Shown here in pieces: positions 1 to 64,000 of a DNA stretch of 64,000 nucleotides. The stretch comes from Macrotrachela quadricornifera (taxonomy: Eukaryota; Rotifera; Eurotatoria; Philodinida; Philodinidae), in assembly GCA_022393335.1 (NCBI GenBank), contig JAJEKB010000592.1, forward strand, positions 250,019-314,018, written 5' to 3'. Positions within the stretch are counted from its first letter, which is position 1. Every line of letters starts with the position of its first letter. The notes under the pieces are model-generated. The model was not told the DNA's origin and did not search any database. It saw only the letters and a list, made by a program, of their open reading frames with translations. Both the position numbers and the translations under genes were made by a program.

Positions 1-565
1 AAGAAAAAATTCTACTGTAACAGATCTTGTTGTCCACATAATATCATTTTTATCTGATTCATGCTTGATTTTAATCATATAATAGATTATAATCTGATTT
101 TTTTACAAAAATTTTTACTTAGCATAAAACTGCTTCTCAGTCATAATGATCAATTTTATTTTAATTAAATATTTCAAACCGTTTTTTTCGGGATCTTAGT
201 TATCTTGAAGACGCCGATATTGAAAGTAGAGAATTCGTCCTGAACGTTACGATCAAAAATATATGTTTAAAACAGTTATCTAAACTGAGAATAAATTGAT
301 ATTTTACAATCATGACATAAATTAATTATCAAAAATCGTAGTTGATTGAAAATCCATTGTACATATCGATCTAATCAAAGATTTCTCATGAAAACATTTA
401 TTCGATTAAATGCTTATTTAAACTAGTTAAAGTATAAAGTTTATTTAAAATTAGAAAAAAAAGCTTTATGAATATAAACTAAAATGAAATTTGTATTATC
501 GATTAGACAAAAAACAATAACAGATGATTGGATTAAAGATTAATAATGAAACTTTGACCAGATAT
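1..565. other. intergenic, nothing recognised
   Basis: AT-rich sequence downstream of the first receptor gene. No open frame with recognisable protein, RNA gene or repeat was found on either strand. Confidence 0.5.
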
Positions 566-1659
566 TTATAATTCCGATTCAAAACTTGAATTGCTTGAAA
601 ATATTGCTAAAGGAGCGATTTGATTATTGTTAAAATGACACCACCATGTCCATCGACGCCAAAATTTTTTTACCAATACACATTTCACTTGTTGACGAAA
701 ACGTGTTGATGAAAATAAAAAAATATAAAAGCTTACCTATAAAAAAAAATTAATCAATATCAAAATTCAATGTATTGAATAAAAAAAAAAGAGAGAAATA
801 ACGAATTTTCTCGTACCGCAAAATTTAAATTAAATAATGAAAACATGATTACTAGAATCAATGAATCGATTGCTGTTCGAGTTAAATCAATATAATGATG
901 ATCAATTTGAAACCAATAAATACGATGAATAGTAAAAGGTAAAAATAAAATAATAAAAGTAACTGTACGTGTAAGAATCATTGCTGTTAATTGACGATCT
1001 AATCGTCTACGAGTGATAGGTACTTGAAGTCGAACAAGTCGACGTACATTATGAAAAGCTAAGAAACTAAATATTGATGATATTAAAATAGGAAGTATAC
1101 CAATCAAAATAGGATAATAAAAAAATTGATAATATTGATTAAATGGTAGATTAGATATTACACATTCAAATGATGAATTTATACCCAAAAAAATACCAAA
1201 TGGAATACTATGAATAATACAAAAATAAAGAGCTATTAAAGTAAGATTTTGTGCTAATGTATATGTACTCCTCTCTCTTAAACGAGATCGATGACTTGTT
1301 GAAAGAAATTGATCATAACTACCAAAACATACTATTGAAATAGATAAAAGTGTCATTGGTTGACTAAGTACTGTTCTTAATTTACACCATAATAATGATG
1401 TATTTGCTGGATCAATTTCATTATTTAATTTTATTAAAAATCGCATAAGAAAAAGAAGAAATAATTGTATTGTATTTACTAATGATTCAATAATCAAATA
1501 AAAAGCACAGCATTTTTTTCGAAAAATTTTAAGATTAAGAAAAACAATTACATTCAATATATTACCAATCAAACCAATAATTAATGTTATTGTAGTTGAA
1601 TATAATGTATATTGTTCAGCAAAAGCAAGAAGTTCATTAGCAATCGATAATGATGACAT
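566..1659 (-). CDS. GPCR-like 7TM receptor, rhodopsin family, two exons
   Basis: Predicted seven-helix plasma-membrane receptor of about 337 residues; ligand unknown. Exon 1 is 1659-817 (281 codons) and ends in phase 0 at a GT donor. An 80-bp intron (816-737) follows, and exon 2 (736-566) supplies the end of TM7, helix 8 and the C-tail. Reading straight through the intron gives a false 299-residue protein that loses the tail. The join NFA/VSFYIFLFSSTRFRQQV matches IGFYVYLASSSRFRHQV in the paralogue at 20344-21363. TM1 carries GNILN, TM3 starts with WCK, and a Cys in ECL2 (FECV) could pair with it. The DRY box reads YDQF and TM7 has no NPxxY. Family assignment is by overall pattern; no subfamily can be named. 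Confidence 0.8.
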
Positions 1660-2899
1660 GTTTATTCTATTTCAAAGATAACTTTTATCAATTTAATTCA
1701 ACATCTTTCTTTCTATCATTTTTTTTTGTCCTATTTTACTTATATTAATTAAAACGAAATGAGATTAGATCTAAGATATCATCTCTTATATTATATTAAA
1801 AAAGAGCAGGTATTAACTGAATATCATATTGCTTTCGAAATGATTAAGATTAAATTTCCTTTTTAATTTAATAATTGTGTATAATATTTGTCGATATTAA
1901 AATCATACTTCAATTATACACATGCTAAAATTAACAGAAAAATACATTATAAATAATGATTATTGGTTGAAAAGCACCTTTTTAATCTCAAATTGTACAG
2001 TATATTTTTATTTCATTACCGTATGATAATACGTTCTTGTCTAAAAACTTGTATAAGTATGTGATTATAATCTTACTTAAAAGAAAAGATTAGTAGAATT
2101 TTTTGGAAAAACTTGTTAGAATATTACAATGTAACATAATTCGTATATTTATGCACTAATATTAATTACGATAAAATTTTATGATATTCAATATTTTTCA
2201 TTACAATATTATTTTTAATATATATAAAAGTCATGATCATCTACGTACGAATAGGAATTTTCTTCTTTGAATATCTTATAATAAAGTTAGTTTAACATGA
2301 TCTAATTTTATAAATAATTATTACTTTTAATAAACTAATGAAAGAAATATTAATCTATTCATAAGCAAATTTACATGTCGAGTGTTAGAATAATCATTAT
2401 TTCGCAATGGAAAGTCTTCGGCTTTTGTCCAATGAATTTTGATCAATTTATTGTTATTTCCGGCAGGAAATGGCCTTAGATCATTTGAAAAACTTTGAAA
2501 CGTATGGATTTGAAATACTGCTTCCATGTTTCATCAATTTTTTGCGTCTTTCTTACCGACTGTAATAAAATTCGATTATTTCTAAAGCTTAGAACTATTG
2601 ACCAGAGCCGAAAACATTTCTAATCTCTGGTCTTTTCTTACCCAAAAATTATCCTTAACCTTAGATGGAGTCGAGTCACATAAAAAGTGGCCCATGTCGG
2701 ACACTGGTAGCGGAAATGAGAATCAATGGAGCTATTTTATCGTTTTGCATCATTTATTCTTTAGCATAGATTTCAATTTTTGTATAAATTGATTAGAAAA
2801 ATAGAAATAAGTAAAGAATATTTTGTTTCTTCTTTTTCGGATTACATGTTCAACAAACAAAAAATCTTTATTTGTCAAAAAAAACAAATAACATTATAT
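1660..2899. other. intergenic, no supported gene
   Basis: Contains only 60-70 codon open frames (about 2327-2527 minus and 2598-2792 plus) without recognisable motifs or splice partners. The short inverted pair gaccagag/ctctggtc near 2600-2632 is too small to interpret. Confidence 0.4.
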
Positions 2900-3240
2900 T
2901 TATTTCGTATCTGTTGAAGATACAGTTGATTGATTTTCTTGTTTTATTGTTTCCATATGTTCCTAAAAAAATAAATTTAATTTAAAATAATTAAATATTT
3001 ATTTCATTTTACTTGTTGTTTTGTTTGATTTTCATTATTATCATATAATTTATCAATCTGTTCAACTTTATCTCTTATACGTTCATTTAACTAAATTAAA
3101 TTTTATACATAATTTTTTTTTGTTGATTTCTTAAATAATCTTACTCGTTTTAAATTAGTTTTAACAGCTTTGGGTTTTTTATTATTTTGTTGTTGTTTAG
3201 TTGTTACTTTTTGACTAATAACACGATTTTGTTTACCCAT
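2900..3240 (-). CDS. RBIS: RBIS-like ribosomal biogenesis factor
   Basis: Small basic protein of 79 residues in three exons: 3240-3145 (32 codons), 3090 to about 3013, and 2961-2900. It starts MGKQNRVISQKV and contains KPKAVKTNLKR, followed by a helical segment LNERIRDKVEQIDKLYDN. Human RBIS (C8orf59, about 100 residues, nucleolar, 60S assembly) has the same order: KPVTTNLKK, then a Asn/Glu/Lys helix. The identification rests on that basic motif and layout. All three exons join in frame and the stop follows SSTDTK. A T-rich stretch ending in AG lies 7 nt upstream of the ATG, so the message may be trans-spliced or have a 5'UTR intron. RIPOR lies 304 bp upstream on the same strand. Confidence 0.65.
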
Positions 3241-3544
3241 ATGAAATCTATAAAAATGTTTCTTTTGTTTTTTATTTATTAAATATATATAAATTTTTTT
3301 TTTGTTTATCCTTGATTAATATCAAAAAGAAAAAAAGGTAAAAGATGTTTTTTGTTTTCTTATCAGAGAATAGACATGAACAAGAAATAATAACAAATAT
3401 CTCATAATCGTATTTACAAACAAGCAAACACTGTTCTAATCGGATTGCGTATACAAGAGATGAAAAGAAAAAAAAGAAAAAGAAAACGAGCAAACAATAA
3501 TAACAAAGAAAATATTTTTTTATTTTTTATTAGAATTCTAATGA
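3241..3544. other. spacer between RIPOR and RBIS
   Basis: About 300 bp of A/T-rich DNA between the RIPOR stop and the RBIS start, same strand. No gene seen. It ends with a splice-acceptor-like AG at 3248-3249, near the RBIS start. Confidence 0.4.
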
Positions 3545-6500
3545 CTAGAGAGAATCTAATTGTTGCACGTTAAATATCATTTTATGTATTTGAAGACGTT
3601 TAGATGGATTATCATTATGAGATAATAATGCTTTACGTAAATGAGATATTAAATCATGACGAATTGATGTTATTAATAAACCAATCAATTCATCTAAATA
3701 AATAAGAAAATAAAGTTAAAATCGAAAAAAAATTCTTTTTTTTTTTAAGAATTACCTGGAATTTTAAAATTATATTCTTCTAATATTTTATTTAAAATTT
3801 TATCATTATTTAGCGTGCGTCGATTAAGCATTAAAGCTAATTGAGTATAATTATTATTATAAATTAAATTTGAAAGATTTTTTGAAAGATTAACTAATAA
3901 GAAAAAAATATTTTAAATAATATAAATTTATTTTATAAAATTTACTTTGTTCATTTCCTATTTGAATATCTTTTTCAATATCATTTCGATTTTTTTTAAA
4001 CAAAAAACATATTTGAATAAGAGTTATATATTTTGGTTGAATAAAATTTATTTGAAATGGTAAACAACAAAGATTATTTAATAGATATTCAGCAATATCT
4101 AAAAATTAAAGAATTAGTTTGTTTTTTTTAAAATAATTTTTAAAATTTTTTACCTTGATGACAATCGAAATATTTCATTATTTGATTAAGACAATTTTGA
4201 AAAGAAATAATAAATGTTTCATTAGAACTACAATTAGACCAAAATTCAACAATTGATTGATCACATTGAGATAATGCTACAAGAAAAAAATCTATTGAAT
4301 AATTTAAAGGTTATGAGTTTATATTTTACTCTAGAACGATTTAAAACAGCCAGTTGCCCTTTCGAAATACTTTTGGATCAAACAAATACGTTCATAAATG
4401 ACTGTATTTCTTCTATATACGAGCACAAACATATATGATCGTAAGACTAAGCCATATAATATGGAGAGATACAAGCATGTACAAATTCTACAATCGTCAA
4501 TCTGAATTATAGATAGGAATATGTTCATCAATACCCATTACTCTGAGGCAAATTCTGATAGAAATTAAATGTTATTAATATCATTCATTCATTATGTTAA
4601 CATTCTCAACAAAAGATAAATCTGTTCATACATAGAACATTGATGAGAGATTCTTTTAATAAGTCACATTATACAAAAGAATTTATAAAAAGAACTAAGA
4701 TCAATACGAAGTTTTGTACAATGTAACAATACTTCTTATGTTAGGATATTTAACCCTAAAGCAATTTTTCTATAGAAATCGATCAATCAAACAGACACAA
4801 TGGTACAATCTTCACATCTGGCATTAGTGTTTATATACATGTAACATTTCTATGCATAAGTATTTTAATCAGCAATCCAGAAGATTTTTATTGCAGAACG
4901 ACGAATTCAGTTGTCAAGAGAGTAGGCAAATATTTTGTAAGGGATAAACTACTACGAGTGTCATTGAGTTTATTATACTAATGCTTTCAACAGATTTGTT
5001 TTGTAAATTATTTATTCTATTTATTCGAAAAATATACAAAAACTCAGCAATTATTTCCTTTCCTTTTTACGAAATATTTATCGAAAGAATTTTATTTTGA
5101 CATTTCTCCGATCTTAATAAAATCTGAAAGATAAGAGAAAAATTTATAGAAATATGATAGTTATTTAGCTGAATGTTGAAAAAACAGAGTATTTACTAGA
5201 ACTTTATTGCATTGAAAGCAATGATACACAAAGAAATAATCTAGATCTGATTGAAATTAATGACATATGATAATCAGAAGGTATTAAGGAAAATTCTTAG
5301 GATGATGAACGAGATCCTTTCAGGTGTCCTAAACATGAAATGCTTGCATCTCAATCAGCTGGACCTATGAGAACCAATCTTTTTAAAAATTTCTATATTC
5401 TCCTATTATTTCTTTTCAAAATAAGTTCGATTAAAAAAAGAAACCTTCTGTATACCTTGTTTAATATTCTGTACGTGATTTTGACACCAAGATATAGCCA
5501 TATTCAATTGTTCATATTGATCATTAAGACGTTCTAGGAGAAGATTATCATCAGATTTTGAACGATTTTGAATATACTATATAAAAATAAAATATATAAA
5601 AAAAAAGAAATTTTTTTTTTTACATGAAGAAGAATTAAAATTCGATTAAGAATATTAACAAAAATTGTATTTATTGTCTGATGAATATTTGATTTAAAAT
5701 TTTCATTTTGTTTTATTTGTTGTTCACCTTCAAAACCTGAATCAATTGTTTTTGATGTATCTTCATCATCAAATGTATTTAAAAAATTAAAATCAATAAG
5801 AATATTTTCAATTTCTAATGTTTTTTCTGTTTGTTCATGTATTTGAACTTGGATTATTTTATCTAAATCATTTATAATTTGTTCAATTTTATCATATGTA
5901 ATTGGAAATGATCGATCAATAAGACGTAAATCATCTAAACATGTTCGAACTTGTTCAATAAGTAAATCAAGTTCATAAATTGATTCATTTTCTTCTTCTT
6001 CTTCTTCTTCATTATTATTATTATTATCATCGTCTTCTTCTTCTTCTTCTGTTTGACAATAATCATTTGATACTGCTGATGAAATTTCATCAGAATTTAA
6101 ACCAGTTGCAAATGATGATGAATATGTTAAAGAATTATTATCATCATGGACAAATAAATTAACAGAAATCTAAATAATAATAAAAATGAATAATATTTTA
6201 TTAAATAAAGAAAAAATATATATTATAATTACTTCTTCTTTTATAACATCTTCATTTCGATTTTCAAAATCAATTTCATCATAATGATTACTTTCATCTG
6301 TTGTAGGAGTATATGATGTTACATTTTTATTATATTCTAGAGAATTCATTGGATAAATAGTTGATAAACGTTTAGAATTATATTGAGAAGAAGAAGGAGA
6401 AGAAGAAGAAGTAGTAGAAAGTGTATCATTTACAGTTCGAAGTAATGTTGTATTTCCAACAAACATTGACCATGTTCGTGTTACATCAGAATATGTTCGA

Positions 6501-7939
6501 TTTGGATTATAAAATGTAAATTTTGTATCAACTTGATCATATAGACTAAATACATCAAATTACAAAATTTTAAACTAATAAAGTCTTCATCTTTTTCATC
6601 ACAATTAAATAAATTATAAAAAATAGCAGCATGTAGAATTTCTCTATAGATCCTGCTACACAGGTTGTTATCAAACGGAAGGAATTAGAGATACAGGGTA
6701 TATTACAAATTGAGAATGAAGGCAAAATGATATTTAAGGTAAGGATCAACTGCGGATGATTCTTCAGAATTGTGGCTTTAAAATGATTCAGATTGAACTC
6801 ATTGAAATACAGATTGAAAGATTAATATTTAGTCTATCATTTGAAACTTACTCCCAATTAACTAAGAAAATTAATTTAATTGTACCACTTTGATTTGCAT
6901 TAATAATCATTCGTTGTGGTTCCATAGAATAAAAATTATTAATTTCAAAACATTTTGTTCCAATTGTTTTTAAAGAAACACCTAATAATTTAACTTCACT
7001 AAGTTTAATTAATAATAAATCAGCTAATTTAGCTTTTAATTGAAATGTTTTTTTCGTCCATATTTGTTCATTTTTATCATATTTAAGTATTCGTCCACGT
7101 GTTTTCCATTTTTGTTGTCCATAACGAATAACTAATTCATATTCATCTCCGGGACATATTCGAGAAAATCCACTAATTTCTTGTAAATTTAATACAAATG
7201 TACCTAACATTGACTCTAATTGAGCTTCAATTGCACATAAAGTCTATTAGAAAATAAAAATATATATTAATTTATTGAAGAAAAAGAAAAACAATTGTTC
7301 AATATAGAATTTTCATATAATTATATTAGATCTCTATGAACAACTATACTAACTTGAGTGCATTCTTTAAGACCAAGTTTAACTTGATCAATTGAATCAC
7401 GTTTTGTTGTAGTTTGTTGATATGCATTAAACATTGTTCTAGCACCATCAAGCATATGAACATAACGACAATAACAATCTTTTAAACTTTGTAATGATGC
7501 TGTATGTGCTTGTAATTTTAAATAAGCAACTTGAGATTCATGTAATTGCTTTAAGAAAAAGTAAAATAAGGATTTAAAAATAAAATAAATAATTTACTCG
7601 TGTTAATTGATGATTTTCTTTTTCAACAGATTGTATAAGTTGATCAATTTGATATTTTGATATTTGATTATGTTCTTCTAATACTTTTAAAACATTATTA
7701 AGTGTATCTAATGTACGTGTTATACGTGGAATTTTTGGTATTTGTGTTTGATTTAATTGTGCTTGTTTTTTTAAACGTGTTAAATCGATTTGTTCATGAC
7801 CAAGAATATCAGCTTAATAAAGATAAAAAGATATTATTTTATTTATTAAAATTTTGTATTTTTACATACGTATTGAACGTATATTAGTATTTAATGGCAT
7901 AGTACGTTTATTAAATAATGTTAGTCGATTTGTCGACAT
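3545..7939 (-). CDS. RIPOR: RIPOR/FAM65 family Rho-interacting cell polarization regulator
   Basis: Cytoplasmic effector of Rho GTPases linked in animals to cell polarity. About 12 short exons. Order: an N-terminal leader (MSTNRLTLFNKRTMP); coiled-coil helices with KVLEEHNQISKYQIDQL; the diagnostic globular domain in exon 7210-6848, where GFSRICPGDEYELVIRYGQQ and KWKTRGRI match the RIPOR hallmark; a Ser-rich and very acidic linker with long Glu/Asp/Asn runs near 5980-6060; and a C-terminal helical repeat region ending ICH-type HKMIFNVQQLDSL before TAG at 3545-3547. The start at 7939 was chosen over an in-frame ATG at 8044 because the intervening codons are low-complexity. A 1.2-kb intron (about 4276-5455) is the only long one. 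It is family level; which vertebrate paralogue is closest cannot be said. Confidence 0.85.
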
Positions 7940-8895
7940 TATTCTTTCTTTTTTTCTAAAATATATTAATATAAAATAAAAGAAGAAAGAAAAAAAAAAA
8001 GAATATAAATCAATTGTTTTATCTCTTTTATGAACAATATTCATACGTGTATATATGTAACTTTTTGTGATAATGTTTTAGCTCTGAATGTATAATCACT
8101 TGTCATTGAAAGGCAACTCGTTCTTTCTTTCTTTCTTTTTTTTTTGTTACATCATAAGAGGGTGTAGACAGATGAGATGATACTGATGGAAAGTATTGCA
8201 CTGCAGTCAACCACTCGATTCTTCACACTTGTTATGTTCTCTTTCTTTTTCTATTGACAATGATGAATGATGTTCATGGACATATGAATAAGTATGTCAT
8301 TCAAATATAAAACAAGACATTGAATTTTTCAATTTTATATCAAAAATTACTATTATGAAGAAGAAGAAAAAAAACGAAATACTATTAATACATAACCTTA
8401 AGAATAGTTTATTTTAAAAATATTTCGATTTTATCGGATATTTAAATAAAAAAAAATGTACTTATGATAGTTTATATTTACATAATTAGAATATTTCTTT
8501 TCTTATATGAAGGACAAATAAATATATATATGACCTTGTTAGATAAAATAATACATATATTTCGATGTTATACTTCTCTATATATGTATGAATGAAAAAA
8601 AATTATTTCTTTGAATAACCAATGATCATAAACAATTTATTCTAGTCTATTCATATTTCATTTTGAAATGATACAAAAATGACATCTGTAATTTATTTGT
8701 CTTAAGAAAAATTATTTATTAATAAAATGAATAACTATCATCTTTTCTTGAAAAATTTGATTTAATTTTAATAAAAAAAAAACAAAAAAATATCATTCAT
8801 TCATATTCCATAAAATACCATATAAGTAATCCAAGTGTATTATTTCCATACAAATCTCAAAGTCATAAACTACTTAAAATTTCTAACGATTAAAA
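7940..8895. other. divergent intergenic region between RIPOR and NEDD8
   Basis: RIPOR (minus) and NEDD8 (plus) are transcribed away from each other, so promoters for both should lie in this roughly 1-kb A/T-rich stretch. It holds T/TTTC runs around 8125-8145 and TATA-like A/T stretches, but no motif that can be assigned. Confidence 0.4.
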
Positions 8896-9210
8896 ATGAT
8901 GATCAAAGTAAAAACTTTAACTGGAAAAGAAATTGAAATTGATATTGATGGAACAGATAAAATTGAACGTATTAAAGAACGTGTTGAAGAAAAAGAAGGT
9001 AATTTAAATATTTTTATCTTTGTATTTTAAAAAAATAAAAACATGAATAATTGTTTTTATTTATTTGAATTTTAATAAGGAATTCCTCCACCACAACAAC
9101 GTCTTATTTTTGGTGGTAAACAAATGATGGATGATAAAACTGTTAGTGAATATAATGTTAATGCTGGTAGTGTTCTTCATTTAGTTTTAGCTTTACGTGG
9201 AGGATTTTAA
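8896..9210 (+). CDS. NEDD8: NEDD8 ubiquitin-like modifier
   Basis: Ubiquitin-like protein that is conjugated mainly to cullins. Two exons: 8896-8998 and 9080-9210, with the codon for Gly split by an 81-bp intron. It starts [17 protein letters not shown], contains [14 protein letters not shown], and ends [11 protein letters not shown]. These match NEDD8 rather than ubiquitin: ALRGG with Ala at position 72 is the NEDD8 hallmark (ubiquitin has Arg). The upstream of two tandem ATGs aligns with the family start. Only one residue, Phe, follows the diglycine, so the precursor is 77 residues, shorter than the human precursor with its GGLRQ tail. It must still be trimmed by one residue before activation. 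The next gene begins 124 bp downstream. Confidence 0.95.
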
Positions 9211-9334
9211 TAAAAGAAAAATAACAAAACATATTTTCTCTTTCTTTTTTTGTATAATTTAATTTAAATAAAAAGAAAATGAAAAAACAATATTTTTTTA
9301 TTTTCTTTTTTTTTAGATAAAATAAATAATTATT

Positions 9335-11923
9335 ATGGGTATGAATAAATAAAAAGATACATTTTTTAAAAATTGTCTTTTATTTAATTTATTTAGCTTT
9401 AAAAAGTGAAACATTGAAAAAAATTTTAACATTAAAAAGAGATGTAAACACAACTATTGATTATACATTATATAAATATTCAGATATTCAACGTGAATGG
9501 ATTATTTGTGAAGGACATTTAAATTATCGTTATGATCATATTAAATTATTCAATATTTCACAATGTAAATTTTCTATTTAAAATATTTAAAAAACAAAAA
9601 TTTTATTAGAATTATTTTAGTTGCTATTTATTATGTTGTCTTAGCTAGAATTCCAATTGAAGATAATAAAAAAATAACAGCTATTTATTTATATCGAAAT
9701 CAAAAACAGAAACCATCAAATTTTTTTCAATTAAATGAATATGAAAGGTAATTATAACTAAAAAAATATTTATCGATATTCATTAGAATAATCAAACATA
9801 TTCAAAATATTTAAAGGTTGAATTCTATGTATATTTTATTATTAATTTAATAATATATCTATTCAGATAAGTTTTTTTTGAATAGTGTATCTGATCAATG
9901 TAAAAAACGAACAAAATCAAAATATTTTTTATTTGAATTAATTGGAAAAGATGAAAATGATATTGAAATATTCGGTGCTCATGATGCAAATGAACGAGAT
10001 GTAAGAAAAAAATCATTTTTTTTTTAATTGAATTTTTTGTTTTTCAATTTAGAGATGGATGAAATTTATTAATCAAGAATTAAATTGGACTAAAGAACAT
10101 TTTATTTCGAATAAGTTAGTATTAGAAAAAAAGAAAAATAAAAGAATTTTATTATTTAATCGTTATATTTAATCAGTTTACCAACAAATTATATAAGTCC
10201 AAGACGAAGTTGGAAAGAAGATTCACAAAAATTGGGTATTCGAAATAAAAAAAAATTTGAGGGACAAAAAAAACGAACAGATTTTGCTTATGTCTGATTC
10301 TTCATTCTTGCTGTTATTACTTCATAAAACAAAAATATTTTTATATTTTTATTTTATTATTTTAGAATCTGTTGATGCTGATGTTCGTTCTAATTATGAA
10401 CCATTTACAGAAAGTAAATTAATTCTTTAATTATTTCAATTTTTTAAAAATTAATTTTTAAATTTTAGGGTAAATCAAAAAATTCTTTTTATTATTAATT
10501 TATATAAATTTTATTAAGTTCAACTCAATCAATAATGAACAATAAACATCCTATTGTAATAGGTAATACATTATAATAAAACTAATCTGACATAATACAA
10601 TATAAAAATAAGCTCTATACTATATGTTGAATTTTCAAATTGATGAAAATAGTATCAAGATAGATTTTGTATTGATTGATTACCATTACATACTGTTCTT
10701 CTTTTGGATTCTATTGAAAATACTTTCAAAATTGAATTAATCAATTAATATGAGAGTCCACTAAAATTAACCATTGTTTGTGTAAATAAGAAGAGTGAAT
10801 TCTTGTTTGTAAGGTCTTTAGCTCTATTGATTTAATCAAAAAAGGAAACATGAAAACGTTTTTTTAAAAACTTTTGTTGAACACAGTTCATATTTTCTAA
10901 TTTATTACTCATAGAATTCGTTCAAAATTTCAATTTTGATGTTTTTTAATAAATATATTTTATTTTAATTTAGAACGTCATGCAAGTTTACCAATATCAA
11001 ATAATATTTTTACATTACCTCATCGTCCTGTACCACCAATACCACAAGAAAAACGTTTAAATTCAAATGATAATAAACAAATAGAAATACAACGACGTCA
11101 TAGTCTTGATAATAGTCAAACAACAGAAAATGTTTATCTTGCTGCTAAAGAACTTCCACCATCTTTAATTATTAAAGAAGATGATGATGATGAAGATTTT
11201 AATGATAAAATTGAGAAATTTCAATCAAATTTACAAATAAAAACTAGAGAAGAAAAAAAAAATCTTTCAACACCATTAGAAGATAAAGTAAAAGAAAATA
11301 AAAATTTTATTTTAGAAAAAAAAAGAAATTATATATTTTTTTTATTTCATTTAGTTATTAACATGGGATGATATTTTTTATTCTAATAAATTGGATGATC
11401 ATGCAAAGTAAACAACTACTTTAAAAAAATATATAAAACAAAAGAATCTATTTATTATTATTTTTTTAAATAAAAGTGTTTTAAATAAAATTGGTCAAAT
11501 CGGTACTTTTCTTATTCGACCTCAATCAAATAAAAACAATAGGAATGATCATGATTATGTATATATTATATATTAAAAATAGAAAAAAAAAACTCATTTC
11601 ATATTCATTTATTTTTAGACATTAAGTATTTATGCATTTGGTGGAATTATTAAATATAAAATATTAAAATTCTCAGTAATTATTTTAAATATTATTTTAT
11701 AATAAAATATATTTATTATTAAAATATTTAGAATGGTAAATATAGTTTAGTGACTGATTATAGTCAACCACCATTCAATAATATTCCTGAACTTTGTCAA
11801 TATTATATAAATCATCCATTACCTCGTTCAACATTACGAGATGATTTAACTAAAGGACCTGTTGGAAATCTTCGTCTCACGTGGCCATATACTTATTATT
11901 TAAATTCTTCGAACACATTTTAA
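9335..11923 (+). CDS. SH3BP2: PH-SH2 adaptor, SH3BP2-like (copy A)
   Basis: Cytoplasmic adaptor of the 3BP2 type. The first coding exon is only 4 nt (9335-9338, ATG G), joined to 9397 to give MALKSETLKKILTL; copy B starts MATLKDLFTR, which supports this. Next comes a PH domain (WIICEGHLNY through EIFGAHDANERD and RWMKFINQEL), then a linker with LPHRPVPPIPQEK, a likely SH3-binding stretch. The C-terminal SH2 (exons from about 11353) has WDDIFYS, GTFLIRPQS with the phosphotyrosine-binding Arg intact, and ELCQYYINHPLP. About a dozen exons; one intron (about 10418-10974) is roughly 0.55 kb. The ATG lies 18 nt after a pyrimidine-rich AG, 124 bp from NEDD8, consistent with an operon-like, trans-spliced arrangement. 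Confidence 0.7.
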
Positions 11924-12915
11924 ATTTGAATAAATATAAATAAATATACATTTTTTCTTTCTATTCATTATGTTATAGTTATTTTTATTAATTATATTTA
12001 GAAATCTTATACAAACGTTCATTAGTCAATATCATTATCCGAAGATTAATAGTTTTACAATATTACTCGTTCTGTAAAAGTACATTTTATTCTAAACAGT
12101 AGATAGATATATTGAGTTTTATTCCTATAAACCAATTTTCGTATTATTCTGTAAAATTATTATCTTGGATCGAACTATAAAAAAATTTAAATTTCACACT
12201 AAATATTTTTTCTTCGACATTTTCATATGATTTGACTAATGAATGAAATATGGACAGTATCTCCGAGATCTATGTTATTGAAAAGAAAAAACATCTTTTT
12301 AATCAATAGTTTTTTCTCTAAAATCAGCCAATAGAAACCTTCATTACATTGCAAGTTTAGTGAGTTCATTGGAAATTCCATAGTAGTACAAGGATTATTT
12401 GAATCCAAGTATGACAGTTGTATTTCGTTAACCAACATCCATACAAATATCTGAATGATTTAAAAATTAGAATAACAATATTAAAACTTTTAAGGCACAC
12501 TCTATAATATTTTTGATTTAATTCTCTTTAGATAATAGATAATATTCTTAAATTTTACAAATATACATTGAATATAGAATATAAAGAAATTTTGTTCGTT
12601 GAATTTCTATTTATTTAGAGAATATTGGATATACTTTTTTAATTGAAATTTAATTCTATTTTCAGTACCAAATTGAAACTTGATTATGTGTTTTATTTTC
12701 AAAAAAACTCGTTTGAACATTTCGAGAATTTATATCGATGTTCTCTTTTTTATTGTGTATGTATTTACAGGTTATCTTTCATCAAAAGATAATACATTCT
12801 TTTTTTCAAGATTTTTATATAATACATGATAATATCTATTTATTTTTCTAGATAAAATCTCACTATTCAAGTAAAATGAGCATATAATAAAAGAGGATTA
12901 AATCTTAAATATTCA
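11924..12915. other. intergenic between SH3BP2-like copies A and B
   Basis: About 1 kb of A/T-rich DNA. A minus-strand 71-codon frame (12223-12438) shows no recognisable motif. A pyrimidine tract with AG at about 12850 could be a splice acceptor for the 5'UTR of copy B. Confidence 0.4.
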
Positions 12916-15344
12916 ATGGCAACATTAAAAGATTTATTTACAAGAAGATCAAGTAATTCGAAATCTCTATTTGACTATATGTCATATAAATATGAAGATA
13001 TTCATTCAACATGGATTATTCATCAAGGTAATTTACAATATTTATATAATACAACATTTCTTGGTGATTCAATTTGTATGTTTGTTTATTTATTTATTTA
13101 TTTATTTTTATAAAAAGAAATGATTAAAACTTTGTTTTAGTTAAAACTTGTTGTGTTGTATTAACACGAATACCATTTGATAATATGAAAGATATGATTG
13201 GACTTTATTTATATAATGACGATAAAAAACTTTTACATTTTTTTTCAGTAGATAAAAAAACTAAGTAAGATAAAATAAAAAGAATTTTTTTTTTTGAAAA
13301 TAAATTTATTTATTTTTAATAGAATTAATGATCGATGTAATAGAGTTATTAAACCAGATCCAAAATGTTTTTTATTTGAATTAAATTTTTTTGATAAAGA
13401 TAAACCAGAAATATTTGGTGCAAAAAATGATACAGAACGACAGGTTATTTAAATAAATAAAAACGTTTTTTATTCATTTATATATAAGATTTATTTTAGA
13501 TATGGATAAAAAAATTACAAAATGCCTTTCAAAAATCTGAAATAGAAGAAAAAAAATCTGATTTTTCATAGTAAATTATATAAAATTTTTTAATTGTTTC
13601 TTTTTTTTTCTATTTAATTATCTTGTCAGTCTTTCACCAACATCAACTCGTGAATCAGTAGAAGTTTTATCTCTGGGTATTAATAAAAAGAAAAAAAGGA
13701 TTCTCTTCTTTGCTTCATTTAATTTCTGCTCTTATTGCTAAATTTATTTCTTATATTATTTAATTGAAATTTTTTTTCTTTTGTTAAGATCCTGGACGTT
13801 TTTATCCATCATTTGAACCGAGTAAGTTTTTGTTTAAATTTAAGAAAAAAAAGCCTTATTTGTTTTTTTTATAGATGAGTAAGTGAAATAGATTTAAATT
13901 ATATTGATTAAAAAAATAAAAGCAATTTATTTTAGTTTTCAATCAATTAATGTTGAAAATAATTTTAATAATAATAATCGTATGTATTATGTATGAATGA
14001 ATTTTTTATCGGATATTTATTAGGTAATATTTAGAAATAAATAATAATTTTTCAAAAATTGAATCTGATTCAAATTTATCACCTTATTCAATAGTTGAAC
14101 CAACTGATTGTTTTCAGTTTTCTGCTAATAACAATAATGAAAATATCTCTCCAAATATTCAAAAAGAATCAAATAATGATTTATATCTTTTAGAAGAAAA
14201 AGTAAAACAAAATAATATTTTAAATAAAATATAAAATAATTTTTAGACATTTTTATGGGAAGATATGTTTTATTCAAATGAAAAAGATGATTATAAAATG
14301 TAAATATATATCAAAAAAAAAAATTATTTTTTTTTTTTTTCGTCTTTTTAAAGTGTTTTAGCTAAAACAGATGAATATGGTGCTTTTCTTATACGACCTC
14401 AATCGAAAATAACAAGTTCAAGTGATCATGATTATGTAAGAATAAAAAAGAATATTTTCTTTAAATGATTCGTTAAAAATTTTGAATATCATTCTCGAAG
14501 TCATTTTAAAATATATTATTCTTGCATTCAACAAAAAGAATTTCTTTTTTTTGATTTTTTCTCAATCATTAAAATTTTAATTTTAAAAATAATACAAATT
14601 TTTGACATAAAAATAAATACATGTCAATTTATTAATGTTCGTTAAATTTTCATCATGCTACACGTAAGTAAAGTTAGTGCTTCATTCAATTAATTCTACT
14701 TGCGATTTGTTCAAAGATGCGTTCCATATACAACTTGACGAGCTCTATCCAATAGTAAGCTCGAATTTTTCATAAGTTAATTTATAATTCATGGAATGAT
14801 AGTGATAGCTATCAAAAATCAAAAATGACTGGAATTTGTTGCTAACTTTACCTACGTTCGTACTTGTACATATATCTATTTAGTATCAAGTATATACAAA
14901 AATCTTACCAAAGTTTGCTTTTATTGAAAGCAAAAATAATAATTTCTAAGATTACATTAGGACATATAAAACAACCATTAGATTGATTCCTTTTAATCTG
15001 TTGATATTTCGAATCTATTCATAATAAGATATCGAAAGATAAATTTTTAACTATTGAAAACTTTTTAAATTTATTATTATAGACATTATGTATGTATTTT
15101 GAATTAAATAATATTCGATGTTTTGGAATACATCAATTACCAATACGAGTAAATTGTCATTATTTTATATTTAATAATAATATTTTTATATTCATAGGGA
15201 AACGAATATAGTTTATCAAAAAAAGGCTTAAAAAGTTTTGTTGATATAACAGAACTTTGTCAATATTATACAACAAATCCATTACCTATGCTTACAAAAA
15301 ATATTTATCTTAAAAAACCTTATAAACTTTATTATAAGAAATAA
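12916..15344 (+). CDS. SH3BP2: PH-SH2 adaptor, SH3BP2-like (copy B)
   Basis: Tandem paralogue of copy A with the same architecture. It opens MATLKDLFTRRSSN, followed by a PH domain (STWIIHQGNLQYLY, CCVVLTRIPFDN, EIFGAKNDTERQ, IWIKKLQNAF), a Ser/Asn-rich linker and a C-terminal SH2. The SH2 contains LWEDMFYS, YGAFLIRPQS with the binding Arg present, and ITELCQYYTTNPLP; the protein ends YKLYYKK. The exon that enters the SH2 is cut at the same place as in copy A (a Lys codon before the intron), which supports duplication. An intron of about 0.65 kb interrupts the SH2 (about 14436-15082). Copy C starts only 90 bp after the stop. Confidence 0.7.
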
Positions 15345-15434
15345 AATATTGCTTTTTTTTTTATTTTTTCTTATTATTTTAATAAAATTCTTTTATTCGT
15401 TTTGTATTAAAAATCTAAATAAAATAATTTCAGA

Positions 15435-18375
15435 ATGGATCAATCTCGAATTACATATGATATGATAAAAAAGAATATTATTATATGTGAAGATAAAATT
15501 TATTATAAAAAAGGTATATTTAGATTTACAAAAAAAAGAGATGTTTGTTTTATGTAAACAAAAAAAAACGATTTATTATTTTAGATAAAAAACCATATAT
15601 TGGATGTTTAGTAGTTCAATCAAAATATACTGATCAAACTGATCATATTGAATTTTATTTATATGCTAATAGAACAGCAAAAGGTCCATTTATGTATCTG
15701 AATTTAATTGAATATAAAAGGTGAGAATTATTTATTAATTTTATTTATTTTATGTATTTATATAGAGCTGAAAAATGTATTGAACAAAAGAAAAATATAG
15801 GATGGATAGCATCACATGTACAAAAAGTATTATTTTCTTTTGAATTAATATCCAAACATGAAAAAGAAAATGAAATATTTTCTTGTGAAAAAGAAGATAA
15901 TCGAAATGTAAAAAACAAGAAGAGAATAAAAATTTATTTGATTTTATATTTATTTTGATTTTTATAGAGATGGATAAAAATTTTAAATGAAAATATTGAA
16001 AAATTAAATACAAATGCAACTTATGATAATAATTTGTATGTTATTATTTAAATTATTTTTTCTTTCTTTATTTTTTTTTCTATATTTTATAGATGTTCTA
16101 AACAAATTTATGGTATTAATTATTTTTATTCTTGCTGTTGCTACTTACTTTCTTCTATGTATTGATTAAATAATGAAATTTAGAAGCTTTTTCTCTAAAT
16201 TTTCTTTTGTATGTTGAATCATTTTAATTTAGAGGAAAATTTAAATGAAGATTGTGATGAAATTGATGTTGAAGATAATTCAATAATAACTGATGATAAT
16301 GATAAATTAGGAGGAATTATTTCGTATGTATTTTTTTTTTTCAATAAAAAAAAATAAGTTACTTTTTTTAGAAGTATTTCGGATAAGAATGATGATGATA
16401 TTAAAAGACAAAATTTAAAATCTAATGTTTTATCACCACAATCAATGGCACTTCGCAATGAATTAAATTCTGTTTTACTCAAAACAAAAAAAATAACGGT
16501 AAATGACGATGATTTTATTTATCAAGGAACATTCGAAGAATTACAAAAGTTTGAATTAATTTTAAAGAAATCTATATTTATACAAAAAAAATATTTTATT
16601 TAGAATTCTTCGTGATATTAATAAACCAGGTGTATATGCTATTTCACAAAAACTCAAACCTGAACCTGATTGTACTTTGGTAAATAAAATATTATTATTA
16701 ATTAATATCGATTCAAAACTTAAAAAATACTCCTTTTTAAGACTAAATAAGTCAAAAATGCAAGCAGCTAGTGATCTGCGGTTTTCATCAATCGATTGAG
16801 GATTATATGAGATATATATTTATATAAAAATCAAAATTTAGATAATCAGACACAATAGAAATGATTATAAAATCAGTAAAACTTTTAGAATATATAGCCT
16901 CACTATAGTTTAATCTTTCGTATTTTTACTATTTCTTTTCGTTCGTGTAATCGGAGTACAATATTATGGTATTTACCCAGTCAAAATTTGAGCTCATTTC
17001 TTCATATATTGAATGAATAGGAGCCTTATATATGATCAGTTGATAATTGACACACCATTAGAAGACTTGTCGATAATATTTCTAGGAAAGACTGAACTAT
17101 ATTAAGGCTACATATCTTCCAAATTTCAACTTGATTTGCTCAGATTTCACCAGAAAATGTTCCTTTTTTCTTTCACTGATTTCATAATCATTTTTATTAT
17201 GTCTAATTACTTAAACTTTGATTTTTATATAAATATATGTCTCATATAATCCTCAATCGATTAGTGTGAAAACCGCAGATCACTAGCTGTTTGCATCCTT
17301 AACTTATTCAATGTTAAAGCGAATATCTTTAAGACTTGCAAACGATATTAGCTATTTAATTTTCATTCAATAGATTAGATTTTTTATAAAATTAGAAAAA
17401 GTATACAATATTCTCTTCTCTAGTCATATATAATTCAAAAATTAACAGCAAGTGATTAGTTATGAAATATCTATTTCACGAACTATTTTGTCTAATGACT
17501 TTTATTTCTTCAAAATATTATAGTTATTAAATGTTGAATCATACTGATATGAATAATTTTTCTTTTAATCATATTTTATCAAATATTTGCGATATACTTT
17601 ATAATTCATGTAGTCATACACTTTATTTTAGAAAAAATATTTATGTTGTTGTGTAATATGAAAAACAGGAAAATCGAGCACGTTTTATTTGATCGATTTA
17701 TACATACAGATGATCATCTTTTTTAAAAATTCTTCCTTTATTTTCCATTGATGATTCTATACGTATATAATTAGTGTAATTTTAATACATAAGTTTTTCT
17801 TTCCTTCTGTTAGAATATACTTTTACAAGAAAGATTATACTCCGTTTATATGTGTATGTGTTGCATGCATTGTTATTAATTTTTTCAACCAATGAATCAC
17901 ATAATTATCAAAGAATTATAGGGTATTTTTTCTCATGAATTATTTCAGAAATTCGTATCCATGTTTGATTTAATGTCATCCATATTCAAAAACTTGATGC
18001 ATGTGTTTTTACTCGTATTCGAGAAATCCTGTATTTGCTCAGCTCTATATTATTATACTATTCAAAATAATTTTTCTTAGATATTTTAAATATATATTTA
18101 TTTTCTTTTAAAAAGGCTATACGTGTTTATGAAAATGAAAATACACCATTATTATCATGGAATATATATCAAAATAAAAATGTAAATAAATTTTTCTTAA
18201 TTATAATTTTGTTTTATTTTATTTTATTTTATTTCAAGACTAAAGAATATTTTCTTTCTGAAAAAGATCGACATTTTTTCAGTATAAATCAATTATGTTC
18301 ATATTATACAAAAAATAATCTACCGACTACATCAAGTACAATCAATCGTTTAATTGGATCATATAAACATTATTA
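15435..18375 (+). CDS. SH3BP2-like copy C with divergent SH2 lacking the binding Arg
   Basis: Third tandem paralogue, the most divergent. It starts MDQSRITYDMIKKNIIICED, six nucleotides or less after a TTTCAG acceptor-like site. The PH-like part includes YIGCLVVQSKY, IEFYLYANRT, LFSFELISKH and RWIKILNENI. An acidic linker follows (NEDCDEIDVEDNS). The SH2-like end has DFIYQGTFEELQ, PGVYAISQKLK, EYFLSEKDRHFF and INQLCSYYTKNNLP, ending GSYKHY. In copies A and B the beta-B strand is FLIRPQS; here it is YAISQK, so the Arg that contacts phosphate is Ser. The SH2 is split by a 1.4-kb intron (about 16680-18114) that hosts a foldback element. The reading frame is otherwise open across many exons, so it may be a working gene with changed binding. 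Confidence 0.6.
16741..17313. mobile_element. foldback/MITE-like element with about 137-bp arms, flanked by TTAA
   Basis: The left arm (16741 to about 16880) and the right arm (about 17177-17313) are near-perfect inverted copies, including aatcgattgaggattatat and agctagtgatctgcggtttt. Both outer ends abut TTAA (16737-16740 and 17314-17317), the target-site duplication used by piggyBac-type elements. No protein is encoded in the roughly 300-bp centre. TTAA is common in AT-rich DNA, so the family is tentative. It sits in an intron of SH3BP2-like copy C. Confidence 0.75.
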
Positions 18376-18552
18376 GAATTAATTTTACTTTTTTTATTAA
18401 TAAAAATATATTTTTTCATCAGTAATAAAAATAAATAATTCAAATAATATATCATTACAACAAATTGATTAAACATTTCTTGTCCAATATTATCATTTAC
18501 TCCATAAATACCTTGAGTCTTTACATCATTTTTTTCTTCAACATCAATATAG

Positions 18553-18934
18553 ATGCATAATGATCCGAATAAAACTATTATAGGAACAGAAAATATAGCT
18601 AAATGTATTGAAGAATTATTATTAAAGCATCATTATATTAAAATTCGTCGAATGAATTGTCATTCAATTGCTGTAGAAGTTTGTGGAAAAGTATCATCAG
18701 TATCAATAATAAAATCTTGTATCAATATCTAATGCTAATCAAAAATATTATGCACATAACCATATTTTAAGATATCACGATAGTACAACGCCAATTTCAG
18801 CTATAGAGAATAATAATAATATTAAAATATTATCAGTAACAATAGGGAATAATGTGGATATGAATGAAGATGAAAAAAATTTTCATATATATTTAGTATT
18901 TAATGATTTTTCTATAATAAAAGTTAAATGTTAG
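18553..18934 (+). pseudogene. small gene of unknown function, frameshifted as read
   Basis: An open frame starts at 18553, directly after a pyrimidine-rich AG, 177 bp after copy C. It reads MHNDPNKTIIGTENIAKCIE and continues through LLLKHHYIKIRRMNCHSIAV before a stop at 18730-18732. A one-base shift near 18715 would continue in frame to 18934 (SNANQKYYAHNHILRYHD, later NFHIYLVFND). Strand-helix-strand-helix spacing with two late strands faintly resembles the Alba DNA/RNA-binding fold, but no diagnostic residue is seen. It may be a true 59-residue protein, a pseudogene or a sequencing error. Confidence 0.35.
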
Positions 18935-20343
18935 ACTAATTATGAAAGTCCAAGAATAGAATATATATATTAAGAAGAAACAATGAATTTAGTATATCGT
19001 ATTGTGATATAAATCAATAGATAATCATATGTATGACTATGTATGAGATTAAAGTTTTAGAAGTAAGTAGTTTCGTTGAATAATGATTTTTGTGAGATTC
19101 GTTATAAGGTTCAGATATATATAAAATTAGTTGTGAATCTTTTTTTCTTATTCAGTATAATTATTTAAAATATTTTATTTTATTGTTATTTTTATTTCTT
19201 TTATAAATGAAATATGATAAAATAATTTGTCATAGACGACCACGATGAGGAATATATTTTTCTTCAAATTTTTTTTTTTTGAAAGTATTCATTTATTTCA
19301 TTTGAAAAACGGCTTAGCACTATCCAAGCATCTATCTCGAATATGGAAATATTAAGATGATTTTTTTGACTGAATAATTGATCAAATACGTGTAACAATT
19401 TTATAGAATACCTATAAAACGACGGAACAAATACTATTCACTATTATATATTTATTTTTTGTGTTGTTCAGAATAATATCTATAGCCTGGGAAAGATTCA
19501 TTTCTTAGTATAATGATGAATGTTTTATTAATTAAGAAAAAAAGACTATATAATTGATGCGAAATGATGATATAAACTTTTGATTGGTAAAACTGAAAAT
19601 GATGTCATCACAATTTTGGTTGAATTATAGTAGTTCTTTTTTTTTCTGTTATATTTTGAAGAAAATACTCCTTCAATAACATATGTTATCGATTCTAAAA
19701 TCAATTTGCAGAAATTGAAAATACAACAGGATTTTCGTATAAGTTAAGCGAATAGGAGTTTCGAAAAACATGTTTAAATGCATAAAATAGAACATAAAAT
19801 TGATAAAAAATGCGTGTGTTTCACTTACTATACATTTACATATAAATTTTTCGACTAGAAATACGCATAAAGAACAGTTTTTGCTCACAGTTAGGAACTA
19901 GAATTGTGAGCGAAACACGCATACCTTTCGCCGACTTTATGCCCTAATTTGCATATTGGAAAGACAAGGTTCTATTTCTAGAAAAATGGAGAATGATTTT
20001 CTAAAAATCTGGAAATTTATTTAAATCTGTCTCTTCATTTTCAAATTTATTTCCTATTACTTTATAAAGTTGTTCTTCTATTCCAAAATTTATCAATATT
20101 AACTTTATTTGTTCTTATTAAATCCATATTCAATTACTGTTAAAATTGATGAGCTCTTATTATAGTTAAACTAGCGTCACTATTTTCGTCTGTCGTTGGA
20201 ATTTATTTTCACTTCTCAGTTTACATAACTATGATCAGTATAGAAGATTTTTATTAGAATATAATAAATGAAAGAAAAAGTTATATTATTATTTTAAATA
20301 ATTCAAAGAATTTTTTGTAACAATCGAATATATATTATTACCA
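18935..20343. other. intergenic, no supported gene
   Basis: About 1.4 kb between the adaptor cluster and the second receptor gene (convergent). Only a 71-codon minus-strand frame (19673-19888) without a recognisable motif. No RNA gene seen. Confidence 0.4.
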
Positions 20344-21363
20344 TTAATGTAATTCAGTAGCAGTATCATTAGATAATACTGCAACAGGAACAATTTGATT
20401 TTGATTTATTTTTGTTAATTTTTTAATGAAAAAATGTTGTCGATCATTAAAACGTTTTTTTATTAAAAAATATTTAACTTGATGACGAAAACGAGATGAT
20501 GATGCAAGATATACATAAAAACCTATGGCATAATTAATATAAAATAATGATATAGTAACTGCAGAAATACATTTTTTAATTGCTGAATCAATTGAATCTT
20601 CTCGATTATTATTATCATAAACTATATATATACGATAAATAACATAAGGTAAAGAACAAATAATAATACCTACAACTCGAGTAAGAATCATTGAAGTTAA
20701 TTGACGTTCTAAACGACGACGATCTGAACTTTGTCGTCGAATTATATGACGAATATTATGATATGCTAATATACTAAATATTAACATAAAACAAAGTGGA
20801 ATAAAACCAAGTAATATTGGATAATAAAATAAAGAATAATATTTTGAAAATATTAAATTATTAGGTATACATCCAATAGATGGTAATATATTAAAAAATA
20901 TAAGAAATGGTATACCATGAATTATAATAAAACATAGATTAATATATGTAAGACAATATGCTAATTTAAGTGTACTTATTTGTCTTAATAATGGTCGATT
21001 ACTTGTTGAAAGGAATTGATGAAAAGTTGCAAAACAAATTGTTATTATATAAAGTAAATGTAAACCTTGTGAAAGTGTTGGACGAATTTTACACCAAATT
21101 ATTGAATTATTTGTTAAATCAATTTTAAATGCTTGTGTAATTATTCGTGATATAAGTAATATTGTAAGATGCATAATATTTGCTAAAACTTCAATAATTA
21201 TATAAAAAGCATATTGATTATTATGAAAAATTTTTAAATTTGTAAATACTAATAGATTACAAATATTTCCGAATAAACCAATAAATAAAATAAATATACT
21301 AACATAGATTGAATATATATGAGATACTGATTCAATTTCTTCTGCTATTGATGATATAGACAT
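20344..21363 (-). CDS. GPCR-like 7TM receptor, rhodopsin family, single exon
   Basis: Intact 339-residue seven-helix receptor, close paralogue of the gene at 566-1659 and about the same length once that gene is spliced. TM1 has GLFGNICNLLVF. A Cys at the top of TM3 (IIWCKIR) and one in ECL2 (SIGCIPN) can form the usual disulfide. The DRY position reads TFHQF, so both the acidic residue and the Arg are replaced. TM7 reads FYINYAIGFYVYL without NPxxY. Helix 8 is basic (SRFRHQVKYFLIKKRF). No intron is present where the paralogue has one. Ligand and G-protein partner are unknown; the changed DRY makes ordinary coupling uncertain. Confidence 0.8.
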   Translation of the reverse strand: MSISSIAEEIESVSHIYSIYVSIFILFIGLFGNICNLLVFTNLKIFHNNQYAFYIIIEVLANIMHLTILLISRIITQAFKIDLTNNSIIWCKIRPTLSQGLHLLYIITICFATFHQFLSTSNRPLLRQISTLKLAYCLTYINLCFIIIHGIPFLIFFNILPSIGCIPNNLIFSKYYSLFYYPILLGFIPLCFMLIFSILAYHNIRHIIRRQSSDRRRLERQLTSMILTRVVGIIICSLPYVIYRIYIVYDNNNREDSIDSAIKKCISAVTISLFYINYAIGFYVYLASSSRFRHQVKYFLIKKRFNDRQHFFIKKLTKINQNQIVPVAVLSNDTATELH

Positions 21364-24300
21364 GATTTAATCAAAATAAATATATTCTGAAAGAATTTCC
21401 AATAGAGGATTAAATATTCATATTTTCTCGTTATTATGATAAAGTTTTTTTATCCGATTATATATATATATATATTTGAATATATTAATTAACACTATGA
21501 ATTGATCTTGTTAAAAAGAAAAAGTACACGTTGTCTTATCAGCATACCGGAAGAGATAAATATTTGTATGCTTCTAATTTATTAACAACAATAGAATGAT
21601 AATGAAATCCAATGTTGCATTACTCACATAAATTGGTATTTCAATCAGATAAACATTCATTAGAATATATGTCGAATAAAATTATTTATTTTTCTAGAAG
21701 ATTTTTGTATACAAGTTAAAACATGAATTTTTTTATTCTATTCACTATAAAAATATTTTAGAAAGAGATTGCTTTTTGATATGTGTATATTCACTCTAAT
21801 ACTACCAAGCAGGATCATTTTGAACTCCATCCTCACCCTCGGCCATACAAATTTCATTGAAGTTCACAAACTCGTTCAAGAATTGGAACCGCTGCACTGC
21901 AACCATCATTACGTATAAAGACAATCTGCTACTTTTTAGGGATGCATAACTCAATGATAGTTCAATGAATCAATATCGAACTTGTAGAGAAGCTTCCATC
22001 ACAGTTTGCCGTTGTTTTCTAAAAGTTTCAAAAACGGATCTAACAGTAGAGAGAAATAGCATACTAATGATTATCATATCAGCGTGCGCGAATTCCAGGT
22101 CCTCTATATTCGAGCTAATGAGCTCGTCTTTTGTCTGAATAAAGAGCATAATAGAGGCTTGATTCCTGTGGAAAAAACATTAACATTTAGCTTTGTCACC
22201 AAGAATAATCAGCAACATTAATTTTTCTATAATGCCAGAATCGAAGTTAAACTTGTGGCTTTTTCTTCTAAAGTTTTCAAGATTTCATGTGATGAACTCG
22301 CGGTTCGTGCTATTACCCTACATTCCTGATAGAGTATATGCATAGAAATTTTCAGCTCTTATAATAGCTGAGATTCTAAGGTGGGGCCCTAAAATAACCC
22401 CATTTGGTGGTACTAGGGTTAAAAAATGTTTAATTTAACAATGAAATTGTTTTGAACAAAGCAAAAATAGATAAAAACAAAGAAAGAATGTTGATAAGAT
22501 TATTATTTTGTTTATAATATTTATAAAAATGAATTAAATAAAATTTAGATAAGGAGTTATCAACAAAGTTTTAGTATTATTTTATTAATTTTGAAATCTT
22601 GCTGACATTTATCAAGCTTTGAGATTTAGGCTTGTGTAAGAGTCAAAACAGTTTTAAGATTTTTTTTCTAAGATTCAGACCTGGAACTTCAAACTATTAA
22701 TCGAATTTTTCAGTATTTGGCAACATTACTGATTATAAGATTATTAAACTTAACTTTTTGAAAAGTCAGTGTCTGTTTAATTCGTTTCTATTTGGTCGTA
22801 ACGTAAAATCGGCATCGATTTATGAAATAGCAGAAACTTTTCTAGGATTTTCGAAACCTTATTGTCAAAATCTACAAAGAGATTCATATAGTGATCAACT
22901 CAGAAATCATCCATAGGTTTTTTGAAAGTGTGTTTTAAATAGTAAGAAAAGTTATCCAATGTTTTATGATATTTCGAGTGTATTTTGTTTATATGAATAG
23001 TAGACTTTGCCATATTATTGTGAAAGGAAAATTTTTTTTTGAGTCTCAAAATATTATTATCTTATTTGAGTTTCTATGAGAAAAAAAATGATTTTTTGAT
23101 AATTAACTATGTTAACTTTTGAATGGGTTTTGCTTAAATATTTCTTGAAAATAATCCAGAATTCTTTCTCGAAGAGGTGACATAGTTTTAATCGCGCTTT
23201 TATCATAATAATATGATATGTAGAAAATGGTAGATTTCTTTTCTTTTTACGTCTATTCTTGTTTGTACATGCATAGTGAGAATACTTTTCAGAATAAATA
23301 CTTTGTTCACTCGTCATTGTTAACGTTTAAAAATGATATCTCAGATTAATTAAAAACAAAATCAACTAATAAACTAAATTATTTTTTTTATGTTTCAAAT
23401 GAATGACCTTATGAATTATAAATTATGCTCTTGAATATTTATTTTATTCAAAGTGCTTTTATAATATTTTTTTTTGGATAACAGTTTGCACTTGTCGTTC
23501 ATTGCAATTTTATCTCTCGACTTTTAATTATCTTTTCTATATTTGTTATAAATTATAATTTGTGCTTGATCTATGATGTAGAATTCTGAAGAGTATTCAT
23601 ATAAACCATATGACAAACATGTTGTGAATAAAACTATATATGTTATTTCGTGCGTACAAAACACAAATTAGACTAATGACATAGATAGAAATTTTGGTTC
23701 TTGTTCATTTTCAAGATCCAGTTTGAATTATTTATGTATAAGATAATAGATATTGAGCTTTCGATCATCTTGATACCAAATTCCATGTATTTTAATTAGA
23801 TTACAGGATTCAAAAGAGTCTACATTTACCACATGGTACTTGATACTCATTAACAATACAAGTATTCATTTAAAAACAAACGAATAGAAGTGAAGAGTAA
23901 TTCAAAAATTTTTTTCTGGTAGATCTTTCTTCTGGTTGTACGTTATAATGAAAACATTTATATGAAATAATATTTTAATTTTACTAAACAATGTGCATTA
24001 CATGTGTCGCTTGATTCTTATATTTAATTATGACTAAGATGAATGTTCTTTTCTACTCTTTTGCTATAATTATATGAATTGTTTTTTATTTTTATTAGAA
24101 TCAAGTGACGTTTTCATTGTTTTTTTTTTATTTAATTTTGAATTGATATTACACAGTTAAAACTTCATTTATATTCGAGCTTGGATTAAACAACTTATGA
24201 TTTGAACATTTAGGAGCTGTTCCGTACTTAATTCAAATGATCTTTTATAATTTATTGTTCCTTTTTTTTTATGTTGTCTAATAATAATAACACATGAAAA

Positions 24301-24493
24301 TAAAACTATGTAATATTTTACTGTCGAGGTCTTAATAATTTCAAAAATATTAAAAACTTTAAGAGTCTCATAGAAACTCTTAGATCACCATTTCCACCTC
24401 GTATAAAAAGCATCATTAAGTGAAGCTTTTGACCATTCAGACAACACTGTTTTAATGTTTATCAATGTCATTTCTCACATGCAGTTCGATTCT
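21364..24493. other. long intergenic region between receptor genes
   Basis: About 3.1 kb without a supported gene. The stretch about 21800-22430 is visibly richer in G+C than its flanks and is bounded by weakly inverted ends (CTAATACTACCAAG and the reverse of TTGGTGGTACTAGG), which could mark an old insertion. An 86-codon minus-strand frame at 23057-23317 has no recognisable motif. Confidence 0.35.
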
Positions 24494-25435
24494 TTAATTA
24501 ACAATAATGGTTTGAGGAGCGACAGCATGATGACGAAAACAGATTAGTTTCTTAATAATGTGACGTACTTCAGGCATAGCAATTAAATTCATATAAAATG
24601 CACTTGTATAACTCAAATTATTAATATATCGAATAACTTGTGCAATCATGTTTTCTATTGCTCGTTGGTTCGCATCTTTGCTGATTGTAAATGTGACACC
24701 AAAATAGATACTAAATATCAATAATGGAATATTGGTGAAAAGTAAAAAACTTATTTGAATTAGTAACATTCGATTAAAATGACGATCAAGACGATTATCC
24801 ACAACTGATCTTTGTCGAAGTGAACTTATATTTTTTATTGTTCGATGGCCAAAATAAAGTAATATCACAACAGGTAGTATACCAAATAGAACAGGATTTG
24901 AAAAGTAGTTTATATAGAGAGCAAATTGTGAGGAAATGTTTCCGCATGAATTTCCATTACGTCTAACGAAAATAAGATGTGGAATATTGACTAATGACCA
25001 AATAATGAACACACTGATAATGGCTCGAATGGCAAATGAACGTGAACTCCACTTGCGTTGACGTTGTTCTCTTGATGTGCACATACATCGATCAAAGGCT
25101 GCAAAACATAAATAACTGATAGAACACATTGAGCTTACTGATATGATATAACCACGAAAAGGACAGTAGACATCATTGTTTGTATATGTTGCAATCGAGT
25201 AGAAGAAAAGAATACGTGTTAATAGTGCATTAATCAAAACACATATATCAGAAAATGATTGAGCAAATAGATAATGTGAACAAGAACTTCTACGAAGCGA
25301 ACGCCGACTGAGTGCATACATGTTAAATAGAGCTCCAGTTGATCCCACAATCAAGAAGATGATACCGCTATACAGTTGGAACTGTTCATTAATCAACATT
25401 AACACTTGGGGTGATGACATGACTTTTGTATTCAC
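24494..25435 (-). CDS. GPCR-like 7TM receptor, rhodopsin family, divergent from neighbours
   Basis: Single-exon receptor of 313 residues (or 308 from the second Met). Seven hydrophobic helices are visible. TM1 has GSTGALFNMYAL. TM3 begins after DVYCPFRGY and ends CFAAFDRCMCTS, keeping Asp-Arg of the DRY box with Cys in place of Tyr. ECL2 has a Cys (NSCGN). TM7 reads LSYTSAFYMNLIAMPEVRHI, with no NPxxY. Its second intracellular loop is Arg-rich (REQRQRKWSSRS). It is more distant from the other two receptors than they are from each other. Ligand unknown. Confidence 0.8.
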   Translation of the reverse strand: MNTKVMSSPQVLMLINEQFQLYSGIIFLIVGSTGALFNMYALSRRSLRRSSCSHYLFAQSFSDICVLINALLTRILFFYSIATYTNNDVYCPFRGYIISVSSMCSISYLCFAAFDRCMCTSREQRQRKWSSRSFAIRAIISVFIIWSLVNIPHLIFVRRNGNSCGNISSQFALYINYFSNPVLFGILPVVILLYFGHRTIKNISSLRQRSVVDNRLDRHFNRMLLIQISFLLFTNIPLLIFSIYFGVTFTISKDANQRAIENMIAQVIRYINNLSYTSAFYMNLIAMPEVRHIIKKLICFRHHAVAPQTIIVN

Positions 25436-27053
25436 TCCTAAGTGATACCTGTTTTATATGTCAAATATTCCTTCTGTTTGGTTAGTTATTGTAAAGCTTA
25501 CGGTGTCGTGTTCTATAATTCTTTTTTGTGCTTCGTTTTATATGTTGCTGAAAAAACGTATATAATGCGATGTTAACTATGTGTTGACGATATTGTACGT
25601 CAAGCACAACATGAAAGAAAAGTCAATGAATTCAATAGATGCGCATGACAAGTTACATCTAAAACCAGCTCTCTAAGTATTAACACTAATTATTATAGAT
25701 ATAAAAAGCCATGAGAATAAAACGTTTGTTTTTGATCTACTTTCAGTTTTACAGTGTCATGACCCTTGTGTCTATAATGAAAGTGTACAACGTCGTTAAA
25801 ATAATTGTGTAATTAAAAGAATCCTAAAATTTCTATCATTATCTGGATGCGGTTGTTGATAAACCATGTTTAATCATACATTTATTCTTTGTGAATGGTA
25901 CATTGCATTCATAAAAAATTGAGAATAGTATTTATATTGTAAAAAGAAAAATTACATCATTTGATAGAAATGTCGGATACATATCAGAATTAATAACAAA
26001 AATGGAAAAATGAAAGTGTTAATATTATTAAACCACAATTCAGTGATTACATAATGTTCATCCAATTTTAATTAGCAGATAAAATGTTTATTCTTTTAGC
26101 GGAAATGGCAAAAAACCAGTCTTCTATCAAAATAAAAGAAAATTGACATAGATAAATAGGATGATATCTTATTGAAAAAATTAATTTTCTCTAGAAGAAT
26201 ATGTGATTGTCCATACAAAAAAATATTCATACAATTAAAAAAATGACTTAGTTAGCAATTTTTATCGTTCTTTTTTTATTTATTTGTTTTATTACTATAG
26301 TTACAGAAAGATTAGTAGAATTTGGAACAATAATTAATCGGTCTCTAACTAAATCTTTTTACATATGTTCATAATCTATACCTACATAATTTCTCTTTTA
26401 AAAAGTTGTAGTGCTTTGATTTACATGCTTGATGGGATACACGATTTACTTTCCATTGATTACATAAAAATAATTTTTCAATTAGTCGTTTTCTGGATTG
26501 AAAGTTTACTTTCCTTTGATTAGTTGGGTGAAAACAATAAGTGAATGAAAGTCATTGCGACAATATATATATATATTATTAGAACAAAATTTCAATAAAA
26601 TTTTCTGAATGGAATAAACATTTATTACAATGTTTAAATTATGTTCGAGCAAGCTATCTTTATCTATTCAAGAATCTCTTAATTGACTATTAACATAATA
26701 CATATGGACCATTAAGAAATTTCCCCCGCATATGTATAGCCATTATCTTCAGTCGCAAATTTATTGAAATTTTTTTCTAATAATATATTGATTGTTGCAA
26801 TAACTTCCATTCAACTAATGTATAGAAAGTAAATCCTCAATAGGAAAAATTATATTTTTCTATAGAAAAAAAACAATTAAGACTGAAAGTAATCAACGAA
26901 AAATAAACCCGTGGAGAATAAATCGAGTAATCACACAACAAGAATATAGTAGTACAGATGAACTATTCAATCACCAACTAGAAATATTTTACTGTGCATT
27001 GAAGATTCAGTATTTAAAATCTAATAATTTAATGTAAATGTTTGGTTGACGAG

Positions 27054-27460
27054 GGAATGTTTTCGACTGATCAATCGCTTTTGAGTTCAGACTCTGTGCA
27101 TAAGGTACATCTCAGTGAAGTATGAAAAAGCACAAAAGATTAAATTCTAGAATCTCTAATGGGATACGGCTCATTGTTGGATCTTTAATATCTTGAGAAG
27201 AAAACATGCTTTTGAGCTGAAACTTTTAGATCATTCTATCTACTGACAGACCTGTATATAGGCAAAATCTCAGTTCGAAATACCCGCAATCGATTTTTGG
27301 TATATACCATATCATGCGCCAAAATTTCAGTAAAATACTTATAACTCTGAACAGAAGACCTATGGGTATTTAATCTTTTGTGCTTTTTCATATTTGACTG
27401 GGATGTATCTGATGCACAGAGTCCGAAATTAAAAGCAATTGATTAATTGAAAATGTTTCT
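27054..27460. mobile_element. foldback/MITE-like element with about 90-bp inverted arms
   Basis: The left arm (about 27054-27145) and right arm (about 27369-27460) are inverted copies sharing atgaaaaagcacaaaagatt and gactctgtgcat, with scattered differences. The centre (about 220 bp) has no coding capacity. The arms differ from the element at 16741-17313, so it is a separate family. A target duplication could not be fixed by eye. Confidence 0.65.
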
Positions 27461-29159
27461 TCATAAAATTGATATCTTTATTTTTTTTTTCTCATGCTAA
27501 TGTATCTCTCAATGTTTTCTGACATAAAATATCAAATCAACACATCATATCTGTAAACAAGTCATGGAAGTTTACAAATTTCACATTATTACTAAACCAT
27601 ACAACTCTGTTTCTTCTTTCTCTGAAATTATTGAAAATCAATTATTTTTAAACGAATTACATACTATTCTACGATAATTATATAACCAAATATAGATGAT
27701 GAGAAACATACTTCTGGTATTATTTTTAGGTATAGACACTATTTATATAAATGCTTGTTCAGCTATTAAGAAAATGAAACATCAAAGAAACATCATACTA
27801 TATTCTTTTTATACGACTCATTTTCAAACACTTCGTAATGAAAGTTTTTTTCATTTGGTAAAATTAATACTTTCATGGCCAAAAAATGACCTTTAAAGTC
27901 ATTATCTGCGTAGAATAAAGAAAAACATCAAAATAATGTTGTTAATGGCGGCAGTTTTTTGAAGCGGAATCAAACAGTGTACTCGAAAAATTTTTTCTGT
28001 GTTTTACATTCAATTAGCAAAGGCATCTGAGCTTTTATCTGTCCTCTTAAAAATTTACCATGCAGTTCAGTCAAGAAATCTATTCATTTAATCTTCCTTT
28101 TCTTATTTATACTCAAAATTCAACGAATGGTAGGATTGTAGCTCTCAACATCTGGTACATACACAGATAAATTAAAGACTATTACTATTTAAAATAGAAA
28201 AATAGATTGAGTTCTTTCTACTGTCTGCTTTTTCTCTAAGTATTATGATTTTTACAGATCAGTTTTATATCAGTAAACACTGAAAAGAGAAAAACAGAAG
28301 AAAACATGTAAGAATCACTAGTGATGCATAAACGTTTATGAAAAAAACAAAAGATATAAAGTAAAGAAAAATAGAGTTAAATGACCCGCTACAATGTAAA
28401 AATCTTAAAATAAAGAGTATAGAAGTAGCACAAGCACATGTAACAAACAAAGTAACTATACGAGAACATTTATGAATATTTAGATGATAAAGATAAAAGA
28501 GAAATAAAAAAAAGAATAGTTGTAATAGTATGATCAAAGGTAGAATACAGTGTATCTAGAAATATAGTTATTTTCTGTATTTCATGATTTTAGAATGAAA
28601 TAAATGGTTATATTCGGAAAATCTGAAAATACTCATCTAAATTAAAATTTTGATGTTAAATGAAATTTCTTCACAGAGTGATATCAGTCATCGAACGGAT
28701 AAACTTCAAAATTAACAACGATGAAGGATAAGCAAGATACTGTTAGATGATGAGCATCATAGGTCATTTTTATGTAGGCGAAACGCTTGAATTATTGATA
28801 GAAATTAAAAGAAGCGATTCTCATTGAAACCAGTTGAACGAGAAAATGTCAGTTGTGATAGTGTTTTTTAAAGCAGATTTTTTTTTATTCATAACCTCCA
28901 TCTCACAGGATCAGAAATATCACTAAATATAAGAATTCAAAATGTATGCAGATGAACATTTGTCAAAAATTGAAAAGCATACTCAACATGAGAGAATAAA
29001 AAATTTATTCCAAACTACATAGAATATGAAAAATTTATTAGTCAAAAATAGATCTGAAAATTATGATGTACAGAATAATTCTTGCTGTTACTTAATTAAA
29101 GAAACATAATAAAATCATATAAAATCTAAGTAAGATTTCAGAAAGAAAAGAAAAGCTAG

Positions 29160-29690
29160 ATCTCCATCAGAACTTAAACAAGCTGTTCGATCAAACTCGA
29201 ATGTCATGTCTTGATGGTAATATAAGAGGCACTAATATCAATTGCTCGTTGGTGCATAGACAAAAACAAGCAATTGAACGTCACTATAATTCCTGTGTCA
29301 TACAACAATCAATTTTTCGTATGGAAGAAAGTTGAATGCTTCGTCTTTCAACCACTGCAAATGATGTATTACTCCGACAAGCTCTATTTGAAAGTCATTC
29401 AGTAAAATTTTTCTTATTAGTATGCTAATGTTTATACATCCACACCCTTACCCTCAAGTAAAATGGCAAGAAGTATTCTAGATCTCATCTAGGTCTTCAT
29501 CAGATTCGTATAGATTGTGAAAGAAATACTGGCTCCTACAATGGTCAACCATACGTCAGTCATTGTGATGCATTCTCTATTGGCTATACAAGATGCTGAT
29601 TTGATGTACATTCGTCACATTATACAAACTATCGAGAATGGAACAGAATTAAATATTTTTTGCAAAAAGACTATTACTACAAATTACTAT
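29160..29690 (+). pseudogene. possible decayed coding relic, family unknown
   Basis: Base composition changes here and protein-like stretches appear in shifting frames broken by stops, for example CERNTGSYNGQPYVSHCDAF followed closely by TGA and then a further open stretch. No exon boundaries restore one frame. It could be a degraded gene or transposon fragment, or chance; no family is recognised. Confidence 0.25.
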
Positions 29691-31049
29691 AGTGCATGAA
29701 GGAGTAGTTGATACCATAGACAGATATATTTTTTTCTCATTATTCGATATATTGTTGAAATAGGACCAGACAAATGCGGTTTCGGCACATAATTGTCAGT
29801 TCTGATATTTAAACGTTTGGGAATCGAGTTGAAGTGCAGGATCAAGACTCAAAATGACATGGATTTTCGGAAATTCTGAGGAATTCGATTGATAAATTTT
29901 ACTACAAAATCGGTATGATTTCATCAAGTTTCTAATAATTTCCTAAAATTTCAAGTAAAATTAATGATTTCAGCAATAAAAGATCTATTAACTCCATTCA
30001 CAACTCTAAGTAGTTTCAGAAATTTCAAAAATTAATTTCAAACATGAAGAAAAAATAAAAACCATAGTCTTTGCCCCAGAATTCTATAAAGATAATATTT
30101 GTGCTAAAGTACTGCAGGATGGAATGTGCTTAGTGTTAATTTTTTGAATTCGGTCTAAAATATAACTCTGATACAGACATGAGATAAGCTAAGTTAGATT
30201 ATTCTGGAAAGAATGATTCCTAGTTTAAAAAAGACTTCGTTAGAAAATAAGTATTAAATATGAAATTTAGACAGCTTACTAATAAAGAATAAAATTAAAT
30301 ATTAATCACAAGGAGAGCAATAACAAGCATAAGGCTTTAAAATACAGTAGAATCTTTTGTAGAAATATAGAACAATAAAGAAGAGAATTTGACGCTTACT
30401 TTCTTCTCTTGTGAATGCTTGTAAATCATTTCATATAAAAAAAAGTTAATGGAAAATCTCCTAAACCGTGTATCATTAGAAATAGCAAAATTGAAATTAT
30501 CAAATAGAAACATACGATTGTTTTTATATGTATCAAGCATAAGCATTATTAAAATTAGATCCTTTCATCTGGCAATGATAGCTCTCAATAAAGTAGGAAA
30601 ACGAAATTAATGTACCAAAAATTCTTAATTCTTTCATTTCTGAAAATGATCACAAGCTGAAATGTCCATAAAGAAAATAGAATTATAGTTATAACTCAAA
30701 GAAGGTGACATTCAATAGGTGCAACTAATATATATGTTAAAAACAAAGAAATATTTGACTTAAAATATTCGCTCATGTATTGGTAATGACTGATATATTA
30801 CTATAAGATTTCGAAACTTTTGAGAGCATCTTAGTGTTTAACATAAAATGACTATTATTATTACCTTGAGTACTAATAAAATCTATTATCCAAAACTGAA
30901 AAAAGTATGTGAGATGTCACTAGATGCTCATGATAACCTTACTATATACAATTCATTCGTTTAGTATTAAGAACCATACATATATGTCTTAGCAACAAGA
31001 AAGAAAAAAAACTGTATGAATTGAATATTTACATTTTTTTAGATAGATT

Positions 31050-32138
31050 ATGTCATCGTTGACATCTCTTATACCATTTGAATGGTTTGAAATTCATAGT
31101 AATTCACGTGCACCTCAACTTCGTGTTGGTCATTCAAGTACATTTATTCCTTCATTATCAACTATATACATAATTGGTGGTGCAAATCCATCAGAATGTT
31201 TTGCAGATATTCATTCATTATCTTTACCATCAAAAACATCAGAAACATTTACATGGACAAAATTAATTGGTGAAGATATAGCTTTACGACGTTATGAACA
31301 TTCAACTGTTTTATCATGTGATAATAATGAAAATATTGTATTTTTTGGTGGTGCTAATACAGAAAATAATTTTAATGATGTTCATGCATATAATATTTCA
31401 ACAAAAACAATTGAAAATTGGACACCAAAAGATAATAAATTAGTATCACCACGAACTCATCATTCAAGTTGTTGTATACAAAATAGTTTATATATATTTA
31501 GTGGTGGTTTTCAAGGTGTTAAAGCAGTTGATGATGCTGAATTATATCGATTTGATTTAGGTATTCTTTTATTAAATATAATCATTAAACAAACAAAGAT
31601 TTTTTCATTTTTAGCTTCTCATACATGGTCATGTGTACCAGCACATGGTTCTCCACCTGAACAACGACATGGTCATTGTTTATTATCACTTGGAAATTCT
31701 CGTCTTTATCTTCATGGTGGAATGGATGGACGAACATTTTTTTCTTCACTTTATTCAATTGATATTAATGCAAAACCACCAAGATGGAATGAACATTCAT
31801 TGAAATCATCTTATCCAATAGCTCGAGCAGCACATGGTGGTGTATCTATTGAAAATACATCAACATTATTTATTTTTGGTGGTTTAGCACGTAATGGTCA
31901 AGCATTAAATGATACATGGTCATGGTCAGCAACAAATGAACAATGGACAGAAATTCTTTGTCGATCTATACCAAAATCAAGACTTGATTTTGCATATTGT
32001 CTTGTAGAATTTAAAGATAATGAACAAGATTCAAACAAACCTATATCATATATGTTTATTCATGGAGGAACAGATACACAAGGAGAAGTTTTTGATGATT
32101 GTTTTTTATTAAGATTAACATTTGATAATGATCAATAA
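31050..32138 (+). CDS. RABEPK: Rab9 effector protein with kelch motifs (RABEPK/p40)
   Basis: Six-repeat kelch beta-propeller that in animals binds Rab9 and helps endosome-to-Golgi transport. Repeats carry the family's order and motifs: PQLRVGHSSTF with IIGGANPSECFADIH, LRRYEHSTVL with VFFGGANTENNF, PRTHHSSCC, QRHGHCLL with LYLHGGMDGRTFF, ARAAHGGV with FIFGGLARNG, and SRLDFAYCLVE with FIHGGTDTQGEVFDDC. The last is nearly the human C-terminus. A 54-bp intron (31561-31614, GT...AG) lies inside the frame, is a multiple of three and has no stop. Removing it joins YRFDL to ASHTWSCVPAH as in human p40 and gives 344 residues. The ATG is 8 nt after a T-rich AG, so it may be trans-spliced. GOLGA7 follows on the same strand. 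Confidence 0.9.
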   Translation: MSSLTSLIPFEWFEIHSNSRAPQLRVGHSSTFIPSLSTIYIIGGANPSECFADIHSLSLPSKTSETFTWTKLIGEDIALRRYEHSTVLSCDNNENIVFFGGANTENNFNDVHAYNISTKTIENWTPKDNKLVSPRTHHSSCCIQNSLYIFSGGFQGVKAVDDAELYRFDLGILLLNIIIKQTKIFSFLASHTWSCVPAHGSPPEQRHGHCLLSLGNSRLYLHGGMDGRTFFSSLYSIDINAKPPRWNEHSLKSSYPIARAAHGGVSIENTSTLFIFGGLARNGQALNDTWSWSATNEQWTEILCRSIPKSRLDFAYCLVEFKDNEQDSNKPISYMFIHGGTDTQGEVFDDCFLLRLTFDNDQ

Positions 32139-32614
32139 AAAAAAAAAAATGAACATAATTTTTTTATTTAAATTATTCAAATTATGAAACCACTGTTCTA
32201 TCTAATTTAAATATTCAATTGAAAATTTAATAGGAATCATCAGCATTGTTTCGATTCGAACATTAATACGAAATTATACGACTAAAGATGGTGACTATGC
32301 AAGCAGCTTACTAATTCAAATTTGTTATTGAATTTGATAATCTATAGACCATGCAAATTTATATCTATAAAATCTAATTAAATATGAAATTACATCGAAT
32401 AGTAAAATAGAATTGAAAATATCGATAGAGAAACTAATCTGTATAATTAAAAAAATTTTCTAAGTTTTTTTCAAAATGAATTAATATAATATTTTAACAG
32501 TTAAGTAACGCCATCTAGTGTTGTTTATACTGAGATTTTCTTGACCAATAATCAGTTTAAACAATTGTTAGTATTTATTTTGATTTATCATCATATTCAT
32601 CATTTTTTTTTTGT
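32139..32614. other. spacer between RABEPK and GOLGA7
   Basis: About 480 bp, A/T-rich. Contains the 16-mer taaagatggtgactat at about 32284, which recurs at about 36361. No gene seen. Confidence 0.4.
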
Positions 32615-33182
32615 ATGATGGAAGATACAACACGATTAACAAATGAACAATCAATAAAATTATTTATTCAACGAGATTATACTGAAGGTACAGCTGTGAA
32701 ATTTCGAGAACATTTTCCTTCTGAACTCGAAGGAAAAGTAAATATTTCATTTTTTTTTTCTTTTAAAATTTTTTATTTTATCGAATTTATTTAAGATTGA
32801 TCGTAGTAAATTTGTTGATATTTTACGCCATATTAATTCTATTTATGCTGAAGCTGAAGCTTTATCATGTAAAACATTTATGGAAAATTGTTGTGCTTGT
32901 TTAACAGGATATCTATTATTACTTTGTATGCCTACGCATTATGAAAAGGTTTAAATACTTTTTTATTTTATTAATAAAAAAAAAAAGTTCGATTATTTAG
33001 TGTGTTAAACGTGCTGCAAGATATATATCAGAAGAGAATGATCGTACTCTTAATCCAAAAGGAATATTTATGCTTGATCCAATGGAAAAAGGACTTCGTT
33101 GTGTAAATAAAATAAAACAAACAAACTAATTATTATTTTTATATTTTAGATTGAAGTATGTATTACAAATAATCGTCGATGA
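32615..33182 (+). CDS. GOLGA7: GOLGA7 (GCP16), palmitoyltransferase accessory subunit
   Basis: Golgi-associated partner of DHHC9-type palmitoyltransferases (Erf4-related). Four exons: 32615-32737, 32796-32948, 33001-33102 and 33150-33182, all in phase 0, giving 136 residues (human 137). Motifs match along the whole length: KLFIQRDYTEGT, HFPSELEGK, IDRSKFVDILRHINSIYAEA, CCACLTGYLLLLCMPTHYEK, NPKGIFMLDPMEKGLR and IEVCITNNRR. The CCACLT cluster holds the cysteines that are palmitoylated in the human protein. The start uses the first of two adjacent ATGs. The protein ends at NNRR, lacking the human GMSSGR extension. Confidence 0.95.
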
Positions 33183-35496
33183 TGGAAAAAAAATTTCTGA
33201 AGTTAATGGTTTTTGTTAAAACGCAAAAAAAAAATAGATAATATTGTATTCAGTTATATGAAAATATTTATGTTCTTCTTTTACGTTGAACAGTGTATAT
33301 GAACTTCACTGTACTGTCTCAATTTATTTCAAAATTTCATTTGTGTATGATAGAATAAAATATATTTCTATGAAAAATAAATAAATACAGTTGTTTTATT
33401 CATAAAATTGAAATCTAGTTTTATGTAAGATAATCTTAAAGAAAAAAAAAACAAAAAGGAAGAATAATGTACTCTTCAATTTAATCTCATATCATAATAA
33501 CTGTGACAATGGTTCTTTTAGATTCATTTCCTTTTTCCGTAGGACACCGCTATTTTTCAATCTAGATATAAAAGATTTTCAACACGATTTATTACTATTG
33601 AATATTTTATTAAACATCTTTTTTACAACAAAATAGACTCATTGATTAATTGATTTTAGGTTTTTTTTTTTTTCTATTGAAGTTAACTTCGTATTTTTTT
33701 TATATATTTAGTTAATGATGCAAGAGAAAAATAAGAAACATTTCCGATAAAAATTGCTTGTTATATTTAAAAAGAATTCATCGATCAAGTTTCTTTTTTT
33801 TTCTTTCTTTCTTTCTTTCTTTTTGATTGACATATATTAAATATAAAAGAAAAATCTTTTATTAATTTATTTGAATTTTTATATATATATAATCAATAAT
33901 TTTATTTTGCAAATATTCATTTTATATACTTATTTAAAAAACAAAATTTCTATACATATTTATTCAGTTGAATTCCTGAAATATTGTGTTTTAAAACTAA
34001 TGATATTTTTTAATATTTGTTTGAAGTTAATGAAAAAAATTGTTTGAAGTTAATATGCATAATTCCTAATTATTTTAACAATGTATTCTTTAAATTGTAT
34101 TGTTCTTATTAATATTCATCGTTTGTGTTTTTTTTTTTTTATCTAAGAAAAAAAAATCATTAAACTATCGAGGTATTTATTATTTGATAGGCTATTTATT
34201 ATCGTTAGATAATTATAAAATGCATTATAAATATGAGCTTTTAGTTAGAATAGACATGATGACAGAAATGGAAAAATGATTGAAATGAAAGGGTAAGAAT
34301 TCAATAACGAGCATCAAGTCATGAAAGAATATTTCATATATAAAAAAAAAAAAAGAAAAACCGGAACTAACTTATTAAACGGATGAACATTACTAATTTA
34401 TTTCAATCTATTCAATACAAGATTATATACTATTATTCAATGACTTAATTTTATAGAATTAAAATAAAATATTCTCTCGTTTTTCTTCTTAGGTTAATCA
34501 AAAAACAAATAAAAGAAAAAAGAATGTACCTTACTCATAAGCACCCCTCGTGTAAGTCAATGTTTCCATAGACTGTTTGCATAACTTTATTTGCAACGAT
34601 ATCATATTCACTAAACACAGATAATATTATTAACTCTGAGTTTAAAACTCATCTTGGTAAATATTATTATCTATAGTGTTCAGCATATAAATATGATAGA
34701 TCTTATATAAAAGATCGAATAGTTGCTATTCATGGGTTCGGGGACTTTCCCTCGAGTATCAGATAAATTTGAAAACAAATTTAAACTGATATAATGAGTG
34801 ATCATATATGACACTCGTATGTAACTCGAACAGCAAACGTGTAAGATACATGAAGATTTATAAATATCAATTATCTATTTATATTGATATATCTATTACA
34901 GAAAAGAAAAACGGTGAATATATAAATTATTAATATTGATAAATAGTGACATCTAGAATAAATTTTTTTTCTTCTCTAGAATAAAAAATGTTAAATATTA
35001 ATAATTAAATAAAATTACTAGGGAATAAATAAGATTTAATTTACTTTTTTTTGCCTTTTTAATCGATATCGAAAATGTCATCTGGATATTTTCTATATTG
35101 TTATAAACCTGAATCTGTCTATTAGAAAGAATGATTTTTCTTTAGGTTTTTGTATTTTTTTTTTAATATTTGATGTTATAAGAACAGATGTCATCATTTC
35201 ATTTATCTTTAAGCGAATAGTACCAAAAAAATAAAGATGAACAACAGGATCTACGTTTATTCTTCTTTAAAGAAGAGAAAAAAAAGAGAAGAAAAGAAGA
35301 CGAAGAAGAAGAAGAAGAAGAGCATAAAGCGGAAATTGAGAACTTTCTCTTTCTACTGTCAGGTTAATACGATGTTTTAATCAGAATTCAAGTAGAAAAT
35401 TTTGATTTAGATTTTTTTTTTTCATTTTTATTTTTAGTTATATAAATATTTTATTTTTAAATAAAATTTTATCAGAACATTAAAAACAAAAAAAGG
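33183..35496. other. intergenic region upstream of the RGS gene
   Basis: About 2.3 kb, A/T-rich, with a purine-rich GAA/AGA tract at about 35262-35330 shortly before the first alternative RGS exon. A short ATG frame at 34732 (MGSGTFPR before a GT) was seen but is too small to trust. Confidence 0.4.
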
Positions 35497-35553
35497 ATGT
35501 GTGCATGTTATGTTTTACAAGCATCATCATCAATTCGAAGTACTTATCGTTTT
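35497..35553 (+). CDS. RGS gene alternative first exon 1
   Basis: 57 nt, 19 codons ([19 protein letters not shown]), ending in phase 0 at the strong donor GTAAGT. Two Cys close to the start could be lipid-modified, but this is a guess. It could splice to 37931 or directly to 47769. It is the furthest of the seven starts from the RGS core. Confidence 0.55.
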
Positions 35554-36273
35554 GTAAGTATCTTGTTTTATTATTAATTTAATTTATTATCAATTTTATT
35601 GAAACAATCTACTTGATTTATAAATAAACGAAAGATATTTGTTAATAATATATTTAATTAATTACTTTTTTTTTTTTTTGTTTTTCGTAATATTTATTAA
35701 AGAAATTCTAATATCTAAATTGATACAAATCATATATATTATTACAAAAAAAGAAAATATTTGTGTGTAGGTTTGTTTTTTTCTTTTTTAATTAACAATA
35801 AGTAAGAATTTTTATTGGATATTTAAGATAGATATTATGTTAATCTAATGAAAAAAAAAATGATCAAAAACAAAAAGAAGATTACTATAGAGAGAAAAAT
35901 ACGAAATGTCTTTCTTTTTAAATATTAGTTTTTTTTTCATTATTAAAAATAATCTACTAAATAATGTGTAGAACATTGATATATACCAGACGAATGACAC
36001 GCATTTGTGCGTGTATATCTGTGTTTGAATAATTTGTTGAATTCCTCGACTGATAAACATGAAAGCGAATACGCTACACATACACGTACACATATAGACA
36101 AAGAAAAGCGATTATGATGATTCCATTCCCAACGTCTCACGTTCCCATTAAGGGACTTTTTCTATTGGTGTCAGTGCTCTCATGTGTAGTTGTTTCGTAG
36201 AAAAAATCGAGTTTTCCCTTCTCTATGCTTGCTGTTGTGTAGTCGGCATAATTATTTTTCTTGACTTCATTTA

Positions 36274-36308
<35 letters not shown>

Positions 36309-39300
36309 GTTCTCATCTATCTCTTTGCTTGCCTCTTTTTTTATGTAGAAATTGTGTCAGTAAAGATGGTGACTATAGTATAAGAAAAAACTGCCTGTCG
36401 ACATTATCGAATGCAATGATGCGAGAGCGTATAGTGCTTATGTTCGTGACATAGCTCACGCATGCATTTGACACGAGCTCAGGTGTGCTTGTTGTTTGTT
36501 GTTATTTTTATGAAAATGTATCGACAAGAAGCATCATTCTTTTGGTGAAAACAACTAATCAACTTCTTAGATACTTAAATCTACAAACAATTATATTTAA
36601 AGTGATTATTGAAACATGAATAAAAGTCCTTCATCATCACCACAACCATTGACAAATACAAAACGTTCTATTCATGGAAAAAAACTACAATATCAAGAAA
36701 GAATTGTTGAACAACCAGCATTATCTCTTCCAGCAACAACAACAACAACAACATTAATGTCGAGTTGTTTAACTACTGAGAATATGCGTAAAACATCCTC
36801 AGTAATTGTTTCTTCCAATTTCGGAGATATACAGATAAAACAGGTAGAAACAAAAAAGAAATGACAAATTGATTTATTTCTTTGTTCTTTTAAGATCTAA
36901 ATATCAAATTTCTTTGCTTTTCCTTCTTTTTTTCTTTCTTTCTTTTTTCTTTCTATCTTTATATAGTATAAATAGTGTTTGAAAGATCACTCTTATTTTC
37001 TAGAACAGAGAAAAAAAAAAAAAGAAAAGAAAAGTAATTATTTCAAGTGAACTCCTTGAACAATATGCTCATATTATTCTATATTAACTAAAATTTTTTT
37101 TCTCTCTAGTTGACATAAGAGATTTTCTTATTCTTTATGTTAAAAAGAAGAAAAAGTATCCCAACTTATTAACAAATATTAATGACAGTTCGTTTGACAA
37201 CTCAATCCTTGTTTGTGAAAGAAAAAGAAAAAAGATATTTGGTAAGCACTAAAAAAAACTAATGATACCTAAGAAATATTTTTATTTGTCTACAAGGAGA
37301 TATTTCCACTATTAGAAATTTCAAGTTTATTATATGTAATCCTTTCATTCTTGTCGAAAGGTTGTTTCAACTTATAAGTATGTGCTACTAATAAATATAT
37401 TAGTATTAAGAGAGAGAGAGAGAGAAAAAGAAGACAGAACGATAGAAACAAATTGATTTGAGTCTAACCGATGGTACTATAGAGTAATGCCAATCAACCA
37501 AATGTCATCTTGGGAATTTGCTTTCGTTGTTCGATGATAACAAAAGGGTGGCAAGCGAACTAAGAAGGAGAGAAAGCAAGTTTCCGGTGGTTTTGTTGCT
37601 GTTCGTTGTATAGTGAACAATGAGACGAAGAAAGAGAAAACAATGAGACGAATGAGAAATAGGATAACAACATGAGAACTACTAATAAGGTTGTGTATTT
37701 TGGTAATCTCTATTCGTCTGAATTAGGATTCTTCTTTAAAATATTGAATGAACTAATATAAAATATTTTATTTCTTTATATTCTAATAGTTAAATAAGAA
37801 TACATATAATAAAAAATAGTGACATCTAGCAATATTTTTTTTCCCTAATTGAATAAATGTTATTTTAAAATATCATGAAGACTAAAAATATAAAAATAAA
37901 ATTCATTATTATTATTATTATTTATTTTAGGAAATGGAGTTAAAAGCTGTTGGAAAATTGGGTATGGTAAAACGAAAACAATTTCTACAAAAACGAGATA
38001 TTAGTCGATCACATGAGGTAAAAAAACATTGTTTTCCAATAATTTTAGATATTTATATATATATTTATATATAAATAGAAATAAGAAAGTTGATATTTAA
38101 ATTTATGTATCCATTACTCTTTTACATTTGTAAAAATTTTATTTCTTCATTGATTCACAACATTAAACAAATATTTAAACAATGAAAAAATAAAAATAAA
38201 TCTTAATTTAATTTAATTTAATACATGTTAAAATTTATAAATAAATAAACAGAAAGAAAGAAAAAAAATGATGAAGTAATCATGTGTAAATTAATAGAAA
38301 GTTTTTTTTTAAAGGTGAGTAAAACAAAACAGACATGTGAAAATCATAATGTGTTGAAAACAATTTTCTTCTTGAATGCATCCGAGAATAAATAAAAAAG
38401 AAATAAATGCTTTCCTTTTTATTATAATTGCTTTATCAGTTATTCAATAGAAGGTCGTTACAATAATATTTAATTAAGTTGCCTACCGTTCGTAAGAGTA
38501 CTTCCTGATGTTAATAAATGCTAAGGCTTTTGCTGATTAAACGTATGCAAAAACAAAGAAAAAATTTGTAAATAACGCATTTTTTACTATGACATTAAGA
38601 GAAATTTATGATAATCATCGATTTTATATAGATTTTTAACGCTTATTTTAATAAAATTAGTTTTTTTTGTTATGTTTTGTTATTCTATTTAAAGTATTTT
38701 CTATTGTATGAACATGAATAGAATTCTATTATTATATGTCTATATGTCAATAAAAGAAAAAACAATTCTGATCAACTATATAGACTAAACAGATAGATAG
38801 AATTTTCTAATCGATCTTGCGTATCATTTTACATCTATATTGTTATAAGTACATCATATATAAAAGAAGAAGAATTTTGTTATGTTGCCTTTTCTTACAT
38901 ATCGTTTTATTTTCTATATAGAATATAAGTAAAGAGCAATCGATTTATGGAAGAAAATAAGAAAATGATGGTCTTTGACGATCATCACCTTGAAATAATT
39001 ATGCTTCGAGGAAAGACGATAAAATTAATCATATTTAGAAGATATAAAAAGAAATGAAAGATTTCCCATTTGTGTAGATTTATATTTTAAAGAAAGATAA
39101 GATGCGTGCTATTGATTAGACTGTGATTGAAAAAACAATCGAATCACTTGTCTATGCTTCGAAGAACACACTAATAGCAGATGGTTCGTGATATTACTTC
39201 ATGATAAAAAAAAATGCAAAAACTCATCGAACTATTAAAAACTATTAGTATAGTCATCATCATCATCATCATCATCATTGTTGTTGTTGTTGTCGTCGTT

Positions 39301-42300
39301 ATTCGGACTAAATTTGATCTATATTTTTCTATTTTTTTTGTCAAAGCTTATTCTTAAGTAACGAACGGAAAAAATGCGGAGATCTCGTTAATTAAACCAA
39401 CAACGAGCTAATTCGACTTGACATTCAATTGAGGATCATTTTTATGTTTCATCTTTCTTTCTATTTCTTTTTCTTTTTTTTTTTCTCGGAAAACTATTAC
39501 CGAAAAAAAAGGGGGGGAAGAGATCGAGATAATGACAATGATGAGAACGATAACGACGGACGGTCGTTCGTTGTTGAGCAAAAAGAGAGAAATATATCCG
39601 TGTCGTTGTCGTCGTTTCTTTTTGTATGTAAAACATCGGTCGAGAATGCAAGCGATGCTCGACATGAGAAAAACGAGAAAGAGAAGGCGTACAGGATGGA
39701 GAGCGAGAAGGAGGGAGAGAAGGAAACAACCCTTCCCATCATCATCATCAATGACTATTGTATTCATTTCAATAACGACGCGCCAGGCGCAGCAAGCCTT
39801 CATTTCTCGCAATTCTTCTCTCTTCTCTCTTCTCTGGTCTCTTTCCTTTTAGGAAAGCACGCACCATTATGTTTTTCCTTCAAAGCAACGATACTAAATA
39901 AAGTTTTTTTCTTCTTCTCTCTTGTCCTGTTATATACAAGAATTATCTCTTCTCTGTATACATTTGTCAATGTATCTGTAAGATGATGGTGGGTGGTCGA
40001 CAAAAACCGATGATAATAATGAAAGTAAATACAATAAGAAAATCCAATCATTTTCAATTTTGACTTTTCATTTATTTATTTATTTATTCATTTATTCATT
40101 ACATACATATTTCCATTATTTTTCCTTTGGTCTTTTTTGTATTTAATCTCTATTATTGATCATTATGTCATCATTTCATCTTGATACTTCATTTAATTCA
40201 TTAACAATCACTTCAACATCATCAGTATCAACAGCAACAACAACAACAATTACTAATCGTCGATTATTAGATGTTGATCCTCATCGTTTATCTATAGGCA
40301 ATGCAACAAATATGAATGTTTCTAGTGTTAGTATTCATCAACGCCGTACATCTATTGTCAATCATCATCAACGTCGAAATTCTCAGTTACGTAAAACAAG
40401 TTTTACTACTTCAACATTGGTATGTGTGACAAAATATAATTAGTCTGTCTGTTTGCTATTGACATATAGAAAATGAGATTGATAGAGAAAGATTAGATAT
40501 TTTTGCTGTCTAAGATATATATGCGATTGTATGCTTTCTTTTTCAACCAGATGTATAGTGATAATGATATCATATAGAAAAAGATTTTTATTTTCTAATA
40601 GATAAATATATATATATATCTTGTCGATAAAAGAAAAATCTAGAAGAAAATATTTTAATATTAAATGAAGTTTGTCTTGATGTCAATTGAATGGTTGAAC
40701 AAATTTATATTTGTATTTTCTTAAATACATACATCAACAACACTTCATTATTATATTCCTTCATTTTTCTATATTCACATCATATAGAATCGTTTCCTTC
40801 AAGCGATGACAGATGTTGAATGTGTTGAAATCAACTCAACTAAGAATCTGTCTTCAACGAGGCAAAACACTCGGAAATTATGCTAAATAATGAATAACAG
40901 TATAGAAAAGAAAATGAAAGATAGACCAAATAAAGCCATCAGTAACAGCTAACCAGTATTGATGATAGATCGTTTATTCCGCTTATACACTATCTATAAA
41001 GGACATTCAAGTAAAAATCGCATTTTTTTTTGTGACTCCTTCTGGATACCTGGTATGAACAGGTTTTTTTTCCGAAAAATCCTGTTTTGTAAATATCTGT
41101 TGTACAATCATCTCAGACTAAACTACTTCAATATCAGAATGAGTAAGCCATGGAATGGCAAATATCAAATTGGTACAAATTCTAAAGTCAGCATGTTAAA
41201 ATAGTTTAAAATTTTAATTCTGCAAAATTTTTTACATTTTCAAATTTCAACGAAATCCATAGGTCCACAGTAGGTTCTGTTAATATAATCCTTATTAATG
41301 ATTATTTTGAACTTCAGCAGTCAAAATTCGGCAGAGATCAGAAACCAAAGATTTACTGAAAACTGGTAACAACTTGAGATTTGCCGCGGTCTCTAGCTAT
41401 TGACAAAAATGAGAGAATTGGTAGTTGCAACTGTCAGTAAATGTTATTCGACGTTTTTTCTTGACGAATTCATCTACAATCATTTCGATGTCCTACTGTT
41501 GAGCGATTTTCTTATGAATACTGATTATGGCCAAACTATTAAGTCGTTCGTCACCTTTTCGATTTCTTAAGTAACTCTCAATTAATTTCAAAACTGAGAA
41601 TGATCTTTCAGTGCTGGCCACCGACACCGGAATCAGCGCATACAGTTCAAGTAGAATGTAGATATTTGGATAGAACATTTTCAATGATTGAATCATTTTC
41701 ATGATGTCATTGATTGTACTTGGTCGCTCTGATATTGGCAATAAGAAGAACAACTACGTTCAAAGTTTGAAATTATCAGACTTGATAACAAAAAAAAAAA
41801 ATTCAGGGGAGATTAATCCCCCCCCCTCCCCCGGCTACGTCCCTGTTCCTTCTCTTTATCTGAACATTCTTTATGGATAGTCTCGTAATCGCTTTAAGAA
41901 AGAGAAATGATCGCTATCATATAAAATGTCTACAGAACTAAATTATAAAAGAAAATGACAACGATAAACAATTGACTTTCTAATAAACCTCTGCAATTTA
42001 TCTATTTGAAAAAGATATTTATTATAATTTCTATTATATTAACCATATGTTAAATTACTCATTTAATTTCCATAAAACAAGTGTAGATTTTTTGGTTATA
42101 TCTACGCAATAAATATAATATATATAATAAGAGAAAAAGAAATACTTCGTGATAAAATGATGATTATCTTTTTTTTTTTATGTTTAAACGTATGCATATT
42201 CATATCTTACGGGACGTTTTTGTTTTTGATTTATGAATATAAATATTTAAATATGTCATGTTTATCGAATTGTTGTTATCATGAAAATCCTTGATTATTT

Positions 42301-45300
42301 ATTATGAAATAGAAATAAAAAAAGAAGAAGCAAAACGTTACATTTAATCTATGAATTACTTTTATTTAAAAATATTTCAATTAATTCTAATTAAATTAAA
42401 ATAAAAATAATTTGTCAACTTATTATCATTAATTTAAATCAATAAATATATTTTTATAATAGAGAAATAAAAATTCTTATTTAAAGAAAGGAAAAAATAA
42501 GAGCAAAGATTATTAGAGATAAAAGAATTCTCTAAGGATATATAAACATGATTCATTATCTTATAAATTGATCCTTTTTCTTTCTTATTTAGGTGTAAAA
42601 GACAATGAAAGTTTTACAGACTAAACGTGATTTTTATTCTCAATATTTTATATATATGAAAGAAACAAAGAAAATATGACCTTTTTTTAATAAGAGGAAA
42701 AATACTTTCTCTATTATTAAACTAAAAGTCAGCAAATGTGACACCATAATTATCAATAGAAAAATAATCCAAAAATATTCTTTTTTGTTCTGAATGTTGT
42801 TAATATACTGAATCTTGGGTAGAAGAAAAAAAACTATTCATCAATAATCAATTTTTTTATATAATTAGTTAATAGATAAGAAAAAAAAAATACTAAATTT
42901 ATGAAATAATTAAGAATACTAAATGTCAAAAGATTTAATAATAATTTTCAATTAATAAGTAAATATAAAAAATAAGAAATTTTGATTTTATTTTAAAAAT
43001 AATTCGTTATAATTCTATCACTATTGCCTAGCGGCAATTTTTTATATCTTTCTTCATTTTACAGGCAAGCCAAAAAAAAAAAGGCAAACACAATTTTTGT
43101 CTCTTATTTCATCCGAAAGAAATAATACTAGCATGGTCGTCGTTCTACCCCATCGGACTATTCGATATATGACGTGTTTGTGAATGCGAGGTTTGTTCAT
43201 CATTCTGTCTATAATTCTATCTGAGCGAACGCGCGCGAGAATCGAATATTGTTTAATAATGAGAAGAGACTTTAGCAGCGTATAGATATATATATTTTAC
43301 ACGGCATGCGTCAGCGCGCAACTTCATGTCTAAAGAAGAAAAAAAAAAGTCTGTCTATCTTCGTTGTTGTCGCGATGAAATGTGATGATTTGACTATCTG
43401 TATCTGTTGTCCGGCCTTCTCTCTTCTTTTCTAATACGATTAGAATTAATAAGACTCTCGCTCACTCCCATCACTCTTTTCCGCACGACGTCTACAACTA
43501 TCTTAGCCGATGTTTCTCGTTTGTCGTCGTTCGACATCGGCAATAGACAAAATGTTATTATAAAATATGCGCACACATACATATATATGCTTTGACATTC
43601 TATGAACATTGATTTTAAAAAAAAAATAAAAGAAAATCACAAATAGAAATCTATGTTTATATTATTATTTATCAATTGTCAATTGCCATTTTAATATTAA
43701 CGAATATGTCCATATCAACAATCAAAACATTGGGTGAATTTATGACCGATTGTGCTCGAACAACACATCGCCTTTCTTGTTATACACCATTACCAAGTCA
43801 TGCTGCTCAGGTTTGAACAAAAATTAAAGAAAAATTTTATTATTTAGTAATTTAAAATTAATATCGATTTTTTTATACTAAAAAAATATATTTTCATTTT
43901 TTTTGTTTTATTTCGAAAGCAAGATAGGAAAAAAAAAGAAAATTAATTCTATCAATCGTAATATATTCTTATATTTCCAATAAGTACAAGAAAAAAAAAG
44001 TCTTATTTTTGCATAAAAATTTTCATAGATGAAGAAAAACATCAAATATACAAAAGATAATAATTTGTTATTTAGTCTCTTATGATCGAATGTCATTAAT
44101 AGACAAAAGAAAGAAGAAAATAGTCAAAATATGATTTTTACATGTGAAAGTCTCATTAGAAAAAATTTTTCTACTGATATTTCTTACTAATAGAATATTT
44201 TGCTTGATTAGTTCTCTACGTTTTCTTTTTCTTTATCATAAACGATGAATGATGAGAATCATTGTCTTTTTCTTCTTTTTTTTTCTTTCGTTAGAACATT
44301 GTTTTCACACTTGAATAATAACAAATGAGAGAAGAAAAACTAAGAGACAGTTCGTGATCCTATTAGATAGTCGTGACCAAATTTTCCTCCTATTTATATG
44401 ATCTAGTAAACAAAATATATCTATATATATGTAATAGAAATGCAATACTATCATAGTTCTTCTTCTCCTACTAAATCCGATAATATTCATCCGATTGTAA
44501 CCATGACAAATATGAATACTGATTATAAAAAAAAACTTTCAAATCTTAAAAAGAACAATAAATTTTATAAATCACAATTTATCCGATTTCAACGAGCACA
44601 GGTATTAATATTCCTTATTTATTTATTTTTTATATTCTTTTATTGACAATTATGTCTAGCTTTATATTATTTTTACAAACTTTTTAAGTTCAAAAAAAAA
44701 AATATATAATCTATATGATAAAGAATAAATGAAGCAAGAAAAAAGTATTATTTCCGGTTCTTTTCAATTCTTTTAAATAGGTCAAATTTTATTATTTAGT
44801 ATGTATATTCGAAGGATAATAGTTTAATAATTAACAATTATTAACTATTAGATCAATTTTAATTATTTTTCCTGTTTTAAAAGTTTCTGTAATTTATATG
44901 TAATATAAATAATAAGATTTTAATTTTTCTTCTATAGTTATTTTTTTCTTATGGATTTGTGTGCGTGCACACTCAGGATCATATTATTTGAAATCGATCA
45001 CTTCCGGCAGAATGCACACGATGTATTATTTTTATTGTTTTGTTCATATCTATCTATATATATATATATAAATAGAGAGAGAGAGAAAGATAGACTAAGT
45101 CTTTCTTTTTCTTTCTAATATATAATGTTATACTACTTTAAAAAAAGATCTATTTTACTTATTATTATTTTTTTTTTCTTTATAAGTAAATAATAAATAT
45201 ATGATTATAGTTTGAAATAGTCAATCTATTCTTTTTAGTTAAGAATTGAATAAGAAGAAATTCTATTGGTATTCATTGATATATGTAGTAGTATCTAATC

Positions 45301-48300
45301 GATGTGATCAATAGAGAAAATGAATGAAGCATTGTGTTATTTTTGCTGCTTTCTTTTTTCTTCTCAGTCGCTATTGTCAATCCATGAGACTCAATTATTG
45401 ATTCCATGCGCGCTACCATGCGTCCGTCTTGGCCTTGAATCCATTTGTATGGACTAGTGAAGAGACTTGCGCGCACTGACGCGATGGAAAATATTTGTAG
45501 CGTACGAATAACAGAAGGCGACGACGACGAAGAAGAAAGAAGAAGAAGAAGAAGACCTCGTCATCTTAGCGTCGCGTGCCACTGAGCTTTTAAGGATTAT
45601 AAGAGTAAGGAACTCTGTTAGTCAACAACACATAGTAGCGAATCGAAGACGAAGTTACTTTCTTTCTTCCTCTCTCTCTTTTTTGCTTTACATTCACACG
45701 CACATATTCACAACTAACAATCAATCACTATTACTACGACAACAACAACAATAAAAACAACGACGACGATAACAAAAACCATTGAAAAAATCTTTTTTTC
45801 TATACATTTATCTCATGTTCAGAGGAGAATCATGCGCAGTAATAGTACTAGTGCGACTGGTGATGGTCATCATTCTCAGCATCATCATCACCATCATCGC
45901 CGTTTATTTATTCAAAATTTTCTTACGGATTTTCGTCGTCAGTCGAGTGTCAATGATTATAAATTTCCAAATACATTGGTATGTACACAAAAGTTATCAA
46001 ACAAGTATATATACTTCTCAAGAGATTTAGATGAAAATTAAATTTAGTTGACGTATTATTTTACTATGAATAAACTTCGATTTTGTCATTCTTTAGAGAT
46101 TAAAATCTCCAATGATATAAGAATATATATATATATGCCCTAATATAGAAAATTCTTTTTTTTTTGGTTCGTATTATATCTATAAAAATCTATCTTAAAA
46201 TCCCTCTAGAGATGTATTCATTGTTTTCAATAGTATATCTAACAGCTTAAGAAAGAATGTTATAGACAAATCCCAAGATAGCTTAAAAGTATTTTTAAGA
46301 TAATCGTCGAGTAATGTTACTTAAAACGTTTCTTTTTTTTTTCTTTTCTATTAATCTACCTTAAAGAAGAAATATTTAACATATTGATTTCGATATTTCT
46401 TCTCCTCTTTTATATTCATTACGGTGTCAGCTGTCTTTTCCTCTTGTATTTTTGTATTGTTCTGCAAAAACGAGACTGAATAAATGAAAGAATAGGCATG
46501 CAATGCAATGATGATCATAGTAATGATTCTGGCATTCGACCTCAAAAGTGTTTCTTTCTTCCTTTGATTCTTTTTTTACACGCAATGTATAATACTTGTC
46601 GTTCTTTCTTTTTTTTTTTTTATTCTTCTTCTCCTACTAAATATTATATCATATCAATACTAAGCATATAAACGAATGTATGAAAAGTGCAGAATATAGT
46701 GTCGATCTCTTGAGAATTTCTTGTTGTTGAAATCTCGAGGTTATAATTCTAAGGCTAACAATAATAGATAAGCATTGTCTATATCAAAAGATCAGAAGAG
46801 CAATAATGATGATGGAATGAATATTATGATATGATGGTATATCTAGAATAATTTGACATTGATCACTCGTCACACTAATAATATAAATAAAACATTGAAA
46901 ATAGAATCTTAATTTTAATAAAAACAAGTCACATCTATTTTTAATCAAAATAAGAAAAAAAAAGAAAAAGAAGAAATAATGACACTTATTCCGGTTGTAT
47001 TAAAGTTGTAATTCAGTTTATTTTAAGATTTGTTCTGCTCCTCCTTTTGACGGATATAGGCGGTTTGTTTTCGTTCAACTTTCAAAAATGTCAAAATAAG
47101 AGAAATAAAATATAGAGAAATACATTTATCTATTTCGATTTTTATACGTGTCAAAAACACAAAAAAAAAAAAGATGACATATTGAGACAGTCGTTATTCT
47201 CTCATTTTTTTCTCTTTTACATTGCTGCTCTATGCACACTTCTATGACAGGAAAAACACATCAACTAGTGCTTAACAAGAATAATATTTATCACTGCCGC
47301 TAGCAACATTCAGAGAGAAAGAGAAAGAGAAACGAAGAAGAAGAAGAAGAAGAAGAAGCCATCCACCAAAGAACGAGAAAAAGAACAGTAAAACGATCGA
47401 GAAAAAGAGAGAAGAAAAAAGATTTGATTTATGCAAAGCTCATTTTGTTACTAAAACTAAAACAAAAACCAAAGACAGGAAAAAAGACTACACACGTTCT
47501 TTCCTATCTTGTCGTGTTCAATTTCCCACACTCCTTTTTCCTTCACTCTTCCCTCTCGATATCTATCTTTTCCTACATACAACATTCAAGTCTACCGACC
47601 ATAATAAGTCATGATGTCGTCTGAGATAACATCTCATCGTCCTATACAAAAATTTATTAAGGCTAAGGTATAAAGATCAATAGAATAATACTTGATCTTA
47701 TCTGATCAATTGATTTCTTTTTTTAATATATATATATATATATTTTTTTTTCTATTATATTTATTTAGTCACTTGCAGTTACTGATGAAGAAACTGGAGA
47801 TTTATCAGCAACACGTTTATCTATATCAAATTCTTTAACTAGTGTTCATAAACAATGTGAACAAGATGATACTGAAGCAACAAATAAACTTTTAGAAATT
47901 GGTCGTGTTGCTTCATGGGCTGTTGGTTTTGAAAAATTGCTCAATGATGATATTGGTTTACAGATATTTAATGAATTTTTAAAAAAAGAATTTAGTCAAG
48001 AAAATATACAATTTTGGATTGCATGCGAAAAATTTAAAAAATTATCAGATCCAGAAGAGGTTAGAAAATAATCTTAACTAAAAATATATATTTAGAATAT
48101 TTTTTTTATTTTTCTAAAGATTCGTCATAAAGCCAATTTAATTTGGTCAACTTATTTACATGATACAGATGATGGTTCATGTCCAATAAATATCGATAGT
48201 CGAACACGACAAGAATGTCAACAATCCTTGTTAAATAAACCCAATGCCCATGTATTTGAAAAGGCTCAAGCTCAAATATTTCAATTAATGAAATATGATT

Positions 48301-51300
48301 CATATAGTAGATTTCTTAAATCAAATATGTATAAAGATTGTATTATGAATGAAATGGAAGGTAAAACTATACCATATATAAAACAACAACAACAAATGTC
48401 ATCAAGTACTGACGATAGATCAAAAACACTTGATTCACTTGTATGAAATTAAAAATAAAAAAAAAAAAGAAAAGAAAAGAAAAATAAATTATTTTTAATT
48501 CATTAAAAAATTTTCTTTTTTATTTAGACAAAATTGAAAGAAGATGAAAAAAAAGATAAAAAACGAAGTCCACTTTTACCTTGGACAAAAGGTAAAAAAA
48601 AACCCATAAAATAAAATAAAATTTTACATAATTAAATATATTTTTTATTATTCATTATTTTAGCATTTATTAAATGGAAACGTCTATCAGGTTTGTTGAT
48701 ATCTATAAATCTTCTTCATTGTTGTATATACACGTATATATGTTTCTTGATTAATTTATTTTTTATTCATTCTCAATTTATCTAGCTACACCAGAGACAA
48801 GCAAGTTTCTTTTTTTTTTATTCTTTTCTTTTTTTTGTTGATGTTCTGCGTCTATACACATATTTAAAAAAAAAAACCTAGTTTGTCTAATTAATAATTT
48901 TAAAAATATATATATATTTTCTTTTTTGTTCTCCATCTAATCGTGAAAATTCGAAAAAATATCTCGAATCACGACTAGATAGAGTAAAATGATAGTAATC
49001 ATCATCAGTTTGTGCTGTTGCTACTAATAATACTATCGTTATGCTATTTGCTATTACTAACCGTTTTCGTATGTTGATAGCTTCGTGTCAGTTGTTTGAT
49101 GCTCTGCATGTGAATGAGATGTGAACAAAGATTAATGATTAATCGATTTGACCTATTCTACTGTTCAAACACATGCATATATATACATATACACTTGTAA
49201 ACTAAACAAATTAAATGAGCATGTCACCAATTAATATTACAAAATGCGTGAAATATTATCAAAGCACTATATATAAACATATTTTTGCACATTATATATA
49301 TATTTATATAATACGTTTATTTTTTTTTATAGTAATATTAATTTTCATTATTGAACTCTATAATACAAAATAAGACAAAAGTGAAAATTAATAATTATCG
49401 TAGAACCTAATTCATCGTTTTCTTTTTTTTTCTTTTAATTAACCTATATTATACACATATATATATGTATATTTATATATATATTTACACTTATGTTACA
49501 TATATAATTATCACACGATTCTAATCGTATTAAAGAATCGATACTAGATCCTCTCTTCGTTGCAGTGTCAGCCTCGGCGAGTAACACGCTCAACGAAGAT
49601 TCCAGTGATGAATAGTGTACCGCGCTCGCATACTTTCAGTGCCTTTTCTACTTCTATTCAGGTAGATAAAATACGCATTTAAACCTTCACATACCTTTAT
49701 TCTATATATATTTATTCAAAAAAAAAAAAAAAAAAATTTCCTCATCACATTTAATATATTTGTTTTTGATTAATTAAAATTTATAATAATTTAAATTTTT
49801 CTTTTGTTTTTTTTTCTAATATTTAGTTAAACGTGATACACCCTCATCTTTATCTAATTTACATCATCAAACTGCTAATGCTAGTACAAATACTCCAATA
49901 CATGAAAATCTATGTTTATCACCATTTCTAACATCATCAATGACAAGTAAATCAGCTTCAACTGAATTAGGAGGAATATCAATAACAGCAAGAATTGGTA
50001 GTGCATCATCATCATCATCTTCACTAACAGCAACAGTAAATAGTGGAAATTTATCAAATAAAATAAATAAACTTCCATCACATATAAATCAACAAGATTC
50101 TTCAACGTTTAATTTTATTTTACGTACTGAAACAAATCAAGATTCACCTTCATTTACTGAAAAGAAATGTATAAATGTTAGTTAAATTTATTTTTAATTT
50201 TAAATATTTTATATATATATATATATTCTATAGGATAATTCTTCAATACCATCAATAGATTTATCACGTTTTTGTCGTTTTATATTTCCTGATCAAACAA
50301 CAGCTTTACTTTTAACACATAATTGTACACATCAAACTATACAACAAGCAATAAATCGTTTATTTGCTAAACGTGGAATAACTTGGTATAGAACTGAATT
50401 ATATTCAACATCTTCAAATGATCAGGTAAGAAGAAAAAAAAATAAACAAATATTTATATTTTATTTATCCAAATTATTATATTGAGCAAGTGCTAATAAT
50501 GTTACTGAATATGTATAAGGCTGAGCAGACCAAAAAGGAAATTCTCCACCTGGTACATTATATCCTTGAAATGTTGTTGGTGTTGATACATTAAAATGTT
50601 TTTCATATATCATACGTTGATATACTGTTTCGTTAATATATCCACTAACACCAACAATTGTATCAACAAGAGATTGATTATTAATATCAAAATGATTTGG
50701 ATCCAAAACAGTTCCATTTAAATATTGATAAATATTTGCTGGATACCAAAATGGTAATTGATTAAAACCTTTAACAGAACCAGAAAAAAAACAATTATAA
50801 GGTTGATATTTAAATGCATTTTCCATAAGCCATGATATGGATTTATTAATCATAATTTTAATTGTATCAAGTTGTTTATCATTATTAATCCATTTTAATT
50901 TTCTTGTAGTTTTATCTAAATATGTAAATGATGATATAAGTATATTAACAGTTTGTGCTGTTGAAAATATTCTATCTTCACCAGTTGGTTCTATTTTTCC
51001 AAATATATTTGTATCATTTATACCAAGAAAATCATCATATGATGATTTATCTGAACGAACATTTAATTGAAAATATTTAACAACATCATTACGATATGCA
51101 TCTGATAGAAGTGTATAAACTTGATTAAATATATTTGGTATTGTTTGATTTTGTTGACGTGCTAATTCAAGAAGAAATAATGTACGTGAACCATACCAAA
51201 GAAAATTATAATGTGATGGATAATATACTTGTGCAAGATCTGGACGATTTTTCATTGAATTTTTTATTGACCATGATATTAATGATCCAGTTGATAAATA

Positions 51301-53933
51301 TAAGGTCTAAAGATATATACATCTATTAATCAATGTTTAAATCTATATGTAGAAATGTAGATATAATAGATAGTTCTTTGATGAGAAGGTCAAAAAATAG
51401 ACATGTCATGCTAGACATAAATGCGTGTTTAAAAATAAAAAGATATTTATTTTTTTCTACTTATTGTTATTCTGATGATTAATATATATAAAGTGAAAAT
51501 TATTATTTTCTTATTTCTCTATACATGCATCATTTTAACGTATATCTTGATTTTATCACGGGACATATTTTAATAATATTAAAGAATTTTCTAAACAAAA
51601 AATTTCTTTTCTTATCGTGTATCACATGAAAATTCTATAGAGATTTCAATGAAAGTTTGTTAGGTTTCTTTTTTTTTGATTATATAACACATCTATTTGT
51701 ACTTTGAATATAGATATTTTTTTGTTCTTTCTCTGACAGATGTTTATAGACTATTGACCTCCGTCATGAATTATTATCTCGATTAGATAAGATAAAAAAT
51801 AAATTCGTCATAATTTCATCTAAGAGAAAACAGGTTATTATGTAACCTTATAAGAAAAATAAAAATAAAAATCATATTTACTTGCATATCTTCATTAAAA
51901 TAATCTTTAAAATTAAGTAAATCATATATAATAGCACTTGTTATTCCATATAAAACATTAGCAGAAACAGTAACATCAATATTATTTAAATTAAATGGCA
52001 TTCTTATACCTTTATGTGCAAAATTTCTAACTTCAGTTATATTTTGTGCCCATGTTGTTGCTAAAATAGCATTTGGATTATCTCGTATAAAATCTCTTAA
52101 CCAAAAATATGTTCTTGGATCAATTGTATTTTGATCTAAATATGGACTTGATGGTCTATATGAATATCGTAATGTTAAATCAATTAATTTTTTCATATTA
52201 GAATTTGTTTGTACCCAACGTGTATAAATTGATGGATATATATTTTCTAATAATTTTAATTGTACACCTAAACCAATATTTAAATATGTATCATCAAAAT
52301 CTGGTGGAATTTGAAAAACATCTTTAAATGTTGAACTACTTTCACGTAATTTATCAATTAATTCTGCAATATTTTTTATTCCAAGAATTTTTAATATATC
52401 TTCAATAATAAGAAGATTTTTATCTAAATCAATAATTAAATAACGTAAATTATCTGGTGTTGATTCCCATGTATTTGTTGTTTGATTATATGTTTGTGAC
52501 CAAAATGTCATTAATGGTACAGATAATTCATTTTGATTATAATCATGAAATGTTTCAATTGCATCAATAGCTAATGATAAATGTTCTGTATCAATTACTT
52601 TTGGAGCTTGACCATACATATTTGCATCTAATAATACAGCTGTTATCCAACTATAGAAATAAAACATTTTATTTTTTTTTTTTTTGAAGATTCAAAATTA
52701 ATATAAACATACCCAGTAGCGAACATATTATTATCAAAAACATAAATGTATTTATTTGTACGTAAATCAGCTTGAAATGGATTACCAAAAAAATCTAAAC
52801 GAATTTCTGAACGATAAAGACCTAACTTTTTTTCCCAACGTGGAAATTCAAAATCAACTGGTTTTAATACCTAATAAGAACAAAAAAAAAACATAAATTA
52901 AAATAAAATTCTTATTTACTTGTTCATCACTAATTAATTTAATTAATTTTTTCATAACTTGTTCAATTGGTTGATCTGCATTTGTATAATAAATACAAAT
53001 ACAAAAAAATAAATAAAATATTTTATATAATAATATCATTTTAAATCCAAATATATGTGTATATGTGTTTTTTTATTATTTCGTTCTTACGTTTTTATAC
53101 TCACATATCTAATGTTATCTAATTGTTTATATAATTGACTCATCAAATTTTCTTTTTTTTTGTTTTATTATTTTAGCAACCAATTGATATTCAAGAACCA
53201 TTATCAACATTATCTGGAAAAGAAATCCATGTTGAAACACGTATACTTATACGTATTGATTTTCCAATGAAAATTTTATGTGTAAGATGTGATCCAAAAC
53301 GAACACTTTTACAAATTTTACAACCGATTGTTGATAAACTAAAATTATCTATTGGACAATTTGTTTTTTATGTTGTAGGGAATAAATAACATAAATAATT
53401 ATTCTTTTTGAAGAATTTTTTGTTTGTAGAATGATTCATTGATACCACTTAATTTAAATGATATAGTTGGAAATTATGATAATCAACGAATTTTTACATT
53501 AACTAAAACAGCTTCAGGTGTAGGTAAGTTAAGAAAATTTATTAAAATAAAAAAAGAAATATTATTAAATTATTTTAATGTTTTTCTTTTTTAAAAAAAA
53601 AAAAAGATATGTCAAGTAGGCAAAAATTAAAAGCAACAAATGATATATTTGAAATGATATCAGAAAATGATGAAGATATTAAATTTGATGAATGTGGAAT
53701 TTTAAAACCAGTTACATTATCAAAATCAACTATTGTGGTTGTATGTATATTAATTTTTATTTTAAATATTTTATTTTAATTTTATAGTCAAATGATGATT
53801 ATCCTCATTCACCAACACCTGAAACATCAGCAATATGCGATAGTGATCGTATGTTTTTTTTTTGGTAAAAATTAATTACTAATAAAATATATGTTTTTTT
53901 TTTATAGAAATTTATTGTGGTCCTAAACGGTGA
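35497..53933 (+). CDS. RGS14: RGS12/14-type (loco-like) regulator of G-protein signalling with alternative first exons
   Basis: Regulator that should accelerate GTP hydrolysis on Galpha(i/o) and bind Ras-like GTPases. Shared core exons: 47769-48059, 48120-48440, 48528-48591, 48664-48690, 49827-50176, 50234-50425, 53177-53374, 53430 onward and a last exon ending TGA at 53931-53933. The RGS domain (47900-48340) has [37 protein letters not shown] and [17 protein letters not shown]. After a basic linker and a Ser-rich stretch come RBD1 ([19 protein letters not shown]) and RBD2 ([18 protein letters not shown]), then a weak GoLoco. No PDZ or PTB domain is seen, so it is RGS14-like in layout. Seven ATG exons between 35497 and 47667 each fit the acceptor at 47768 in phase 0. 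Drosophila loco is also known for alternative 5' exons. Confidence 0.85.
36110..36480 (+). promoter_or_regulatory. candidate promoter of RGS first exon 2
   Basis: Locally higher G+C than its flanks, with a (TC)n run at about 36280-36305, ending about 130 bp before the ATG at 36616. No core promoter motif can be named; the call rests on composition and position. Confidence 0.3.
36616..36843 (+). CDS. RGS gene alternative first exon 2
   Basis: 228 nt, 76 codons, starting [20 protein letters not shown] and ending GDIQIKQ at a GTAGAA donor in phase 0. Rich in Ser/Thr/Pro with a Thr run. A (TC)n and GC-richer stretch lies upstream at about 36110-36480. The next phase-0 exon is at 37931. Confidence 0.6.
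37931..38017 (+). CDS. RGS gene internal 5' exon (optional)
   Basis: 87 nt bounded by TTTATTTTAG and GTAAAA, phase 0 on both sides: [20 protein letters not shown] then KRDISRSHE. It is basic. Its acceptor means it is probably an internal exon used by the isoforms starting at 35497 or 36616, not a first exon, though it contains an early ATG. Confidence 0.55.
39255..39300. repeat. compound microsatellite (CAT)n(TGT)n
   Basis: About eight CAT units run directly into TGT and TCG units. It lies in the 5' intronic part of the RGS gene. Confidence 0.85.
39490..39870 (+). promoter_or_regulatory. candidate promoter/5'UTR of RGS first exon 3
   Basis: CpG-rich block (gacggacggtcgttcg, gtcgttgtcgtcg, gacgcgccaggcgcagc) with purine-rich tracts. 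It is open in several frames on both strands, which is expected of GC-rich DNA in an AT genome, and none of these frames looks like a protein. Confidence 0.35.
40165..40419 (+). CDS. RGS gene alternative first exon 3
   Basis: 255 nt, 85 codons, from [20 protein letters not shown] to TSFTTSTL, ending in phase 0 at GTATGT. Ser/Thr-rich first half; second half has HQRRTSIV (R60-S63), HQRRNSQL (R70-S73) and RKTS, three basophilic-kinase (PKA-like) sites. A GC-rich block precedes it at about 39490-39870. Confidence 0.65.
41240..41845 (-). mobile_element. hAT-family transposon remnant
   Basis: A minus-strand frame (41753-41493) encodes the hAT C-terminal dimerisation region: [20 protein letters not shown], then [20 protein letters not shown]. 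An in-frame TAG after KKIAQQ is followed by [18 protein letters not shown], the usual hAT tail, so the stop looks premature. The plus strand ends cccccggctacgtccctg at 41845, the reverse of the common hAT terminus CAGGGACGTAGCC. Only about 90 bp separates that end from the dimerisation region, so most of the transposase is deleted. The other end was not found. It lies in the RGS gene's 5' intronic region. Confidence 0.75.
43130..43560 (+). promoter_or_regulatory. candidate promoter of RGS first exon 4
   Basis: CpG-rich (gcgaacgcgcgcgagaatcg, gcatgcgtcagcgcgcaac), ending about 150 bp before the ATG at 43706, flanked by very AT-rich DNA. Confidence 0.35.
43706..43810 (+). CDS. RGS gene alternative first exon 4
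   Basis: 105 nt, 35 codons, [20 protein letters not shown] through PLPSHAAQ, ending in phase 0 at GTTTGA, the weakest donor of the set. A CpG-rich block lies upstream at about 43130-43560. Confidence 0.5.
44440..44601 (+). CDS. RGS gene alternative first exon 5
   Basis: 162 nt, 54 codons, [18 protein letters not shown] through [13 protein letters not shown], ending in phase 0 at GTATTA. The second half is strongly basic ([17 protein letters not shown]), which could favour membrane or nuclear targeting. Confidence 0.5.
45390..45700 (+). promoter_or_regulatory. candidate promoter of RGS first exon 6
   Basis: CpG-rich (ccatgcgcgctaccatgcg, cttgcgcgcactgacgcgatg, agcgtcgcgtgcc) with a GA-rich tract, ending about 130 bp before the ATG at 45832. 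Confidence 0.35.
45832..45978 (+). CDS. RGS gene alternative first exon 6
   Basis: 147 nt, 49 codons, [16 protein letters not shown], a run of His, [18 protein letters not shown] and KFPNTL, ending in phase 0 at GTATGT. It contains an RRQS PKA-like site (R35-S38). A CpG-rich, GA-rich block precedes it at about 45390-45700. Confidence 0.6.
47334..47359. repeat. (GAA)n microsatellite
   Basis: Eight or so GAA units upstream of RGS first exon 7. Similar GAA tracts occur at about 35293-35320 and 45528-45556, ahead of other RGS first exons. Confidence 0.85.
47611..47667 (+). CDS. RGS gene alternative first exon 7 (proximal)
   Basis: 57 nt, 19 codons, [19 protein letters not shown], ending in phase 0 at GTATAA, 101 bp before the common acceptor at 47767-47768. 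It is the nearest start and perhaps the default one. A (GAA)n tract is upstream at 47334-47359. Confidence 0.6.
49566..49661 (+). CDS. RGS gene alternative exon with in-frame stop (short isoform)
   Basis: A 96-nt exon bounded by TTGCAG and GTAGAT. Entered from exon 48664-48690 (phase 1), it reads [16 protein letters not shown] and stops at TAG 49613-49615, giving an RGS protein without RBDs or GoLoco. The main isoform skips it and joins 48690 to 49827. In another frame (phase 0) the whole exon is open. A tiny candidate exon at 48785-48803 may alter the entry phase. Confidence 0.5.
50461..53039 (-). CDS. nested secreted orphan protein, 630 residues
   Basis: Complete gene on the opposite strand inside one RGS intron (50426-53176). 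Four exons: 53039-52920, 52870-52713, 52650-51882 and 51306-50461; all joins keep frame. The protein starts with a clear signal peptide ([21 protein letters not shown]), has no later membrane helix and carries about nine N-glycosylation sequons (for example YNQT, QNIT, INDT, LNGT, INET, FNVS), so it is probably secreted or lysosomal. Notable stretches are [67 protein letters not shown] and [20 protein letters not shown]. The helical, aromatic-rich pattern might suit an (alpha/alpha) toroid as in some glycosidases, but no catalytic motif is recognised. Family unknown. Intron 3 is about 575 bp. Confidence 0.8.
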
Positions 53934-55220
53934 TTTATCTTGTTGGTTTAATATTTTTGATGATTATTGAATTTAACACTACCCGGTGTTAGTTTATTTA
54001 TATTATCGATGATTAAAAACCAAAATAAATCTTTGATGTACGAAGAATACTTGTCAAAATGGCATGGCAAATTGTTTCCAATTTGATTTTCCTTAAAAAA
54101 AAATCAATTCCTATCCTACACAATCAATGGTGCTATCTTGTGTATCCGTGGTGGTGTCATTGTCTTTGCGCTTGTGTTCATATCATCAAAGAATTTCCTT
54201 TTCTTTTGTCACTTTTACTGTGTTTTTCTTTTTGTTGTCATATCCATTTCTTTGGTACAAAAAAAAGATTTTTTCTTTTTTCTTTTTGTTCATCTTGTTT
54301 ATTATCTGTATGTCAATATTTTTCCAGATTTGACATTGTGTCAGTGAGTGTGGAAGTGATTACGTGTGCATGTGTGTGTGTGTGTGTGCGTATGACAAAA
54401 ATTGAACAGTACAAATTAAATCAGAAAACAAATATATATACATAATTACATTTGTAAATAATTTTCTATTCAAATTGTTATTAGAATTTTATAGGAATAG
54501 ATCTTTCAACATGTATTGTTGAAAATAATGTTGAAGGATTTTGAGTACAGATTATAAACATATTTAAATATTTTATAACGAATATATTGAGTTTATGCAA
54601 ATAAATATAATTTATCAGAAAAAAAAATGAAAACTATTGTTATAAATAAGTAACTATCAATATCTTCTAACAGAAAGGATTTTATCTGTTACTATTTTGA
54701 TTTATAATATTTCACTGCAAATGTTTCTTCATTTCTTAAGTTAATAAGAATTCTTTTATTTTGTATTAATGAAATTGTCAGAATCGAATAATAGCTTTTA
54801 TGCTTCATTAAAAAATGACTAACATTTTTACTATCGAATTAGTTCGTTTTTTATTCAGTTTATCTAATTCATCACAAAACATTTCTTAAAAGCGATTTTT
54901 ATTATTTATTTAAAAGAAAAACGAAAAACATCTAAACAGAGTTTATCCATTGCAAGCAGACAGAATAGCCGATAATGTTATGCATATATATATATATAAT
55001 AAAGAGATAATAACGAACAAAAAAAAAAACAAAAAGATAAATGCCTATTAAAAAAATGGATATGCATTGCTATATAAATTATTTTATTTATATATATACA
55101 TGTCACTGTTACAAGTCTACATTGATCAATTTTATAGTAACAATGTATTATCATTCAATTTGCGGTATTTTTTTTGATTTAAATAATTAACAAAACAAAA
55201 ATAAAAATGACGAAAAAGAT
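53934..55220. other. intergenic between RGS gene and PTPN1 (convergent)
   Basis: About 1.3 kb holding the 3' regions of both genes. A 128-codon frame at 54059-54445 is Phe/Leu/Cys-rich low-complexity and unlikely to be coding. A (TG)n run lies at about 54370-54390. Confidence 0.4.
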
Positions 55221-57265
55221 TCAATGATTATGATCATTATTCGAAGCATATTTAAATAATAATAATGATCCAGTAAATAAAGTTAATATACCAATAAATA
55301 AAGGACGACGATATTTTGTCGTTAATAGATAAAATAATGATGTTTTATTATTATTTCCTAATATAGAAGAAGATTGTCGTTGTAATTTTGTTTTTATTTC
55401 ATTAACTTTATTTTCAATAGCTTCATTACGTATTAAACGTTCTTGACGAAGACGTATAGATGTTTCCACATCATGTCTATAGTATACAAAAAACAAAACA
55501 AAAGAAAGAAATCTTTTTCTTTTTTTAATTAATTTTAAAAAAAAAATTCATACGGTGTAGTTATTATTGGTGATGATAATGATGGAGAACGATGTTTTAA
55601 ATCTTCAGTTGATAATTTTAATCCCGATAATGATAATAAACGATGTGCTGTTTTAGGTGATGGTTGATAATTACTTGCATTTGAATCAACTCTTTTCATT
55701 AATTCACAATTAATATCTTCTAATGTTTCACTTAAACGACTATTTGGCATTATATTATCTTGTCTTCCACATATTTTAGGATATTTTTTTGAATTAAAAT
55801 TTTTTTCATTATCATCATTTTCACTTTCACTATCACTTGATAGTTCAAAATCACAAGTGTTAAATGGTTGTTCACTTTGTTCAATTTGATTAAGAATTTT
55901 CATACCAGCAATAATAGCAATATAGGAAAACCTTTTTTTTTTGTTTTAAATATATTTTATTAATTACCTAAAAAAAAGAGAATCAACTACCTTAATTGTT
56001 CAGCTGTTTGAATAAGTCCTTGTCGTTGTGTTCGAATATGAGCAAGAATGTCAATTAATGATACATCACCGGAATTTTGTGTATGAGCAAGCTAAATAAG
56101 AAATATTTATTTTATTTTTAGTTTTATTTTATTTTACTATTTTTAATATTGAATCAACAAGTACAAATGTACCAGATCGACCAATACCTAAAGATAATTA
56201 AAAGAAATTTTGTTATTTTATGGATAGAAAGAAAAAAAAAATGATTTTACCAGCACTACAATGAAGAATAGGTGGACCATAACAAGAATCAAATGCACCA
56301 CAATGACGAACATCACAAAGTAATTGTAAAAATGGTTCTGGAGTATGTGGAGCACCATGATCAGGCCAATCAAAATCTGACCAATGAATTAATGGACGAG
56401 ATTCACCGGTCTTAAATAAAATTTTTGTTTTATTAAAATAAAAACAAAAACAAAGAATTCTTTTCTATTTATTTACTAAAATATTTATTAATTCAAATTT
56501 TCTTTGAGTATAATGTCGATATTGTCTTTCTGATACAAATGTTACTTTTAAATCTACATCATTAAATACAAGTTCAGATTCATTTTGATAGTCTGGATAA
56601 TATAACCAACATTTACTCTTAAAAAAAAAAAACAAATATAGAAAATCGAAATTTGAGTGAAATGTCAAGTCAAATTTTTTGATAATTCTATATTAGTAAA
56701 TGTTTAAATGATATAATACTTACAGTTCCTTTTTCTATCAAATGAGTTAACATAATAATCACACGGGTATTTTGTTCCCAAACCATTTGCCAAAAATGAC
56801 TTGATGTTGTCTTAAGTGGTCCCTAATTTGTTTTATTTTTTTTTTTATAAAAATATATAATAACGAAATAAATCAATAAGAAATTTACTTGTGTAAGAAT
56901 ATATTTTCGATTAGCAGCAGGTACTTGAACATAATTTGCATTAATATAATCATTTGAACCACGCATTAAACGTACACGTGTATCATCATCTAATAAAATG
57001 AAATATATATGTTCCTTTTTTTTTTAAATAAAAATTTTTACAAGGTAAAACATCACGAAATCGATTCAATTCTTGATTAATAGCTAATAATGCCGTATCA
57101 TTTTTTTTATTTAATAGTTTAATATTATGATCATTTGCAAGTTTCTAGACAAAAAAAAAATAAATAAATAAAAATTTCTTAAAATAAAATTAAACTAACA
57201 TGAAATATTCTATACCATCCACGTTCTTGTTCAATTTTCGAAAATTCTTCTTCAATATGTGACAT
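55221..57265 (-). CDS. PTPN1: PTPN1/PTPN2-type tyrosine phosphatase (PTP1B-like), ER tail-anchored
   Basis: Non-receptor protein tyrosine phosphatase that in animals dephosphorylates insulin and cytokine receptors and JAKs. About eleven short exons. It starts [20 protein letters not shown], close to human [20 protein letters not shown]. In order: NRFRD pTyr-loop region, [37 protein letters not shown] loop DWPDHGAP, signature HCSAG/IGRSGT with catalytic Cys and Arg (split by an intron), and [17 protein letters not shown]-loop. A Ser/Asp/Glu-rich linker follows. The C-terminus has a single hydrophobic anchor, [19 protein letters not shown], as in PTP1B. All catalytic residues are present. The ATG is 148 bp after the TTC5 stop, with an acceptor-like AG 24 nt before it. 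Confidence 0.92.
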
Positions 57266-57413
57266 TATTATTTTTTTTTTTTTAATATCTAGAATTAAAA
57301 ATTCTTTATTTTATTGAATTCTTTAAAAGAATGGACGGAATTAAAGAAAATACTACCACACAGACACACGAAAGAACAAAATGTGAATAAAAGAAAAAAA
57401 GATGAGATTCAAT

Positions 57414-60400
57414 TTAAAATTTAACTTTAAGCGAAATAGCTGGTGGTGCATAAGTATTCATTGGCCAATCTTTTCCATTTATTTTTAAATTTTTTGGTGA
57501 ATCAACACGTAACGATGGAATAGAAAATTTCTAAAAAACAAAAAGTAATAAATTTTTATTTTTTTTTTTATTTCATTTTTCAAACCTCTTTTCGCCATTC
57601 AATATTCATTAAACGATAAACTGGTTTTGGAATTTCAATAATATCACCAAGTGATACTGATGTCGATATATCAACATAATAAACAGTAACAAGTACACAA
57701 CGTTCTTCAGTATCAGCTAATATAAACATTCTATATTAATAAAAAAAATAAATATTTTTTTTTGTTTAATAAAAAAAAAACAGGTTAATACAATTTAACG
57801 TCTTGTACACCAAGGCTAGCAACAACTGTACCACGATATGTTACATTTTCATTTTCTCCTGAACGAAGAAATTCAAGTAATGCTACATTATTATTTAATG
57901 GTGAAGTTTCATTTAATACTGAAATTAATGTTTTAAATTTTTTTGGTTTAATTCGACCCTTAAAAAATAAATTTATCTTTTTTTTTTTGAAATTAAATAA
58001 ACATACTTTGCATGCAATCAGATCTGTTATTGTACGTAAATAACTAAGTAACTGATCTTGATTATTTCGTGCATCTTCATTTTCTGGATCAAGTTCAAGC
58101 GCACGTTCATAAGAAGCAAGAGCTTCAGCATAATCTTCATGATATTGAAGTGCCTTTATTTAAAGAAAATTAAAAAAAAAATACATTGAATTCTTTTCCA
58201 AAACATATACTGTGAAAGACTATAAAAGCTGTACGATTAGTTTTTTTTACATATTCTAATAATTTTTCTTATATTCAAAATGTGCAATTTACATGAAAGT
58301 GTCACTTTCTATCATATAAAAAATATTTCCAGGAGTCTTTTAATTCATTATATTTTTAAAAAAAATTCATATTCCATAATTTTGTCAAACTGAGATATAT
58401 ACAAGGTATCCAGAAAGTCATCAGAGATAAAAAAAAAAATTTTGAATGTTCTCATCATTTATCCATTTGTTTTTTTTCTGAAGAAAGATTTCATTTATAA
58501 ATATGGAACCAGCAAATTTTTCTTCAATATATCACTAGTTAGCAATAAAGACGATTTATTTATCGTAAAAAGTAACGTTGTTATTATGATTTTGTGCTGA
58601 AAACTAAAGTAAAACTTTTTTTCATAATTTTCAATGTTTCTCAAAATACGGTTTTGGACACAAAAAACAAGATTTTCTCTCTTTTTTTCCGAAATATTTG
58701 GGTCGATCGGGCTGAAAATGTTTTTTATAATTGCTTCGACCAAATTGAGGTGCGTGCTTTTTGTTTTTCTTTGAAATCTTGTTTCTATAAAATTTGGCAA
58801 GTTTTACAAAATTCGTAACATCCTAAAATCTAATGATTTTAACAAGATCTTCGGTATTTTGCTTCTCCTGAAGTATACCACTTTAGATCATTTTCTAAGT
58901 TTAATCAGTATCCTACTTCTCTTTTTCTTTTCAAACATACAATAAATACATTAATACACATACATATATATATTCTACAGTATCAGACTATAATTACGAG
59001 CAACATACATTTGCGCGCAGCCTACTTATATATTGAAAAGTTTACTGATTTCACATCCACAGATGAACTATCTCTTCATGAGTAAAAACTTCTACATTCA
59101 CAAAAAAAAATTTAGCTCATTTAATTGAAAAGTAGTGAATATATTCAAATTTTCTTTCTCTAGTGACTCTTCAGGCATCTTATCTACAGAACGCAAAGAT
59201 TTTCCAACATTTTCAGTATGATGAGAAATGACGCCTGAGTATAAGAAAAACCATTAGAATAATTAAAAAAAAAATTTCATTATACAACTTTTATAGAGCA
59301 TCTTTTGAAAAAGAATTTAAGTTCTTATTATTTAGCTAACTCGAGATATATGTGAAATAAAAAATGTAACAACATTATGAACATGTTTTAGTAAAAAGAA
59401 AGAATTTTATAATATACTTGTTACACTTTAAAATTACGTTTGATGTTCAATATGAATATATCAATAGACTCAATATGTTTTCACCTTTCTCACTATACAT
59501 AATAGATTAATAAATAAAATAAGTATATGAATCAAACCAAAGGGGAAAAATTCACTTGGCTTCTGATAAATGTATCTTTTAAATTTCCATTTATAATTCA
59601 ACAGAAATGCATGTATTCGATCAAGTATGAAATCATCTCTTCGATGAACACTACAAAACTGCAGTATCACCGATAAAAAAAACTCATACATAATTATGAT
59701 TTTCAATTAAAGAAAAAGACTGATCTTATGTCTAAGAATATATTTCTTTCATTCTATTTGGTAATCTGGCAAATAGCTTGAAGCTGCTTCATTCATTATT
59801 AAATCGATCAAAAAATGATGGATATTTCTAAAGTTATTCTTCTATCTTTAATAACTAAAAAGACATTTCTTACCACGCCTCGACTATAATGTAGATCACC
59901 ATCGTTTTCTGATGCTGGATCTTTGAGCTATTCAACAAAAAAAAAAGAGTTTAATGATATTCTACATCAATGCAAAAATTTACCGCGAGATTATAAGCAC
60001 TAAATGCTTGTTTTAAATTTTTTGGATGATTTTCAACCATAAAATAATAACATACATAAGAATTTGCAAGTGTATCTTTCAAAAAAAAAAAACTAATTAA
60101 TAGATAATATTAATTTAAAACTAAACTTACACCATGATGCTCCATCTTTAACATCAAGTTCAACAGCTTGCTTAGCATATTGAATACTTTCTTCAATCAT
60201 TCGATTTCTTTCTGTACGATCTGTTACTTTTGATGCTAATTGTCGTGTAATAATTGATAAATTTCTTAGAACTAATCGATTTTTTTCCTAATAAAAACAA
60301 AAGTATTTTATTCTTTCAAAAGAACCAAAAATGTGTTTTTGTTGAACTTTGCTATTTGCATTTTTAAAACAATTTGCAGCCATTTCAAATTCATTATTTT

Positions 60401-62295
60401 TTGCATAACTTTCTCCAAGTTCATTTAATGTTAAGACATTTGATGGTTGAAGAAGTGCTGCTTTACTTAAATAATCTGTTGCACGTTTATCATATTCAGG
60501 AAATATATTAAATGCATGACCTTTCCAATATGAAAATAACGCACGTTGACATGGATCACGAATTTGTTCTATTAAAAATAATGTTAAGAAAAACAAATTT
60601 TGAAAACGTTAAAAAACAATTTACCTTCAATTTCATTATAATTTGAAAGAATTTGATCAAGTCGTGTTCGAATTAATTTATAACGATTTTTTGATGATTC
60701 AACATTTTTTAAATTTGGTTTAAATAATTCATCACGATATTGATATAGATTTTCAATATCAGTCTAAAGAAAATACTTTTATCATAAATAAACCTACTGC
60801 TTCGGATCATTGCTCATCTTTATTAGTTTTTTTCTCTTTTTTTTCCACGCCAAACACTCTCAATGAATAGAAAGTGATTGATGTAAGGGTGACACAATTA
60901 ATACATATATATGTATATATAATAAAAAGAAAAGCAAAAAAAAATGTTTGTTTTACTGCTTACTATGAATCAGTAATGTATGTAAGTTAAGGATTGGTAA
61001 ATTAAAGGTAATAAAAATATTTACAGAAAATAAATACAATTTGATAGAATTGATTGTAATGTTTATTAAACATAATTTTACAATGTATGTGTGATTGATG
61101 TAGTTTAAATTCAGATGTGAGTTTTGTCTGAAGCATTTTCGAATAGGATAATTACTCGAGATATAAAAAGTTAATTTCACTAGTTAATTAATAATCGATT
61201 GATAGAAACTGGATGTACTCTTTATATTAAATTACTATTTATAAGAAGAAAATATGTCAAGAAACAAATATATTTTATATTGCCTAATTAATCTTACTTT
61301 TGATTCATGGAAAGATGAGTAATCTAGAAACATTTATACTTCTTATTCCATTTACTCATATCATAATTTCTATTTACCAATAGGAGAACAAGAATATAGA
61401 TCGCATTAATCATAATGCTATGGTTCTTTTTATATAATTATTCTTGACAGATTCTTTGTATTCAATTATCCTTTACATAGATGATATTAGAAAATACCAA
61501 TGAAAGGTTAGTATAATTAAAGAAATAACATATTATTAAATATCAAATGGACCAATGTTGTACATAGATTGTTACATTTTTCAAGTAATTATTATTTTTA
61601 AGTTGATCTTGAAAAAAAAATGCTTTTGTTTTTGTATTTTCTATGATCGAGTGTTATTCAAAGATACTGAAAGCATATCTATAATGAGGAAAAAAGAAAA
61701 AAATTTAGCTACTTTACACTCTAGGTGGTAGTATTTTTTTGTCAGTGAATATTTTATTCATGAGAGTTATGGTTTAATACATTAAAGTATTTTTCCATTT
61801 TACTTAAAAGAACTAAAAAAAGATTTTTTTTTTCTGATAAATTTCAAATTAAAATTTTATATCATTATGACCTTCAATTAATATATTATATTCTTTTAGA
61901 TATAATAAACAATAATAATATAAAAAAGTACTTGGAAATAATATAATTGTTTATAATTGCAATTTATTCGCTTAATATAAAATAAATTGTATATGTTATA
62001 TTTGTATGTATAGCACATACATCTATATAAATCGATGACTCATTCATCCGATATAGAGAATACTTCACTATGGCAACTGACTGTCTGTTAAATATTAAAC
62101 TATTTTTACACGAATATTCATCTATTTAATTGATTTAGTCTATTTTTGAGTACAAATCTATAAAAAATAGATTTTCTTACCTTAAAAGCAGAAACAGTCT
62201 TAGCTTCTTCTGCCTAAAATAAATACATTATAATTATAATCTTTGAAATAAGATCTCACCGTTCTTAATTGTACTTCATCAACTAAATCAGTCAT
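57414..62295 (-). CDS. TTC5: TTC5/STRAP tetratricopeptide protein with C-terminal OB domain
   Basis: Stress-responsive p300 cofactor, also known in humans for recognising nascent tubulin during autoregulated tubulin mRNA decay. About eleven exons. Start MTDLVDEVQLRT, then NLYQYRDELF as in human LYSFRDCYF. TPR repeats: RALFSYWKGHAFNIFPEYD, ALLQPSNVLTLNELGESYAK, LVLRNLSIITRQL, AKQAVELDVKDGASWY, NSYVCYYFMVENHPKNLKQA, DGDLHYSRG and EDYAEALASYERALELDPEN, then LIACKGRIKPKK. The OB domain includes CVLVTVYYVDISTSVSLGD and IPSLRVDSPKNLKINGK, matching human SVRVETPLLLVVNGK. Two long introns (about 58155-59870 and 60765-62180) contain no recognised gene. The ATG lies 12 nt after a TTTTAG acceptor-like site. 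Confidence 0.9.
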
Positions 62296-62931
62296 TATAA
62301 ATTCTTCTAAAAGAAAAACATTATTCGTTTTTTTTTTTTCTTATAAATATTCATTTGTGTATACTCAACATCCAATGACTTATACTTTTTATTTGTCTCG
62401 TTTTTTACTTCTGTTTTACACATAATAAAAAAAAAAGAAAAAGAAAAAGAAACGGTTCAAACAACAGAGAACAAAAAGAAAAGAAAAGAAAAGATAGAAT
62501 ATCATTCATATGGATATGTAAATTAAAAGAACAAAAAAAAGAAAACGTCAAATGTTCACTGAAAAACAATTGCATGTTTAAATAAGAATAAATGTATATA
62601 TATATATATAGAGTTATGAACCTGTCCTGTATGTTTTAAAAATAAAAAAAAAAGAAAGGTTAAATTATATACAAATAAACTCCATTAAAACCGTTGTTTT
62701 TAAAATTTTTTCCAACAAAAAATAGTAATACTTTTCTTTAGCCATTTAAACATATGAGAAAAACATGTATATATATATATATATGGTATATTTTTTCATA
62801 AAAAGACACGAACAACAAGCAAAAAAAATACAACAGCAACTCATACATACACACGCACACACATATAAAGAGATGCAGAAAAGAAAAAAAATGAAACTAA
62901 TGTTGTTGATACGATCTGATAAAAATTTTTT
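62296..62931. other. spacer between RAB2 and TTC5
   Basis: About 640 bp of A/T-rich DNA with TATATA and AAAAG tracts, same-strand genes on both sides. No gene seen. Confidence 0.4.
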
Positions 62932-63978
<1,047 letters not shown>

Positions 63979-64000
63979 TATTTTCAATCAAATAAAATTT

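Follow-up and report, generated by a model that had tools for sequence, protein, structure and literature searches.

One RGS12/14/Loco-type core and probably about five alternative first exons in the bdelloid rotifer Macrotrachela quadricornifera

The accessible text of PMC2324087 describes Drosophila loco as a gene of nine exons whose alternative 5' exons give five transcripts with the last three exons in common. Frog and fish RGS12 proteins diverge upstream of a common [SA]A[AT]VSDGEL motif (P0051, P0053-P0057, P0059, P0061, P0069, P0074, P0093), and two bivalve RGS12-like proteins, P0035 and P0036, are identical from SLIALEHD on and different before it. A loose motif located such a junction in 48 of the 126 proteins whose RGS start was recognized, bdelloids included, and in none of the arthropod rows listed. 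Arrays of first exons that share one common acceptor and one phase are also familiar from the UGT1A and protocadherin clusters. Among the listed literature on bdelloid alternative splicing and RGS alternative first exons we found no title on the gene described here, which is not proof of absence.

We analyzed a 64,000-nucleotide stretch of M. quadricornifera DNA, hereafter the window, in which positions are counted from the first letter. It contains an RGS12/14/Loco-type gene with a single phase-0 core exon, starting at 47769, to which about five first exons are likely spliced, each with a predicted promoter of its own. As in loco, as far as the accessible text of PMC2324087 describes it, alternative 5' exons precede a common core; unlike loco, the bdelloid gene combines about five supported starts with alternative C-termini and a micro-exon. 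The locus resembles the short and PDZ isoforms of vertebrate RGS12 in that differing N-termini meet at one point, [SA]A[AT]VSDGEL aligning with the bdelloid SLAVTDEE, but in vertebrates one alternative is a long PDZ form, whereas the bdelloid PDZ-like RGS is a separate gene model and the locus itself carries short tails. The bivalve proteins share the change of sequence before a constant core and differ in that P0170, P0171, P0175 and P0038 keep a GoLoco arginine that the bdelloid proteins compared lack. Several first exons, one acceptor and one phase likewise recall UGT1A and the protocadherins, but the bdelloid tails are unrelated to each other and are not duplicates of one exon. The design is one already known in the RGS12/14/Loco family, with the bdelloid array as an enlarged version of it. 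What is new here is how many starts there are, that both ohnologues retain them, and that the C-terminus offers further choices.

A first-pass annotation had proposed seven interchangeable ATG exons and one internal exon, all in phase 0, ahead of one RGS core. A sequence check found all eight at the coordinates claimed on the + strand, each a multiple of three in length and each with a phase-0 GT donor. Exons B (36616..36843; 228 nt, 76 codons), D (40165..40419; 255 nt, 85 codons), E (43706..43810; 105 nt, 35 codons) and H (47611..47667; 57 nt, 19 codons) are open from their ATGs and are our alternative first exons, together with G (45832..45978; 147 nt, 49 codons), which is possibly also a cassette behind E. 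Exon C (37931..38017; 87 nt, 29 codons) opens behind an AG and is internal, spliced behind B. Two more frames open from an ATG are candidates, exon A (35497..35553; 57 nt, 19 residues), which is unsupported, and exon F (44440..44601; 162 nt, 54 codons), which is doubtful. The common acceptor AG at 47767-47768 opens a phase-0 frame that reads SLAVTDEE. Because phase 0 is shared by all the donors and by the acceptor they feed, each start would yield a complete RGS protein that differs in its N-terminal tail and keeps the same Gα-regulating core.

The agreement in phase had been put at odds of one in three for each exon, a calculation that is invalid as written because being in phase 0 was how the exons had been chosen. 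A fair count of frames against a null model still favors the array over chance. Between 33300 and 47768 the + strand has 10 ATG frames, each 57 nt or longer, that reach a phase-0 donor, and 7 of these measure 100 nt or more, compared with 1.1 ± 1.0 and 0.33 ± 0.53 in 200 first-order Markov sequences and with 1 and 0 on the - strand; the donor threshold is that of the weakest of the seven donors, under a matrix built on 10 donors, which makes the count partly circular and somewhat favorable to the exons. In phases 1 and 2 the same count gives 2 and 3 on the + strand and 3 and 2 on the - strand. The 10 comprise the seven ATG exons, a frame from the ATG at 37934 within exon C, and two frames of low complexity. 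These last two, at 35237-35362 and 39444-39623, are absent from the earlier list, and the second falls within the GC-rich stretch of exon D. The observation that the tails share no sequence also stands, as none of the 28 pairs of exon peptides falls below the 5% level set by shuffling.

We compared these exons with the starts of 26 bdelloid-type proteins picked for the core junction SLAVTDEE (P0001-P0024, P0121, P0122) from the best 120 of 146 and the best 120 of 179 matches. The set excludes PDZ-type paralogues (P0025-P0030, P0032), rows that are distant or not from bdelloids, and second-search fragments that are incomplete or read into introns (P0123-P0130, P0133 and others); one of these fragments, P0125, starts with MLPLFQ ahead of the junction. 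When the pre-junction peptide was set against each exon, 24 of the 26 proteins matched an exon of the window (E in 10, G in 9, D in 6, F in 2, B plus C in 1, H in 1, A in none), and tblastn of the relatives' peptides landed on the same exon limits. Exon D runs directly into the core junction in all six of its relatives. Exon E, at 26-34 identical residues of 35, does so in 4 of 10, the other six models reaching the core via G, F or two extra residues. G ends exactly at the junction in seven of its nine relatives and sits in frame behind E in three (P0006, P0014, P0022). Exon F is matched over 12-13 of 18 residues in two R. sordida models (P0016, P0024), in both of which it follows E in frame. 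Single proteins represent the remaining exons: P0008 (Rotaria sp. Silwood1) begins with a weak match to B (29 of 60 identical) and continues with C (26 of 29 identical), which ends at the junction, and P0013 (A. ricciae) carries a weak match to H (9 of 19 identical) that is equal in length and also ends at the junction. Exon A found no match in any of the 26.

The two proteins lacking an exon match are P0017 (A. ricciae), which starts MSEHCQQIFQY, perhaps another start or intron read-through, and P0019 (Didymodactylos), which has just M before the junction. Two further models show dipeptides immediately ahead of the junction, AK in P0015 behind E and TK in P0003 behind G. These resemble the last two codons of H (47662-47667), which read AK in the window and TK in A. 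ricciae P0013, and could possibly mean that the last 6 nt of that exon are used.

Two of the four proteins in which E joins the core directly, P0121 and P0122, lie on contigs that are 997 and 2484 bases long and continue into the core with no intron read-through. The window's E-to-core intron measures 3958 bases, more than either contig, so both are probably derived from spliced RNA. P0122 also bears out two predictions made from the window, the 15-nt micro-exon and the short C-terminal end. The other relatives' models most likely come from the study PMC7943196, whose accessible text describes BRAKER annotation with RNA-seq of the same species for A. ricciae, R. magnacalcarata, R. socialis and R. 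sordida, and with RNA-seq from a relative for A. steineri and the Silwood species. Most of the rows are thus BRAKER models with RNA-seq hints, some of them cross-species, and such models can chain exons.

Base composition upstream of the exons points in the same direction as the relatives. We took the highest GC of any 400-nt window within 800 nt upstream of each exon start, a measure whose null mean is 0.315. GC-rich stretches on the + strand, putative promoters or 5' untranslated regions, lie above B (36089..36488; GC 0.393, 13 CpG), D (39487..39886; GC 0.438, 26 CpG, observed/expected 1.37), E (43130..43529; GC 0.407, 30 CpG, observed/expected 1.81) and G (45344..45743; GC 0.420, 24 CpG, observed/expected 1.37), the last three being CpG-rich as well. 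The stretch above H is weakly GC-rich (47201..47600; GC 0.357, 9 CpG, observed/expected 0.74), the maximum above C is weak (0.350), and no GC-rich stretch was found within this range above A (0.258) or F (0.253). Averaged over all eight starts, upstream GC exceeds that of 97% of circular shifts (P = 0.026), a modest test. The two exons with the poorest upstream GC, A and F, are also those that relatives support least.

These results uphold interchangeable N-termini on one RGS core, the substance of the original proposal, and do not uphold the number seven. A is found in 0 of 26 relatives, F only as an internal piece of 18 residues behind E, and neither lies below a GC-rich stretch; G appears as both start and cassette, and B and H each hang on one weak match. 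That all seven exons work as first exons, A and F included, would accord with their open phase-0 frames and donors, and we consider it unlikely given the record of A and F. The number of alternative starts is probably about five (B, D, E, G, H), with C internal, F doubtful and A unsupported.

Whether the ATG exons are starts at all depends on how they could be spliced. A single upstream promoter with cassette splicing would make them internal optional exons, chained in frame, with ATGs that encode ordinary methionines, and the E-then-G order in three models, E-then-F in two and B-then-C in P0008 are what such splicing would yield. Between the nearest upstream in-frame stop and the ATG, however, no phase-0 AG occurs for B (stop at 36610), D, E, F or H, and B, D, E and H therefore cannot be in-frame internal coding exons. 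Relatives' proteins moreover begin directly with D and E, and GC-rich stretches lie above B, D, E and G, all of which makes this account quite improbable. Of the exon starts in the array, only that of C has an acceptor scoring within the range of the training set (7.4), by a small matrix of 11 acceptors trained mainly on TAG acceptors. On the same scale the phase-0 CAG of G at 45820-45822 scores 0.1, against 7.4-13.6 for the training acceptors; given the three models that place it behind E, G could be an internal coding exon as well. A has a phase-0 AG between in-frame stop and start, again with a low score.

Spliced-leader trans-splicing is known in bdelloids, and a leader joined to each exon would create several 5' ends that need not mean several promoters. 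We regard this as very unlikely to be the source of the array, as the 80 bases ahead of the ATG contain no AG in the case of D, and the best AG in that range scores, by the same small matrix, -0.9 for E and -2.9 for H; real acceptors, apart from one poly-A outlier, mostly score about 9-14. A leader could join further upstream, and leader addition and alternative promoters do not exclude each other. Finally, one to two open frames of this kind are expected by chance in AT-rich introns, so that A alone could be one, but homologous peptides with the same junction end occur in other species and in the ohnologue and contradict chance for C, D, E and G; as an account of the array, coincidence is scarcely credible. 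Our preferred reading remains a set of about five first exons that share one acceptor.

The core that these exons feed was assembled by eye and frame and reaches 585 residues in its long version. Its RGS domain is of the R12 type (Pfam RGS, 1.7e-34), with RGS12 and then RGS14 as the best solved relatives, and the closest relatives overall are Rotaria and Adineta proteins (best 120 of 146 matches); judged by sequence, the core is that of a bdelloid RGS12/14/Loco-type gene. All its exons are on the + strand. The common exon (47769..48059) holds the SLAVTDEE junction and the start of the RGS domain, and the second core exon (48120..48440; frame and Pfam) holds the remainder. Core exon 3 (48528..48591), placed by frame, is followed by a 27-nt exon 4 (48664..48690), also placed by frame and present in P0122 and P0009 as well. 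Next comes an optional micro-exon of 15 nt (48786..48800), assigned by frame and relatives, which has a GC donor instead of GT and encodes ATPET, residues that are found in P0122, P0009, P0018 and P0024 and absent from P0014.

From this point the gene would end in one of two ways. An alternative short C-terminal exon with a stop and no Ras-binding domain lies at 49566..49615, is open in frame and matches the end of P0122. The long form runs through seven exons to 53932. The first of these (49827..50176) rests on frame and on relatives by tblastn; the second (50234..50425) holds the start of a Ras-binding domain (4.6e-10), and the third (53177..53374; frame, Pfam, tblastn) the end of that domain and sequence beyond it. 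An exon at 53430..53523 (frame, tblastn) precedes one with a GoLoco-like segment (53607..53740; frame, alignment), and exons at 53788..53848 and, with the stop, at 53908..53932 complete the form by frame. Of the tandem Ras-binding domains that mark the R12 family after the RGS domain, Pfam calls one here and does not call a second.

Two hallmarks of the family behave differently here. Pfam calls no GoLoco in the assembled protein, and the segment aligned with it reads DEC, DEY or DET both in the window and in all seven bdelloid proteins examined, and so is missing the arginine of the D-Q-R triad. Of 15 non-bdelloid rows, 10 keep DQRG (Brachionus P0034 and nine further animal proteins) and 5 showed nothing, in a comparison that located bdelloid rows by a bdelloid-like pattern and the others by a DQRG-like one. 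By this motif the gene is a divergent R12 member, yet by descent it belongs there, and Gα-GDP binding may have been lost in bdelloids. In the assembled protein that starts with D, Pfam finds no PDZ or PTB N-terminus, and the PDZ parts of P0025-P0032 have no place in the window (shown for P0025, P0026, P0028, P0029 and P0032). A bdelloid paralogue model combines a weak PDZ, below the Pfam cut-off, with an RGS domain of its own, and the bdelloid RGS12 may be split into two neighboring genes. A PTB domain was also suspected in the PDZ-type paralogue, but Pfam does not show one. The PDZ-type rows P0026-P0030 and the clade II rows P0002, P0006 and P0008 have the same longest contig size in three species (69789, 900741, 473671), and P0025 fuses a PDZ-type model and a clade II row into one.

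A tree of 31 rows, with moderate clade supports and no deep split starred, separates two clades. Clade I (support 92/95) joins the window to Rotaria rows and to A. ricciae P0017, and clade II contains Rotaria, A. steineri and A. ricciae rows (93/85, or 87/85 with P0121); P0019, P0122 and Brachionus are left unplaced. Each clade includes both Adineta and Rotaria, which fits ohnologues. A comparison with the ohnologous copy had been asked for beforehand, and it finds array exons in both clades: relatives in both carry D, E and G; B, C and H are found in the window, a member of clade I, and each in one clade II protein; and F is restricted to clade I. The degenerate tetraploidy of bdelloids is reportedly older than the families, and the array probably predates it.

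From upstream base composition, and because B, D, E and H have no usable in-frame acceptor ahead of them, we propose that each start would have its own promoter and that the promoter used would determine the tail. The core would then end as a short RGS-only C-terminus or as the long Ras-binding-domain form, with the micro-exon optional, and the RGS product is predicted to switch off G-protein signals. In this animal the tails would mainly set localization and phospho-control. Exon E has a predicted amphipathic helix (moment 0.64, with 0 of 500 shuffles as high) and two cysteines, and all six E sequences are amphipathic, each at or under 0.001. R4 RGS proteins have membrane-binding N-terminal helices with palmitoylated cysteines, and the E tail is predicted to be a membrane-binding helix. 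We considered whether every tail might be an amphipathic helix, and only E bears this out; the others do not rise above their shuffles over 18 residues. Sites of the form [RK][RK]x[ST], which are of the protein-kinase-A type, number three in D, one in G and one in B, and these tails are predicted to be basic and serine-rich with kinase sites of that type.

If this holds, promoter choice gives one Gα regulator different addresses, and the address set was kept through genome duplication and the Adineta/Rotaria split. It would then be testable whether subfunctions in a degenerate tetraploid reside in alternative first exons and not in gene duplicates. RGS12-type genes from rotifers to vertebrates would swap N-termini at one splice junction. 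Tentatively, as a plausible idea that we do not quite favor, the phase-0 junction ahead of SLAVTDEE / SAAVSDGE would be an ancient bilaterian docking site for exchangeable N-termini in RGS12/14/Loco genes; bdelloids would have moved the PDZ to a separate neighboring gene, lost the GoLoco arginine and built at the freed junction an array of at least five short addressing tails with their own promoters, kept in both ohnologues since before the families split.

Other open frames lie within the gene and elsewhere in the window. A gene-like pair of long open frames with no Pfam match occupies 50461-53060 on the - strand, inside the intron between 50425 and 53177. Seven-transmembrane receptor frames (7tm_1) are found at 760-1671, 20344-21366 and 24494-25453, likewise on the - strand, two of them just below the Pfam cut-off.
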